A stretch of DNA of 64,000 nt. Source: Zygnema cylindricum (Eukaryota > Streptophyta > Zygnematophyceae > Zygnematales > Zygnemataceae). The position numbers and the translations under genes were made by a program. The notes below the pieces were generated by a model. That model worked only from the letters and a program-made list of their open reading frames with translations, made no database searches and had not been told where the DNA came from. Where the stretch lies: positions 89,389-153,388 of the forward strand of contig JBBHKE010002416.1 of NCBI GenBank assembly GCA_037447655.1, read 5' to 3'. Below are positions 1 through 64,000 of this stretch, one piece after another; position 1 is the first letter of the stretch; each line of letters begins with the position of its first letter.

Positions 1-1473
1 TTCCGTACTCATATTTTTATCCATGATAATTACCCCATTTTCTGAAATTCCCTCACTCTCTCCCATGGAATTCTTTCCACTATCACTTTCTATTTTTATT
101 TCCAAATAATATTTCTCCTCCCCTAAACCTTTCTTTAAATATTCCCCTTCTCCCCCATCCTTTGAATCCATTAAAGTCTCCTTTTCTGACCACTTTTCAG
201 TTTCCAAAATATCTATGAAACTATCCTCAATATTTTGAACTCCCTCAAGTATCTCCTCTCTCTTTACTTCCGTTATACCTCCAAAAGCACATTGTTGCTT
301 TCATGGAATTTTTGTGTGCTTTTCTCTCTTCCCCATACTACTGATCTGGAGAAGCTCTAAAATATCTTCATCCTCTTTCTCCTCTTCTTCTTCTTCCTCC
401 TCATCCACATTCAAACTTCTAAGTTTTTCAAAACAACGGCATTCCTCCATATAGTGACCCGGTTCCCTACAAAAGAAGCAAACCCCTTTTTTCGAAGCTC
501 CACTTTCTTTTCTTCTCCCTCTCTTTCCACCAAATTTGCGATAAGGTTTACCTTTGTCTTTTTTCCCCTCATCACGCTTTCGCTCGTCACCACCGTTCCT
601 CTCATCACGCTTCCGCCAATCACCGTCGTTCCTCTCATCACGCTTCCGCCAATCACCACCAGCTGTAAATGCATTCACCCTGTCACTTCCCCTACGAAGC
701 TCCAAAGTGCTTTCCCTCACAAGAATTATCCCCATGGTAAAGCTCCAAGTCCATGAGGAGCCATCCATTGCCTGCATACGACAAATGATGTTTTCGTACT
801 CATCTGGGAGTTTCATGAGCTGTGTATTAATCTTCCTCTCCTAAGATTCTATATATCCCGCACTAGCAAGCTCAACATATAGCGCAGCAATATCATTGCA
901 AAACTCTATCATGCTACCGCCTTTATAAACATAGGCATCTATTTCCTATTTTACTAACTGCTGCCTCTGAATAGTCTCACTCTTATAAATCTGTCTTAGT
1001 GCTTCCCATAACTCTGAAGACTTCGTTGGACTTAAAAGAGTGATAGCAATGGTTTTAGACACATATCTAAATATGAGATGTTTTGCTATAGTGTTTTTGT
1101 ATTCCCATATTTTTTTGTCATTTTTTTCAGTTTTAATCCCTATAAGTGGTACCATAGCTGAGAGGCTAGCTCCCCTCACCATAGGTGTCCATTTTTCCTT
1201 CTCCCCTATTTCCCCATCCACGGAAAGGTTTTTCCCTTCACCTTCCGTTGCATTTGAACTCCTGTTGATATTGTGGGCAGCCCCCGATGATTCTCCATAG
1301 TATGCTCCTCCAAAGCCAGGTGGCAGACATCCCACTTGTCCCGAAACAATTCCCCATAAGTGTTTCTCGAAAAGCAATCCCTCCATTGTAAACTCCCAAT
1401 AAGTGAAGCTTGTTCCATCAAACATAGGCACCCTAGATGGTGGGCCCATAACCTGAAACTTTGAGACCTCCAT
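1..1473 (-). pseudogene. Copia gag plus RT/RNase H remnant, copy A
   Basis: The frame opens at an ATG (1471-1473) and reads a copia-type gag beginning MEVSKFQVMGPPSRVP, with a CCHC knuckle near 440-480 (CFFCREPGHYMEEC). Three in-frame stops interrupt it: TAG at 946-948 (CAG in copy B), TAG at 841-843 (GAG in copy B) and TGA at 301-303 (CGA in copy B). Downstream the frame enters a stretch resembling the end of a copia RT (LGEEKYYLEIKIES). The last part of copy A lies outside the window. The product would be a capsid-like RNA-binding protein, inactive here. Confidence 0.85.
1438..1453 (-). other. Primer binding site, half initiator tRNA-Met type (copy A)
   Basis: On the minus strand GGTTATGGGCCCACCA lies directly after the LTR terminus. 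It is complementary over 16 nt to the anticodon arm and loop of plant initiator tRNA-Met, as I remember that tRNA. This is the mode of Drosophila copia, which is primed by a 5' half of that tRNA. The site lies inside gag and encodes the VMGPP residues. Confidence 0.75.
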
Positions 1474-2648
1474 TGGCCCTCAGAGTAGGCAGATCCAAAA
1501 GAAGCTTATCTAGATAGTGCTGACTCCAAGTTGATATAAACCCAAATGATTGACCCCTTAACAATCACAAACCCATTATAACTTCACCCCTGTGAAATAA
1601 GACTTTTTGTGTGCCCTGTTCCACCACAGAATGCAAAGTTAGAATATGAGTTTTGAACACATTCACCCACTTTGACTTTCCCTTAGAAATGCAGCCACCC
1701 TGGCAGGAAAAAACTCTGACCAACTACACCCCTATGTAGCGTGGACTCCCCTGAGTGCGCAGCAAAAAGAATCACTGAAAATGGTCAAGTAAATTGATTG
1801 TTATGAATGGTCAAAGATGACCTTTTGTACAGAAGCTCTCTCACATAGAGGGTCCTATCTACCAAATTTTTCTAAGTCCTATCTCCCTCTAAAACTCTAT
1901 CTACTGAAGTACGGCACCAATTAAAATATTGTGTCGTACAGAAAAGAACAAGTGCCTGTGTACATTCTGTACGGCCATCGTACGACATGGCCAAAATGTC
2001 GACACATGTCATATCAGGATTCGTTTTCGTAATCCCCGGAGTTCCCGCAATCCAATGTGGTTTTGCCACGTGTCATTCGATGTGGCGGTGATCGCAAACC
2101 GCCAAAATCCTATTCCGCGATCTCGGCATCCTTCGCGGCCGTCCAATCAAATCCGGATTTCAATCGTAGCCGTCATAAATACTTGCGCGGTATTCTTTTT
2201 GATGTCAAACAAAATGTGCGGTATTTATTTCGTAACCATATCGTACTTCGTACTTTATACAACTGTTTCTATGCATTATGTATATAGTTCCCGTTAAATG
2301 AATTAGTCTAAATGTAACTATTTATATAACTATCATACACCATACACTCTATCGTATGATCTAGACTATTACGATAAGGTAACCGGCTATTGCGGAATTG
2401 ACGTACGGTAGGTACTAGGATCAAATCATGGCTCGGTCAATCTCCCTTTTAGAAAACCCAATGAAACTACTGCCTGTCTCTATCTCTCTCTGGACAGCAT
2501 AGGCAGCCATGGCTATCTCCTCCTCCAGTCTTTAGTGACTGCGACAAGTGTGGGGACTTGAGTGAGGAGTTAGAGGCCGGCTGTCAATATCTTCTATTTT
2601 CTTTTTATTTTGCAATCTCTAGACCTAGAAAATACTTGAATTCCAACA
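1454..2648 (-). repeat. Copia LTR shared between copies A and B
   Basis: The LTR is 1195 bp with TG...CA ends. On the minus strand its start (TGTTGGAATTC) follows the polypurine tract of copy B (GGGGAG at 2649-2654), and its end (AGTTTCA) abuts the primer site of copy A. It contains a G-box-like CCACGTGTC near 2068, several GTAC palindromes between 1908 and 1985, and a degenerate tRNA-like B box near 2420. The last 20 nt carry the gag start codon. It closely matches the LTR at 4584-5781. Confidence 0.85.
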
Positions 2649-2700
2649 CTCCCCTTATTTTCTAGTCTAATATTCTTTCAACTCCCATCAAAAACAACAA

Positions 2701-2723
2701 ATATATATATATATATATTATAT

Positions 2724-2792
<69 letters not shown>
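2701..2792. repeat. (TA)n microsatellite
   Basis: About 92 bp of almost pure TA repeat. It sits in the non-coding tail of copy B between the last coding remnant and the polypurine tract. Confidence 0.95.
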
Positions 2793-2795
<3 letters not shown>

Positions 2796-2900
2796 CCTTT
2801 CATTTTTCCTTTTTCCTTCATGAAGCTTCAAGCGAATACCTTTATATTTAATAAAGTTTATTAGATGACCAAAAATAATTTCATCTTGTCGATCATACAT

Positions 2901-3499
2901 TTAATTTTGCATGCCACTTTTCATAAATTTAAGCAAAGATTTTATCCACCTCCTTCCCTTTCCATCCAACCAAAATCCACTTTTCCTTTTGCATTTCCAA
3001 CAGTCAGCCCCATCCCCAATTTGCAACACATACCCGGATGATAACCCTTTTACGGGCACATCTTCACAAGCGACATCACACCAAGTAGTGATGTCAAATC
3101 CACCCCCCCCCAAATATTCCCAAAAATCACTAGTCCACACTAAGTTCCTCATAAGATCTACATCTTCCGTACTCATATTTTTATCCATAATAATTACCCC
3201 ATTTTCTGAAATTTCCCTCACTTTCTCCCATGGAATTCTTTCCACTCACTTTCTATTTTTATTTCCAAATAATATTTCTCCTCCCCTAAACCTTTCTTTA
3301 AATATTCCCCTTCTCCCCTATCCTTTGAATCCATTAAAGTCTCCTTTTCCGACCACTTTTTAGTTTCCAAAATATCTATGAAACTATCCTCAATATTTTG
3401 AACTCCCTCAAGTATCTCCTCTCTCTTTACTTCCCTTATACCTCCAAAAGCACATTGTTGCTTTCGTGGAATTTTTGTGTGCTTTTCTCTCTTCCCCAT
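2901..3499 (-). pseudogene. RT and RNase H scraps of copia copy B
   Basis: Two overlapping frames carry a short RT-end motif (GLGEEKYYLEIKIES) and then a segment aligning with the start of copia RNase H. Compare FDITTWCDVACEDVPVKG and SSGYVLQIGDGADCWKC here with DITTWSDANYGDAPMRR and TSGYVLYVGEGACCWS in the autonomous copia D. A 2-bp deletion near 3245 relative to copy A separates the frames. Protease, integrase and the RT catalytic core are missing altogether. The same deletion architecture is seen in copy A and in copia C, so it predates these insertions. Confidence 0.75.
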
Positions 3500-3544
3500 A
3501 CTACTGATCCGGAGAAGCTCTAAAATATCAAAATCCTATTTCTC

Positions 3545-4603
3545 CTATTCTTCTTCTTCTTCCTCATCCACATTCAAACTTCTAAGTTTTTCAAAACAAG
3601 GGCATTCCTCCATATAGTGACCCGGTTCCCTACAAAAGAAGCAAACCCCTTTTTTCGAAGCTCCACTTTCTTTTCTTCTCCCTCTCTTTCCACCAAAGTT
3701 CCGATAAGGTTTACCTTTGTCTTTTTTCCCCTCATCACGCTTTCGCTCGTCACCACCGTTCCTCTCATCACGCTTCCGCCAATCACCACCAGCTGTACAT
3801 GCAGTCACCTTGTCACTTCCCCTACGAAGCTCCAAAGTGCTTTCCCTCACAAGAATTATCCCCATGGTAAAGCTCCAAGTCCATGAGGAGCCATCCATTG
3901 CCTGCATACGACAAATGATGTTTTCGTACTCATCTGGGAGTTTCATGAGCTGTGTATTAATCTTCCTCTCCTCAGATTCTATATATCCCGCACTAGCAAG
4001 CTCAACATATAGCGCAGCAATATCATTGCAAAACTCTATCATGCTACCGCCTTTATAAACATAGGCATCTATTTCCTGTTTTACTAACTGCTGCCTCTGA
4101 ATAGTCTCACTCTTATAAATCTGTCTTAGTGCTTCCCATAACTCTGAAGACTTCGTTGGACTTAAAAGAGTGATAGCAATGGTTTTAGACACATATCTAA
4201 ATATGAGATGTTTTGCTATAGTGTTTTTGTATTCCCATATTTTTTTGTCATTTTTTTCAGTTTTAATCCCTATAAGTGGTACCATAGCTGAGAGCCTAGC
4301 TCCCCTCACCATAGGTGTCCATTTTTCCTTCTCCCCTATTTCCCCATCCACGGAAAGGTTTTTCCCTTCACCTTCCGTTGCATTTGAACTCCTGTTGATA
4401 TTCTGGGCAGCCCCCGATGATTCTCCATAGTATGCTCCTCCAAAGCCAGGTGGCGGACATCTCACTTGTCCCGAAACAATTCCCCATAAGTGTTTCTCGA
4501 AAAGCAATCCCTCCATTGTAAACTCCCAATAAGTGAAGCTTGTTCCATCAAACATAGGCACCCTAGATGGTGGGCCCATAACCTGAAACTCTGAGACCTC
4601 CAT
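3545..4603 (-). CDS. Copia gag (UBN2-like), copy B
   Basis: A 352-residue open frame encodes a copia Gag, the capsid-forming, RNA-binding protein. The N-terminus MEVSEFQVMGPPSRVPMF is partly encoded by the primer site. A central capsid-like region (KIWEYKNTIAKHLIF, SELWEALRQIYKSETIQ, INTQLMKLPDEYENII) is typical of UBN2-type gag. A CCHC knuckle CFFCREPGHYMEEC precedes an acidic Glu run. The start is the ATG at 4601-4603, 20 nt inside the LTR. The frame stops at a TAG (3545-3547) in the acidic run where copy A continues. This is the best preserved gag of this non-autonomous family. Confidence 0.75.
   Translation of the reverse strand: MEVSEFQVMGPPSRVPMFDGTSFTYWEFTMEGLLFEKHLWGIVSGQVRCPPPGFGGAYYGESSGAAQNINRSSNATEGEGKNLSVDGEIGEKEKWTPMVRGARLSAMVPLIGIKTEKNDKKIWEYKNTIAKHLIFRYVSKTIAITLLSPTKSSELWEALRQIYKSETIQRQQLVKQEIDAYVYKGGSMIEFCNDIAALYVELASAGYIESEERKINTQLMKLPDEYENIICRMQAMDGSSWTWSFTMGIILVRESTLELRRGSDKVTACTAGGDWRKRDERNGGDERKRDEGKKDKGKPYRNFGGKRGRRKESGASKKGVCFFCREPGHYMEECPCFEKLRSLNVDEEEEEE
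4568..4583 (-). other. Primer binding site, half initiator tRNA-Met type (copy B)
   Basis: The same 16-nt GGTTATGGGCCCACCA as in copy A, immediately after the LTR end and within the gag frame. Confidence 0.75.
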
Positions 4604-5781
4604 TGGCCCTCAGAGTAGGCAGATCCAAAAGAAGCTTATCTAGATAGTGCCGACTCCAAGTTGATATAAACCCAAATGATTGACCCCTTAACAATCACAA
4701 ACCCATTATAACTTCACCCCTGTGAAATAAGACTTTTTGTGTGTGCTCAGTTCCACCACAGAATATAAAGTTAGAATATGAGTTTTGGACACATTCACCC
4801 ACTTTGACTTTCCCTTAGAAATGCAGCCACCCTGGCAGGCAAAAACTCTGACCGACTACACCCCTATGTAGCCTAGACTCCCCTGAGTGCGCAGCAAAAA
4901 GAATCACTGAAAATGGTCAAGTAAATTGATTGTTATGAATGGTCAAAGATGACCTTTTGTACCGAAGCTCTCTCACATAGAGGGTCCTATCTACCAAAAT
5001 TTTCTAAGTCCTATCTCCCTCTAAAACTCTATCTAGTGAAGTACGATACCAATTAAAATATTGTGTCGTACAGAAATGTACAGGTGCCGGTGTACTTTAT
5101 GTACGGCCATCCTACGACATGGCCAAAATGTTGACACGTGTCATATCGGGATAAGTTTCCGTAATCCCCAGAGTTGCCGCAATCCAATGTGGTTTTGCCA
5201 CGTGTCATTCGATGTGGCGGTGATCGCAAACCGCCAAAATCCTATTCCGCGATCTCGGCATCCTTCGCGGCCGTCGAATCAAATCCGGATTTCAATTGTA
5301 GCCGTCATAAATACTTGCGCGGTATTCTTTTTGATGTCAAACAAAATGCGCGGTATTTATTTCGTAACCGTATCGTACTTCGTACTTTACACAACTGTTT
5401 CTATTGCATTATGTATATAGTTTCCGTTAAATGAATTAGTGTAAATGTAACTATTTATATAACTATCATACCCCATACACTCTATCGTATGATCTAGACT
5501 ATTAGGATAAGGTAACCGGCTATTGCGGAATTGACGTACGGTAGGTATCAGGATCAAATCTTGGCTCGGTCAATCTCCCTTTTAGAAAACCCAATGAAAC
5601 TAGTGCATGTCTCTGTCTCTCTCTGGACAGCACAGGCAGCCATGGCTAACTCCTCCTCCAGTCTTTAGTGACTGTGACATGTGTGGGGACTTGAGTGAGG
5701 AGTTAGAGGCAGGCTGTCAATATCTTCTATTTGCTTTTTATTTTGCAATCTCTAGACCTAGAAAATACTTGAATTCCAACA
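4584..5781 (-). repeat. Copia 5' LTR of copy B
   Basis: The LTR is 1198 bp with TG...CA ends and is nearly collinear with 1454-2648. On the minus strand it starts at 5781 against a (CTCA)n repeat. It shares the CCACGTGTC motif near 5199, GTAC palindromes around 5040-5105 and the gag ATG in its last 20 nt. The low divergence from its partner suggests a fairly recent insertion or gene conversion. Confidence 0.85.
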
Positions 5782-5840
5782 ACTCTCACTCATTCACTCA
5801 CTCACTCACTCACTCACTCACTCACTCACTCACTCACTCA
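5782..5840. repeat. (CTCA)n microsatellite at the element boundary
   Basis: About 59 bp of CTCA/CACT repeats lie directly next to the 5' LTR of copy B. The target site is thus a simple repeat, which hides any target-site duplication. Confidence 0.9.
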
Positions 5841-6769
5841 TGGAAGAAGTATTAGGTTTTTTTTTTGATTTTTTCCACACACGATTTATATGGTAAGTGA
5901 GAATAGATATGAGTGGATGGAGTGGATGGACCACTGCTTCGGGACTTTGCTTAGACTTTTTGGTTTGTATTGCAAATCGAGACGTAGATAATAATTATGA
6001 TAGGGTAAAGATAGATTAGTTCTTTGGAAAACATGTTTCGTTTTAGTTCAAAATAGGCATAGTTTTGGTTAATGCTCCTTGTAGCTTTAGGCGCTATCAC
6101 ATTTTTCATTGTAATCATGTAAAAAGGTTCAAGATGTTTAATAAATCTTTTTGATAAAGTGTATATCACTTTCTTTTGTAATGATGTGTATTTTGATAAA
6201 TATGTACATATGCTCCAAAAATATATAACAAAAAAACCATGGTAACAAGCGTATATTGTGTAATATTTATTCGGGATTTATCTTGTTTGAGCGATGGAGG
6301 ATTCTGTAGCGAGGGAGGTATTGGTGTAAAGAATTGTAAAATCTATATATGTGAAAATAAAAGGGTGAACGGAAAGGGCCAAAAACAAAACCATTGATGA
6401 ATAAGAACACAACAAAGGTGAGGGAGAGGGGAAATACACATTGAGACACAAGAAGCTTAACATAATCAAAGCACAGCCACAAAATTCTTCACTCTGTATG
6501 GAGGAAGTTAAAAATAATTTGTTTACAATTATTTTGTTCTCAAGCATTACATGACAAAATGTAATGGACCCTCATTACATGTCAAAACGAAATGCACCCT
6601 CTTGTCGCTGGAAGTAATCCAGCGATGAGGCATTCTCGTTGCCGACCACTATCAATGAAACAACCTGTTTTGTCGAAACTCCACCTTAACATTTTACGTT
6701 GAGCGACAAAAATCGTCGATGATCGAACGAAGTCAAATTTGACCATTGTGGAAAAGCAATCACAATAAG
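5841..6769. other. AT-rich DNA without recognisable gene
   Basis: Only short frames occur here, of up to about 96 codons and without recognisable motifs. I see no domain, RNA gene or LTR ends. It may be unique host DNA between insertions. Confidence 0.5.
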
Positions 6770-6923
6770 TGATTGTGATAACTCCAAATTGACAAAGGGA
6801 TACTCCATACATCATCATAAATCTATGTCCCCATACATTTTTGCATTGATTGTGATAACTCCAAATTGACAAAGGGATACTCCATACATCATCATAAATC
6901 TATGTCCCCATACATTTTTGCAT
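6770..6923. repeat. 77-bp direct tandem duplication
   Basis: The segments 6770-6846 and 6847-6923 appear identical by eye (unit starting TGATTGTGATAACTCC). The duplication looks recent, and there is no coding potential across it. Confidence 0.9.
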
Positions 6924-7374
6924 ACAGGTTTCCCAAAAATGCACTCAAAATAAGAGTCTGAAATTATATTTATTGCTGTCATATTCGTATACAAACAAAA
7001 ACCATCCTACGTAAAAAAATGTAAACAAAAAAAAGAAACAATGAAATTCAAATTAATACTAAAAACAATAACCAAACTCTTAATATACAAAAACCAAGTT
7101 CATGCGACGGGGACCATTCAGCCTAAACCCTAAATCCCAAATCCTACACCCTAACCTTTAATCCTACAGTTTTGTATTTCCATTTTTGCTTTTTTTTGTT
7201 TTTCATCTTTTTTTATTCATTTACTTTTTTTTCTTTCAATTCTTTTCTTTTAAATTAAACTTTTTAAAGGTCGTTGTAGAAGAGAAATACTTTTCAGAGG
7301 TGTTGGGGAGGTGGGGTGATTGGGGACACGAGAGGCATAACAAGAATAAATTTGCGGCAAGTTAGACCAGAAAA
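6924..7374. other. AT-rich spacer with a degenerate telomere-like patch
   Basis: No gene is visible. Around 7122-7167 there are loosely spaced CCTAAACCCTAAATCCC-type motifs resembling the plant telomere unit CCCTAAA, but only about two units are in register. Confidence 0.4.
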
Positions 7375-7665
7375 TTAGGAAGCAAGCGACAGAAAACAGA
7401 AAACAGAAACCAGAGATCAGAAAATACAAAACTTAAACACAAAACCGAAACCAGAAAACAAAAAAAAAACAAAAAATAGAAAATAGAAAACAAAAAACAG
7501 AAACCAGAAAGTAGAAAACAGAAACCAGAAACCAGAGAAAGAAAACAAAAAACAGCAGACATAAAACATAACAGAAAATTGAAAACAAAACAGAAAACCG
7601 AAATCAAAACCAAAAAACAAAAACAAAAAACAAAAAACAAAAAAGAGAAGAGATAAAATAAAACG
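7375..7665. repeat. A-rich low-complexity minisatellite
   Basis: Irregular repeats of AGAAAACAGAAACCAG-like units. The reverse strand reads as Phe/Cys/Leu-rich open frames, which are low-complexity artefacts. Confidence 0.85.
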
Positions 7666-7833
7666 AAAAACTGAAAACATGCATAAACAAAACGTCGTTG
7701 AGGGGACTAGAGGCATAACAAGAATGAATTTAAGGCAAGGTTAACAACAAATTTAAGAAGCACGCGACAAACAACATGTGCATCTGGGGTTAATGGCATA
7801 AAGGAGAGGATAAAAGGTAAACACTATTACGTG

Positions 7834-8160
7834 TCATATACACCCCGTAAAGTGTTCTGGAAACTTTTTTACAGGCCTCGGAATGAGTAAATGCTCTCCG
7901 TTGACATAAGAATCCGCGATCATCCAGTTAATTACTCGCACGTGAGAAATCTTTGTGGATACGTGCTGAATTTTTCGTCTCGACAGTGAGACGCCCATGT
8001 AGTCTTCACGTGGAGGGTCTAAACCTTCGATTAAAGCTCCTTCTGCGAAGGGCTCCGCGCTCAACGTTTCTTCACTCGGTAAATCAGGTTTCTGAGTCTC
8101 GCCACCCTCCATTTCCTCAACAACCGGAGATGGTGAAATTTCAGGCATACTCCCCTCCAT
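7834..8160 (-). CDS. Unrecognised 108-residue ORF (possible host exon)
   Basis: The frame reads an acidic, Pro/Glu-rich N-terminal half and then a more structured C-terminal half (for example HVSTKISHVRVINWMIADSY). A short imperfect duplication (CTGAAATTTC plus about 35 bp) lies at its 5' end, between about 8115 and 8190. I recognise no family. No LTR or retroelement domain is adjacent, so it could be an exon of a host gene or chance. No splice sites or promoter were established. Confidence 0.25.
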   Translation of the reverse strand: MEGSMPEISPSPVVEEMEGGETQKPDLPSEETLSAEPFAEGALIEGLDPPREDYMGVSLSRRKIQHVSTKISHVRVINWMIADSYVNGEHLLIPRPVKKFPEHFTGCI

Positions 8161-9441
8161 TTCGTCAACAACGATGGAGAAATTTCAGGCCTAAGGGTGC
8201 TTCTCGCCGTGTATTTTGCGAACATTGTATTGATGGGCCACATATTTCGGGAAAACAAACAACAATTACGGACAAGAAATGATATGAAGAAAACAAATCC
8301 GAATGTAGAAGGTAAGGTAAGTGTAGAAGCTGATGAGATAGTGCCATGGTTTTGTTGGATGAGATGTATATATAGCAATGAAAGTGGAGGTGGCAGGAAA
8401 AAAAAGACGGAAACCCTTTCCCAAAGTTTCGGTGTACAGAATTTAAATTTTAAAATTGTGTTTCAAAGTCATATCATTAACATCTTTAAAACGAATCAGT
8501 GACAGCGGGAATGTTTGGAAATTTCAAAATTGTTTTTCAAAGTCAAATTCTCCAAAATTTTTAAAAGTAAAACGAGAGCGGGAATGTTTAAGAATTTGGG
8601 TTAGTTTCGGGTGAAAGAATATGTCGAGCGATTTTCGTGGCTGACCCATGGGATCTGCTGGGGCTTATTAAATGTACGGTTCGTTTTTTGAACCGCCACA
8701 GATAGGACAGGCGGTAAATGTGACGTTATCAACTCATTTTTACAACCATATCATTTACGTGGATATGGAATAGGCCACGTGTAAATTTGGGCGACCAATC
8801 GTATTACGCGTTAAATGAGCTAGTTGATATTATGTTACATTTGTCACTGTATTCGAGTTAACATTAACTCTAATACATGCTAACTTTAACGCTTATTCCG
8901 GCTAGTGTTTCACAAGAAGTTTCTGAACGCAACCTTATTAGAATTAGACACATTTTACAGTCAATTAACTCTAATATGTACTCTGAAATGCGACCTATTA
9001 AAGTTAATATTCGTTAATAATGTAAACATATAACAATACAATGGACAACCTGTTAAAAGCACACAAGGTTCAACTCACCTCAAAAACAATAAATCAAGAT
9101 GATGCACAGCGGAAGCTTACACACAAATAAATCACATTCACCTCACAACAAATCACATCGACAAAATATAAATATATTAAGCCGAAGCTTTTCCAATACA
9201 ATCTCTCAGTCTTACCAATCTAACTCACATTCATTACTAATTCTCACTCACACTCACACTCACACTGAATACATTTAATAGATTAATTGATATATTTCCT
9301 ATCTCTACTCACTTACTAAATACTCACTACCATAATAAAAAAAAAATACAAATGAAATCAATACATAACAAACAGTCCCTAAACATAACGACTAGATGCA
9401 CTCTGAGTCGTCTGCCATAGCCTACAGCATCAAGCTACCTC
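8161..9441. other. AT-rich non-coding DNA
   Basis: Nothing recognisable was seen apart from a short (CTCACA)n patch near 9240-9268 and poly-A stretches near 9340. Confidence 0.5.
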
Positions 9442-10951
9442 TTACACTGACAAATATATTCTCTGCAGTCTGACAAATCTGCTCTCTGTGAACTGAGCAA
9501 AATGTGGCAGGATCGTTGCAAAATCGTAGCAGGATCGGCCGTACAAAAGTACTGCCGCTTCGTCATACAAATAGAATATTGTCGCGGACGAAAAGATCGC
9601 GTCACGCTGCGCAAACATGTAATATTTCACGGACGCCAAATCGCGCTTCGCGAACCAACATTTCCTCGAAATCGTCTCACGTCTGATTCGTACAATTGAA
9701 CCGACAAGCTGAGGTCGCAAAAGTCAAAAAATTTCATACCCGAAACCGACCGTTTGTTTATTTTCAAAATCTAAGTAACCGACGCCCGACCAAGTTTTGT
9801 CACGCTCCAAAATTTTTAACAGTTAACCGACCGTCGTTTACGAAAAAAAAATTAACCAAATCTTGATTTTTCGCGACTAACCGTGCCCGCCCGTAACCGA
9901 AAAAGTACAAAATTAATCAATGTGCAACGGAATAAGCTAATAATTACGATTTGTCGCGTTCCCTAAGATTTACGAAATGAATAGTGTTACTACCGTGTCA
10001 GATTTGCGAGGCTTTGTCGCGTTCTCTAAGGTTTGCGAAATAAATAGTGTACTACTGTGTCAGATTTGCGACGCTTTGTCGCGTTGCGTAAGATTTGTGA
10101 AATGAATATTGTACTACCGTGTTAGATTTGCGACGCTTTGTCGCGTTCCCTAAGATTTTCGAAATGAATAGTGTACTACCCGTGTCAGATTTGCGACGCT
10201 TTGTCGCGTTCCCTTTGATTTGCGACGCTTTGTCGCGTTCCCTTCGATTTGCGAAATAAATAGCTTACTACAGTACCGTGTCAGATTTGCGACGCTAATC
10301 ATGATGTCACGTACTTCCACGATGCCAAAGAGTACAAAGTACAAGAATGTTGGATTATAGGGACAGTACAAAATTTTCATTTTTTTTGGTTTTTTGGTTG
10401 ACCGACCGTAACCAACCATTTTATTTTTCCTGGTGAATCAACCGACCGTAACCGTCGACCACCAAAATTTGACAACCGAATCCGTTCCGGATCCGGCGCG
10501 GGCGGTCGGTTAACGGTCGGTCACGGTTTCGGTTGACCGTTTGCGACCTTTGCCGACAAGTACAGTACCGTACATAGACGCGAACCGAAAATGTATCAAA
10601 CGAAACAAAAGCATAGATGTCGCACTAAAAACGAACCAAACATTTAGTGGCGCGATTTTGGCCGACGCCGATTCACCCAATATCCTAACACAACCAACCT
10701 CCTTTTTTGATAAAACAGCGTTGCGTAGTTGTTGAAGCAATATAAGTTAAGGGAATTGATCATGACAGTGACTGTTTTGGTTGCGTACAATCACTTACGT
10801 CATTTTGTCAAAAAACGTACGTGTGAAGTACACATTGGTACAAATAAAGTACCGTTGAGCATAAATTTGACGGTCAATCGGTTGGACATCTTTGACTTTC
10901 ATAATATTGTTTAAACCGCTTAAAATTTTGCCGCGCTTGCGAACGTCGACC
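9442..10951. repeat. CpG-rich repeat region homologous, inverted, to the palindrome centre
   Basis: The stretch 9507-9680 resembles the reverse complement of about 11470-11617, and 10560-10710 resembles the reverse complement of about 11340-11440. Between them lie CGACCG-rich DNA and a tandem array. Together with the palindrome it forms a foldback-like structure. Base composition (frequent CG, CGCG) differs sharply from the AT-rich DNA to its left and resembles the CpG-rich gypsy LTRs further on. No protein domain is visible. Confidence 0.6.
9945..10300. repeat. About 63-bp tandem repeat array
   Basis: Five to six units contain TTTGCGACGCTTTGTCGCGTT, then a CCCTAAGATT-like stretch, a GAAATGAATAGTGTACTAC-like stretch and GTGTCAGA. 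The last units are shortened. Each unit has a short CG-rich dyad (GCGAC...GTCGC). Confidence 0.8.
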
Positions 10952-11998
10952 GTCATAATAAAATTAGCAATTCACACGGCCGGCGAGTGTTTACGGTAAC
11001 AAAACGGCGGCGACCACATGTAAATAAAATGGTTGCAGACAGTAACTTTTTGTCGTTATGTGAGCTCCACGGTGAGAGCACTTCGCCGCAAAATTGAAAT
11101 TGAATCGTCTAACTGTTACATTGAACTTAGACGCAAAGTGAAACGAAACCTATTGAAATTGAAAGTACTATAAGTCTCGTACGGAAATATTATAATGCAC
11201 AAAACGAAATAAACTTTTATAATAAAACGAACCGGCGTAAAAATATCATTTGAAATTAAATGAAAAAAATGAGCGTCGTCACGCGCGACGAAATCGAGCC
11301 ACGCTATTTACGAATCAACATACTTACATTGACAGCGAAATGTTAGGATATTGGGCGAATCGGCGTCGACCGAAATCGTGCAGTCAAATTTTTGTTCGGT
11401 TCGCGTCAGTTATGTTTTGTTTCTTTCGGCATTGTACTTTTGTGTGGTTCGGTTTGGTGCGAGCGCCGACCGGTATTCATTTGTTCGAGTCGCACGCTGG
11501 TCGATTGCGAGGAAATGTTGGTTCGCGAAGCGTGACGCGATTTTTTCGTCCGCGGATGTAATTTATGTGTACGACAAAGTGGCAATACCTTTGTACGGCC
11601 GATCTTGCTACGATCTTGTCAATGTAATATGTTGATTCGTAAATAGCGTGGCTCGATTTCGTCGCGCGTGACGACGCTCATTTTTTTCATTTAATTTCAA
11701 ATGATATTTTTACGCCGGTTCGTTTTATTATAAAAGTTTATTTCGTTTCGTGCATTATAATATTTCCGTACGAGACTTATAGTACTTTCAGTTTCAATAG
11801 GTTTCGTTTCACTTTGCGTCTAAGTTCAATGTAACACTTAGACGATTCAATTTCAATTTTGCGGCTAAGTGCTCTTACCGTGGAGCTCACATAACGACAA
11901 AAAGTTACTGTCTGCAACCATTTTATTTACATGTGGTCGCCGCCGTTTTGTTACCGTAAACGCTCGCCGGCCGTGTGAATTGCTAATTTTATTATGAC
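10952..11998. repeat. Large palindrome: two 382-bp inverted arms around a 284-bp centre
   Basis: The left arm 10952-11333 is the near-perfect reverse complement of the right arm 11618-11998; I saw only scattered mismatches and one small indel. The arm tips read GTCATAATAAAATTAGC inward. The right tip abuts the 3' end of gypsy copy 1, at the same GACA-NN-TGTC-type junction that is seen at 23192 and 46238-46241. It may be two head-to-head gypsy LTR starts, or a foldback element. No transposase frame was found. Confidence 0.8.
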
Positions 11999-12000
11999 AG

Positions 12001-12235
12001 TTGTCGAGCGTGCCAGCAAACATCAGAGGAGGGCCCACTGCCCGGGTAATTGGCATTGGAGTCCTGCAACCAACCTTCCCCAAAATGATGCTCCCCACAA
12101 CCATGCATGTGCCCAATGTTGCCCGCCTTGTTTCTGTAAGCATGCATGCAAAGGTGGGGATGAGTGCTTAGGGAGGGCAAAAAGATATCCCCTCCCCCCC
12201 TCTCCTTCCCCCTCCTAGCCAGGGGAAAGGAGGGG
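12001..12235 (-). other. Gypsy 3' tail: G-rich tract and about 190-bp segment to the TGTC junction
   Basis: On the minus strand a G-rich, polypurine-like tract (about 12235-12187) is followed by roughly 190 bp ending CGCTCGACA. Then come two bases and TGTC of the next unit. The same arrangement is seen in copy 2 (23193-23410) and in gypsy K (46038-46241), where the 192-bp tail demonstrably repeats the LTR end. Confidence 0.55.
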
Positions 12236-12320
12236 ATCCTTAGAGGTGGAGCCGGGTCCTTTATTTTCCCCCCTCTTAGTCACTGTGACTAAGACTTTCG
12301 AATAATTACCCCCCCAATTC

Positions 12321-12464
12321 GCAGTTCCCGCAGAACGAGAGAGAAGAGGGTTTAGGACGAGGGTCCCAAGAGGAGGGGAGAGAAGACTGATGCCAACACT
12401 GGTCGCATCGATCACACACCAATACAGATTTTTGGGAGGAAGATGAGAGGCATTCGGAGGAACA
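12321..12464 (-). pseudogene. Frameshifted PHD finger C-terminal to gypsy integrase (copy 1)
   Basis: In the frame shifted from the open stretch before it, the minus strand reads a Cys4-His-Cys3 pattern. It has a first Cys pair (CSSEC), then about 11 residues, CDRC, four residues, His, HQSS where HQSC is expected (sixth ligand lost), and a final FCGNC. This matches the intact PHD of gypsy K in order and spacing. PHD fingers usually bind histone H3 tails (family knowledge). The last ligand pair is followed by Gly-rich residues and a stop. A frameshift upstream uncouples it from integrase. Confidence 0.6.
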
Positions 12465-13706
12465 CAAAGGGGGATCAGCAAAATAGGTAAGGTGGAAAGT
12501 AGGTACGTCTTCAAATCCTAGGAGGTGACAGGGAGCCTCATTGATCTATTTTACCTTGATCCTTTGCCCATCCTTCCCTTCAAGTGTCAAGACCCCCTTA
12601 TTGGAGACTTCCACTACTTTCAAAATCACCCTCCCCGCTGAAATGTCTAGAATATCCTTTTTCTGTTGCATCCGATACACGAAATCCCCGTGCAGAAATC
12701 GCCGTTACCGCGGGACAAAATTCCCGCTCCAGCGTTGCGAATACCCGAGTTGATCTCGGTACTGAGCTGCTTGTAAATTCCCCATGGCCAGAGGCATTTC
12801 CCGGTGAAATACCTTGGCCCTGTCGGCAATCAATTTTTCGACCGTTCCCTTGCCGTCCATCTCCGGAAGGACCACTGCTTGGGCCGAGGCAGCGCCGGGG
12901 AGGATGGGATGCCGTCCGAACAAAATGAAATATGGATTGGACGAGTAGAGGGATGGTTGGCGGCTGAATCAGTACCCCATGGCGATCGAAGGTACCCTTT
13001 TATCCTAATCTCCTAGATCCTCTTCCACAACATATTTACGAAGTGATCGCTTCACTGTCTGCACGCACCTTTCGGCCAAACCGTCGGCTTGGGGGTGGTC
13101 TCGGCTGGTCAACCGGTGGTCGATGAGGTACAATTCCAACAAGTTGGAGAATTCTCCAGCAAATTCGAAGCCCTGGTCGGTTTGAACTTCGGTTGGGGCC
13201 CCAAATTGGGAAAGCACTCTTTGCAAGAATGGTTGCGCAATCGCCTTGGACCCCTTCCTGGGTAAGACCACCAATTCGATCCACTTGGAAAAATGCTATA
13301 TCATTACCAATACAAAGCGGTTCCCTCGTCTGCTAGTGGGGAGAGGACCCAACAGATCTAGAGACCACCGATAAAACATTCCCCTGATGGGAAGGGAATG
13401 AAGCTGAGCACTTCTCTTTTTGTCGAAAGCTGCTTTGACTCGGTCAGAGGAGGAACACGTCTGCACAATCCGGTTGACTTGGGTCCGCAACCCGTGCCAC
13501 CAGTACAATCCTGCGACCAAGGAGGTGGTCCGTTTCTGCCCAAAATGGCCACAGTGCCGGTGAAGGTTAAAAATAAAAGTCTCCCTGTCGGCCGGGGGAG
13601 GAACCATTTTCCTAGTCCCATCTGCCCATTTCCGGATTAAGATGCCCCTTTCCCACTCGTATGCCGCCATTCGTGTTTGCACCTGAGATAACTGCACTCC
13701 TGACAA
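12465..13706 (-). pseudogene. Gypsy integrase, copy 1
   Basis: The minus strand reads an H2C2 zinc-binding start (HRHCGHFG ... TCSSSD, with one Cys changed to Ser). The core follows with LDLLGPLPTSRRGNRF (first catalytic Asp), TDQGFEFAGEF (second Asp) and HPQADGLAERCVQTVKR (catalytic Glu). A stop falls after RFVLVMI near 13296. A second stop falls after the core near 13005, and the C-terminal domain continues in another frame (12705-12923; FGRHPILPG). Integrase would insert the cDNA into host chromosomes. Here it is inactive. Confidence 0.8.
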
Positions 13707-14419
13707 ATGCGGAAGAGGGAAACCTTGTTGGACAGATTAGAGTGCATCAGGATCGTTCAAAATATCTTTCCGTTCGGCCCCTATTGGCGCTTGCCCCTCC
13801 ACGTCTGCAAAGAAAGTTGACATTTCCCCCCCAGATTAAGGAAGCCAAATAAAGGCAGAGGAAGCTCGAATGAGTCCCAAACTGATTTCAGGGTCCTCAT
13901 CATGGCAGGCCCCGGTGGAATCTCTAGTGGAAGGGTCAGGATTTTTGCTAAGTCCGTCGGCATTCCCATGAATCTATCTATCCTGGTGGATTATGTCGAA
14001 GTCATTTTCCTGCAGTATTAACACCCACCTGGCAAGCTTGCCAGTGAGCTTGCTGTTTTCCTAATCCACTTGAGAAGCTGGTGATCCGTGATCAGAGTGA
14101 AATGGATTCCGTATAGGTATGGTCTGAAGTGTTGGATGGCCCATACCGCCGCCAGTAATTCCCCGTGATAGCTGCTGTAATTCCCTTCCGCTCGGTTATT
14201 ACTCCTGCTGGCGTAAGCTACCACATATTCGGCACCAACATCATCCAGTTAGGCTAAAACAGCTCCCAATCCAAACCGCCTCTAATCACTGTAAAGCAGG
14301 AAGGGTCTTTGGTGATCAGGCATTCGGAGCACTGAGTGTTACTTCAGGGAATCCTTGAGGAACTGGAAGGCAATATGTTGCTCCTCCATCCACTGCCACT
14401 CCTGGTCTTTCCGCAGCAA
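13707..14419 (-). pseudogene. Gypsy RNase H, copy 1
   Basis: Recognisable motifs are VAYASRSNNRAEGNYSSYHG, LLAAVWAIQHFRPYLYG and LITDHQLLKWI, typical of the RNase H that follows gypsy RT. Several frame breaks are present. Compare the longer open version in copy 2 (24802-25419). Confidence 0.75.
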
Positions 14420-15712
14420 CTAGTTCACACGCTGAGCATGGCTGCTAAATTCAGAGATGAATCTCCGATAATAGTTAGCTAGACCTAAGAACATGCGGAG
14501 TGCAGAGACGTCCTGAGGAGGGGGTAGGGCATCAAGGGCCGCAACTTTGACCATATGGGGACCCACTGTCCCGGGTGTAACTTCGTGTCCCAGGTAAATA
14601 ATTTTGTGCACCCCAAAAATTCCCTTACCCGGGTGACATTTCAAGCCCGCTGCTTGGAGAGCTCGAAGTACAATCTGTATGTGCTCCAAGTGTTCCTCGA
14701 AGGTCTTCGAGAAGATAATCACATCGTTTATATAGCACAGTGCACAGTCAATTCCTCGGAGTGCCTCGTCCATGGCACGTTGGAATTTGGCTGGCGCATT
14801 CTTCAACCCGGATGGCATGTAGGGCCATTCATACAACCTGGACCCTGCCCAAAAAGTTGTCATTTCCCGGTGCTTTGGCTCCATCGCAATCTGGTGGATC
14901 CCATTCTTCATGTCTAGGGTGGAGAAAATGGTGGCCCCGGCCAGCGAGTCAAAAATCTCTTCCGGGGTAGGCATTGGGTATCGGTCAGGTACAGTTGCCG
15001 TTTTAAGCATCTGGTAATCTCCACACATCCGAAAGTCTACCGTTTTCCCAGATGAGTCCTTCTTGGGTGGGAGAACAGTTGGAGACTTAAATCCATGGAG
15101 TCCGGTACGTTTTTGAACCAATCTTGCTTCTACCAGAGTTTGTACCTTTGCCGTGATGAACTCCTTTTCCTTGAAACTGAGAGGGTACTGCTTCTGCCAA
15201 ACAGTAAACGTCTCGTCTATTAAACCGATTCGAAAAGGGGTTCCTTTGTAGATGCCTACGTCGGTATCTAACCAAGAGAACACTTGTTTGTTCTTCTCCA
15301 ATAGGTTGGAGAGCTGGGTCTTTTGTTGAGGGTCCAACTGCTCCCCTAAGGTCCAATCCATCTTTCCGGGTTCCACCGCTGCCCACGCCTCCGGGGGTCT
15401 ACCCCAGCGGGAGATATCGAATTCCATCCCTACCGGCAGGTCTATCTCATCTCCTCCCGTTAGAATGCTACTGCTAACAACTTCCGATAAGCTGTCCCTT
15501 TCCGAGCTTCCACTCTCCCCCACTGAGGAATCCCTTAATTTCGGTATAATGTTGGGACTGGAAAATTTTGATGATAAAAACTGTTTTCTTGCCTCCCTCC
15601 CCCCCTCAAGCTGCAAGTAGGCCTGCACCGCTAACAACTTTGGTGCTTGAAGGTAGCGATTCCTCGATTGCGGAGACCGTAGGCTAGAGAAGGCCAGAGA
15701 ATGTTTTATCAC
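14420..15712 (-). pseudogene. Gypsy reverse transcriptase, copy 1
   Basis: A 430-codon open stretch covers the RT domain: SPTVLPPKKDSSGKTVDFRM, PMPTPEEIFDSLAGATIFST, LDMKNGIHQIAM, PSGLKNAPAKFQRAMDEAL, CYINDVIIFSKTFEEHLEH and FLGLANYYRRFI. The catalytic box reads YIND instead of YxDD, so the first of the paired Asp residues is Asn. Copy 3 has the same Asn. The frame is the same as the upstream methyltransferase, separated only by a TAG at 15713-15715, so both belonged to one polyprotein. RT copies the element RNA into DNA. Confidence 0.85.
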
Positions 15713-16666
15713 CTACGTTATTGCATTTAGATCCATGCTTTGTCCGAGTAGGCTGCACCGCTGGAGGTCTGAAATACCTGGTGCCGCCGTGCTGGCTGGT
15801 TGGAATCCCATGGCTTGTTCTCGTTCTGTCACCGTTGGCGTTGTCCAAATTCCATTTCAACTGTCAAATATCATTTCGGCCGCTCTCTTTCGATACGCAT
15901 GGCTATTAGGGAAGGAAACCGATGTTGGTAGTGCTCGCCGTGGTGCGCCTGGTTGGTTGCAGTGGAAAAACAGAGGACGATCAGCCTTAGTTATTGGAGT
16001 GGCCATCCGTCCTGGCCCTAAAATTTGATGCAGGGTAATCTGGGGATCTGTTTGGTGGTTCTGTAAGAGCTGGTTCAGGACTGACAGAGGTATCAAATTG
16101 GTCCAGTATGCCCGAACTTTGTGAGCCCTGGATCCTTGTTGCGCCGCATCGAAAACAAGTGGAGCTCCTAAAATCTGCATGAGTTTATTCTAGCTATTTG
16201 GGACTTGTTTTCTTTTTTCATCTCCCGGGTGGACATTCTCCAAAACGTACCCCACTAGTTGGTGTTGGGACTGCTGCAGCCAGGAAAGTAATTTGATCAT
16301 CTGGAAGAAGGTTCGACTTCTGCTGTCCTGATGTCCCTCGCCTTTCCCGGCTAGAGAGTATCCTAGACATGGCCATCCTGCAATCACCAAATCCACTCGC
16401 TCCAGCATAGCGAGATGTGGCTTCAGGATATTGTCTATATTTTGCGGAACACTTCGGTGAGATCTGCAGATGGCGGATACCGGAAGTTGCTGGGGATACA
16501 ATTGGTGGAGTTGTTATAGTCGGTATTCACTGACGGCCCGAGCATCCGGTGAAATTTCCACGGCCACATATGACTCCACTTTATGCCCAGCTTTCAAGAC
16601 AGCTTCGAGGTCCGAGCTAATTCCAAAAAATAGGGATAATATCCGGGGTCCTGAATCCGGGATAGA
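15713..16666 (-). pseudogene. DNMT3-like C5-cytosine methyltransferase inside gypsy pol
   Basis: In one reading frame with protease and RT, the minus strand shows methyltransferase motifs in DNMT3 order. These are motif I (ILSLFFGISSDLEAVLKAG), II (YVAVEIS), IV with the catalytic Pro-Cys (LVIAGWPCLGYSLAGKGEG), VI (GYVLENV), VIII (SRAHKVRAYWTNL), IX (TEREQAMGF) and X (CSLLGQSMDL). The order is not permuted as in plant DRM enzymes. It would methylate cytosine in DNA. Stops at 16514-16516 (TAA), 16190-16192 (TAG), 15857-15859 (TGA) and 15713-15715 (TAG) kill this copy, but no frameshift is needed to read through. The length (about 310 residues) fits a bare catalytic domain. Confidence 0.85.
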
Positions 16667-17371
16667 TAATGACACCACTTGTCGATTGAATTTTTGATTT
16701 TCGGGCGGAACTTCTGAAGATTCCAACCGAGGTTCTTTTTCCTTCACAAAAACAGCTGTAAAGGATTGGTCCACTTCCTGCCGAAGTTTTGTTATTAGTA
16801 ATAATCTGTTCTGGTATCCCTCTTCCCACCGCTTGGAAATAGGGAATTGCTATATTATGTCTGCGATATCGGTGGCGCTGGCGAGCAGTTCCGTGGGTGT
16901 GTGGGTGGCAAAGACGGGATAACATCCTGCGACGGGAGCATTATCTTTCCCCCTATTCCATAGATCCAGGGGAACCACCACCTTGACTCCTTCTGGATCC
17001 TCAGGATCCCGAACAGTAAACTGCTCCTTCCACACACTTAATCCCATATTCACCCTTGTCCAGGTGGCCATTCCCAATAAAATCTCAAACTGCTTACCTT
17101 CCACCACCAGGAAGGGAAGTTGAATTCGGACCATTTGAACTGCGTCTTCGGCAAACTCTATTAACATAGCTTTGATTATTCCGTGTACCGGTTGGCTCCC
17201 ACTCCTAACAGTACTTAGGCAAATGTCACTGGGGAAGATTTCCGGTCGGAGTTCTTCAGGCATTTGCTGCAGAGCCGATGTGGTGATTAGATTTGGGAGT
17301 GCTCCTGTATCAACAACTGCGTCTTGATACCCGTCGTATCTGTTGAGTTTGAAATTCCCCGTCCGGTTGAG
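16667..17371 (-). pseudogene. Gypsy retropepsin and linker to methyltransferase, copy 1
   Basis: The frame contains AVVDTGALPNLITTSALQQM, with the aspartic protease DTG triad intact, and ends the protease fold with FEILLGMATWTRVN. After a TAG at 16850-16852 the same frame continues through QFPISKRWEEGYQNR and SFTAVFVKEKEPRLES into the methyltransferase. The protease would cut the Gag-Pol polyprotein. The upstream join to gag is broken by a foreign 51-bp piece. Confidence 0.8.
16850..16852 (-). other. TAG codon between protease and methyltransferase, shared with copy 3
   Basis: The context is ATA TAG CAA TTC. The same TAG with CAA TTC follows the protease in copy 3 (31399-31401), although the two copies differ at many other positions. 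It is either an inherited dead stop or a programmed readthrough site; the context comes close to the leaky UAG-CAR-YYA type. Confidence 0.5.
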
Positions 17372-17422
17372 TGAAACTCTGAGACCTCCATAGGACCTCA
17401 AAGTAGGCAGCTCACACGAAGC
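17372..17422 (-). other. 51-bp patch resembling a copia LTR end / gag start inside gypsy
   Basis: The stretch TGAAACTCTGAGACCTCCAT and what follows closely matches the inner LTR end at 4584-4635 (gag start and leader). In copy 3 (near 31918-31955) the gypsy sequence is uninterrupted and different. A fragment of copia LTR has thus replaced or entered gypsy coding sequence, shifting the frame between gag and protease. Confidence 0.65.
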
Positions 17423-18300
17423 CTCTAAGATAACCCTGACCCCTTTGTGTTTAGTCCCTATCCATCATAGGGGTCTTTTGGTCTGCTGACCAAAAAACGG
17501 ATCTGGCCTGATCGGCTCGGTGTTTCTCCCATCTAGAATGGATTTCCTCTCTGAGGGCCTTGATGAGAACTTCCTCCGGCAAGTAATGAGAAGAGGCATG
17601 TGTTTTCACGTGAGTGAGAGCGTAGGGCATTAGATGCCTTACTAACATCACTGCTGGTTTGGAGGAAGGAGGTTGAATTTTTGGCGACGAAATGGGGGAA
17701 TCTGCTGGTTCCGCCGGTTGATTTTCCTTCTCCCCCCCCTTTGCTTCCTCATTTTTTTGGTCGGATTGTGGCGCTGGCGGCGTTTCTAGCGTGTTATCCT
17801 CCGGGCGTTCCACCAAATATTTTTTGAACTAGTCTGGGTTGTCACGCGTCTCTTCCTCCTTTGCTAGTTCCTCCATCTTGCTTATTTTAATTGTACTATA
17901 ATTTTCGAATCCATGAGGCAGTTTCTTTGCGGCAGGTGGAGGTGGGTTTGTAGATTTTATCCCGAGACCTATGTTGTCGTACAGGATGACGGCCCTGGGG
18001 GTGAAGGATAGAGGTCTAGTAGTTTTCCTGTTCTGGTCTCGTGGAGCGAGCTTTTGCCTGTCCCTTCGCTGCTCCAAGGTTGAGTTGCGGAGCTGCCTGC
18101 GATTGTCCCCCACACCGACATTCCAAGCTCCAGAAAGGAAGGTCTGTGCGTGATGTGCCTTAGGAGGTTCCATGTCCCACCCCATCACCTCGTCGTCGTC
18201 TTCGCCCGCTGCAGTTTCCTGTTCAAGCTCCGCCAGCTTCTGTAGTAATTTTTGTTTTCTCCGGTGGAGTTTCTAGGCGACCGTCAGAGCGGGAGAACTG
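17423..18300 (-). pseudogene. Charged linker between gag knuckles and protease
   Basis: The frame continues from gag: a basic stretch (RRDRQKLAPRDQNRKTTRP), FTPRAVILYDNIGLGIKSTN, an acidic Pro/Glu-rich part and HLMPYALTHVKTHASSHYLP. No catalytic domain is recognisable. Copy 3 retains the same linker as one open frame with protease (31399-32508), showing that gag and pol are fused without a frameshift in this family. Confidence 0.65.
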
Positions 18301-18305
18301 GAGGG

Positions 18306-19019
18306 CTATCCTAATCGCAGCGCTGCAAATTCTGTAGCCATGGCTGCCATTTGCTGGCACTGCTGCTGGATGATAACCTCCGGGGTTAGTCGGGCTTGAC
18401 CTGTTGGCTGTCGTTCTGGGTTTTTCAGGGTGCGGCGTCCCCAAGGGTAAAGAAGCTGCAGTGAGAGAGGATTCACGGCAATTTCACCTTCTTCGATGAA
18501 CATTGCATATTGCATCATCTCTTTAGGAACTCCATTCTTTCGGAAGCATTGCCCTTCCTTGTGACCCATGAAACCGCAAGCCTCACACTTGGAGCCCTCG
18601 GTAGTACATTTGTCCCTCAATTCATTGGAGATTTGCGCGTCATCAAATTTTGGAAGTTTTATCTGTCGCAACTGGACTTGGGACATCTTTGCAGTCCCAG
18701 ATCATGGCGTCGGCCGGTAATTGTCTTTGTTAACCGGTGTTTTAACGTCTGACCCTCCTCCTTGCTTCCTTTCTTCCTGCCTCTTTGTCCTTTCAGCTCT
18801 CTCTTTCTCCCATTCCTTCTGCTTAAGAGCTAATTCCAGTTTGAGCTTGTGGGGGCATCGCTTCCATCCATGACTTGTTTGTTGACAGTTTAAACAGTTA
18901 TACAGGAAGACACGATCATCGGCCCCCATGGCAGGTTCGGATCCGCTATCCGCCACCTGTTTCCCCTTGAGCTTCCGCAAAGTTAAGAGTTCGGCCGACT
19001 CTTTATTTTTAGGAGGCAT
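18306..19019 (-). pseudogene. Gypsy gag nucleocapsid with two CCHC knuckles
   Basis: The first knuckle is CLNCQQTSHGWKRC and the second CEACGFMGHKEGQC, both CX2CX4HX4C. They flank a Lys/Glu-rich helix (KLELALKQKEWEKERAERT). Such knuckles bind the element RNA for packaging. One stop after NYRPTP separates the two halves. The frame is continuous with the capsid upstream. Confidence 0.8.
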
Positions 19020-19622
19020 TTCTCTAGCAAATCCTGCGAAATTCCCAATGGTTTTTCCTGTTACCGCCTTTTCTTAGGCCTCTCTATGGACAAAGTGATC
19101 ATAAAGCTTCATTGCGGCCAGCGAGATTTTTTTGGCTGTTGGATTGACGTCGTGGATGGCCTGTCTCGCAATCCAATTATCGAGGGCAGTTTGCCCCGTG
19201 GGTCCGAATGAATTTCAGAACGCGATGAAGTATTTGGTTGCCATCGCCGGGAGATCAATTGTTGGTAGTTTGGTCTTTAAACAAAGGCTGAACAATCTAT
19301 TAAAAAAAGTCTGGGGAGTTTCACTCTTTTGGCAACGAAATTCCTTAAATTCCTTGATAGCAGATTCATTTCTGTCGGTGTAAAGGAGTCTCCAGGCATT
19401 CAAAAGAGTTGTACAGGGGGTTGGGTCTGCAGCCATCCGAGTGGCTACTCTGGCAGCCTGGATGGCTTGGAGCTGAGCGAAATAGGCGCGTCCTTGTGCT
19501 TGTAGTTTCATGTCCTCTGAGAAGAGGGCAGTGACAAGAGCGGCTGCAGCAGCAGCCAAGTCTGCTTCCTCCTGCAAGACTGTCTCATCAAGGATAGGGT
19601 CAATTTTGATGTTGGGAGCCAT
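19020..19622 (-). pseudogene. Gypsy gag capsid region
   Basis: The frame from the ATG at 19620-19622 reads an Ala-rich N-terminus and then FKEFRCQKSETPQTFFNRLF and DNWIARQAIHDVNPTAKKIS, a retrotransposon-gag-like helical region of about 200 residues. It forms the particle shell. A TGA at 19215-19217 and another stop near 19076 interrupt it. Same frame as the knuckles. Confidence 0.65.
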
Positions 19623-19646
19623 CAGGAGAGATTGTCGTTCCTTTTA

Positions 19647-19665
19647 GTCTCCCAACGCGCCACCA
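19647..19665 (-). other. Candidate gypsy primer binding site
   Basis: On the minus strand TGGTGGCGCGTTGGGAGAC lies 25 nt before the gag ATG. It begins with TGG as expected for pairing to a tRNA CCA end and resembles the TGGCGCCGTTG-type sites of plant gypsy elements. No LTR-ending CA lies directly before it, so the call is tentative. Confidence 0.3.
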
Positions 19666-20571
19666 ACAAGATAATTTACCATCATTAGGAAAAGCATGGT
19701 TTCGAAGTCATCCGAAATGGCTCCGCCCCTATATTTGTTAATTTCAGACTGAGTGAAAGATTTCCACGGCAATTCAAAATCCGAGAAAGCGATTCCTAAA
19801 CTATCTCCCGTAAAGATCCTTACGTCACCCATTTCTTTTTCCTCCTCTGCAACGTTGGTGAACTGAGAAGAGGATGGTCCGGTGGAGCTGACAAACTGAA
19901 TCGATGAAATTACCCCTTGATCTACATCGTCTGGCTCGGGCATGCCTCCTTCTCCGATAGAAGGAGCTGCCTGCCGAGAGATGGGTCCCCCCCCCCTACT
20001 GAGGAAGTTCCAACTACTAGAGATTTAGCAGAAAGACCTGAATCTCCCTTGGGTTTGCCTCTGGGAAAAGATGTCTCAAATTCTACTCCTCTATACCCAG
20101 AAGAGGCCCGTTCCTTCTTGAGTACTGTTTCCACCGAGTGGATGTGGAGAAGAGGTTTGTCCACCAGAGGTCTTTGAGGGATTGGTGGAGAAGGGGATGG
20201 ATATGATTGAGGGCTGCGAGGAAAAGGTGTCTGTCTCCTTGTACACCTTTTGGAGGTCTCTGGAGGAGGAGTTCCTTTGATGGAAGCGGGAGAACGCCGG
20301 TGAGGAGGGGAGTAGGCAGGGACGTCGTATTTGTATGGTAAGACAGGTGGGCCCGGTGACCCACGGACTTCGGCAGCCGAAGAAACAGATGGAGAAAGAG
20401 AGGATGCCTGAGGTGGTGACGGTGGAGGAGTGGAAAGTCTGAGGGAAATGTGTTGTCTCCGGTCGATTGTAATAACACCACGGCCTCAGCAGTTGAAGAC
20501 CAAGCCACTAAGACAAAAGTAGGACGCTCAGTTGGGGCGGCTGCAACGTTACCCGGTAGATCTGCACCCAT
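19666..20571 (-). pseudogene. Pre-gag Pro/Ser-rich and acidic ORF remnants
   Basis: Frames at 19943-19666 (MPEPDDVDQGVISSIQFVSS..., in frame with gag), 20164-19922 and 20571-20083 are unknown proteins. The last is probably the wrong frame of a Pro-rich stretch. They precede gag and could be part of a 5' ORF, or LTR sequence with open frames by chance. Confidence 0.35.
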
Positions 20572-20755
20572 CCCATGTTTGTTAGGTCCTATTGTTTCCC
20601 CCCCTTCTCGCTAAGAGGAGACTCCGGTCTAAGATCCGAGGAAGTCCCGAAGCTTGCGTCTCCGTAGGGGTTGTCTGCCCTTTAGGTTGTCTCTCAGCAG
20701 GGGGACCTGTCTCTCTAGGAGGAACTACCTGTCCACTAAGGATCCCTCCTGATAT

Positions 20756-21908
20756 TCATCTAGCCTCCCTAATGAGGAACAATTCCTGTTCTAGGGCCCT
20801 CTTCCGTTCTTCTTTTAGGGCCTCCCAATCTATGGTGACGGGTCCAACCCCCGCCGTAGCCTGACTGTGTGATCGCAGGATATCAACGAGTTTTTGTGTG
20901 CTGCTCACCACCCCTGAGAGATCCGCAATCCGCAAACCTGGTACCTCGAGATCGGTGGGTCTAGAACGCCACAACCCCTCAGTTGGTCGAACAGCGAGTG
21001 CAGATGGAGACTTTGAGCTTGGAGAGTTGGAGTCGGAAGGGAAAAACGGCTCTGCTTTAGGTCGGGGAGCGAACCTGCCTTTGCGATCTCGATGATCGAA
21101 CCGGTACCCCTTCTTTGGCTCCGGTAACCCTCTCTTGCTGGTCCCTTCCCTGGCGCGTGTCCGATGGATCGCCCCCTCGTGAGACAGCCTGCTGGTTGCG
21201 GTGTCTTGAGATTGGGTGGGCTGGTTGTGGTGTCCTGAGATTGGGTAGGCTGCTTGTACGAAGTTGATGCCCCCCCCGGTTGCTCCTGTACTGAGGTTGA
21301 GGAGCCGCTCTTGGACGAACTGCTAAGTATCTCCACTACGCCTCCCACTGGGCGTACTACTCTGGCTCGGTCTGACCTGGCTACCCGCTGCACCAACTCC
21401 TTCTTAACCTTCAACTCATGGAGATTATGAAGGGCTAAGATTTCTTTGCGACCTGGCCGGTTACGATCGGCCAGGATCTCAGGATCGATGTACATCTTTG
21501 CTATCGGTGCCTTAGATCTGGTATAGCGACCGATCTCGGGAAGGTGACCAGGGACGGCTTCCTTATGGGCCAACCCCTTTCTACAGGCTTTAGGGGATAA
21601 GGGCGACCGTTCCACCTCCTCCGCAGCCAAAGCTCTGGTTCACTCAGACAACGTTGGAAAATTCTCGAGGAAAATACACGTGGAGGTGGAGGAGAGGGTC
21701 GCCTCTCTAGCTGCTTTGGAGGAGTTTTGACTGCAACCTCAGGAGGCATCTCTCCCTTAAGAAACCACTCTGTGTGTAAAGGCGAGTCAAAGGGGGGTGC
21801 TTCCTCGGGCACCTGTGACTCTTCCTCTAGGGCCACTGCTTTCTGCCTCTCCTGCTCTTCCGATCTGACCCCCAAAAGATCCTTTTCTTGAACTTCTCCT
21901 CCTCCCAT
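20756..21908 (-). pseudogene. 5' ORF of gypsy copy 1, unknown function
   Basis: The minus strand reads an acidic start (MGGGEVQEKDLLGVRSEEQE), then basic Arg/Pro-rich stretches. After a frameshift near 21560-21620 come KMYIDPEILADRNRPGRKEI and NLHELKVKKELVQRVARSD, then a Ser-rich tail. A third frame at 20974-20756 ends in a Glu/Arg helix (EALKEERKRALEQELFLI). I recognise no domain. The length and charge pattern suggest a real pre-gag protein, now broken. Alternatives are an N-terminal gag extension or antisense artefact. Confidence 0.4.
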
Positions 21909-23192
21909 AGCTGGCTGTAGAAGAATATCTAAATCCCCTTATAGAAGTACTCTGCCCTGAGCACCTATCCTCTTTAACCTAAAGAGACAGGTTGTTGTTT
22001 CACTACTGTGACGATCTGTTGAAAGTCTAACAAAAATCCTCTCAAAATCCACTATTCTGGTACAAAAGATTCTGGTAATCGACCTCGGAAGAAACCCAAC
22101 CGAAGCCCCAAAAAAGACTACCAAAGAGAGAATCAAGATACTTCCACTCAGAATAATGAAAGGATAGAAATATAAAAATGCTGTCTTAGAATTAACAATA
22201 TCACCTTGCCCTTAGAAAAATAGAGAATAAAGATAGAATATGGAATAATAGCAAGCGAGCTCAACCTACCCCCAAAATGTAACGCAGACAACAAAAGGAG
22301 ACGAAATCTCTCTCTGAAAACCCCGGAACAGGTAAGGCCTCCTTAACTCCTCGGTTTGCGCGACCCGGAACCGGCAAGACCCTTTTGGGTTTCAACAAAC
22401 ACCAGTCCCCAAATCGCCCAAAACAGGAAAGACAGTGCGAACCACCTAACCGGACTACGATTTCCACAAAGGACGGATGAAAACCAAGATGGCAATAGGG
22501 TCACAATCACATACAAAACAAAAGTTCTCCACATGAAAGTTTGCTGGAATTTCTAGGATTATTTTTAGTAGTGAAACAACAACCTGTCTCCTTCGGCCCC
22601 AAGTGCCTTATGCAAGCAAAGTTTGTCCTACCGACAGTACTAAAGTCAAAGCAATACCAGGAGCCAATCACCGGCCAGGAATTGTTATCGTACGGACATA
22701 AGACAAAACAGGTTGTACTACACCCATGGCAAAAAGTTAGGCGACTATCTTCGGCTAGATTAGAAGCCATGTGTTTTCTATGACACAATCCTGAGCAACA
22801 AAGTTCTAAATTTACGTGAAACACCTAACTTTTACTCACATTAATAAATGCTCTACCCGGCAGGTGGACCTGAAATAACGTCCTACTAATAGCCAACAAC
22901 AAAATCTACTAAACTATCCCAAAAGTTACGTGGTGTTCCACAATATAGCCCCCAAAGGGACAGGTGGCAACTTGTCGCATGTAACAAGATGATAATATTT
23001 GGAACGGAATAACTCCGTTGTCTGGCCTCCGTTAGGCGCGAAATAGAGTGCGTTCCGCTCACATAAGAAAATAGAAGAATCTGGCCCGGCCGAGTGCGCT
23101 CGTTTCCCCGTACTTGAATTGCCGTACAGAGGAAGAAGGCCCAAAAATCCTTGGTAAAATAAAAGGTTGCCTGTGAAGCACACGAGCTTGAC
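21909..23192 (-). repeat. Probable gypsy LTR/leader between copies 1 and 2
   Basis: On the minus strand the region starts with TGTCAAGCTCG at 23192, right after the tail of copy 2, and runs toward the 5' ORF of copy 1. It would be both the 3' LTR of copy 2 and the 5' LTR of copy 1, the same LTR-sharing layout as the copia array. It contains a 24-bp inverted repeat (21984-22007 and 22567-22590). The inner LTR end was not found. Confidence 0.45.
21984..22590. repeat. 24-bp perfect inverted repeat, arms 559 bp apart
   Basis: The arm GAGACAGGTTGTTGTTTC plus six more bases at 21984-22007 recurs as its exact reverse complement at 22567-22590. The role is unknown. Confidence 0.8.
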
Positions 23193-23497
23193 AGCTGTCG
23201 AGCGTGCCGGAAAACATTAGAGGTGGGCCCACTGCCCAGGTAATTGGCATTGAAGTTCGCGTCAACCTCCCCGAGAATCTTCACAACAATGCATGCACTG
23301 CACCCGCCTTGTTCGAGTGCGCATTGCAAAGGAGGGGATGAGTGCTTGGGAAGGGCGAAAATATATCCCCTCCCCCTTCTCCTTCCCCCCGTGGCCGGGG
23401 GAAAGGATGAAATCTTTAGAGGTGGAGCCGTGTCCTTGATTTCCCCCCCTGTTAGTGAACAGTGACTAAGACTTTTGAATGTTTACCCTCCGAATTC

Positions 23498-23641
23498 GCA
23501 GTTCTCGCAGAACCAGAGTGCTAAGGGTTTAGGACGTGGGTCCTAAGAGGAGGGGAGACAAGACTGATGCCAACATTGGTCGCATGAATCACTGACTTGT
23601 ACAAAATTTTGGGAGGAAGACGAGAGGCAGTCACAGGAACA
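23498..23641 (-). pseudogene. Frameshifted PHD finger, gypsy copy 2
   Basis: In the frame shifted from integrase the minus strand reads a first Cys cluster (CSCDC), then SCDQCWHQSCL and a final WFCENCEFGG before a stop. The His and the HQSC, FCENC pairs are intact, but the third Cys position of copy 1 (CDRC) reads SDSC. Together with copy 1 this supports a PHD finger fused to integrase in the ancestral element. Confidence 0.6.
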
Positions 23642-24830
23642 CAAAGGGGGATCAGCAAAATAGGTAAGGTGGAAAGTAGGCTTGTCTTCCAATCCCCGGA
23701 TGTGAAAGGGAGCCACATTGATCTGATTTTCCTTGATCCTCCACCCATCCTTCCCTCCAGTGTTGATTTACCGTTATTGGAAACTTCCACTACTTTCAAG
23801 ATCACCCTTCTTGCTGAAATGTCCAGAGTGTCCCTTTTGTGTTGCATCCGGTACACGAAATCCCTGAAAGAAATCGCTGTTGCCGTGGAACAAAATTCCT
23901 GCCCTGGCGTTGCGAATACCAGATGTTGATCTCGGTGCAGGGCTGCTTGTAAATTTCCCATGGCCAGAGGGATTTGCCGGTGAAACACCTTGGCCCTCTC
24001 GGCAATCAGTTTTTCGATCGTTCCTTTATTGTCCATTTCCGGAAAGACCACTGCTAGGGCGGAGGCTGCGCCGGGTAGGATAGGGTGTCTTCCAAACAAA
24101 ATGAATTGCCGGCTGAAACTGTAACCCATGGCAATCCAAGGCACTTTTCTATCCCATTCTCCAAAATCCTCTTCCAAATCATATTTGCTTAGTGACCGCT
24201 TCACTGTCTATACGCACCTTTCGACCAAATCGTCGGCCTGTGGGTGGTCTCGGCTGGTCAGCCGATGGTCGATGAGATACAATTCCAACAAGTTGGAGAA
24301 CTCTCCCGCAAATTTGGAGCCTTGGTCGGTCAAAAAATTTGCAGGGGCCCCAAATTGGGACAACACTCTCTGCAAGAATGCGTCCTCAATCGCCATAGAC
24401 TTCTTCCGGGGTGAGACCACCAATTCGATCAACTTGGAAAAGTGTTCTATCATTGCCATGACAAAGCGGTTCCCTCGTCTGCTTGTTGGGAGAGGGCCTA
24501 GCAGATCCAGAGACCACCGATAAAATATTCCCCGGATTGGAAGTGAATGAAGCTGGGCACCTCCCTTTTTGTCGAAGGCTGCTTTGACTCGGTCACAAGA
24601 GGAACACGTCTGCACAATCCGGTTGATTTGGGTCCGCAACTCGTGCCACCAATACAATTCGGTGACCAAGGAGGTAGTCCGTTTCTGCCCAAATTGGCCA
24701 CATTGCTTGTGAGGACGAAAAATCACAGTCTCCTTGTCAGCCGCGGAAGGAACCACTTTCCTCGTCCCATTTGCCCACTTGCGGATTAAAATTCCCCTTT
24801 CCTATTCATATGCCGTAATTGAAGTCAGAA
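23642..24830 (-). pseudogene. Gypsy integrase, copy 2
   Basis: The H2C2 start (HKQCGQFG ... TCSSCD) is intact. The catalytic core has SLDLLGPLPTSRRGNRF, TDQGSKFAGEF and HPQADDLVERCV, with D, D and E present. A TAG near 24205 (CAG in copy 1) splits the core from a 227-codon C-terminal frame (23521-24204; ILFGRHPILPG, FHRQIPLAMGNLQAALHRD). This is a better preserved core than copy 1. Confidence 0.8.
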
Positions 24831-25858
24831 CCCGAGATAACTGCACTCTAGACAAATGGGGAAGAGGGGAACCTTGTTGGATAGATAAAACTACATCAGG
24901 GTCATTCCAAATGTCTTTTCCCTCAGCTCTTATTGGCGCTTGCCCCTCCACGTTTGCAAAGAAAGTCGACAGTTCCCCCCCAGATTGAGGAAGCCAAATA
25001 AAGGCAGAGTAAGCTCGAATGAGTCCCAAACTGATTTGAGGATCCTCATCGTGGCGGATCCCGGTGGAATCTCTAGTGAAAGGGTCAAGATTTCTGCTAA
25101 GTCCGTCGGTATTCCCATGAATCTCTCCGTCCCAGTGGATTATGTCGAAGTCATATTTCTGCAGTATTAACACCTTCCTGGCGAGCTTGCCAGTTAGCTT
25201 GCTGTTCTCCATAATCCACTCGAGGGGTTGGTGATCTATAATCAGAGTGGAATGGACTCCGTATAGGTATGGTCTGAAGTGTTGGATGGCCAATATCGCC
25301 TCCAGTAATTCCCCGTGATAGCTGCTGTAATTCCCCTCCGCTCGGTTATTACTCCTACTGGCGTAAGCTACCACATATTTGGCCCCAACATCATCCACTT
25401 GGGCTAAAACAGCTCCCAATCCAAACCGGCTCTAATGAATATAAAGGAGGAATAGTCTTTGGTGATCAGGCACTGGGAGCACTAGGTGTTGCTTTGCGGA
25501 ATCCTTGAGGAACAGGAAGGCAATCTGTTGCTCGTTCGTCCACTACCACTCCGGGTCTATTTGCACAACTGGTTAAGAGGCTGAGCGTGGCTGCTAAATT
25601 CAGGGATGAATCTCCGATAATAGTTAGCCAGGCCTAAAAATGTGCGGAGTGCAGAGACGTCCTAAAGAGGGGGAAGGGCATCAAGGGCTGCAACCTTGAC
25701 CATGTGAAGACCCATTGTCCTGGGGGGAACTTTGTGCCCCAGGGAAATATTTTCTGCACCCCAAAAAATCCCTTACCCGGATGACATTTGAAGCCCGCAG
25801 CTTGGAGAGCCCGGAGTACAATCTGTATGTGCTCCAAGTGTTCCTCGAAGGTCTTCGA
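24831..25858 (-). pseudogene. Gypsy RNase H and RT tail, copy 2
   Basis: A long frame (to 25419) holds GAVLAQVDDVGAKYVVAYAS, GNYSSYHGELLEAILAIQH and IIHWDGEIHGNTDGLSR, all typical of gypsy RNase H. Upstream, broken frames contain the RT end (TFEEHLEHIQIVLRALQAAG). The sequence stops at the junction with the copia LTR. Confidence 0.75.
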
Positions 25859-26598
25859 TAAAATACTATCTACTGAAATACGGCACCAATCATAATAGTG
25901 TATCGTACATAAGGTACAAGTGCCGATGTACTTTATGTACGGATATTGTACGACATGGCCAACAAGTCGACACATGCCATTTTTGGATTCGTTCTTGGAA
26001 TCCCAGGAGATGTCGCAATCCAATGTGATTTTGCCACTTGGCAATTGACGTGACGTCAACCGCAAACCGCCGAAAACCTATTCCACGATCTCGGCATGCT
26101 TCGTGGCCGTCCGAATAAGCCGGATTACAATCGTGACCGTCATAAATACTTCCGCAGTATTTGTTTCGCTTTCTAAACAAAATACGCAGTATTTGTTTCG
26201 GATGTTTCGTACGCCGTACTTTACAAACTGTGTCTATGTTTAAAGATCCGTTAAATGAAATAGACTACGTGTTAACATTTAAATACCTATCAAACTATAT
26301 ATCTCCAAGCATGATGGCAGACTTAATGGCTAAGGCTACAGGCTAAGTTGACGGGCGGTAGGTACCAGGGTCAAATCCTGTATACGTCAAGTTCTATTTT
26401 GGTAAATCTACCAAAATCTACAACCCGTAACTCTATCTCTAATCAGTATAGGCAGCCATGGCTCTAGCTCCCTCTTCAACCTTCAGTGACTACGACAAGT
26501 GTGGGAGCTGAAGAGAGAAGTTAGAGGCAGACCGCCTCGGCTTCTTTTCTGCATTTTGCAAAACCTAGAAAATACTAAAATAACCTTTTATTTCTACA
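25859..26598 (-). repeat. Inverted 5' portion of a copia LTR
   Basis: It aligns with about 1890-2648 in the same orientation as that LTR. It starts mid-LTR (ACTATCTACTGAA) and ends at CTACA (TGTAG as the LTR start on the minus strand). It includes GTAC palindromes and a tRNA-like B-box relic near 26370. Confidence 0.75.
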
Positions 26599-27162
26599 TG
26601 GATGTGATATTTGTCACCTGTATGGTCTTGTCGTATAGTTGGCGTACAGAAAGTACTCCGGCTCCTGTACTTTTATATACGCTACAATCATGTGATTGGC
26701 GCCGTACTTCAATAGAAGGGGTTTAGAGAGGGAATAGAACTTAGAATATTTTTGGTAGGTAGCTGACTCTTTCAGAGAGCACCTTGTATAAATGGCAAAC
26801 TTTGGCCAGCCATAACAATCAACCCAGTTAACCATTTTCAGTGATTCTTTTTGCTGCGGACTCATGGGAGTCTAGGCTACATAGGGGTGTAGTCGGTCAA
26901 AGTCTTTGCCTGCCTGGGTAGCTGAATTTCTTAGGGAAAGTCGAAGTGGGTGAATGTGTCCAAATCTCATATTCTAACTTTACATTCAGTGGTGGAATTG
27001 AGCACACAGAAAGTGTTATTTCACAAGGATGAAGCTATATTGGGGTTATGTTTGTGAAGGGGTCAGTCATTTGGGTTTATATCAAGTTGGAGTTGGCACT
27101 ATCTAGATTATCTTCCTTTGGACCTGCGAATTCTGTGTGGCAATGGAGCCCATAAAATATCA
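26599..27162 (+). repeat. Copia C 5' LTR, 3' portion
   Basis: It is collinear with about 29667-30230 of the 3' LTR and ends AAATATCA before the primer site. The U3 start is missing, replaced by the inverted piece. TATA-like CTTGTATAAATGG lies near 26790. Confidence 0.75.
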
Positions 27163-28231
27163 GGTTATGGGCCCACCATCTAGGGTTCCTATGTTCGATG
27201 GAACAGACTTCACTTATTGGGAGTTTACAATGGAGGGATTGCTTTTCGAGAAGCACTTATGGGGAATTGTTTCGGGACAAGTGAGGTGTCCTCCATCGGG
27301 CTATGGAGGTGCTCACTATGGAGAATCATCTGAGGCTGCCCAGAAAACCAACCGGAGTTCAGATGCAAAGGAAGGTGAAGAGAAAATCATTTCCGTGGAA
27401 AAGGAAATAGGGGAGAAGGATAAAATGACACCTATGGTGAGGGGAGCTAGGCTCTGGGCTACGGTTCCACTTTTGGGGGCTATAACTGAACCAAAAACTG
27501 AAGAAAATGGTAAGAAAATTTGGGAATATAAAAACATTATAGCAAAATATCTCATGCTTAGATATGTGTCTAAGTCCATAGCTATCACTCTTTTAAGTCT
27601 AATCAAGTCATCCGAAATATGAGAAACACTAATTCAGATTTATAAAAGTGAGACTATACAGAGGAAGCAATTAGTAAAACAAGAAATAGAGGCTTATGTT
27701 TATAAAGGCGATAGCATGATAGAGTTTTGCAATGATATTGTTGCGTTATATGTTGAGCTTCCTAGTGCGGGATATGTAGAATTTGAGGAGAGAAAGATTA
27801 ATACACTAATCATGAAACTCCCAGATGAGTACGAAGACACCATTTACCGTATGCAGGGAATGGATGGTTCCTTGTGGACTTGGAGCATCACTATGATGAT
27901 AATACTTGTGAGGGAAAGCACCTTGGAGCTTCGTAGGGGAAGTGAGATGGTGACTGCATTAACAACTGGCGGTGACTGGCGGAAACGTGATGAGAGGAAC
28001 GACGGTGATGAGCGGAAGCGTGATGAGAGGAAGAAAGACAAAGGTAAACCTTATCGGAACTTTGGTGGAAAGAGAGGGAGAAGAAAAGAAAGGGGAGCTT
28101 TAGAAAAACGGGTTTGCTTCTTTTGTAGAAAACTAGGTCACCAAATGGAGGAGTGTCCTCGTTTGGAAGAACTTAGAAGTTGGAGTGTGAATGAGGAGGA
28201 AGAAGGGGAAGAGGAGAAAAAGGATAAATAA
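27143..28231 (+). pseudogene. Copia gag, copia C
   Basis: Starting at the ATG 27143-27145 (20 nt inside the LTR), the frame reads MEPIKYQVMGPPSRVPMF, then the same gag as copies A and B. The CCHC-like motif CFFCRKLGHQMEEC is followed by an acidic tail. A TGA at 27620-27622 replaces the Trp of SELWEA, and a TAA at 28229-28231 separates gag from the scraps that follow in the same frame. Confidence 0.8.
27163..27178 (+). other. Primer binding site, half initiator tRNA-Met type (copia C)
   Basis: GGTTATGGGCCCACCA directly follows the LTR CA. It is the same 16-nt site as copies A and B, located inside the gag frame. Confidence 0.75.
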
Positions 28232-28234
28232 ATA

Positions 28235-29020
28235 TTGGAGCTTCTTCACATCGGTAGAATGGAGAAGAGAGAAACGTACACTGAAATTCCACGAAGGCAA
28301 CAATGTGCTTTTGGAGGTATAAGGGAAGTAAAGAGAGGGGAGGCACTTGAGGATATCAAGGAGTGTAGAGTGGATGACTTAGAAATGCCAAACTCAGATC
28401 TAGGATCCATAAGTGAAAATGGGAAAGGTAAAATTAATGAGGATAATTTTATAGATAATTGGGAAACAGAAAACTGGTCGGATAGGGAGACTTCAATAGA
28501 TTCCGAAGAAAGGGGAGAAGTGAAACTCAAAGGGGTTTTAAAAGATAGGGGAGAAGAGGAATATTTAATGAAAGATTTAGGGGAGGATAAATACTTATTG
28601 GGAATAAATTTAGAAAGAGAGAGTGGAAAGAAATCCATGGGAGAGAGTGAGGAAAGTTCAATTTTTGCGTGTAATGGGTTTGACATCACTGTAGGGAGTG
28701 ATGGCGTTTATGAAGGTGTGCATGTAAAAAGGTTAGCACCTAGGCATGTGTTGCAAATTGGAGATGGGGCTAGCTGTTTGAATTGCAAGAGGGAAATCAG
28801 ATTTAGTGTGGATGGAAAAGAGATAAGATGGATAAAATCTTTGCTCGGATTTATGAAAGGTGGGATGCTAAATAAAATGTGTGATGCAATTATTTCGGTT
28901 CATCTAATGCACTGTTTCAAGTACGAGAGTATTTTTTTAAAGTTTTATGAAAAGAAAAGGAAAAGAAATAAAAAGAGAAAGAGGGAAAGAGGGAAAGAGA
29001 GTGTGTGTTTATTTGTGTGA
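28235..29020 (+). pseudogene. RT/RNase H remnant of copia C in frame with gag
   Basis: The 261-codon frame contains YLMKDLGEDKYLLGINLERE, related to the RT end of copia D (DMKDLGEAKYILMIQMER). After a spacer it has LAPRHVLQIGDGASCLNC, related to RNase H (TSGYVLYVGEGACCWS). Acidic repetitive sequence lies before it. It is highly charged and lacks catalytic residues. Its open frame in three copies suggests either a common origin or retained use as a Gag extension. Confidence 0.65.
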
Positions 29021-29050
29021 GGGAGTCGAAAGGAAAATAGACTAGAAAAT

Positions 29051-29058
29051 CAGGGGAG
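29051..29058 (+). other. Polypurine tract of copia C
   Basis: CAGGGGAG lies directly before TGTTGATATTT of the 3' LTR. It corresponds to GGGGAG before the LTRs at 2648, 33603 and 59234, where plus-strand DNA synthesis would start. Confidence 0.7.
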
Positions 29059-30230
29059 TGTTGATATTTGAGTATTTTCTAGGTCTGTATTATAATAAGA
29101 AAAAGGTAGAGGCGGTCTACCTCTAACTCCTTTCACTAAGCCCCCACACTTGTTGTAGTCACTAAAGGCTGGGTAGGGTGATAGAGCCATGGCTGCCTAA
29201 AGCTTTGTAGCAGACAGGTAGCAGAAAATAGATGGGTTTACCAAAACTATTGACGGACCCAGGAATTCATCCTAGTACCTGGCGTCCGTCAACATAGCTG
29301 TTAGCTTTGTCCATTTAGTATAGGACTAGTGCTAGGACATATGTGGTTTGATAATTATATAAATGTGTACGCGTAGACGAATTCATTTAATCGCGCCAAT
29401 AAATTCTTAGCACATAGATACAATTAAGAGTCGTACGGTTTACGGTACTTCACGAAACTAATACCGCGCATTTGTTTCGACGGCGAAACAAATACCGCGC
29501 ACATGTTTTCGACAGGAAGAATTGAATGCTGGATTTAATCGACGGCTGTGGTACGAGCCGAGATACCGGAATGGCCGCCTTGGGGTTTTTTGACGCCGCC
29601 ACTCCGGATGACACGTGGAAATGCGCTGGAGGATTGCGGAATCTCCGAAGGGCAAGATAACAAATTTGGATGCGATATTTGTCACGTGTATGGTCTTGTC
29701 ATACAGTTGCCGTACAAAAAGTACTCCGGCGCCTGTACATTTATATACGGTACAGTCCTGTGATTGGCGCCGTACTTCAGTAGAAGGGGTTTAAAGAGGG
29801 ATTAGAACTTAGAATATTTCTGGTAGGTAGCTGACTCTCCCAGAGAGCACCTTGTATAAATGGTAATCTTTGGCCAGCCATAACAATCAACTCAGTTGAC
29901 CATTTTCAATGACTCTTTTTGCTGCGGACTCAGAGGAGTCCACGCTACACAAGGGTATAGTTGGTGAAAGTCTTTGCCTGCCTGGGTGGCTACATTTGTT
30001 AGGGAAAGTCATAGTGGGTGAATATGTCCAAATCTCATATTCTAACTTTGCATTCTGTGGTGGAACTGAGCACACAGAAAGTGTTATTTCACAAGGGTGA
30101 AGCTATATTGGGGTTCTGATTGTGAAGGGGTCAGTCATTTAGGTTTATATCAAGTTGGAGTCGGCACTATCTAGATTAGCTTCCTTTAGACCTACGAATT
30201 TTGTGTGGTAATGGAGCCCATAAAATTTCA
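29059..30230 (+). repeat. Copia C 3' LTR, complete
   Basis: The LTR is 1172 bp, TGTTGATAT...AAATTTCA. It contains GTAC palindromes (29433-29470 and 29700-29780), a TATA-like CTTGTATAAATGG near 29850 and the gag ATG at 30211-30213, 20 nt before its end. It is followed immediately by gypsy RNase H sequence on the minus strand. Confidence 0.85.
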
Positions 30231-31129
30231 GTTGGTGATCCGTAATCAAAGTGAAATGGACACCGTATAGGTATTGTTCGAAGTGTTGGATGGCCCATAC
30301 CGCCGCTAGTAATTCCCCGTGATAGCTGCTGTAATTACCCTCCGCTTGGTTATTACTCCTACTGGCGTAAGCTACCACATATTCGGCCCCAACATCATCC
30401 AGTTGGGCTAAAACAGCTCCCAATCCAAACCGGCTCCAACTAGTTTTACGAAGGAATGGTCTTTGGTGATCAGGCATTCGGAGCAGTGGTGTTGCTTTAG
30501 GGAATCCTTCAGGAATTGGAAGGCAATCTGTTGCTCATTCGTCCACTACCACTCTTGGTCCTTCCGCAGCAACTCGTTCAAAGGCTGAGCGTGGCTACTA
30601 AATTCAGGGATGAATCTCCGATAATAGTTAGCCAGGCCTAAAAATGTGCGGAGTGCAGAGACGTCGTGAGGAGGGGGAAGGGCATCAAGGGTTGCAACCT
30701 TGACCATATGGGGACCCACTGTTCCAGGGGTAACTTCGTGTCCCACGTAAATAATTTTTCTGCACACCAAAAATTCCTTTACCCGGGTGACATTTCAAGC
30801 CCACTGCTTAGAGAGCCCAGAGAAGAGTCTATATGTGCTCCTAGTGTTCCTCGAAGGTCTTCGAGAAGATAATAACATAGTTGATGTAGCACCGTGCACA
30901 ATCAATCCCCTGGAGCGCCTCGTCCATGGCACGTTGGAATTTGGCTGGCGCATTTTTCAGCCCGAATGGCATGTAGAGTCATTCATACAACCTGGACCCT
31001 GCCCAAAAAGTTGTCCTTTCGCAGTGCTTTAGCTCCATCGCAATCTGATGGAACCCATTTTTCATGTCAAAGGTGGAGTAAATGGTGGCCCCGACCAGCA
31101 CGTCAAAAATCTCTTCCGGGGTAGGCATT
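30231..31129 (-). pseudogene. Gypsy RT and RNase H fragment, copy 3
   Basis: Motifs are PTPEEIFDVLVGATIYST, FDMKNGFHQIAM, CYINYVII at the catalytic box (Asn in place of the first Asp, and the second Asp changed to Tyr), FLGLANYYRRFIPEF and YASRSNNQAEGNYSSYHG. Frameshifts and stops (near 30979 and 30540) inactivate it. Confidence 0.75.
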
Positions 31130-31323
31130 GTATATCCAGCTTTCAAGACAGCTTCTAGGTCTGAGCTAATTCCAAAAAATAGAGATAATATCCGGAGTCC
31201 TGAATCGGGGATTGATAATGACACCACCTGTCGATTGAATATTTGATTGTCGGGCGAAACTTCCGAAGATTTTGACCGAGGTTCTTTTTCCTTGGCAAAA
31301 ACAGCTGTCAAGGATTTGTCCAC
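31130..31323 (-). pseudogene. Methyltransferase stub fused in frame to RT, copy 3
   Basis: The frame reads TAVFAKEKEPRSKSSEVS, then motif I (ILSLFFGISSDLEAVLKAG), and passes directly into RT (MPTPEEIFD). Relative to copy 1 about 1.6 kb, from just after motif I to the RT palm, is missing without loss of frame. Motif I is the same as in copy 1. Confidence 0.75.
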
Positions 31324-31398
31324 TTCCCGCCGAAGTGTGGTTATCTGTAATAATCTAATCTAGTATCCCTCTTCCCACCGCTTAGAAATAGGGAATTG

Positions 31399-32508
31399 CT
31401 ATATTACATCTGCGATATCGGTGGCGCTGGCGAGCAGTTCTGTTGGTGTGTGGGTGGCATAGAAGGGATAACATCCGGCTACGTGAGCATTGTTTTTCCC
31501 CCTATTCCATAGATCTAGGGGGACAACCACATTGACCCCTTCCGGCTCCTCAGGATCCTGAACAGTAAACTGCTCCTTCCACACACTCAATCCTATATTC
31601 ACCCTTGTCCAGGTGGCCATTCCCAATAAAATTTCAAACTGCTTACCTTCCACCACCAGGAAGGGAAACTGAATTCGGACCTTCTGACCTCCGTCATTGG
31701 AGAACTCGATTAACATAGCTTTGATTATTCCGTGTACCGGCTGGCTCCCACTGCTAACAATGCTTAGGCACATGTCACTAGGGTAGATTTTTGGTCGGAG
31801 TTCTTCAGGCATTTGTTGCAGAGCCGATGTGGTGATTAGATTTGGGAGTGCTCTTATATCGACAACTGCGTCCTGATACCCGCCGTATCCGTTGAGTTTG
31901 AAATTTCCCGTCCGGTTGAGGATTTGGGCCACAGATAACGTTTTGTAGTCCCTATCTATCATAGGTGTCTTTGGGTCTGCTGAACAGAAAACGGATCTCT
32001 CCTGATTGGCCCGATGTTTCTCCCCTCTTGAATGAATTTCCTCCCCGAGGGCCTGGATGAGAACTTTCTCACGCAAGTTATGGGAAAAGGCCATCGTTTT
32101 CACGTGAGTGAGGGCGTAGGGCATTAGACGCCTTACTAACATCACTGCTGGTTTGGAGGAAGGAGGTTGAATTATTGGCGACGAAATGGGGGTATCTAGT
32201 GGTCCCTCCTGTTGTTTTGCCTTCCCTCCCCCCCCCCTTGCTTCCTCACTTTCCTGGTCGGATTCTGGCGCAGGCGACGTTTCACGTGTGTTATCCTCCG
32301 GGCGTTCCGCCAAATATTTTTCGAACCAGTCTTGGCTGTCACGCTTTACTTCCTCCTTTGCTTGTTCTTCCATCTCCCTTGTTTTAGTTGTCCTGTAATT
32401 TTCGAATCTGGGAGGCAGTTTTTTCGCGGCTGGTGGAGGCGGGTTTGTAGATTTGATCCCGAGACCTATTTTGTTGTTCAGAATGACGGCCTTGGGGGTG
32501 AAGGACAA
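31399..32508 (-). pseudogene. Gag linker plus protease, gypsy copy 3
   Basis: A 369-codon open frame runs from FTPKAVILNNKIGLGIKSTN through acidic and Pro-rich linker to the protease. The active-site triad reads DIR instead of DTG (copy 1: DTGALPNLIT), so it is catalytically dead. The flap and end (FEILLGMATWTRVNIGLSVW) are kept. It ends at TAG 31399-31401, the shared stop. It shows the original join between linker and protease that is disrupted in copy 1. Confidence 0.75.
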
Positions 32509-32600
32509 AGGTCTAGTAACGTTCCTGTTGTGGTCACCTGGGGTCAGCTTTTGCCTGTCTGCGCCGAGGTTGAGTTACAAAGCTGTCTGCGATTGTCCCC

Positions 32601-33603
32601 TACAATTCTGTGTCTTCCATTGGACTACAGAATACAAGAAGCCTCTAGATAGTATTTAACTAACCCACTTAAAGCCACAACCACTGCTGCTTAAGAAGGC
32701 AAAATGACAATTTGACTGCAACCTTGTGCAGCGTGGGTTCCCCTGTCCGTAGCAAAAATAATCATTGAAACGGCCAACCATCCGATAAGTTATGAGCCGG
32801 CAAAAATGCCAATTTATACAAAGCTCTCTTAGAGAGAGAGGTGACTATCTACCAAAATTTCTTAAGTCCTACACCTCTCTCACAACCCCTATCTACTGAA
32901 GTACGAACCAATCATATTACTGTAAAGTACATAAAGGTTCTACGGCCGATGTCCTTTCTGTACGGCCGGTGTAGATAAGGCTATTGTGTGGACGCGTGTC
33001 ACTTTTCCACTCGTTCGTATATTCTCCGGAATTCTCGCGACCGAATGTCATCCTTTCACGCGGCGCCATGTCATTCCACGTCCATAAAATCCAAAGTGAC
33101 CATTCTGCGATCTCGGCGATGATGTGCGCCGTCGGATTAAATCCGACATTGAATGTCGACCGTTTAAAACAAATTTCCGTTTCATTTGTCTCGTGCAAAA
33201 TGACGTTCGCACTAAACTTTAACAAGTTCTATGTCCGTTCGTTCATATTTCAGTTAAATGGTTTTTGTATTATACAATAGTTTAAATACGAATGAAACCC
33301 TATATCTCCTAACGGGCTTCTACGGCAGACTGGTTAGAGCTAACGACTAAGCCGCACTTTGATGGTTGGGGGTTCGAGTCCTGTCGGACTCAACCTTTTG
33401 TTGAGAGTGACTTAAGTCACTCTTTAATCCTTCCTATGGAGCTGAGGCAGCCATGGCTCGATCGCTCTCCCTCTCCTTCAGTGACTACAACAAGTATGGG
33501 GGCAAGAGAGAAGAGATGGAGCACGCTGCCTACATTTTCTGTATATGTTTCCGCTAATTAGTTTTAGACCTAGAAAATACAACAAAAACTACTTATTTCA
33601 ACA
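32601..33603 (-). repeat. Copia E 3' LTR
   Basis: The LTR is about 1003 bp. On the minus strand it starts TGTTGAAATAAG after the GGGGAG tract and ends at the gag-start signature CAGAATTGTA, where the expected terminal CA has become TA. It joins gypsy copy 3 at 32600. It contains a tRNA-like segment on the opposite strand. Confidence 0.75.
33325..33396 (+). other. tRNA-like Pol III promoter relic in LTR, antisense to the element
   Basis: The plus strand has an A-box-like TGGTTAGAGCT and, about 45 nt later, GGTTCGAGTCC, a perfect match to the B-box consensus, followed by CTTTTG. No full cloverleaf can be drawn because the 5' acceptor strand is missing. A matching segment lies in the same place and orientation in LTR H. 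Confidence 0.5.
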
Positions 33604-35400
33604 CTCCCCTTATTTTCTAGTCTAATTTTAACTTTTCTTTTAATCCACATTTTTCCCTACAGTATTTTAACTTTGGAGAGGGCACAGGTTTGGTCATCAT
33701 GTCAGCCACCATTTCCTCATCAGATCTATATACAAGATTCACTATTTTATTCTCAACTTTTTCTCTTACAAAACTTAATCTTATGTCCATATGTTTAGCC
33801 TTAAAATGATGTTTTTGATTGGCTGCAATTGCTATGGCCGCTTGATTATCACAAAACACTACATGCACTCCCTCCTTCATATACACCAGTTTTTGCAGCA
33901 AGGGCTTGACCCACATGAACTCTTTCACAACAGAACAAGAGGCCATGTACTTAGCCTCCATAGTGGACTAAGCAACCACCTTTTGTTGCTTCCAGCACCA
34001 ACACCAAGCACCTTCCCCAACATACAACACATACCCAGAAGTGCATCGTCTCCTAGGTGCGTCCCCATAATTTGCATCACTCCAAGTAGTGATGTTAGTG
34101 TGCTCCCCTCCCAAATGCAACCATAACTCTCTGGTTCCCACCAGATATCTCATGACTCTCGAGGCTGACTCCCAGTCTCTCTTCCTAGGATCATTAAGAC
34201 TCTTACTGAGTACTCCAATTGCTGCCGCTATGTCCAGCCTTGTACAATTCATGAAATAGATTAAACTTCCTACAACCTGTCTATAAGGGATAGACTTCAT
34301 AAACTCTCTCTCTTCTGGACTCATCTGATCATCTAAGATCATCACTCCTCCTTCTACATTCCCATCACTTATTTTTTTCAAGTCCATGGGAGTGGTACAA
34401 CTGTTATCATTTTCCATCCGAAATTTCTCAAGCATATTACCTATTGCTTATTACTGAGTAAGTTTGATAATCTTCTTCCCCCTATCTCTTTCCATTTGGA
34501 TCCCCAAAATATATCTTGCCTCCCCTAAATCCTTCTTATCAAATCTGCTTATAAGATCATTCTTCAACTTATCGATTTTTTCCAAAGATTTACTAAATAC
34601 AAGCAGATCATCCACATAAATTGCAATAAAAATGATACCATTCTCATCTTCAAACATATAGATAGAATGGTCCGAGCTGATCCGAATATATCCCAGACCG
34701 GTGAGAAACTCATCTAGTTTCTTTTTCCACTGTTGGGGAGCCTGCTTCAGTCCATATAAGGACTTTATGAGCCTGCAGACTTTGCTCTCTTCTCCTTCTT
34801 CAACAAACCCTCGGGTTGCCTCATGAAAATTTCTTCCTCTAACTCATCATTAAGAAAAGCAGTCTTAATGTCCATCTGGTGTATTTCCATGTCCTTCGCT
34901 GCTGCTTAACTGAGGAGAATCCTTACTAATGGGAACCGGACAACTGGAGCAAAGCCTCCTCATAGTCAATCCCTTTCTTTTGGGTGAACCCTTTAGCTAC
35001 TAATCATGCCTTATATCTTTCAATGGTATTATGTGGGTTCAGTTTTAGTTTAAATACCTATTTACACCCAATAAGTTTTCTTTTTGGGGGAGAATCCGCT
35101 AATTCTCAAGTATTTGCTTCCATGATAGAAGCCATCTCATCATTTTTGGCTCTAATCCATCTTTTTCTCTCTAGACTATTCATTGCCTCCGAGTAAGACT
35201 GAGGCTCATCTGGGTGAGTTAGCTTAGTAACCTTATGAGCGACCTGTATTTCTTGTATCCTTTTGCTGCTCCTCCTTCCTCCCTCAAACTCTGAAGCTAG
35301 AATGGATGGAAGTCTTGGATTTCTTTTCACTGTCTCATCGACTTCCCTTTCCATGGAAGCCAGTTCTTGTCCCACTTCTTCTTTCTCCTCGAAGTCCATA
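33604..35400 (-). pseudogene. Copia RT and RNase H, copia E
   Basis: RT shows AIYVDDLLVFSKSLEKI with the YVDD box intact and LGEARYILGIQMERDRGK. RNase H shows DITTWSDANYGDAPRRR, TSGYVLYVGEGAWCW, FCDNQAAIAIAANQKHHFKA and ADMMTKPVPSP, typical of copia. The frames 33617-33961, 33968-34435 and 34451-34657 are separated by stops and shifts. The RT fingers (34700-35100) are badly broken. Confidence 0.8.
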
Positions 35401-36720
35401 GGAGTATGTGAGGTTTACGGTGAATCTCCCGTATCTTGGATCTTCCCTGAATTTGCAATCACAGCTTCACTCATGTCCCTTTCAGGAACAACCGCGTTCT
35501 CCTCACTTTCGGACTCAAATATGATTCTTATCTTCTTTGTATATTTGAAGGGGTCAAATGACTTCCTTTCATCCATGATAACTAAGTGTTTGACCAGAAT
35601 GATATCTTTCTTTGCTAAGTCATAGACTCTATATCCCTTAATATCCTCATCATATCCCACAAAGTATCCAGGTTTTCCCTTAGCGTCTAGTTTCCAGATT
35701 TTCCTATCCCTGTCAAGACTGTATACTTGGCTACCAAATACTTTAAGGTGTGAGATATCTGGTTTCCTTCCAACCCATCTCTCATAAGGTGTCACTCCCT
35801 TTACAGCTGAGGTAAGGACTCTATTTTTAATATAGTTGGCACAGTTCATTGCCTCTGCCCAAAATCTCTTTCCTATTTTCTTGTCTGCCAACATACTGCA
35901 TGCACTATCTCCTAGTGTTAGATTTCAACCTCTCATCTACCCCATTTTGTTCGGGTTATATGGTACAGTTTTTTGGTGCTGCACTCCCTCATCTCTCAGA
36001 TATTCCTCAAACTGGTTAGAGGTATATTCCCCCCCATTATCACTCCTTATCCTCTTAATGGGGATTTCATGCAACTTCTCACTCCAGGCTTTATGTTCTT
36101 TGAAGTAAGTTGATGCTTCAGACTTTGTTTTTAGAAAGTAGACTATAGAGTATCTAGACCAGTCATCGGTTATGGTCATCATAGACCTCTTTCATCCAAC
36201 CGAAGGTACTTTTGCTGGTCCCCAAATATCTATGTGGACCAAGTCTAACACTTTCTCACCTATATATGTGGCGGCTTTGGGAAAGGGAAGTCTGCGAGCC
36301 TTACATTGAGCACAACCACTAAAATCATCCATCATTTCATTATCCCCAAACTGAATGCCTTCTACTACCCGAAGCTTTTTCATTTCCCTCAACCTATCAA
36401 AATGCACATGCCCCAACCGCTTATGCCAAATCATCAACTTAGGAACACCAACATAATAAGCATTCTACTTTTCATTACTCAGGTTAAGCCTAAACATTCC
36501 TTGGCTACCCTTATCTGCCGTGAAGTAAACTTCATCCCCATACTTAGCTGTATAGACTCCCTTTCAGGTGAAGGTATCAAACTCTTTGTCATCTAACACA
36601 GACGTAGAGACAAGATTTTTACTCAGCTCAGGAATGTAGAGTACATGTGAGAATGTAAGTATAGAAGTCTTACCCTCCACTAAGACTTTCAGATCTATTG
36701 ATCCCACTAGATCTGTAGTA
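35401..36720 (-). pseudogene. Copia integrase, copia E
   Basis: Zinc-binding start WHKRLGHVHFDRLREMKKL ... CAQCKARRLP. Core with LVHIDIWGPAKVPSVG, TITDDWSRYSIVYFLKTK and IRSDNGGEYTSNQFEEYL. The region of the catalytic Glu is frameshifted near 35930. The C-terminal part has AEAMNCANYIKNRVLTS and GYDEDIKGYRVYDLAKKDI. Upstream of 36440 only the end of the protease spacer remains before the gap. Confidence 0.8.
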
Positions 36721-36730
36721 NNNNNNNNNN
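36721..36730. other. Assembly gap (10 N)
   Basis: Ten N bases of unknown true length. Copia E ends on one side and the unrelated copia F begins on the other, so the adjacency may be an assembly artefact. Confidence 0.95.
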
Positions 36731-37570
36731 TCATAGGCTTTCTGAATTGGCTTGAAATTTCCTCTCACGTTTTAGATACTACAACCTATTTTTCTATTTA
36801 AAGTTCAAAACCCCACTCTGAAAGAGAACACGTAGAATATAATCCTTATATTATCTTCCGCCTTAGTTTCTATTATATTCCTAATATAAGATGCACAAGA
36901 GAAAGTCTCACCCCAAAACTTGAAATTTATCTTTTTATCCAACATCATAGATTTTGCACTCTCCTTTAAAGTTCGGTTAAGTCTTTCGGATACTCTGTTT
37001 TGTTCCGGGGTATAGTGAACTTTAAACTGACAAGATATGTCGTGTTCCCTTAAATAATTCGAGAATGCATTCGAAATATATTCTCCCCCGTTGTCGGACC
37101 GAAGAGGGAGAATCGACTTCGCGTGAAGCTTTTTTGCCCACGTCCGGAAATGCTTGAAGTGAGTGAACACTTCACTGTTCTCCTTCATAAAGTAAACTAT
37201 GCTATACCGCGAGATGTCATCCGAAATTGTAATTAGGAACCGGGTGCAACTAAGGGAAGGGACTTTAGACGGTCCCCACACGTCTGAATGAATAATTTGC
37301 AGCAAATCTGTAGCCCGGTTATCCGCGGTTTGAGGTAGGGGCAGCTTGTGAAGTCTCCCTAAAGCACAACCATCACATACATTAGAATCTTTTTTTCCTA
37401 ATATGACCCATCTATCATTTTGTGTTTCACCATTTTATCAAGTTTTTCGTGATGAACATGACAGAGCCTCTTATGCCACAAAACATTTTCCGGAATGACA
37501 CTTGAGTATGCAAAGTCAATTTCATTAGCCAAGTCCATCCGGTACAACAAGTTTGGGCCTCTAGTTCCTA
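36731..37570 (-). pseudogene. Copia F integrase
   Basis: This is a different copia lineage from E and D. Motifs are QIIHSDVWGPSKVPSLSCTR (first Asp), LRSDNGGEYISNAFSNYL (second Asp) and TPEQNRVSERLNRTLKESAK (Glu), so DD35E is intact. The zinc-binding start at 37310-37530 is broken by a shift. The C-terminal region runs out near the gap. Confidence 0.8.
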
Positions 37571-37571
37571 C

Positions 37572-37880
37572 CTAGGCTACTCTCCCTTCTTTTCTTACCA
37601 CCTTCTTCCCATTCTTTTGCAAGATTTCAAATCCTTTCATTTCAACCACAGAAGTGGAAAACAAAATTTTCTTAAACTTTGGAATATAGAGAACATCATG
37701 TAAGGTTCTCTTTACAATCTGACCATTGATGTCACATGCTAACTCCACGCTTCCCTTTGCCGTAGCCTCCACACCACTATCATCCGCGTAGTAGTTTCGA
37801 CGAGTCGGAATCGGAGTAAGGGTTTTGAAGTAAGCTCGGTTGCCGCACATGTGGGAAGAGCACACGGAGTCCATAATCCA
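37572..37880 (-). pseudogene. Copia F protease
   Basis: The frame reads MDSVCSSHMCGNRAYFKTL, then LHDVLYIPKFKKILFSTSVV, the usual copia protease layout. The active-site triad is DSV instead of DSG or DTG, the same in the duplicate at 48430-48731. The domain is probably inactive in both copies. Confidence 0.7.
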
Positions 37881-38099
37881 TCCATTCTCTTAAGGCCCCT
37901 CTATGAGATCTTTTGCAAGGGCAAAGAACTCATCATCTTTCGATTGCGGAAATCTGACCACATCATCTTTTTCCCCCAACGATTCGTCTTGTGGCGTCTC
38001 ATCAAATGCAAGGAACGCCGCATTTTTCACAGGCAGTTTTGGTGCTGACCCATTTGAAGGTGGTTCCTCCGATCGCACCTTCTATCGCGCACGATAAAT

Positions 38100-38889
38100 T
38101 CTTGTTTCACACGCATTTATAAATGCTGGGCACAGCCGGAAAACATGACCTTGACCGAAGCAATAGACACACCTATCATATTGCCTATAATTAGGATTAG
38201 GGGTGAAGTTTCTATTTCCGGAAAATCGAGCCAGCCTATTTGTCTAAGCATTGTACGCTACCGCTGATTTTCCACCATTCAATGCTATCTGAGTTGCCTC
38301 TTCCTATAGAATGTAATCTTCAGCTACAGTTATATTCCATCTAGCCTTCTCCAACCTTTTCAATTGTTCCGCGGCTCCTTTATATTCAGCAGGAAGCCCT
38401 CTCATTAAAATCATATCTTGATGATAGGGAGGAAAATTCCCCCCGGAACATGCATTTTCCGACAAAAAAAGCTTAAAGCAATTACAATAGGAGTTCATAT
38501 CACCCTCGGTATACTTATAATCCCAAATTTTCCCAGCTGTTATAACCTCATTCTGCTCACTAGCTAGGACATATGACTCCCGCAAAGCCTTCCATATATC
38601 AAATGCTTTAGAGATATTGATATATGTCATGTTCAGATCTTCGGACAAGAGTAGTTTGAGAATTTGCAATGCATCCTCATTTTTCTTTTCAAAATCAGAA
38701 TCCATATCAGGAAGAACACCGGAAATCACATCATACAATCTCACTTGCTTAAGGTAAGACTTGGTCAAATCCGCCCAATATAAATATTTTTGGCCATTAA
38801 ACACCGGGATCTGTGAGGGTGGGTCCGTGACCTATTAATTTGAGGCGACCGGTGACCCATAGGAGGAAGAAGAAGCACCAGCAGTTGCC
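38100..38889 (-). pseudogene. Copia F gag
   Basis: From an ATG at 38887-38889 the frame reads MATAGASSSSYGSPVASN, two stops, then QIPVFNGQKYLYWADLTKSY and a gag body (FDIWKALRESYVLASEQNEV, MILMRGLPAEYKGAAEQL). A CCHC knuckle CVYCFGQGHVFRLC lies near 38130-38170. The GGTCACGGACCCACC after the two stops looks like a decayed version of the half-tRNA primer site. Same content at 48955-49752. Confidence 0.75.
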
Positions 38890-40959
38890 ATAATATTAAG
38901 ATTACAAAAGAGGAAACTCTCACGGAAACCACAAAAGGACCGACTTCAAAGTGATCCCCCAAGCAAACAAGACATACACTAGATCTGCAAATTTGCCACA
39001 ATATTAATAGTATAACAAATAAATCACATGCACAATTTCATAGGGTTCTGCCAAAAGATCACAATGATCTTGCAATTGAAAAAGACAGAAAAACGTCTTT
39101 GCAGTTTTCCATTCAATGAATTCCTAACTCCAAAATATTCTAAGTCCAACATATACAAAGTGAACCTACAACTGATCTAAACCATACCATATTTTTCCGT
39201 GGTGTGTCGGTACACTAAACATTAATCAAACTAAACCCCTCCATCTACCGTACAAGTATTTACATCAATCCTTAACCCTAGCCGCTTCTAAAGTACGCAG
39301 TCAAAGTTAGTCCGCAGAATTGACGGCTCGGTCAATATTTCTCTTCCAAAAATGACGGCGAACTTCGTCCGCCGTCCGCGTATTCATTCATCACCGAAGA
39401 TGAACCTCCACGTGTAAATCTGGCCCTTTAATTAAATATGTACTGTGTCAACCAAGTCAACCAAGCTTGACTTCCCCACGGACCGACACGTGTATATAGA
39501 GTGTACCAAATTTGTCAACTCCCTTTGGAGTTACATACCACACCACATCTTGTCTACGTCAACTCAGTCTGTACACAAAAACTAGCTTAGTGTAGACACT
39601 CTTTCTCACACACGAGATATAAAGAGGACTAAAGGTTTCCAAAACCAACATGGCCCAAGTAACGGAATAGCAACCCGCAAATCATAATGGTCTTCATACC
39701 GAAATGCGAGGTCACGCATCTGGATATCAAAAAGCATGCAAAAGTGTGACAAGGACATAGTGTCCTTGAGACCCGAAAAAAAAAACTGATTTTTACCTCC
39801 TTCGGTGTCCATGGACGAGGCCATGTCCACGAAAAAGAGATCGGAGTTAGCGTGTATGGTTCCGCCCAACAAAAAACGCGAAGGCATTAGATTTAGATCC
39901 CGAATATCAAGGGAGTCTATGTCAAAGTCTTCCCCCTAGGTGTGGGAAGAGGACGAAGAGACGGATGATGTAGATCTATATGTGGTGGTAATACTAGATC
40001 TTTGTTGTAATTTAGAAATCTTTATTTCAGTAGATAGGGCTAAAATAACTTAAAATATTTTCTAAGTAGTCTGCTGTAATACTTACCTTAATTAGTGTTA
40101 CAGTAGCAAAAGTACAATAAAGTATATTGTACTTTTACAAGAACACGTGTCGGCAAGAGAACGTATGCAGGTTTTACAGAGTGGCGCCGACAGTCAGCCT
40201 CACGCGTCACGCAGTTGAAAATTAGATTCACAGGATCGGACGAACAAAATCTGAACCGGGTATTCGGGAAAATTATGGTACGGTTCGACCGTACCATCGT
40301 TGATTGAATTTGTTCCAGCGGACGCGATTCACTTGGGACCACAATTGTGGTTCATGAGGGACCACAAGCGTGATTCACTTGGGACCACAAGTGACGAAGC
40401 ACTCAGATGCTTCGTACTACACGACCACAGTCAGCTGGACTTTAACGACTACCGCTAACTAAGCATCTGGAACGTTTTGTGTACGGTTCGATATCTAAAA
40501 ATATCTGAATTTATATTGTTTTGTAGTTTAGTGTAATAAAAAATAGTTTTTCTTTAATTAGGTTTTTGGAAAATAGTAATTAGGGTTTTTGAGGTACTAC
40601 GGTACAGTAACGTACAGGTAGGATACTTTGTCGTTAGTCATGGTAATAACCGCAGTAACAGTTACTTAAATTAGTGTAGACCAAAAGATACACATTGTGA
40701 GCATATAACTTAAGACTTAGCCAATTTTGTAGTATCCAGTTTAGGGAATATGATTTTCTATGAGCAGTTTTTGGGAAACTTCCAGACTTCATATCTTATG
40801 GTTTACTGGGTCATTTGGGCTACAATTTTTGGGAATTATTATTTTACTCTCTAGTGTATCATTGTGAGAAAATTGAGGCATATTGGCATTTTTTGTCATA
40901 TTTTGTGTAAGTTGAAAGTTGGCTGTTATGTAGGTGCTTGATAGCTTCTGCTGTTTTCC
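38890..40959. other. 2.1 kb between head-to-head copia F (minus) and G (plus)
   Basis: Gag F reads left and gag G reads right from this region, so it probably holds two back-to-back LTRs, but I could not find their outer ends. A short repeat GATTCACTTGGGACCACAA occurs twice near 40330-40390. One open frame (39606-39887) is described separately. The whole region recurs at 49753-51814. Confidence 0.45.
39606..39887 (-). CDS. Unrecognised 93-residue ORF in the F/G spacer
   Basis: The ORF (MPSRFLLGGTIHANSDLFFV ...) is kept open in the duplicate at 50461-50742 with only a few changes. No retroelement domain or known family is recognised. It could be a captured host gene fragment or an antisense LTR frame. 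Confidence 0.25.
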   Translation of the reverse strand: MPSRFLLGGTIHANSDLFFVDMASSMDTEGGKNQFFFSGLKDTMSLSHFCMLFDIQMRDLAFRYEDHYDLRVAIPLLGPCWFWKPLVLFISRV

Positions 40960-41250
40960 ATGTCTACTTACACTACTGGTGCTAGTCCTTCTGCAGCAGC
41001 GCTAGTTCTAGAACAACAGGTTATGGGCAATTCGTCAAGAATTCGTATCTTTAATGGCTAAAATTATGCGTACTAGGCGGCGATGGTTGAATCGTCGTTT
41101 AAAACTGCTGACTTATTGGGGGTCTTCGATGGCTCCCTTGATGAAACAGATCCAAGTTGGGCGAAAAAAAATTCAATGGCAAGCAACAATCTAATTCTTT
41201 GTATTTCAAAAAACCTGGTCATGTTGTTGAAATCACTAGATTTAGGGGAG
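40960..41250 (+). pseudogene. Copia G gag start fused to a polypurine tract
   Basis: From the ATG at 40960 the frame reads MSTYTTGASPSAAALVLEQQ, then VMGNSSRIRIFNG across the LTR end (CA at 41017-41018) and a 10-nt half-tRNA primer site GGTTATGGGC. Two stops follow, then FKTADLLGVFDGSLDETDPS. The coding region jumps directly to TTTAGGGGAG at 41241-41250, so nearly the whole internal region is deleted. The duplicate at 51815-52625 carries the TRIM. Confidence 0.65.
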
Positions 41251-41432
41251 GTATTTTCTAGGTCTTAATTAAAAAGGAAAAGAAAAGCAGAGGCAGCCTG
41301 CCTCCACCTTCTCTCTCTGACCCCCATACTTGTTGTAGTCACTGAAGGAGAGAGAGGGCGGTGGAGCCATGGCTGCCTTAGCTCCATAGGCAGGACTTAA
41401 GAGTGACCTAAGTCACTCTCAACCAAAAAGGT

Positions 41433-41520
41433 TGAGTCCGGCAGGACTCGAACCTCCGACCAGTAGGGCGAGGCTGAGTCGTCAACCCTTACCAGTTTGT
41501 CGTAGTAGTCCGTTAGGATA
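41433..41520 (-). other. tRNA-like Pol III promoter relic in LTR H
   Basis: The minus strand has CTGGTAAGGGTTGA (A-box-like) and GGAGGTTCGAGTCCTGCC (perfect B box), then GGACTCAACC and TTTTT, a Pol III type terminator. The T arm nearly pairs (4 of 5). It is antisense to the element, as in LTR E, and also present at 52810-52895. Confidence 0.55.
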
Positions 41521-41995
41521 CATAGGGTTCGATATCTATTTAAACAATAGATAGACGACTAATCTGATTAACGGAATTACAAATAGGATACATAGAAACT
41601 AGTTGGGGAATTTAGTGCGCACGAAACAAATGTACCGGACATTTGTTTTCGTACGGCTGGGAATTAAAGCCGACTTAGATCCGACGGCTCACATCATCGC
41701 CGAGACCTTGGAATGGTTGCTTTGGCGGTTTACGGATGTAACATAACCTGGCGACACATGGCAATATGTCATTGGGAAGCCGGAATCCTGGGGAGCGTGA
41801 GAACAAGTCCGTAGGAGACAGGCGTCCACTCCATGGCCTTGTCGTACACAGGCCGTACAGAAAGTACATCGGCCATAGTACCTTTCTGTACTATACACTC
41901 TTCTGATTGGTTTTGTACATCAGTAGATAGGGGTTGTGAGAGGGTTTGGGACTTAGTGGATTGTGGAGGTAGCCGCCTCTCTCCCAACAAGCTTG

Positions 41996-42003
41996 TATAA
42001 ATA
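41996..42003 (+). promoter_or_regulatory. TATA box of LTR H
   Basis: TATAAATA lies about 200 bp upstream of the gag ATG and in the expected place for the LTR promoter. Equivalent TATAAAT motifs occur in LTRs C and D. Confidence 0.55.
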
Positions 42004-42197
42004 TTGGCATCTTTGCCGCTCGATAATTAATCGCCTGGTTAGGTGTTTTCAGTGATTCTTTATGCTGTGGACTCAGGGGAGTCCGGACTGCACAGGGGTG
42101 GAGTCAAATTATCTATTTATCTGCTAGGGTAGCAGTTTCTCTCGTTGAAAGTGGGTTAGTCAAAAACTACCTAGAGGCTTCCTCATTCTTGGTCGAA

Positions 42198-43330
42198 ATG
42201 GTGGACACAAAATTGCATGTTATGGGCCCACCCTCTAGGGTGCCCATATTCAACAGATCTAGATTCATTTACTGGGAAGCTATGATGACAGGGGCATTAT
42301 GTGAGAAACGATACTAGGGTATTGTTAGTGGACAGGTGAAACGTCCATCTCAAGGAACTCCACGAGGGTTTCGAGAAGTGAGGTTATCTGCAGCAAGATC
42401 TGCTCCAACGGAGGAGACAGATGATGGGGACTGTAGTGTGTCCGAAAAAGGGAAAGGAAAGGAGACACCTCTCACTCCTATTGCCATGTCACCCGGAGCG
42501 GTGGCCGTGAAGACCGAGGAAAACGACATTCACATGTGGGAGTACACCAACATGAATGCAAGGCACTTCATTCTGAGGCACCTCACCCAAGCGTTGGCAA
42601 CTTCTCACCTTCAAATCTTCATGGTTGAGGAGTTGTGGATGACCTTAGTGGAGATCTATAGAGCTGGCACCATTCAGGAGCTTCAGCTGGCTGAGCAAAG
42701 GCGATCAGTAACACTTTTAAAGGAGGAAAGATGTTGGACTATTACACCGATCTCTCTTGTCTATACATAGAGATGGAGATTGCCGGATGGACAAGCACTA
42801 TGAAGATGAAAGTTAACACTCTCATCATGAAGTTGCCGGAGGAGTATGAAAATATAGTGTACACAGTGCAGCAAATGGATGATAGTGCTTGGAAGTGGAG
42901 AACCGTTGTTCGAATGATACTTGTACAGGAAAACACTATTGAGATCCGAAGAGGAGAAAAGAGCGTGCAAGCTCTAGCTGTCGGAACTGACCGGTGGAGG
43001 AAGGATGCGAAGAAGCCGTACCACTGCTTCAAAGGAGAAAAAGATCAATCTGGAGAACCGAGGACTACAAAGAGCCTTTGTCGTTTCTGCAAAAAGCCGG
43101 GGCACTTCATAGCTGATTGCATCAAGCTATCAGAGTTGAGGCTCCAAGAAAATTGTGGAGGTGGTTCTTCCAGAGGGAAGAAGAAAGCACTTTTGGTCAC
43201 ACGAGTGAAAGGAGAGACCGAGGAGGACGAGTCCTCCGAGGAGGAGGACGGGGAGCTTCTTCTTAACGAGAATCTAGAGGAGAAGGAGATCCCTCGAAAA
43301 CAGAAGTGTGCCCTTGGAGCCATTCGGGAA
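42198..43330 (+). pseudogene. Copia H gag
   Basis: The frame reads MVDTKLHVMGPPSRVPIF, then the gag of the D/E type (MKLPEEYENIVYTVQQMDDS) and an intact CCHC knuckle CRFCKKPGHFIADC near 43083-43122. A TAG near 42315 and a frameshift near 42720-42731 break it. The C-terminal part is acidic (EDESSEEEDGELLLNENLEE) and continues in frame into protease. Confidence 0.8.
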
Positions 43331-43675
43331 GCACCAGAGGAGGGATGGATCATCGACTCAGGTGCATCAATGCATATGTGTCGTGATAGGCACCTCTTCA
43401 CTAAGCTAAGAAAGATCCCTACTGTGGAATTAGAGTATGGGGATGGGAGAGTAGTTACCACAGATCTAGTGGGATCAAAAGATCTGAAAGTCTTAGTGGA
43501 GGGTAAGACTTTTATTCTCACCTTCTCAATTGTGCTCTACATTCCTCAGTTAAGTAAGAATCTTGTGTCTACATTTGTGTTAGATGACAAGGATTTTGAT
43601 TCCTTCACTAGAAAGGGAGTCTTTAGCGCTAAGTATGGAGATGAAGTCTACTTCATAGCTGATAAGGGTAGCTAA
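43331..43675 (+). pseudogene. Copia H protease
   Basis: In frame with the second gag frame: WIIDSGASMHMCRDRHLF, with an intact DSG triad, then IPQLSKNLVSTFVLDDKDFD. It ends at a TAA after IADKGS. This is the only protease of the D/E/H group in the window with an intact active site. Confidence 0.8.
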
Positions 43676-44117
43676 GGAATGTTTAGGCTTAACATGAGTA
43701 ATGAAAAGAATAGTGCTTACTATGGTGGTGTTTCGAGCTTGATGATCTAGCATAAGCGTTTGGGACATGTGCATTTTGATAGACTGAGGGAAATGAAGAA
43801 GCTGGGTGTACTAGAGGGCATTCAATTTGGGGATAATCAGATGATGGATGACTATAGTGGCTATGCCCAAGGTAAGGCTCATAGACTTCCCTTTCCCAAA
43901 ACTGCCACATATAGAGGTGAGAAAGTACTAGATCTGGTCCACACAGATATGTGGGGACCAGCAAGGGTGCCTTCGGTTGGGGGAAAGAGGTATATGTTGA
44001 CAATTACCGATGATTGGTCTAGATATTCCAGAGTCTACTTCTTGAAAACAAAGTGTGAAACACCAAAATACTTTAAAGAATACAAAGCCTGGAGTGAGAA
44101 GTTGCATGGAACCCCCA
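43676..44117 (+). pseudogene. Copia H integrase, 5' part
   Basis: Starts GMFRLNMSNEKNSAYYG. The zinc-binding region HKRLGHVHFDRLREMKKL ... YAQGKAHRLPF has lost its Cys pair. The core is LVHTDMWGPARVPSVGGK and TDDWSRYSRVYFLKTKCE. It is interrupted at 44117 by gypsy K and resumes at 47653. Confidence 0.8.
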
Positions 44118-44144
44118 TGTCATGCCGCATGGTATCGGACGCAT

Positions 44145-44345
44145 GCGCGCACAACATTTTGCATGCGTACACGATATCGCGCACGCACGCACAATATTGT
44201 GCTCGCGCGCGTGATATTCTGCATGCGTGCACAATACAGTGCACGCACGCGCAATATTGTGTCCACGAGCACGATATCGTGCACGCGTTCGCGATATTCG
44301 GCGTGCGCGTGATTTCATTCACGCGCGCACGATATCATTCTCGCA
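44145..44345 (+). repeat. CpG-rich imperfect repeats in gypsy K U3
   Basis: Recurring units alternate GATATC or AATATT cores with CGCACGCACGC/CGCGCG arms (for example CACGATATCGTGCACGCG). CG dinucleotide density is far above that of the copia sequences around. The same array is at 46268-46468. It reads as spurious Cys/His/Ala-rich ORFs. Confidence 0.75.
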
Positions 44346-44735
44346 CGCACGATATTTCGACGTGCGTGTATGATTTTCGGTCGCACGTGCGACCGCGATT
44401 TATTTATGTTTGATGTGTACGCGATTCGCGTACACCTCTAATAGAACAAATACTAATTTCGTGCGTGGTACCATGTCGTTTCATGCGCAGGTACACATTT
44501 TTCAAGTATTTCGTGCGATACTATATATTTCGTGCGATATGTTTCGTTTCGTGTGTACGCACGCGATTTTGGGAGTATCGACGTGAAGTATCGTTTGGAG
44601 GCGTATCGGGATTTCCGGGCGACGCTTCGATACATATGTTTATTTAAGTCGCGAACCCATGTAGGTTTGCGCATACATGTAGTTAGGGAGGGTTTTTACC
44701 CTCGGACGGTGGATTATGCGGAACGTGCAGCAGAC

Positions 44736-44762
44736 AATGTTGGCCGCCTATTGGCCAACATT
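44736..44762 (+). other. Conserved LTR hairpin (10-bp stem, 7-nt loop), gypsy K 5' LTR
   Basis: AATGTTGGCC and GGCCAACATT pair perfectly around the loop GCCTATT. The gypsy L LTR has GATTCTGGTT / AGCCAGAATC around ACCTATT at 57337-57363. All ten pairs are kept although both strands changed (four Watson-Crick replacements and one change to a T-G pair). Confidence 0.7.
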
Positions 44763-44858
44763 CTAAGTAGTTCTTTCATGTGAACTAGCCTATACTTAGG
44801 TTAGGGTTTGCGTAGGCGTAGCGTAGCTAATACTTAGTCTATTTTCAGACTTAGAATT

Positions 44859-45638
44859 TACAAATGCGCCACATGCGACCGGTTACGCACCTCTTTCTCT
44901 AATCGGCAGGTGTCTCTACAGCCATTGCCCATCAAAGGATTGTTTTATCGGTGGTCCGTGGATCTCGCCGGACCGTTTCCCTTATCTCGAAAGGGGAAAC
45001 AATACATTATGATAATGATTGAAAATTTTAGCAAATGGGTAGAGGTGGTCGCTCTTCCCCACAAGACCGCTAAATTGACCACTGCTGCTATTAAAGAGCA
45101 CGTCCTCATGCGTTATGGAGCTCCGGCGGAGGTTCTTACGGACCAAGGTACGGAGTTCCGCGGGGAATTTCAAGAGATGTTGGATGAATCTTTAATTGAT
45201 CATCGCCGGACCAGTCGTGATCACCCACAAGCCGATGGCTTGGCGGAACGAGCTGTCCAAACTTTGAAGCAGGCCCTCCGAAAGCATTGTTTGGAGAAAC
45301 ACATCTCCGTCTGGGACGAATCCTTGGGCTATATCACCATGGGATACCGGATGTCCGTACAAGCTAGCTTGGCTAATTTCAGCCCGTACTATATTCTCTT
45401 CGGTCGAGCACCCTTGCTCGGTCGGAATATTCAGAAAGCAGCAAGTTTACTATTGCCTCTAATGTCTGACACCATATTCTTGGAAGAACTAACTCGCCGT
45501 GCTTTGCTTTTCGCTCGTGAGATGCCCATGGCTTTTGATAATTTGAAGATTGCCCAACATCCGGATACCTTGCCCTTTGCCACTACGCGAAGTGGCAGTT
45601 ACAAGCCTCAACTGAAATCTTACCAAGTCAGAGATTAG
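44859..45638 (+). pseudogene. Gypsy K integrase
   Basis: The frame from about 44910 reads FYRWSVDLAGPFPLSRKG (first Asp), VLTDQGTEFRGEFQEML (second Asp) and HPQADGLAERAVQTLKQAL (Glu), then YYILFGRAPLLGRN and LFAREMPMAFDNLKIAQHPD. The catalytic triad is intact. The N-terminal zinc domain is deleted. A TAG at 45636-45638 separates it from the PHD-bearing part in the same frame. Confidence 0.85.
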
Positions 45639-46031
45639 GTGTACCTTCGTCGACAATCTTTCGACACTTTGGACACGGATGTTTCACCACACATTCTTCG
45701 TGTGGTGGAAATATATCCTAATGGGATGTTGGGTTTGCAGGGTGCGGATACAAGGATAATTCGAGAGCATTCGAAGAACTGTGCACCTTGTTACTTACCG
45801 GATTTGTCACAGGATATGGATCCGATGAGGATGCCAATAACAAAGGCGACGGAATGTACCATTTGCAGGCGAGCAGACGGCGAGACTTTTATGCTCTTGT
45901 GCGACCATTGTAACCAAGGGTTCCACATGGAGTGTTTAGTTCCTCCATTGACAGCTGTGCCAGGTGGCCATTGGTTTTGCCATGGCTGTCGTGAGCTGCC
46001 AGCGGTTTTGACCAGCTCCTCCGCAGGCTAA
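45639..46031 (+). CDS. PHD finger at the integrase C-terminus, gypsy K
   Basis: The frame (130 codons after the TAG) starts VYLRRQSF and resembles the SH3-like C-terminal integrase segment (HILRVVEIYPNGMLGLQG). A complete Cys4-His-Cys3 PHD finger follows: CTIC, CDHC, His in NQGFHMEC, and HWFCHGC, with the usual PPL and Trp positions. PHD fingers read histone H3 tails (family knowledge). The position is where chromoviruses carry a chromodomain, so a role in choosing chromatin targets is inferred. A stop follows shortly after the finger. Confidence 0.85.
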   Translation: MYLRRQSFDTLDTDVSPHILRVVEIYPNGMLGLQGADTRIIREHSKNCAPCYLPDLSQDMDPMRMPITKATECTICRRADGETFMLLCDHCNQGFHMECLVPPLTAVPGGHWFCHGCRELPAVLTSSSAG

Positions 46032-46037
46032 GGAGCT

Positions 46038-46238
46038 GGGGGGGGGAATTATAGGATTCACTTCTTGCTAGGGAAGTATTTTTCCTTTTTTATTCTTTTG
46101 GTCATCTTCACATTTATTCTTTTGCATGTTGTATATACCTTTTGCCGATCTCATTCATTTTCGTTTGTTTATATGTTTGGAGCATGACTTTGCTGGTTGG
46201 GATGCATGTTTGCTCTTTCTAGTCTCTCATGCACGACA
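46038..46238 (+). repeat. G9 tract plus 192-bp copy of the LTR end
   Basis: Nine G (46038-46046) follow the PHD stop, like a polypurine tract. The next 192 bp (46047-46238, AATTATAGGATTCACTTC ... GCACGACA) recur, with a few changes, as the last 192 bp of the 3' LTR (47457-47648). Two bases (GT) then precede TGTCATGCC of the 3' LTR. This resembles an LTR-LTR junction. Confidence 0.8.
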
Positions 46239-46240
46239 GT

Positions 46241-47648
46241 TGTCATGCCGCATGGTATCGGACCCATGCGCCCACAACATTTTGCATGCGTACACGATAT
46301 CGCGCAGGCACGCACAATATTGTGCTCGCGCGCGTGATATTCTGCATGTCTGCACAATACGGTGCACGCACGCGCAATATTGTGTCCACGAGCACGATAC
46401 CGTGCACGCGTTCGCGATATTCGGCGTGCGCGTGATTTCATTCACGCGCGCACGATATCATTCTCACACGCACGATATTTTGACCTGCGTGTATGATTTT
46501 CGGTCGCACGTGCGACCGCGATTTATTTATGTTTGATGTGTACGCGATTCGCGTACACCTCTAATAGAACAAATACTAATTTCGTGCGTGGTACCATGTC
46601 GTTTCATGCGCAGGTACACATTTTTCAAGTATTTCGTGCGATACTATATATTTCGTGCGATATGTTTCGTTTCGTGTGTACGCACGCGATTTTGGGAGTA
46701 TCGACGTGAAGTATCGTTTGGAGGCGTATCGGGATTTCCGGGCGACGCTTCGATACATATGTTTATTTAAGTCGCGAACCCATGTAGGTTTGCGCATACA
46801 TGTAGTTAGGGAGGGTTTTTACCCTCGGACGGTGGATTATGCGGAACGTGCAGCAGACAATGTTGGCCGCCTATTGGCCAACATTCTAAGTAGTTCTTTC
46901 ATGTGAACTAGCCTAGACTTAGGTTAGGGTTTGCGTAGGCGTAGCGTAGCTAATACTTAGTCTATTTTCAGACTTAGAATATTTAGCTTTTGGACAAGAA
47001 TTTTCTCTTGGCGGCGGAGCTTTCTCTTGCTCTCTCTCTCACCGATTGCTCAAGTTTCCTCCTTTCTTTTGCTAGCTAGCTGTAGAGGCTAGATAGTTTA
47101 CGTACATTCTCCTTTGTAATTCTGCCCACGCTTTTAATCCACGCGGCTCAAAGCCAAGTCCGGAAGGTTTCCCTCCAACTTGTGTCATTTTTGGGAAGTG
47201 GTGGATTGGAGTTCGTGTGGAGAAGCATCCGGATCCGGCTGCCCTTCCCACGGACAGCTAGACGGTTTGGGTGTTTGTTTTGTGTTGTTTGTATTTTCGG
47301 TTGGGAATGGAAGGGTGAATTTTGGCCGAATTTTGAGTTTTCCTTGTTTTTGGTTGGAATTATTTATTTTGCTTCGTTGCTTTCGTACGAGATAACTCTT
47401 GTAAAGAATACGTTGAAGACCCAAGAGCCTAGTGGCTACCTTGTGGCTGAGTATCGAATTATAGGATTCACTTCTTGCTAGGGGAGTATTCTTCCCTTTT
47501 TATTCTTTTGGTCATCTTCACATTTATTCTTTTGCATGTTGTATATACCTTTTTCCCATCTCATTCATTTTCGTTTGTATATATGTTTGGAGCATGACAT
47601 TGATGGTTGGGATGCATGTTCGCTCTTTCAAGTCTCTAATGCACGACA
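46241..47648 (+). repeat. Gypsy K 3' LTR
   Basis: The LTR is 1408 bp, TGTCATGCC...GCACGACA, with short inverted ends (TGTC/GACA). It contains the CpG repeats, the conserved hairpin (46859-46885) and an AT-richer 3' third. CCCA follows as target-site duplication. Confidence 0.75.
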
Positions 47649-47652
47649 CCCA

Positions 47653-48112
47653 TTAGAAGAATAAGGAGTGATAATAGGGGAAAGTACACCTCTAACCAGT
47701 TTGAGGATTATTTGAGAGATGAGAGAGTTCAGCATCAGAAAACTGTGCCGAATAATCTAGAACACAATGGGGTAGCTGAGAGGTTAAACCGGACTTTAAA
47801 ATATAGTGTGTGCAGCATGTTGGCAAATAAGAAAATAAGAAGAAGATTTTGGGCAGAGGCCATGAACTGTGCTAACTACATTAAGAATAGAGTCCTCACC
47901 ACAAATGTTAAAATAATGACCCCTTATGAGAGATGGGTTGGAAAGAAACCGAATGTTTCTCACTTGAAAGTATTTGGTAGTCAAGTTTACAGTCTTCACA
48001 CAGATAAGAAAAACTGGAAACTAGATGCTAAAGGGAAACCGGGATATTTTGTGGGATATGATGAGGATGTCAAGGGATATAGAGTCTATGACTAAGCTAA
48101 ACAAGATATCAT
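47653..48112 (+). pseudogene. Copia H integrase, 3' part
   Basis: Continues RIRSDNRGKYTSNQFEDYL-like core and EHNGVAERLNRTLKYSVCSM (catalytic Glu), then AEAMNCANYIKNRVLTTNVK and GYDEDVKGYRVYD. At about 48112 it is fused to copia F integrase on the opposite strand. RT and RNase H of H are absent. Confidence 0.8.
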
Positions 48113-48114
48113 AT

Positions 48115-49752
48115 GGGACTTTAGACGGTCCCCACACGTCTGAATGAATAATTTGCAGCAAATTCGTAGCCCGATTATCTGCGGTTTGACGTAGGGGTAG
48201 CTTGTGAAGTCTCCCTAAAGCACAACCATCACATACATGAGAATCTTTTTTTCCTAATATGACCCCATATATCATTTTGTGTTTCACCATTTTATCAAGT
48301 TTTTTGTGATGAACATGACCGAGCCTCTTATGCCACAAAACATTTTCCGGAATGACACTTGAGTATGTAAAGTCAATTTCATTAGCCAAGTCCATCCCGT
48401 ACAACAAGTTTGGGACTCTAGTTCCTACCAAGGCTACTCTCCCTTCTTTTCTTACTACCTTATTCCCATTCTTTTGCAAGATTTCAAATCCTTTCATTTC
48501 AACCACAGAAGTGGAAAACAAAATTTTCTTAAACTTTGGAATATAGAGAACATCATGTAAGGTTCTCTTTACAATCTGACCATTGATGTCACATGCTAAC
48601 TCCACGCTTCCTTTTGCCGTAGCCTCCACACCACTATCATCCGCATAGTAGTTTCGACGAGTCGGAATCGGAGTAAGGGTTATGAAGTAAGCTCGGTTGC
48701 CGCACATGTGGGAAGAGCACACGGAGTCCATAATCCATCCATTTTCTTAAGGCCCCTCTATGAGATCTTTTGCAAGGGAAAAGAACTCATCATCTTTCGA
48801 TTGCGGAAATCTGACCACATCATCTTTTTCCCCCAACGATTCGTCTTGTGGCGTCTCATCAAATGCAAGGAACGCCGCATTTTCACTGGCAGTTTTGGTG
48901 CTGACTTATTTGAAGGTGGTTCCTCCGATCGCACCTTCTATCGCGCACGATAAATTCTTGTTTCACACGCATTTATAAATGCTGGGCACAGCCGGAAAAC
49001 ATGACCTTGACCGAAGCAATAGACACACCTATCATATTGCCTATAATTAGGATTAGGGGTGAAGTTTCTATTTCCGGAAAATCGAGCCAGCCTATTTGTC
49101 TAAGCATTGTACGCTACCGCTGATTTTCCACCATTCAATGCTATCTGAGTTGCCTCTTCCTATAGAATGTAATCTTCAGCTACAGTTATATTCCATCTAG
49201 CCTTCTCCAACCTTTTCAATTGTTCCGCGGCTCCTTTATATTCAGCAGGAAGCCCTCCCATTAAAATTATATCTTGATGATAGGGAGGAAAATTCCCCCC
49301 GAAACATGCATTTTCCGACAAAAAAAGCTTAAAGCAATTACAATAGGAGTTCATATCACCCTCGGTATACTTATAATCCCAAATTTTCCCAGCTGTTATA
49401 ACCTCATTCTGCTCACTAGCTAGGATATATGACTCCCGCAAAGCCTTCCATATATCAAATGCTTTAGAGATATTGATATATGTCATGTTCAGATCTTCGG
49501 ACAAGAGTAGTTTGAGAATATGCAATGCATCCTCATTTTTCTTTTCAAAATCAGAATCCATATCAGGAAGAACACCGGAAATCACATCATACAATCTCAC
49601 TTGCTTAAGGTAAGACTTGGTCAAATCCGCCTAATATAAATATTTTTGGCCATTAAACACCGGGATCTGTGAGGGTGGGTCCGTGACCTATTAATTTGAG
49701 GCGACCGGTGACCCAAAGGAGGAAGAAGAAGCACCAGCAGTTGCCATAATAT
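48115..49752 (-). pseudogene. Second copy of copia F gag, protease and integrase start
   Basis: Near-identical to 37258-38895, shifted by about 10,855 bp. Protease and the integrase zinc domain are open here in one frame (48021-48731), with WHKRLGHVHHKKLDKM ... VCDGCALGRLHKLP intact. The triad is again DSV. Gag at 49160-49624 lacks only the N-terminal part after a stop. Confidence 0.8.
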
Positions 49753-52028
49753 TCAGATTACAAAAGAGGAAACTCTCACGGAAACCACAAAAGGACCGAC
49801 TTCAAAGTGATCCCCCAAGCAAACAAGACATACACTAGATCTGCAAATTCGCCACAATATTAATAGTATAACAAATAAATCACATGCACAATTTCATAGG
49901 GTTCTGCCAAAAGATCACAATGATCTTGCAATTGAAAAAGACAGAAAAACGTCTTTGCAGTTTTCCATTCAGTGAATTCCTAACTCCAAAATATTCTAAG
50001 TCCAACATATACAAAGTGAACCTACAACTGATCTAAACCATACCATATTTACCGTGGTGTGTCGGTACACTAAACATTAATCAAACTAAACCCCTCCATC
50101 TACCGTACAAGTATTTACATCAATCCTTAACCCTAGCCGCTTCTAAAGTACGCAGTCAAAGTTAGTCCGCAGAATTGACGGCTCGGTCAATATTTCTCTT
50201 CCAAAAATGACGGCGAACTTCGTCCGCTGTCCGCGTATTCATTCATCACCGAAGATGAACCTCCACGTGTAAATCTGGCCCTTTAATTAAATATGTACTT
50301 TGTCAACCAAGTCAACCAAGCTTGACTTCCCCACGGACCGACACGTGTATATAGAGTGTACCAAATCTGTCAACTCCCTTTGGAGTTACATACCACACCA
50401 CATCTTGTCTACGTCAACTCAGTCTGTACACAAAAACTAGCTTAGTGTAGACACTCTTTCTCACACACGAGATATAAAGAGGACTAAAGGTTTCCAAAAC
50501 CAACATGGCCCAAGTAACGGAATAGCAACCTGCAAATCATAATGGTCTTCATACCGAAATGCGAGGTCACGCATCTGGATATCAAAAAGCATGCAAAAGT
50601 GTGACAAGGACATAGTGTCCTTGAGACCCGAAAAACAAAACTGATTTTTACCTCCTTCGGTGTCCATGGACGAGGCCATGTCCACGAAAAAGAGATCGGA
50701 GTTAGCGTGTATGGTTCCGCCCAACAAAAAACGAGAAGGCATTAGATTTAGATCCCGAATATCAAGGGAGTCTATGTCAAAGTCTTCCCCCTAGGTGTGG
50801 GAAGAGGACGAAGAGACGGATGATGTAGATCTATATGTGGTGGTAATACCAGATCTTTGTTGTAATTTAGAAATCTTTATTTTAGTAGATAGGGCTAAAA
50901 TAACTTAAAATATTTTCTAATTAGTCTGCTGTAATACTTACCTTAATTAGTGTTACAGTAGCAAAAGTACAATAAAGTATATTGTACTTTTACAAGAACA
51001 CGTGTCGGCAAGAGAACGTATGCAGGTTTTACAGAGTGGCGCCGACAGTCAGCCTCACGCGTCACGCATTTGAAAATTAGATTCACAGGATCGGACGAAC
51101 AAAATCTGAACCGGGTATTCGGGAAAATTATGGTACGGTTCGACCGTACCATCGTTGATTGAATTTGTTCCAGCGGACGCGATTCACTTGGGACCACAAT
51201 TGTGGTTCATGAGGGACCACAAGCGTGATTCACTTGGGACCACAAGTGACGAAGCACTCAGATGCTTCGTACTACACGACCACAGTCAGCTGGACTTTAA
51301 CGACTACCGCTAACTAAGCATCTAGAACGTTTTGTGTACGGTTCGATATCTAAAAATATCTGAATTAATATTGTTTTGTAGTTTAGTGTAATAAAAAATA
51401 GTTTTTCTTTAATTAGGTTTTTGGAAAATAGTAATTAGGGTTTTTGAGGTACTACGGTACAGTAACGTAGAGGTAGGATACTTTGTCGTTAGTCATGGTA
51501 ATAACCGCGGTAACAGTTACTTAAATTAGTGTAGACCAAAAGATACACATTGTGAGCATATAATTTAAGACTTAGCCAATTTTGTAGTATCCAGTTTTGG
51601 GAATATGATTTTCTATGAGCAGTTTTTGAGAAACTTCCAGACATCATATCTTATGGTTTACTGGGTCATTTGGGCTACAATTTTTGGGAATTATTATTTT
51701 ACTCTCTAGTGTATCATTGTGAGAAAATTGAGGCATATTGGCATTTTTTGTCATATTTTGTGTAAGCTGAAAGTTGGCTTTTATGTAGGTGTTTGATAGC
51801 TTCTGCTGTTTTCCATGTCTACTTACACTACTGGTGCTAGTCCTCCTGCAGCAACGCTAGTTCTAGAACAACAGGTTATGGGCAATTCGTCAAGAATTCG
51901 TATCTTTAATGGCTAAAATTATGCGTACTAGGCGGCGATGGTTGAATCGTCGTTTAAAACTGCTGACTTATTGGGGGTCTTCGATGGCTCCCTTGATGAA
52001 ACAGATCCAAGTTGGGCGAAAAAGAATT
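49753..52028. repeat. Second copy of the F/G spacer and copia G start
   Basis: Collinear with 38898-41173, with few differences visible by eye. It includes the 93-residue ORF (50461-50742, minus) and the G gag start (ATG at 51815). It ends at the TRIM insertion; the rest of the G remnant follows at 52544-52625. Confidence 0.8.
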
Positions 52029-52257
52029 TGTTGGATTGGCACGTGAAGCCGGTCCAATACGGGGTAGAATATGGAAATATCCATACTCGAGCCGCCCGTA
52101 ATAAATGGGTACGGACTCGCCAGTCTCAACATCGAGCTGGTGGCACAGTGGTAGTGCGTTCGCAGCTGAAGTGAAAGGTCCCAGGTTCGAACCCTGGCCG
52201 GCTCAATTTTCCCAAGTGTGGGACATGCCGAATCCCGGATTTCTAGGAAATCTAACA
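52029..52257 (+). repeat. TRIM left LTR
   Basis: 229 bp with TG...CA ends. It contains the tRNA-like segment in its second half followed by TTTT. Confidence 0.9.
52134..52205 (+). tRNA. tRNA-like cloverleaf in TRIM left LTR
   Basis: The 72 nt fold as a full cloverleaf. The acceptor pairs GAGCTGG/CCGGCTC (one T-G pair), the D stem GCAC/GTGC has loop AGTGGTA, and the anticodon stem TTCGC/GTGAA has loop AGCTGAA. The T arm is perfect (CCAGG/CCTGG with loop TTCGAAC), then the discriminator A. The B box GGTTCGAACCC is canonical and TTTT follows at once. The anticodon by position would be CTG, but U33 is G, so function in translation is doubtful. More likely it is a Pol III promoter module or tRNA-derived domain. 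Confidence 0.7.
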
Positions 52258-52314
52258 TGGTATCGGAGCCAGCGGGATTGCGGATGGTTTGACCGGCTTT
52301 CCCGTGAGGGGGGG
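52258..52314 (+). other. TRIM internal region: primer site and polypurine tract
   Basis: TGGTATCGGAGCCAG matches the complement of the 3' end of plant initiator tRNA-Met at 14 of 15 positions. The region ends CGTGAGGGGGG just before the right LTR. Only 57 bp separate the LTRs, leaving only the cis signals for reverse transcription. Confidence 0.85.
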
Positions 52315-52543
52315 TGTTGGATTGGCACGTGAAGCCGGTCCAATACGGGGTAGAATATGGAAATATCCATACTCGAGCCGCCCGTAATAAATGGGTACGG
52401 ACCCGCCAGTCTCAACATCGAGCTGGTGGCACAGTGGTAGTGCGTTCGCAGCTGAAGTGAAAGGTCCCAGGTTCGAACCCTGGCCGGCTCAATTTTCCCA
52501 AGTGTGGGACATGCCGAATCCCGGATTTCTAGGAAATCTAACA
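52315..52543 (+). repeat. TRIM right LTR
   Basis: 229 bp, identical to the left LTR except for C instead of T near 52402 (GGACCCGCC), so the insertion is young. Confidence 0.9.
52420..52491 (+). tRNA. tRNA-like cloverleaf in TRIM right LTR
   Basis: Identical to 52134-52205, with the same T4 tract after it. Confidence 0.7.
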
Positions 52544-52625
52544 GAATTCAATGGCAAGCAACAATCTAATTCTTTGTATTTCAAAAAACCTGGTCATGTT
52601 GTTGAAATCACTAGATTTAGGGGAG

Positions 52626-53591
52626 GTATTTTCTATGTCTTAATTAAAAAGGAAAAGAAAAGCAGAGGCAGCCTGCCTCCACCTTCTCTCTCTGACCCCC
52701 ATACTTGTTGTAGTCACTGAAGGAGAGAGAGGGCGGTGGAGCCATGGCTGCCTTAGCTCCATAGGCAGGACTTAAGAGTGACCTAAGTCACTCTCAACCA
52801 AAAAGGTTGAGTCCGGCAGGACTCGAACCTCCGACCAGTAGGGCGAGGTTGAGTCGTCAACCCTTACCAGTTTGTCGTAGTAGTCCGTTTGGATACATAG
52901 GGTTCGATATCTATTTAAACAATAGATAGACGACTAATCTGATTAACGGAATTACAAATAGGATACATAGAAACTAGTTGGGGAATTTAGTGCGCACGAA
53001 ACAAATGTACCGGAAATTTGTTTTTGTACGGCTTGGAATTAAAGCCGACTTAGATCCGACGGCTCACATCATCGCCGAGACCTTGGAATGGTTGCTTTGG
53101 CGGTTTACGGATGTAACATAACCTGGCGACACATGGCAATATATCATTGGGAAGCCAGAATCCCGGGGAGCGTGAGAACAAGTCCGGAGGAGACAGGCGT
53201 CCACTCCATGGCCTTGTCGTACACAGGCCGTACAGAAAGTACATCGGCCATAGTACCTTTCTGTACTATACAGTCTTCTGATTGGTTTTGTACTCAGTAG
53301 ATAGGGGTTGTGAGAGGGTTTGGGACTTAGTGGATTGTGGAGGTAGCTGCCTCTCTCCCAACAAGCTTGTATAAATATTGGCATCTTTGCCGCTCGATAA
53401 TTAATCGCGTGGTAAGGCGTTTTTAGTGATTATTTATGCTGTGGACTCAGGGGAGTCCGGACTGCACAAGGGTGCAGTCAGGTTTTCTATTTATGTGCTA
53501 GGGTAGCAGTTTCTCTCGTTGAAAGTGGTCTAGTCAAAAACTACCTAGAGGCTTCCTCATTCTTAGTCCAAATGGAGGACACAGAATTGCA
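52626..53591 (+). repeat. Second copy of LTR H
   Basis: Collinear with 41251-42217, with the same missing start. It ends ACAGAATTGCA with the gag ATG at 53572 and then joins copia I sequence directly. It carries the TATA, GTAC motifs and antisense tRNA-like relic (52810-52895). Confidence 0.8.
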
Positions 53592-54885
53592 CATGTCTCG
53601 CTTGAAAATGAAGAAGGCAAAGGAGATTTAGACATCAGTGAAATTCGCTTTTGAGAAAAGCGAATGCTCAAGAAGAGCTCTTGGTAGCTAGAAAAATTTG
53701 GGGGTACAAATACTCGGGGGGAACTATGGTCGAGTATTGTGACAACTTTGGTACACTTATTGATGCATACTCTTCTGCTAGGGGATCATTTCCTGATTTT
53801 CAGGAGGCAACTTTGCTTATTTGAGGCTTTCTTAGTAGCATGAAACATGAAAGGTGTGTCAGCTTAGTTAATGAGTCATGATAAAGCTAATTGGTCATTT
53901 CAATAAGCATATAATCTTATATTGGAGGAAGAGTCTAATACTAAACTCCTTGAAAGAGAAGGAAAGGTTGGACTTTTGCAACAAACTTAGACAAAAGAGC
54001 TCGGTGTAATCAAAATATGAATCAATTTAACCAGAATCAGAATTAGTTTAATCAGTTTAATCAGAGGCCAAATAGACATTCATCTATTGCTTGTTTCTAT
54101 TGTTCTGAGAAGGGTCATGGATACAAGTATTGTCCTAAGCTGAAAAAAGGCTAATGAGACAGGTATATACAGGCTGGGTTGTTAACAAAGCCAATATCAT
54201 AGAGGTTTTTCTGAAAATCATCCTCGTGGAAATGCTCTGTTTTCAGGTCCTACAATTGATGCAGATGAGTCTGTCAGCTTCAATGAGCAAGAGGAAACTA
54301 AGTTATTTGCTATGGCGGCAGCAATAGAGGGTCCCAAGGATGCAGGATGGATCATGGACACGGGAGCATCGACCCACATATGTTGGAAGAAAGCTGCTTT
54401 TACAAATCTGCAGCAAACGCCTACAAAGAGTATTTACTATGCTTGTGGGATGAGTGTTCAAACCTCAGCTCAAGGTGATGTATCTTTAATGGTAGATGTG
54501 GGGGGAAAGTGGGTAGAGAGAACTCTTCACAATGTTTTGTATGTTCGAGACTTTAAAAATATTTTTTTCTCTACACCATTACTGGAAAGTAAAGGTTTGG
54601 AAGTCATTCTGTAATAAGGTAGACAGGTTGTTAGCAAGAAAGAAAAAGTAACAGTAACACGAACTAGAGATGCTAGCAAAATGTACCGGATAGACATGGC
54701 TGAATATAAGGAAAATTATAATCTCTACTCTAGTGTCCTATTTGATAATGAGTCGTGGCATAAGAGATTAAGACACATGAATTATGATATCTAAGGAAAA
54801 TGGTGAATTCGGGAAAAGTTTATGGAGTTTCTCTAACCTCTCATACTATAAAATCATGTGATGGTTGTTCACTTGGCAAGATCCA
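53592..54885 (+). pseudogene. Copia I fragment: gag, protease and integrase start
   Basis: This third copia lineage lies between two convergent LTRs. Gag has a CCHC knuckle CFYCSEKGHGYKYC near 54090-54130. Protease (54312-54614) has WIMDTGASTHICWKKAAF, an intact DTG triad, and LHNVLYVRDFKNIFFSTPLL. The integrase zinc domain begins WHKRLRHMNYDI ... CDGCSLGKIHA and is cut at 54885. Stops are frequent in gag. Confidence 0.75.
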
Positions 54886-55717
54886 TGCAATTCTGTGTCC
54901 TCCATTGGACTACAGAATACAGGAAGCCTCTAGATAGTATTTAACTAACCCACTTTAAGCCACGGCCACTGCTGCCCAAGAAGGCAAACTGACAATTTGA
55001 CTGCACCCTTGTGCACCCTGGACTTTTTTGTGTCCGTAGCAAAAAGAATCACAAAAAACGTCCAACCAGCCGATAAGTTATGAGGCAGTAAAAATGCCAA
55101 TTTGTACAAACTCTCAAAGGGAGAGGTGACTACCTACCAAAATTTTCTAAGTCCTGATTCTCTCTAATAACTTCTATCTATTGAAGTACGGACCAATCAG
55201 ATTATTGTATCGTAGACAAAAAGTACTAGTGCCGATGTACCTTTTGTACGGCCCACGTACGACAAGGCTATTAAGTGGACGCGTGTCCGCTTTTCACTCG
55301 TCCGTACGTTCCTCAGAATTCCTATGACCGAATGTCATCTCTCCACGTGGCTCCAGGTCATGCCACGTCACAAATAGCCAAAGTGACCACTCCGGGATTT
55401 CGGCGATGATGTGCGCCGTTGGATTTTATGCGAAACGCAATCTTAGCCGTAATAAATACTTGCGCGACATTTGTTCCGATGTCGAAATAAAATGCGTGGT
55501 ATCCGTTTTGAATTAGCGTCGTACGACGTACTTTATATAACTGAATCTATGTACGCCGTATACAGTTCTAGTTAAATGAATTTTATCCATTCGAACTAAA
55601 TATATATCTATCACATACCATAACACTTAGCATTGGTCCTAGTCTATTAGGATAAAGCTGCCGTTACTGGTCAACTTGACGAACCGCAGGTACCGGGATC
55701 AAATCTCTGGTCCGTCA
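54886..55717 (-). repeat. Copia LTR (D type), truncated at gap
   Basis: On the minus strand it ends ACAGAATTGCA at 54886. It matches 58188-59020 and includes the region with CACGTGG near 55343 and GTAC motifs at 55186-55260. Its U3 start is lost at the gap. Confidence 0.8.
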
Positions 55718-55727
55718 NNNNNNNNNN
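55718..55727. other. Assembly gap (10 N)
   Basis: Ten N bases of unknown length between the truncated LTR and copia J. Confidence 0.95.
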
Positions 55728-56815
55728 TACTTTTTCTACCCTCATCACCTTCTCTAAGTCAAGCCACTCTCACTCTTAGATTCACTAAGATCACCTACAC
55801 GAGTTCCAAGAATCACTTAGATTCTCACTCTCACCGAACTGAATCTCTTCCACTACTCCCATCTTTTTCATCTCTCTAAACTTATCTAGATTCACATGCC
55901 CAAGCCTCTTATGCCACAACATTATATCATGAACACCAACATAATAAAGTTTCATCTTTTCATTGCTTAAAATCAGCCTAAACATCCCTTGGCTACCTTT
56001 TTCAGCAGTAAAATAAACTTCCTCCTCAAAACTAACAGTAAAGACTCCTTTCCTACTGTTAGTATCCAAACCCTTATCATCTAATACAGATGTAGAGATG
56101 AGGTTTTTGTTTAGCTCCAGAATAAATAATACATCGGAGAATGTATCTATGGATGTCTTTCCTTCTACTAACACTTTTAGATCTACCGATCCTACAAGAG
56201 TAGTAGTGACTATCCTCCCATCCCCGTACTCTATCTCTACGGTGGGAATCTTTCTTATCTTAGTGAACAGATGTTTATCTTTGCACATGTGCATGGATGC
56301 ACATGAGTCTACAATCCAGCCTGCTTCACCTTCGAATCCACCGAAAGCACATTCTACTTTCGTGGAATTTCGACCTCGTTTTTCACTTCCAACTCCTCAT
56401 TTAATAGGAGTTCATCGTCCTCGTCCTCGGATTTTGCCTCATGTACCTGTGTTACAAGGGCCTTTTTCTTTCCTCTCGATGATCCACCGGTCTGCCCCTC
56501 TTTTAACCGCAGCTCGGTTAACTTAGTGCACTCAGCCATATAGTGCTCTGGTTTCTTACAAAAATGGCACAAACCCTTGGGAGTGCTTGGTCCAAACTCC
56601 TCGGTCTCAGTTTTTTGCACCTCCCCTCGATAATTTTTGACCTGTTTTTCTGGAATCATTGTTCCTCTAATCGGTCCAAGCTGCCAAGGCTTGCCCACTC
56701 TTTCCTCCCCTTCGGATCTCAAACGTATTCTCCCGAACGAGAATCATCCCTACCAGTGAATTCTAAATCCACCTTGAGTCTGTCAAGTCTTGCACACGGT
56801 TGACTATGTTCTCGA
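55728..56815 (-). pseudogene. Copia J fragment: gag end, protease, integrase start
   Basis: Gag knuckle CHFCKKPEHYMAEC (56522-56570) is followed by an acidic tail. Protease reads WIVDSCASMHMCKDKHLF, so the triad is DSC, then LNKNLISTSVLDDKGLD. The integrase start has MLWHKRLGHVNLDKFREMKK. It is related to the D/E/H group. Gag is cut at 56815 by gypsy L. Confidence 0.75.
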
Positions 56816-58187
56816 TGTCATGCCGCATCACGGCGGCGCACCAAATTATATTTATTTACATGGTAATGGTCCTTAATGTAAAGGACGCCACACTAATTTA
56901 CTCATGGGGATATTTCGGTGGCGACAAGACCGTACAGATTTTATTCCGACGCCGTGAAACCCGCGGACATTTCAGATTTTGTCCGCAAAGTCGCCAGCCG
57001 ATGAAATTTATGCGAACCGATGTGGATTGTTGTCCGAGAATTTTGGCGAACCGACATACTTCGTCGGCCGGAATTTTTGCGACCAAGTTTGAATCGATGT
57101 ATGGACAGTCGCGTACCGAAACATAAACTCCAAATAATGTTGACGCCAGCGTGGATTTGAACGCAAATCTACAGCCACGAAAGATGCAGACAAATAGACG
57201 ATCCGGATGCGAACTACACCCGTCGACGCTGATTCTTCCATTTTAAGTCGTGGACCCTTGGAGGTCGCACGCATTCACATGTAGTGTAGGAAGGGTTTTT
57301 ATTTGTAGGCTGTAGATTTTGTAACGTAAGGCAGACGATTCTGGTTACCTATTAGCCAGAATCCAAACTAGGCGCAGGCAACTACATAGAACGCGTGTAT
57401 TTGCAGTAGGTTAGGCGCACAGCTGTAGAATTCATACTTAGCGAATTTTAGGAGAATTATGTGCTCACAATTTCAAGAGCACAGGAATTCTCATTTTGGA
57501 AGATTTGACCTAAACTTTGAGGATTTTTCTTGTGAAATTGTCAAGATAGTTTTAGTGACGATTTTTCTGGTCATTAAGTGTTCTGCTGCTTAGCTCTTAC
57601 TTTCCTTCTTTGTAAACCTGCCCTACAAATTAATCTACGCAGCTCACGCCGAAGCCTAACCGGTTTCCCTTCACTTCTTGTCGCGTCTTATCAAGTGGAT
57701 TGGTGTTCGGTCTTGTTTCTCATGATGTTGCTGAACCTTGGATTGTGATTGGACAGTTTTGGGTTTTCTTGTGTGGTTTACTGCGTGATAGTGGATTAGG
57801 GTTGGCTTTCCTCGTATGTTTTGTGTTTGACTAAATCTGGTTATCTCGGATTTGCTCGCAGTTTGCTACAGTTTCAGTTTGTGTGGTGTTCAGAGTGAAT
57901 TTTTTCAATCAGCGAGAGGCGTCCAGTCGGGCGAGGCACGTGTCTGTGACTACTGTCCTCCTCCACATGTTTACTCACCTCGGCGAGAAAAACCAAACCA
58001 GTTTTGGGCATTACGAAGGATCCACTCTGTTTTAGGTTTTAAAATTGTAAAGAATATGATTTTGGGGAAGTTCGTGCTCCCGCATTGGTCACCAAATGTA
58101 GTGATTACGAGTGTTTAGTGGGGCAAGATGTGATTTTCAGAGTAGGAGGCGGCGTTGATATGTACGATCAGACTTTTTCCTACCGTC
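56816..58187 (+). repeat. Gypsy L LTR and possible leader
   Basis: Begins TGTCATGCCGCATC inside copia J gag. It is a diverged relative of the gypsy K LTR, with the same order of TTTAAGTCG, ACATGTAGT, AGGGTTTTTA and the hairpin. The 3' part (57840-58187) may be leader sequence; it has no domain. It is cut at 58187 by the LTR of copia D. No gag follows. Confidence 0.65.
57337..57363 (+). other. Conserved LTR hairpin in gypsy L
   Basis: GATTCTGGTT / AGCCAGAATC around ACCTATT. The stem length, loop length and the CCTATT loop core are the same as in gypsy K, with compensatory base changes. Confidence 0.7.
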
Positions 58188-59234
58188 TGCAATTCTGTGT
58201 CCTCCATTGGACTACAGAATACAGAAAGCCTCTAGATAGTATTTAACTAACCCACTTTAAGCCACGACCACTTCTGCCCAAGAAGGCAAACTGACAATTT
58301 GACTGCACCTCTGTGCAGTCTGGACTCCCCTGAGTCTGTAGCAAAAAGAATCACTGAAAGCGGCCAACCAGCCGATAAGTTATAGGGTGGCAAAGATGCC
58401 AATTTATACAAACTCTCAAAGAGAGAGGACTATCTACCTAAATTTTCCTAAGTCCTAGTTTTTCCTAATTCCCTCTCACAGCTCCTATCTACTGCCTGTA
58501 TGAACCAATCACAAAACTGTATAGTACTAGAAAGTACTACTGCCGATGTACTTTCTGTACGGCCTCTGTACGACAAGGCCATTAAGTGGACGCGTGTCCA
58601 CTTTTCACTCGTCCGTACGTTCCTCGAAATTCCCGCGACCGAATGATGTCTTCCCACGTGGCGCCGGGTCATGCCACGTCACTAAATGCCAAAGTGACCA
58701 CTCCGGGATTTCGGCGATGATGTGCGCCGTTGGATTTTATGCGAAACGCAATCTTGGCCGTAATAAATACTTGCGCGACATTTGTTCCGATGTAGAAATA
58801 AAATGCGTGGTATCCGTTTTGATTTAGCGTCGTACAACGTACTTTATATAACTGAATCTATGTACGCCGTAAACAGTTCTAGTTAAATGAATTTTATCCA
58901 CTTGAACTAAATATATATCTATCACATACCATAGCACTTAGCATTGGTCCTAGTCTATTAGGATAAAGCTGACCGCTACCGGTCAACTTGACGAACCGCA
59001 GGTACCGGGATCAAATCTCTGGTCCGTCAAGTATATTTTTAGTAACCTACTAAAAATAGCTGTCTGTTCAACTAAGGGAGCCATGGATCAACCTCTCTCT
59101 CTTTCCTTCAGTGACTACAACAAGTATGGGGGCTAGAGAGCGGAGGTGGAGGCAGGCTGTCCGTCCTTTTCTTTTCCTTTTATAAAAACACATTTAAACC
59201 TAGAAAATACTCTAGAAATCTATAAATTTCAACA
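58188..59234 (-). repeat. Copia D 3' LTR
   Basis: 1047 bp. On the minus strand TGTTGAAATTTATAG...ACAGAATTGCA. It contains CCACGTGG (58654-58661), a TATAAATT box (58402-58409), GTAC clusters (58525-58570) and a degenerate tRNA-like hairpin with GGATCAAATC near 58990-59030. Confidence 0.85.
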
Positions 59235-59247
59235 CTCCCCTTATTTT

Positions 59248-60066
59248 CTAGTCTAATTTTAATTTTTCTTTCAACCCGCATTTTTCCCGACAATATTTTA
59301 GATTAGGAGAGGGCACAGGTTTGGTCATCATGTCAGCCACCATTTCTTCATCAGGTCTATACACAAGATTTAAAATTTTATTTTCAACTTTTTCTCTTAC
59401 GAAGCTTAATGTTATGTCCATATGTTTTGCTTTGAAATGGTGTTTTCGATTGGCTGCGATTGCAATTGCAGCTTGGTTATCGCAAAAGATTTCATGCACT
59501 CCCTCCTTCAGAAATCCGAGTTCTTGTAACAATGATTTCACCCACATTAGTTCTTTTACAGCAGAACAAGACGCCAAATACTCAACCTCCATAGTAGACT
59601 GAGCAACCACCTTTTGTTGCTTACTGCTCCAACAGCAAGCACCTTCCCCCACATACAAAACATATCCAGAAGTGCATCTTCTCATAGGTGCATCCCCATA
59701 ATTGGCGTCACTCCAAGTGGTTATATCAGTGTGCTCCCCTCCCAAATGCAGTCATAATTCTCTCGTTCCAACCAGATATCTCATGACTCTCTTGGCTTCC
59801 TCCCAGTCTCTCTTCCTATGATCATTAAGACTCCTACTGAGTACTCCAACTGCTGCCGCTATGTCCGGCCTGGTACAGTTCATAAAATAGATTAAGCTTC
59901 CTACGACCTGTCTATAAAGGATAGACTTCATGAACTCTCTCTTATCTGGACTCATCTGATCGTCTAAGATCATCACTCCTCCTTCTACACTCCCATCACT
60001 TACTTTTTTCAAGTCCATGGGAGTGGTACAACTCTTAGCCTTTTCCATCTGGAATTTCTCAAGCAT
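59248..60066 (-). pseudogene. Copia D RNase H and RT thumb
   Basis: DITTWSDANYGDAPMRR, TSGYVLYVGEGACCWSS, TMEVEYLASCSAVKELMWVK, IFCDNQAAIAIAANRKHHF and ADMMTKPVPSPNLKYC show a complete copia RNase H with its acidic residues. Upstream, SLIYFMNCTRPDIAAAVGVL is the usual bridge. A single in-frame stop at about 59746 separates them. Confidence 0.85.
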
Positions 60067-60071
60067 ATTAT

Positions 60072-60768
60072 CTATTGCTTTTTCTGAGTAAGTCTGATAA
60101 TCTTCTTCCCCCTATCTCTCTCCATTTGGATCATCAAAATATATTTTGCCTCCCCTAAATCCTTCATATCAAATCTGCCCCTAAGATCTTTCTTTTGCCT
60201 ATTGATATTCTCCAAAGACTTACTTAACACAAGTAGATCATCCACATAAATTGCAATAAAAATGACACCATTCTCATCTTCAAAACATATAGATAGAATG
60301 GTCAGAGCTGATCCGGATGTATCCCTGATCGGTGAGAAACTCATCTAGTTTTTTATTCCACTGTCAGGGAGCCTTTTTCAGTCCATATAAGAACTTTATG
60401 AGCCTGCAGACTTTGCTCTTTTCTCCTTCCTCCACAAACCCCTCGGGTTGCCTCATAAAAATTTCTTCCTCTAACTCACTATTAAGAAAAGCAGTCTTAA
60501 TGTCCATCTGGTGTATTTCCATGTCTTGCGCTATGGCCAGACTGAGGAGAATCCATACCGATGGGAACCGAACAAATGGAGCAAAGGTCTCCTCATAGTC
60601 CATCCCCTCTTTTTGGGTGAACCCCTTCGCTACCAATCGAGCCTTATACCTCCTAATTGTATTATCTGGGTTCAGTTCTAGTTTAAATACCCATTTACAT
60701 CCAATAGGTTTTCTGTCTAGAGGGCAATCCACTAGTTCCCAAGTATTTTCTTCCATGATAGAAGCCAT
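60072..60768 (-). pseudogene. Copia D reverse transcriptase
   Basis: PIGCKWVFKLELNPDNTIRR, YKARLVAKGFTQKEGMDYEE, TFAPFVRFPSVWILLSLAIA, HQMDIKTAFLNSELEEEI and CRLIKFLYGLKKAP are present, then AIYVDDLLVLSKSLENI with the catalytic YVDD. A stop after KKAP (about 60364) and a shift near 60290-60340 break the frame. Confidence 0.85.
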
Positions 60769-60831
60769 CTCATCATTTATGGCTCTAATCCATCTTTCTC
60801 TCTATGGACTATTCACTGCCTCTAAGTAAGA

Positions 60832-62126
60832 CTAAGGCTCATCTGGATGAAATAGCTTAGTTTCCTTATGAGCAGCTTGTTTTTCCTGTATCCTTTTGCT
60901 GCTCCTCCTTCCTCCCTCAAACTCTGAAGCTAGAATGGATGGAAGTCTTGGATTTCTTCTCACTGTCTCATCGGCTCCCCTATCCATGGAAACCGGTTTT
61001 TGTCCCGCTTCTTCTATCTCCTTGAAGTCCATAGGAGTATGTGAGGTTTCCGGTGAGTCTCTTGTATCTTCGATCTCCCCTGAATCTGTAATTACGGTTT
61101 CACTCACGTCCCTTTCGAGAACGACCGAATTCTCATCACTTTCGGACTCAAATCTGATCCTTATCTTCTTTGTATATTTGAAGGGGTCAAATGACTTCCC
61201 TTCATCTATGACAACTAAGTGTTTAACCAGAATGATATCTTTCTTTGCTAAGTCATAAACTCTATATCCCTTAACATCTTCATCATATCCCACAAAGTAT
61301 CCAAGTTTTCCCTTAGCATCTACTTTCCAATTTTTCCAATCGATGTCAAGACTATAAACTTGGCTACCAAATACTTTAAGGTGTGAGATATCTGGTTTCC
61401 TTCCAACCCATCTCTCATATGGTGTCACTCCCTTTATAGCTGAGGTAAGGACTCTATTCTTAATGTAGTTGGCACAGTTCATTGCTTCTGCCCAAAATCT
61501 CTTTCCTATTTTCTTGTCGGCCAACATACTGCGTACACTATCTCCTAGTGTTCGATTTAACCTCTCAGCTACCCCATTTTGTTTCGGGTTATATGGTACA
61601 GTTTTCTGGTGTTGCACTCCCTCATCTCTCAGATATTCCTCAAACTTGTAGAGGTATATTCCCCCCCATTATCACTCCTTATCCTCTTAATGGGGGTTTC
61701 ATGCAACTTCTCACTCCAGGCTTTATATTCTTTAAAGTAAGTTGATGCTTCAGACTTTGTTTTCAGAAAGTAGACTCTAGAGTATCTAGACCAGTCATCA
61801 GTTATTGTCATCATAAACCTCTTTCCTCCAACCGAAGGTACTTTTGAAGGTCCCCAAATATCTGTGTGGACCAAATCTAACACTTTCTCACCTCTATATG
61901 TAGCGGCTTTGGGAAAGGGAAGTCTGTGAGCCTTACCTTGAGCACAACCACTACAATCATCCATCATTTCATTATCCTCAAACTGAATGTCATCTACTAC
62001 CCCAAGCTTTTTCATTTCCCTCAATCTATCAAAATGCACATACCCCAACCGCTTATGCCAAATCATCACCTTAGGAACACCAACATAATAAGCATTCTTT
62101 TCATTACTCACGTTAAGCCTAAACAT
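60832..62126 (-). pseudogene. Copia D integrase
   Basis: The zinc domain WHKRLGYVHFDRLREMKKL ... CSGCAQGKAHRLP is intact. The core is LVHTDIWGPSKVPSVGGK, RIRSDNGGEYTS and NPKQNGVAERLNRTLGD, so D, D and E are all present. The C-terminal part has GYDEDVKGYRVYDLAKKDI and runs into the RT linker. A frameshift near 61640 splits the core between two frames. Confidence 0.85.
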
Positions 62127-62129
62127 TCC

Positions 62130-62470
62130 TTAGCTACCCTTATCTGCTATGAGGTAAACTTCATTCCCATACTTAGCTGTAAAGACTCCATTTCTGGTGA
62201 AAGTATCAAACTCTTTGTCATCTAACACAGATGTAGAGACAAGATTTTTAATCAGCTGAGGAATGTAAAGTACATTTGAGAATGTAATTATAGAAGTCTT
62301 ACCCTCCACTAAGACTTTAAGATCTACTGATCCCACTAGATCTATAGTAACCACTCTCCCATCCCCATACTCTATCTCTACAGTAGGAATCTTTCTTAGC
62401 TTAGTGAAGAGTTCTTTATCACGACACATATCCATGAATGCACCTAAGTCGATTATCCATCCTTCCTGTG
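62130..62470 (-). pseudogene. Copia D protease
   Basis: Reads WIIDLGAFMDMCRDKELF, so the active-site triad is DLG instead of DSG, then KVLVEGKTSIITFSNVLYIP and LVSTSVLDDKEFDTFT. Compare the intact DSGASMHMC of copia H. Confidence 0.8.
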
Positions 62471-63592
62471 GAGCTTCCCGAATTCCTCCAAGGGCACACT
62501 TCTTCCTCCGAGGGATCTCCTTCTCCTCCTCACTCTCGTCAAGAAAAAGCTCTCATCCTCCTCAGAGGACTCATCCTCGGTTTCTCCTGTCACTTTTGTA
62601 ACCACAAGTGCCTTTTTTTTCACTGCGGAAGAACCTCCTCCATGGTTCTCTTGGAGCCTCAGCTCTAATAGCTTGACAGAATCTGCAATAAAGTGTCCCG
62701 ACTTTTTGCAATAATGACAAAGACCCTTTGGGGGCCTCTGTCCCCCAGAATGATCTCTTTCCCCTTTATAAGGTTTCTTCGGGTCCTTCCCCCATCGGTC
62801 CCCTCCTGCTGCTATAGCTTGAATACTCTTTCCTCCTCTCCTAATCTCCATTGTGTTTTCATGCCCAATTATCATCCTGACTACTGTGTTCCATTTCCAT
62901 GAACTATTAGGCATTCCTTGTACTCGGTACACTATGTTTTCGAACTCATCTGGTAATTTCATGATAAGGGTGTTAGCTTTCTTTTTCATTGTACCTGTCC
63001 ACCCGGCATTTTCCATTTCCATATACAAACAAGAAAGATCATTACAGTAATCTAACATCTTTCCTCCTTTGTAAGTGTAACTCAATAGCTTTTGCTCAGC
63101 TAACTGGAGCTCCTGAATAGTTCCACCTCTATAAATCTCCACTAAACTCTCCCACAACTCCTCGGCCTTGTAAATGTGAAGATGAAGAGTGGCCAAACCT
63201 TGAGTGAGGTGCCTCAGAATGAAGTTCTTGGCAGCCATGTTTACATCCTCCCACATTTGAGTATCGTTCTCCACGGTCTTCACGGTCGCCGCTCCCGATA
63301 CTGTGGCAATAGGAGTGAGGGGTGTCTCCTTCCCTTTCCCCTTTTCGGACACACTACTGTCCCCATCATCTGCCTCCTCCGCTGAGGCAGCCGTTGTTGC
63401 AGAAAACCTTACTCCCCCAAATCCTGGTGGAGTTCCCGAAGGTGGACGTTTCACTTGTCCACTGACGATACCCCAGTATCGTTTTTCACACAAAGCTCCC
63501 ATCATCATGGCTTCCCAAAAGATGAACCCAGATCCATTGAAGGTGGGCACCCTAGAGGGTGGGCCCATAACCTGCAATTCTGTGTCCTCCAT
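62453..63592 (-). pseudogene. Copia D gag
   Basis: A 379-codon frame from the ATG at 63590-63592, 20 nt inside the LTR. It reads MEDTELQVMGPPSRVPTFNG, a UBN2-like body (KAEELWESLVEIYRGGTIQE, NTLIMKLPDEFENIVYRVQG) and a knuckle CHYCKKSGHFIADS whose last Cys is Ser. An acidic tail follows. A frameshift near 62530 turns the end into an Arg-rich artefact and uncouples protease. Confidence 0.8.
63557..63572 (-). other. Primer binding site, half initiator tRNA-Met type (copia D)
   Basis: GGTTATGGGCCCACCC on the minus strand, 15 of 16 matching the other copies and the tRNA anticodon arm, directly after the LTR end TTGCA. Confidence 0.75.
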
Positions 63593-64000
63593 TGGACTAC
63601 ATAATACAGGAAGCCTCTAGATAGTATTTAACTAACCCACTTTAAGCCACGACCACTTCTGCCCAAGAAGGCAAACTGACAATTTGACTGCACCCCTGTG
63701 CAGCCTGGACTCCCTTGAGTCCGTAGCAAAAAGAATCACTGAAAACGGCCAACCAGCCGATAAGTTATAGGGTGGCAAAGATGCCAATTTATACAAACTC
63801 TCAAAGAGAGAGGACTATCTACCTAAATTTTCCTAAGTCCTAGTTTTTCCTAATTCCCTCTCACAGCTCCTATCTACTGCCTGTACGAACCAATCACAAA
63901 ACTGTATAGTACTAGAAAGTACTACTGCCGATGTACTTTCTGTACGGCCTCTGTACGACAAGGCCATTAAGTGGACGCATGTCCACTTTTCACTCGTCCG
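63573..64000 (-). repeat. Copia D 5' LTR, inner part
   Basis: Near-identical to 58188-58615. Continues beyond the window. Confidence 0.9.

Follow-up and report, generated by a model that had tools for sequence, protein, structure and literature searches.

The window examined in this study, a 64-kb stretch (64,000 nucleotides) of the Zygnema cylindricum genome, carries a DNMT3-class C5-cytosine methyltransferase (MTase) between the protease and the reverse transcriptase (RT) of a Ty3/gypsy element on the minus strand. This element, hereafter copy 1, is decayed, and its recognizable features, given in the reading direction of the element, are as follows:

18855 to 18896, minus strand: gag CCHC zinc knuckle, identified by pattern
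18546 to 18587, minus strand: gag CCHC zinc knuckle, identified by pattern
16853 to 17464, minus strand: aspartyl protease of retroviral type, in the MTase frame (PF13650 0.013 and PF13975 0.017, both below cut-off)
16850 to 16852, minus strand: TAG at the precise border of protease and MTase, with CAATTCCC after it; common to copy 3 and to genome families A and B
15716 to 16849, minus strand: MTase segment of the pol frame, with three internal stops; catalytic domain at about 15716 to 16645
15713 to 15715, minus strand: TAG at the MTase/RT border, a position open in sister copies L182 and L183
14423 to 15712, minus strand: RT with N-terminal linker (RVT_1 1e-22)
14048 to 14392, minus strand: RNase H (PF17919 8.4e-29, PF17917 5.8e-26), with the frame broken nearby
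13299 to 13736, minus strand: integrase zinc-binding H2C2 domain (PF17921 1e-12)
12453 to 13301, minus strand: integrase core and C-terminal part (rve 5.3e-6, below cut-off)
12321 to 12452, minus strand: PHD finger, degenerate, at the C-terminal end of the integrase (PF00628 0.12, residues 284-327)

The protease of a sister copy gave a profile match of 2.1e-4, likewise below the cut-off, and the copy 1 integrase matched an integrase-PHD sequence at 45018 to 45938 with 42% identity by tblastn. In total, one gypsy lineage is represented in the window by three partial, decayed copies, all on the minus strand, and the other two show the following features:

23189 to 25865, minus strand: partial copy 2, with the end of RT, RNase H, integrase and a PHD remnant; matches 11995-14717 at 84% DNA identity
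30230 to 32604, minus strand: partial copy 3, with the end of gag, protease, an MTase remnant and part of RT; matches 14076-18114 with an internal gap, at 84% to 89% DNA identity
31126 to 31398, minus strand: first 91 residues of the MTase segment of copy 3, through motif I, with 81% amino acid identity to copy 1

The gap in copy 3 is 1.6 kb long, is joined at about 31136, and removes the remaining MTase together with the RT N-terminus, and the copy keeps the protease and the same TAG as copy 1. The possibility that copies 2 and 3 are one element split by an insertion was rejected, because they share about 640 bp with 87.5% identity and are thus separate copies. The dN/dS ratio between copies 1 and 3 for the shared MTase piece (85 codons) was 0.28 in comparison to 1.13 and 0.94 for the other frames. 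Among the window copies, the ratio was 0.22 to 0.28 for the integrase, 0.24 for RT in its frame, 0.40 for the protease and 0.58 to 0.71 for RNase H, whose frames are broken, and the value of 0.60 for gag/linker was no better than that of the control frames (0.54 and 0.81). Within the window, no LTR pair was found for these copies and no primer-binding site was found for copy 1.

Of 782 candidates from a PF00145 search of the 352.8-Mb assembly containing the window, at least 123 were scored as matches, all of which exceeded the cut-off and one or more of which is a host gene, and a search with the window MTase as query yielded at least 109 scored matches of 1915 candidates with 60% to 88% identity besides the window copy itself, both figures being lower bounds in which unscored candidates are not taken as copies. 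Among the 109 scored matches to the window MTase, 21 were free of stops. The order protease-MTase-RT-RNase H was observed in all 20 ten-kb loci, and all six domains including the integrase and the C-terminal PHD finger were present in 17 of the 20, with the PHD finger alone missing in two and both integrase and PHD missing in one, for loci which were picked mostly for long open frames and are biased toward intact copies. The arrangement is thus the Ty3/gypsy pol order of protease, RT, RNase H and integrase (the last not found in one of the 20 loci), with the MTase inserted between protease and RT, and it bears out the first-pass annotation, which had placed the MTase inside a gypsy pol. The genome search for intact copies proposed there returned open frames of 1520 and 1525 aa in family A, running from the stop/MTase through the PHD finger, and of 2395 aa in family C, running from gag through the PHD finger.

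A total of 42 rows were fetched; four of them duplicate a location and L177 is not an element, leaving 37 distinct loci. Based on best match, 17 of these were assigned to family A, which is the family of the window in a broad sense, six to family B and 14 to family C, counts that reflect the choice of loci fetched and not genome shares. The MTase identity was 51% between A and B and 42% between A and C, and the identity between A and C was 50% for RT, 64% for RNase H and 55% for the integrase. The one non-element among the eight loci cut out from the PF00145 search, L177:1498-1797, is an exon of a chromomethylase-like host gene, whose best match was a maize-type chromomethylase with 3.4e-29 (entries 4fsx/4ft2, which we take to be maize ZMET2) in comparison to 1.2e-12 for the next DNMT1 chains (6x9i, presumably human DNMT1), which makes a host of the green lineage likely.

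The MTases of families A and B contain SAM motif I, Pro-Cys motif IV and ENV motif VI in unpermuted order, and the Pro-Cys of motif IV was read in 23 of 23 distinct A/B loci as well as in window copy 1. Motif I precedes motifs IV, VI, VIII and IX/X, by which a DRM-type permuted enzyme was rejected, in agreement with the earlier assignment of this sequence to an unpermuted DNMT3-class enzyme not resembling DRM. Among solved structures, the MTase is closest to DNMT3 by sequence and fold, with the best structural match to DNMT3A/3B; DRM and DNMT2 were absent among the 50 structural matches listed, which excludes neither of them. When sequences beyond the PDB are included, the scores of phage and bacterial enzymes equal or exceed that of human DNMT3A, and phage DNMT3-like enzymes align along the whole MTase length. 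By eye, the surroundings of motif IV (G-K/Q...D-R-S..FF) at phage loci L001, L002 and L008 are nearer to the element than those of DNMT3A. No relative of the MTase was confirmed when viral and genome contigs were scanned with patterns built from one sequence.

The open MTase copies are under purifying selection, family C included in the copies tested. The dN/dS ratio for open domains was 0.10 to 0.36 among family A copies and 0.12 for one family B pair. The MTase domain is open in four family C copies, of which two are nearly identical, and dN was 0.11 to 0.16 between the non-identical open copies, with synonymous sites saturated (pS about 0.8). In family C, motif IV reads Glu-Cys in 14 of 14 distinct loci in place of the canonical Pro-Cys, and the fold and the other motifs are as in family A. 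The Glu-Cys state is taken to be old, since at least two base substitutions separate Pro from Glu and the state extends across copies of saturated divergence. That the family C MTase is constrained although the canonical catalytic proline is missing speaks against plain methylation by this family. DNMT3L and plant DRM3 are DNMT3-class relatives retained without normal catalysis, and family C may share this trait with them, although both are cellular regulators and not transposon proteins.

The PHD finger that had been noted in the same pol is degenerate in copy 1 and intact in sister copies. The C4HC3 pattern with a PF00628 match over the cut-off was found in family C copy L179 (1.5e-9) and in the window at 45639-46208 (2.3e-12). 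For family A, the ligand pattern is present in L182, L183, L193 and L198, and the scores of 21.5 and 17.5 bits for L182 and L183 fall below the Pfam cut-off of 24. A further feature of the window is the following:

44118 to 46980, plus strand: family C-like derivative, in which two 740-bp direct repeats (98.5% identical) enclose an integrase core together with an intact PHD finger

The repeats of the derivative (44118-44857 and 46241-46980) were taken as LTRs, its C-terminal sequence is as in family C, and it is possibly a non-autonomous integrase-PHD unit. The end pieces of family C copy L186, likewise interpreted as LTRs, show 99.4% identity across 362 bp and are cut by the ends of the stretch, and no LTR pair was found in the other nine of ten stretches tested, for which 10 kb may be too short to hold both LTRs. 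The identities of 99.4% for the L186 ends and 98.5% for the derivative repeats make some of the insertions look young. Chromoviruses likewise carry a chromatin-reading module behind the integrase according to the main text of the REXdb plant LTR survey (PMC6317226), theirs being a chromodomain in comparison to the PHD finger here, and the terms 'PHD' and 'methyltransferase' have 0 occurrences in that main text.

The MTase segment of families A and B starts precisely where the protease frame ends, with a stop codon in 25 of 25 copies (23 distinct genome loci plus window copies 1 and 3). The stop was TAG in 23 copies and TAA in two (L200 and L208), TAGCAATTC was read in 21 of the 25 and CAATTC follows the stop in 22; some of these copies are near-identical and do not represent 25 independent events, and the A and B prototypes are just 51% identical in the MTase. 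In both families QFPIS stands right after the stop, and the protein sequence common to A and B begins directly at this point. The post-stop Gln is CAA, yet CAG outnumbers CAA in the family A frame of L183 (57 to 34), and the post-stop Phe is TTC, yet TTT outnumbers TTC in the family B frame of L204 (14 to 4); conversely, family A more often writes Phe as TTC and family B more often writes Gln as CAA, so that each choice is odd in one family only. A hairpin starting 6 nt after the stop codon was found in family B, with z of -3.1 to -5.3 in four of four copies folded, and 17 of 17 pairs are possible in five of six loci and 14 in L190, although the B loci differ so little that this is thin as covariation. 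For family A and the window copy, post-stop folding was no better than that of shuffles (z of -0.5 to 1.3, six of six folded). Family C copy L179 is open through the protease/MTase border, without a stop.

A conserved in-frame stop with a conserved 3' context, which is the sequence criterion for programmed readthrough, is therefore present in A and B and suggests UAG readthrough as the simplest reading of this stop. The tobamovirus readthrough context is CARYYA, with UAG-CAA-UUA as the example. Similar to tobamovirus and retroviral Gag-Pol readthrough, an in-frame UAG with CAA stands here between upstream and downstream products, and the family B hairpin is a further likeness to readthrough systems. 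The differences are that CAAUUC of A and B departs from CARYYA in the last base (UUC) and that the stop lies after the protease and before an MTase, unlike the readthrough stops of retroviruses and tobamoviruses. Reassignment of TAG to a sense codon, which has occurred in some ulvophyte algae, is unlikely, because the frames of 1520 and 1525 aa contain no further TAG, although Gln is encoded 91 and 95 times in them.

In general, the data establish the architecture and copy number of this gypsy lineage, the constraint on its MTase, the conserved stop of families A and B and the Glu-Cys motif of family C, and we consider it probable on balance that families A and B rely on readthrough, cis methylation and PHD targeting and family C on an altered role. 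In A and B, ribosomes would mostly stop after the protease and a minority would pass the UAG, giving an MTase-RT-RNaseH-IN-PHD product at a low ratio to Gag-protease; some retroviruses set their Gag-Pol ratio by stop readthrough. Judged from sequence, the function of the MTase is most likely methylation of the element's own DNA, in cis, on either the cDNA in the particle or the fresh insertion. A methylated element would be marked like host heterochromatin and thereby tolerated, and the PHD finger may help the integrase to choose chromatin. The family C domain (Glu-Cys) could have been retained because its role is catalytically altered, or non-catalytic and similar to that of DNMT3L. A more specific version, which we offer tentatively, is that a single ancestral capture gave rise to a pol with both a writer (MTase) and a reader (PHD), with A and B catalytic and UAG-metered, and with C non-methylating and DNMT3L-like after the catalytic proline was given up. 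If this were true, active and inactive MTases would be used side by side by elements of one genome.

In a 66-row tree that included 12 of the 17 extracted element MTases, the element MTases formed one clade (100/100) apart from DNMT2 and HhaI (96/97), in a topology with long stems (3.8 and 3.5 changes per column) and with some rows, family C among them, flagged for composition. One capture, which would have taken place before A, B and C parted, is supported by these comparisons. The insertion of a host DNMT gene fragment into one gypsy copy, or a chance frame, would agree with the broken state of the window copy, with the 91 MTase-segment residues of copy 3 and with copy 2 ending short of the region, but it is decisively contradicted by the copy number, the constant position in 20 of 20 loci and the purifying selection; we rejected it as having practically no probability, and the MTase, whose absence from other copies the first-pass annotation had named as a sign of such an insertion, is present in many copies. 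Capture from a phage or bacterial DNMT3-like gene and not from a host DNMT3 is a possible origin, to which we attach some weight short of an expectation. It would fit the match to PHROG 116 (E=8.6e-16), the more phage-like surroundings of motif IV by eye, and the scores of the best viral/prokaryotic ORF, which were 94 bits for family A in comparison to 79 for human DNMT3A, 80 in comparison to 54 for the window copy, 87 to 59 for B and 84 to 63 for C, although these scores set a large viral/prokaryotic set picked for likeness to the element against a DNMT3 set of two human sequences, in a comparison without charophyte or bryophyte DNMT3. Two further results speak against this origin: a clade of the element MTases with DNMT3A/3B, represented by two human sequences, was not rejected (AU p=0.374), and the best structural match is to DNMT3A/3B.

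The A/B stop could also be a true terminator, in which case MTase-RT-IN-PHD would come from its own mRNA (spliced or with an internal start) or from re-initiation, as in spumaviruses. The ending of the protease frame at the stop in all 25 A/B copies is equally compatible with termination, and a Met is present 19 codons downstream of the stop in the prototype of family A, but there is no Met from the stop to motif I in family B copy L173, the protein sequence common to A and B starts right at the stop, and CAATTC is kept in 22 of 25 copies despite the preference for CAG in L183 and for TTT in L204 (with the converse for the other codon), which makes termination rather improbable to us and leaves readthrough as the preferred reading. 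An action of the MTase in trans on the host, either reshaping host methylation or defending the cell against other DNA, has been proposed for retrotransposon DNMTs in the available text of PMC5890265 and PMC6338049, and many copies could give a large dose; the MTase of intact copies, however, shares a reading frame with RT, integrase and PHD and is thus tied to the replication complex, and we regard the trans action as unlikely.

The kind of element described here is already known. KnitGypsy-Dnmt3 of Klebsormidium nitens (de Mendoza et al. 2018, PMC5890265) has, according to the available text of that paper, an unpermuted DNMT3-class MTase in the Pol of an LTR Gypsy in several copies, and its MTase is under purifying selection and gave no methylation in yeast, a result judged inconclusive by the authors. 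The present elements share with it the unpermuted DNMT3-class MTase in a gypsy Pol of a streptophyte alga, the multicopy state and the purifying selection, and are found in a different host genome of 353 Mb. The main text of PMC5890265 contains neither 'PHD' nor 'protease', so the place in Pol and the PHD finger are not comparable, and the available text mentions no conserved stop and no Pro-to-Glu family; the repeats of KnitGypsy-Dnmt3 are DIRS-like according to a figure legend in PMC5890265, in comparison to the 740-bp direct repeats around the family C-like derivative. The same text describes SymbioDIRS-Dnmt3 and SymbioLINE-Dnmt of Symbiodinium as C5-MTase-bearing retrotransposons, and the SymbioDIRS MTase as methylating CG in yeast; these are DIRS (tyrosine recombinase) and LINE elements, whereas the present ones are gypsy elements with an rve-type integrase. 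These three systems agree with the earlier statement that MTases were known from charophyte and dinoflagellate retrotransposons, and the available text of PMC12344493 also reports DNMT3 embedded in retrotransposons of streptophytes and dinoflagellates, the LTR ones being named Copia.

Among the listed titles and abstract beginnings of the open-licence literature, no report was found of a PHD finger and an MTase in one pol, a combination which had been guessed to be undescribed, of a stop between protease and MTase in gypsy, or of a Pro-to-Glu MTase family. Relative to the literature found, the new features are thus the pol with both PHD and MTase, the A/B stop, and the Glu-Cys of family C without the stop. 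The lineage, which has become abundant here, lengthens a very small list of retrotransposons carrying the enzyme class that silences them. It also provides two natural contrasts in one genome, a putative readthrough stop or none and Pro-Cys or Glu-Cys, which make the question of why a transposon carries a DNA methyltransferase testable by comparing families in the same host.

Some further features were observed in the window. The segment at 22050-23365 is a putative LTR, as a guess only, lying between the 5' side of copy 1 and the 3' side of copy 2 in a tandem-like manner, and no second copy of it was found in the window. A foldback element with arms of about 380 bp that are 98% complementary occupies 10949-12001, and its end is where the similarity between copies 1 and 2 ends. 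Two 5-kb repeats (37259-42217 and 48115-53591) are 97% to 98% identical, and one of them carries, at 52029-52543, two copies of a 229-bp unit that includes a tRNA-Gln(CTG) gene; these copies have a spacing of 286 bp and are 99.6% identical, and the unit is missing from the other repeat.
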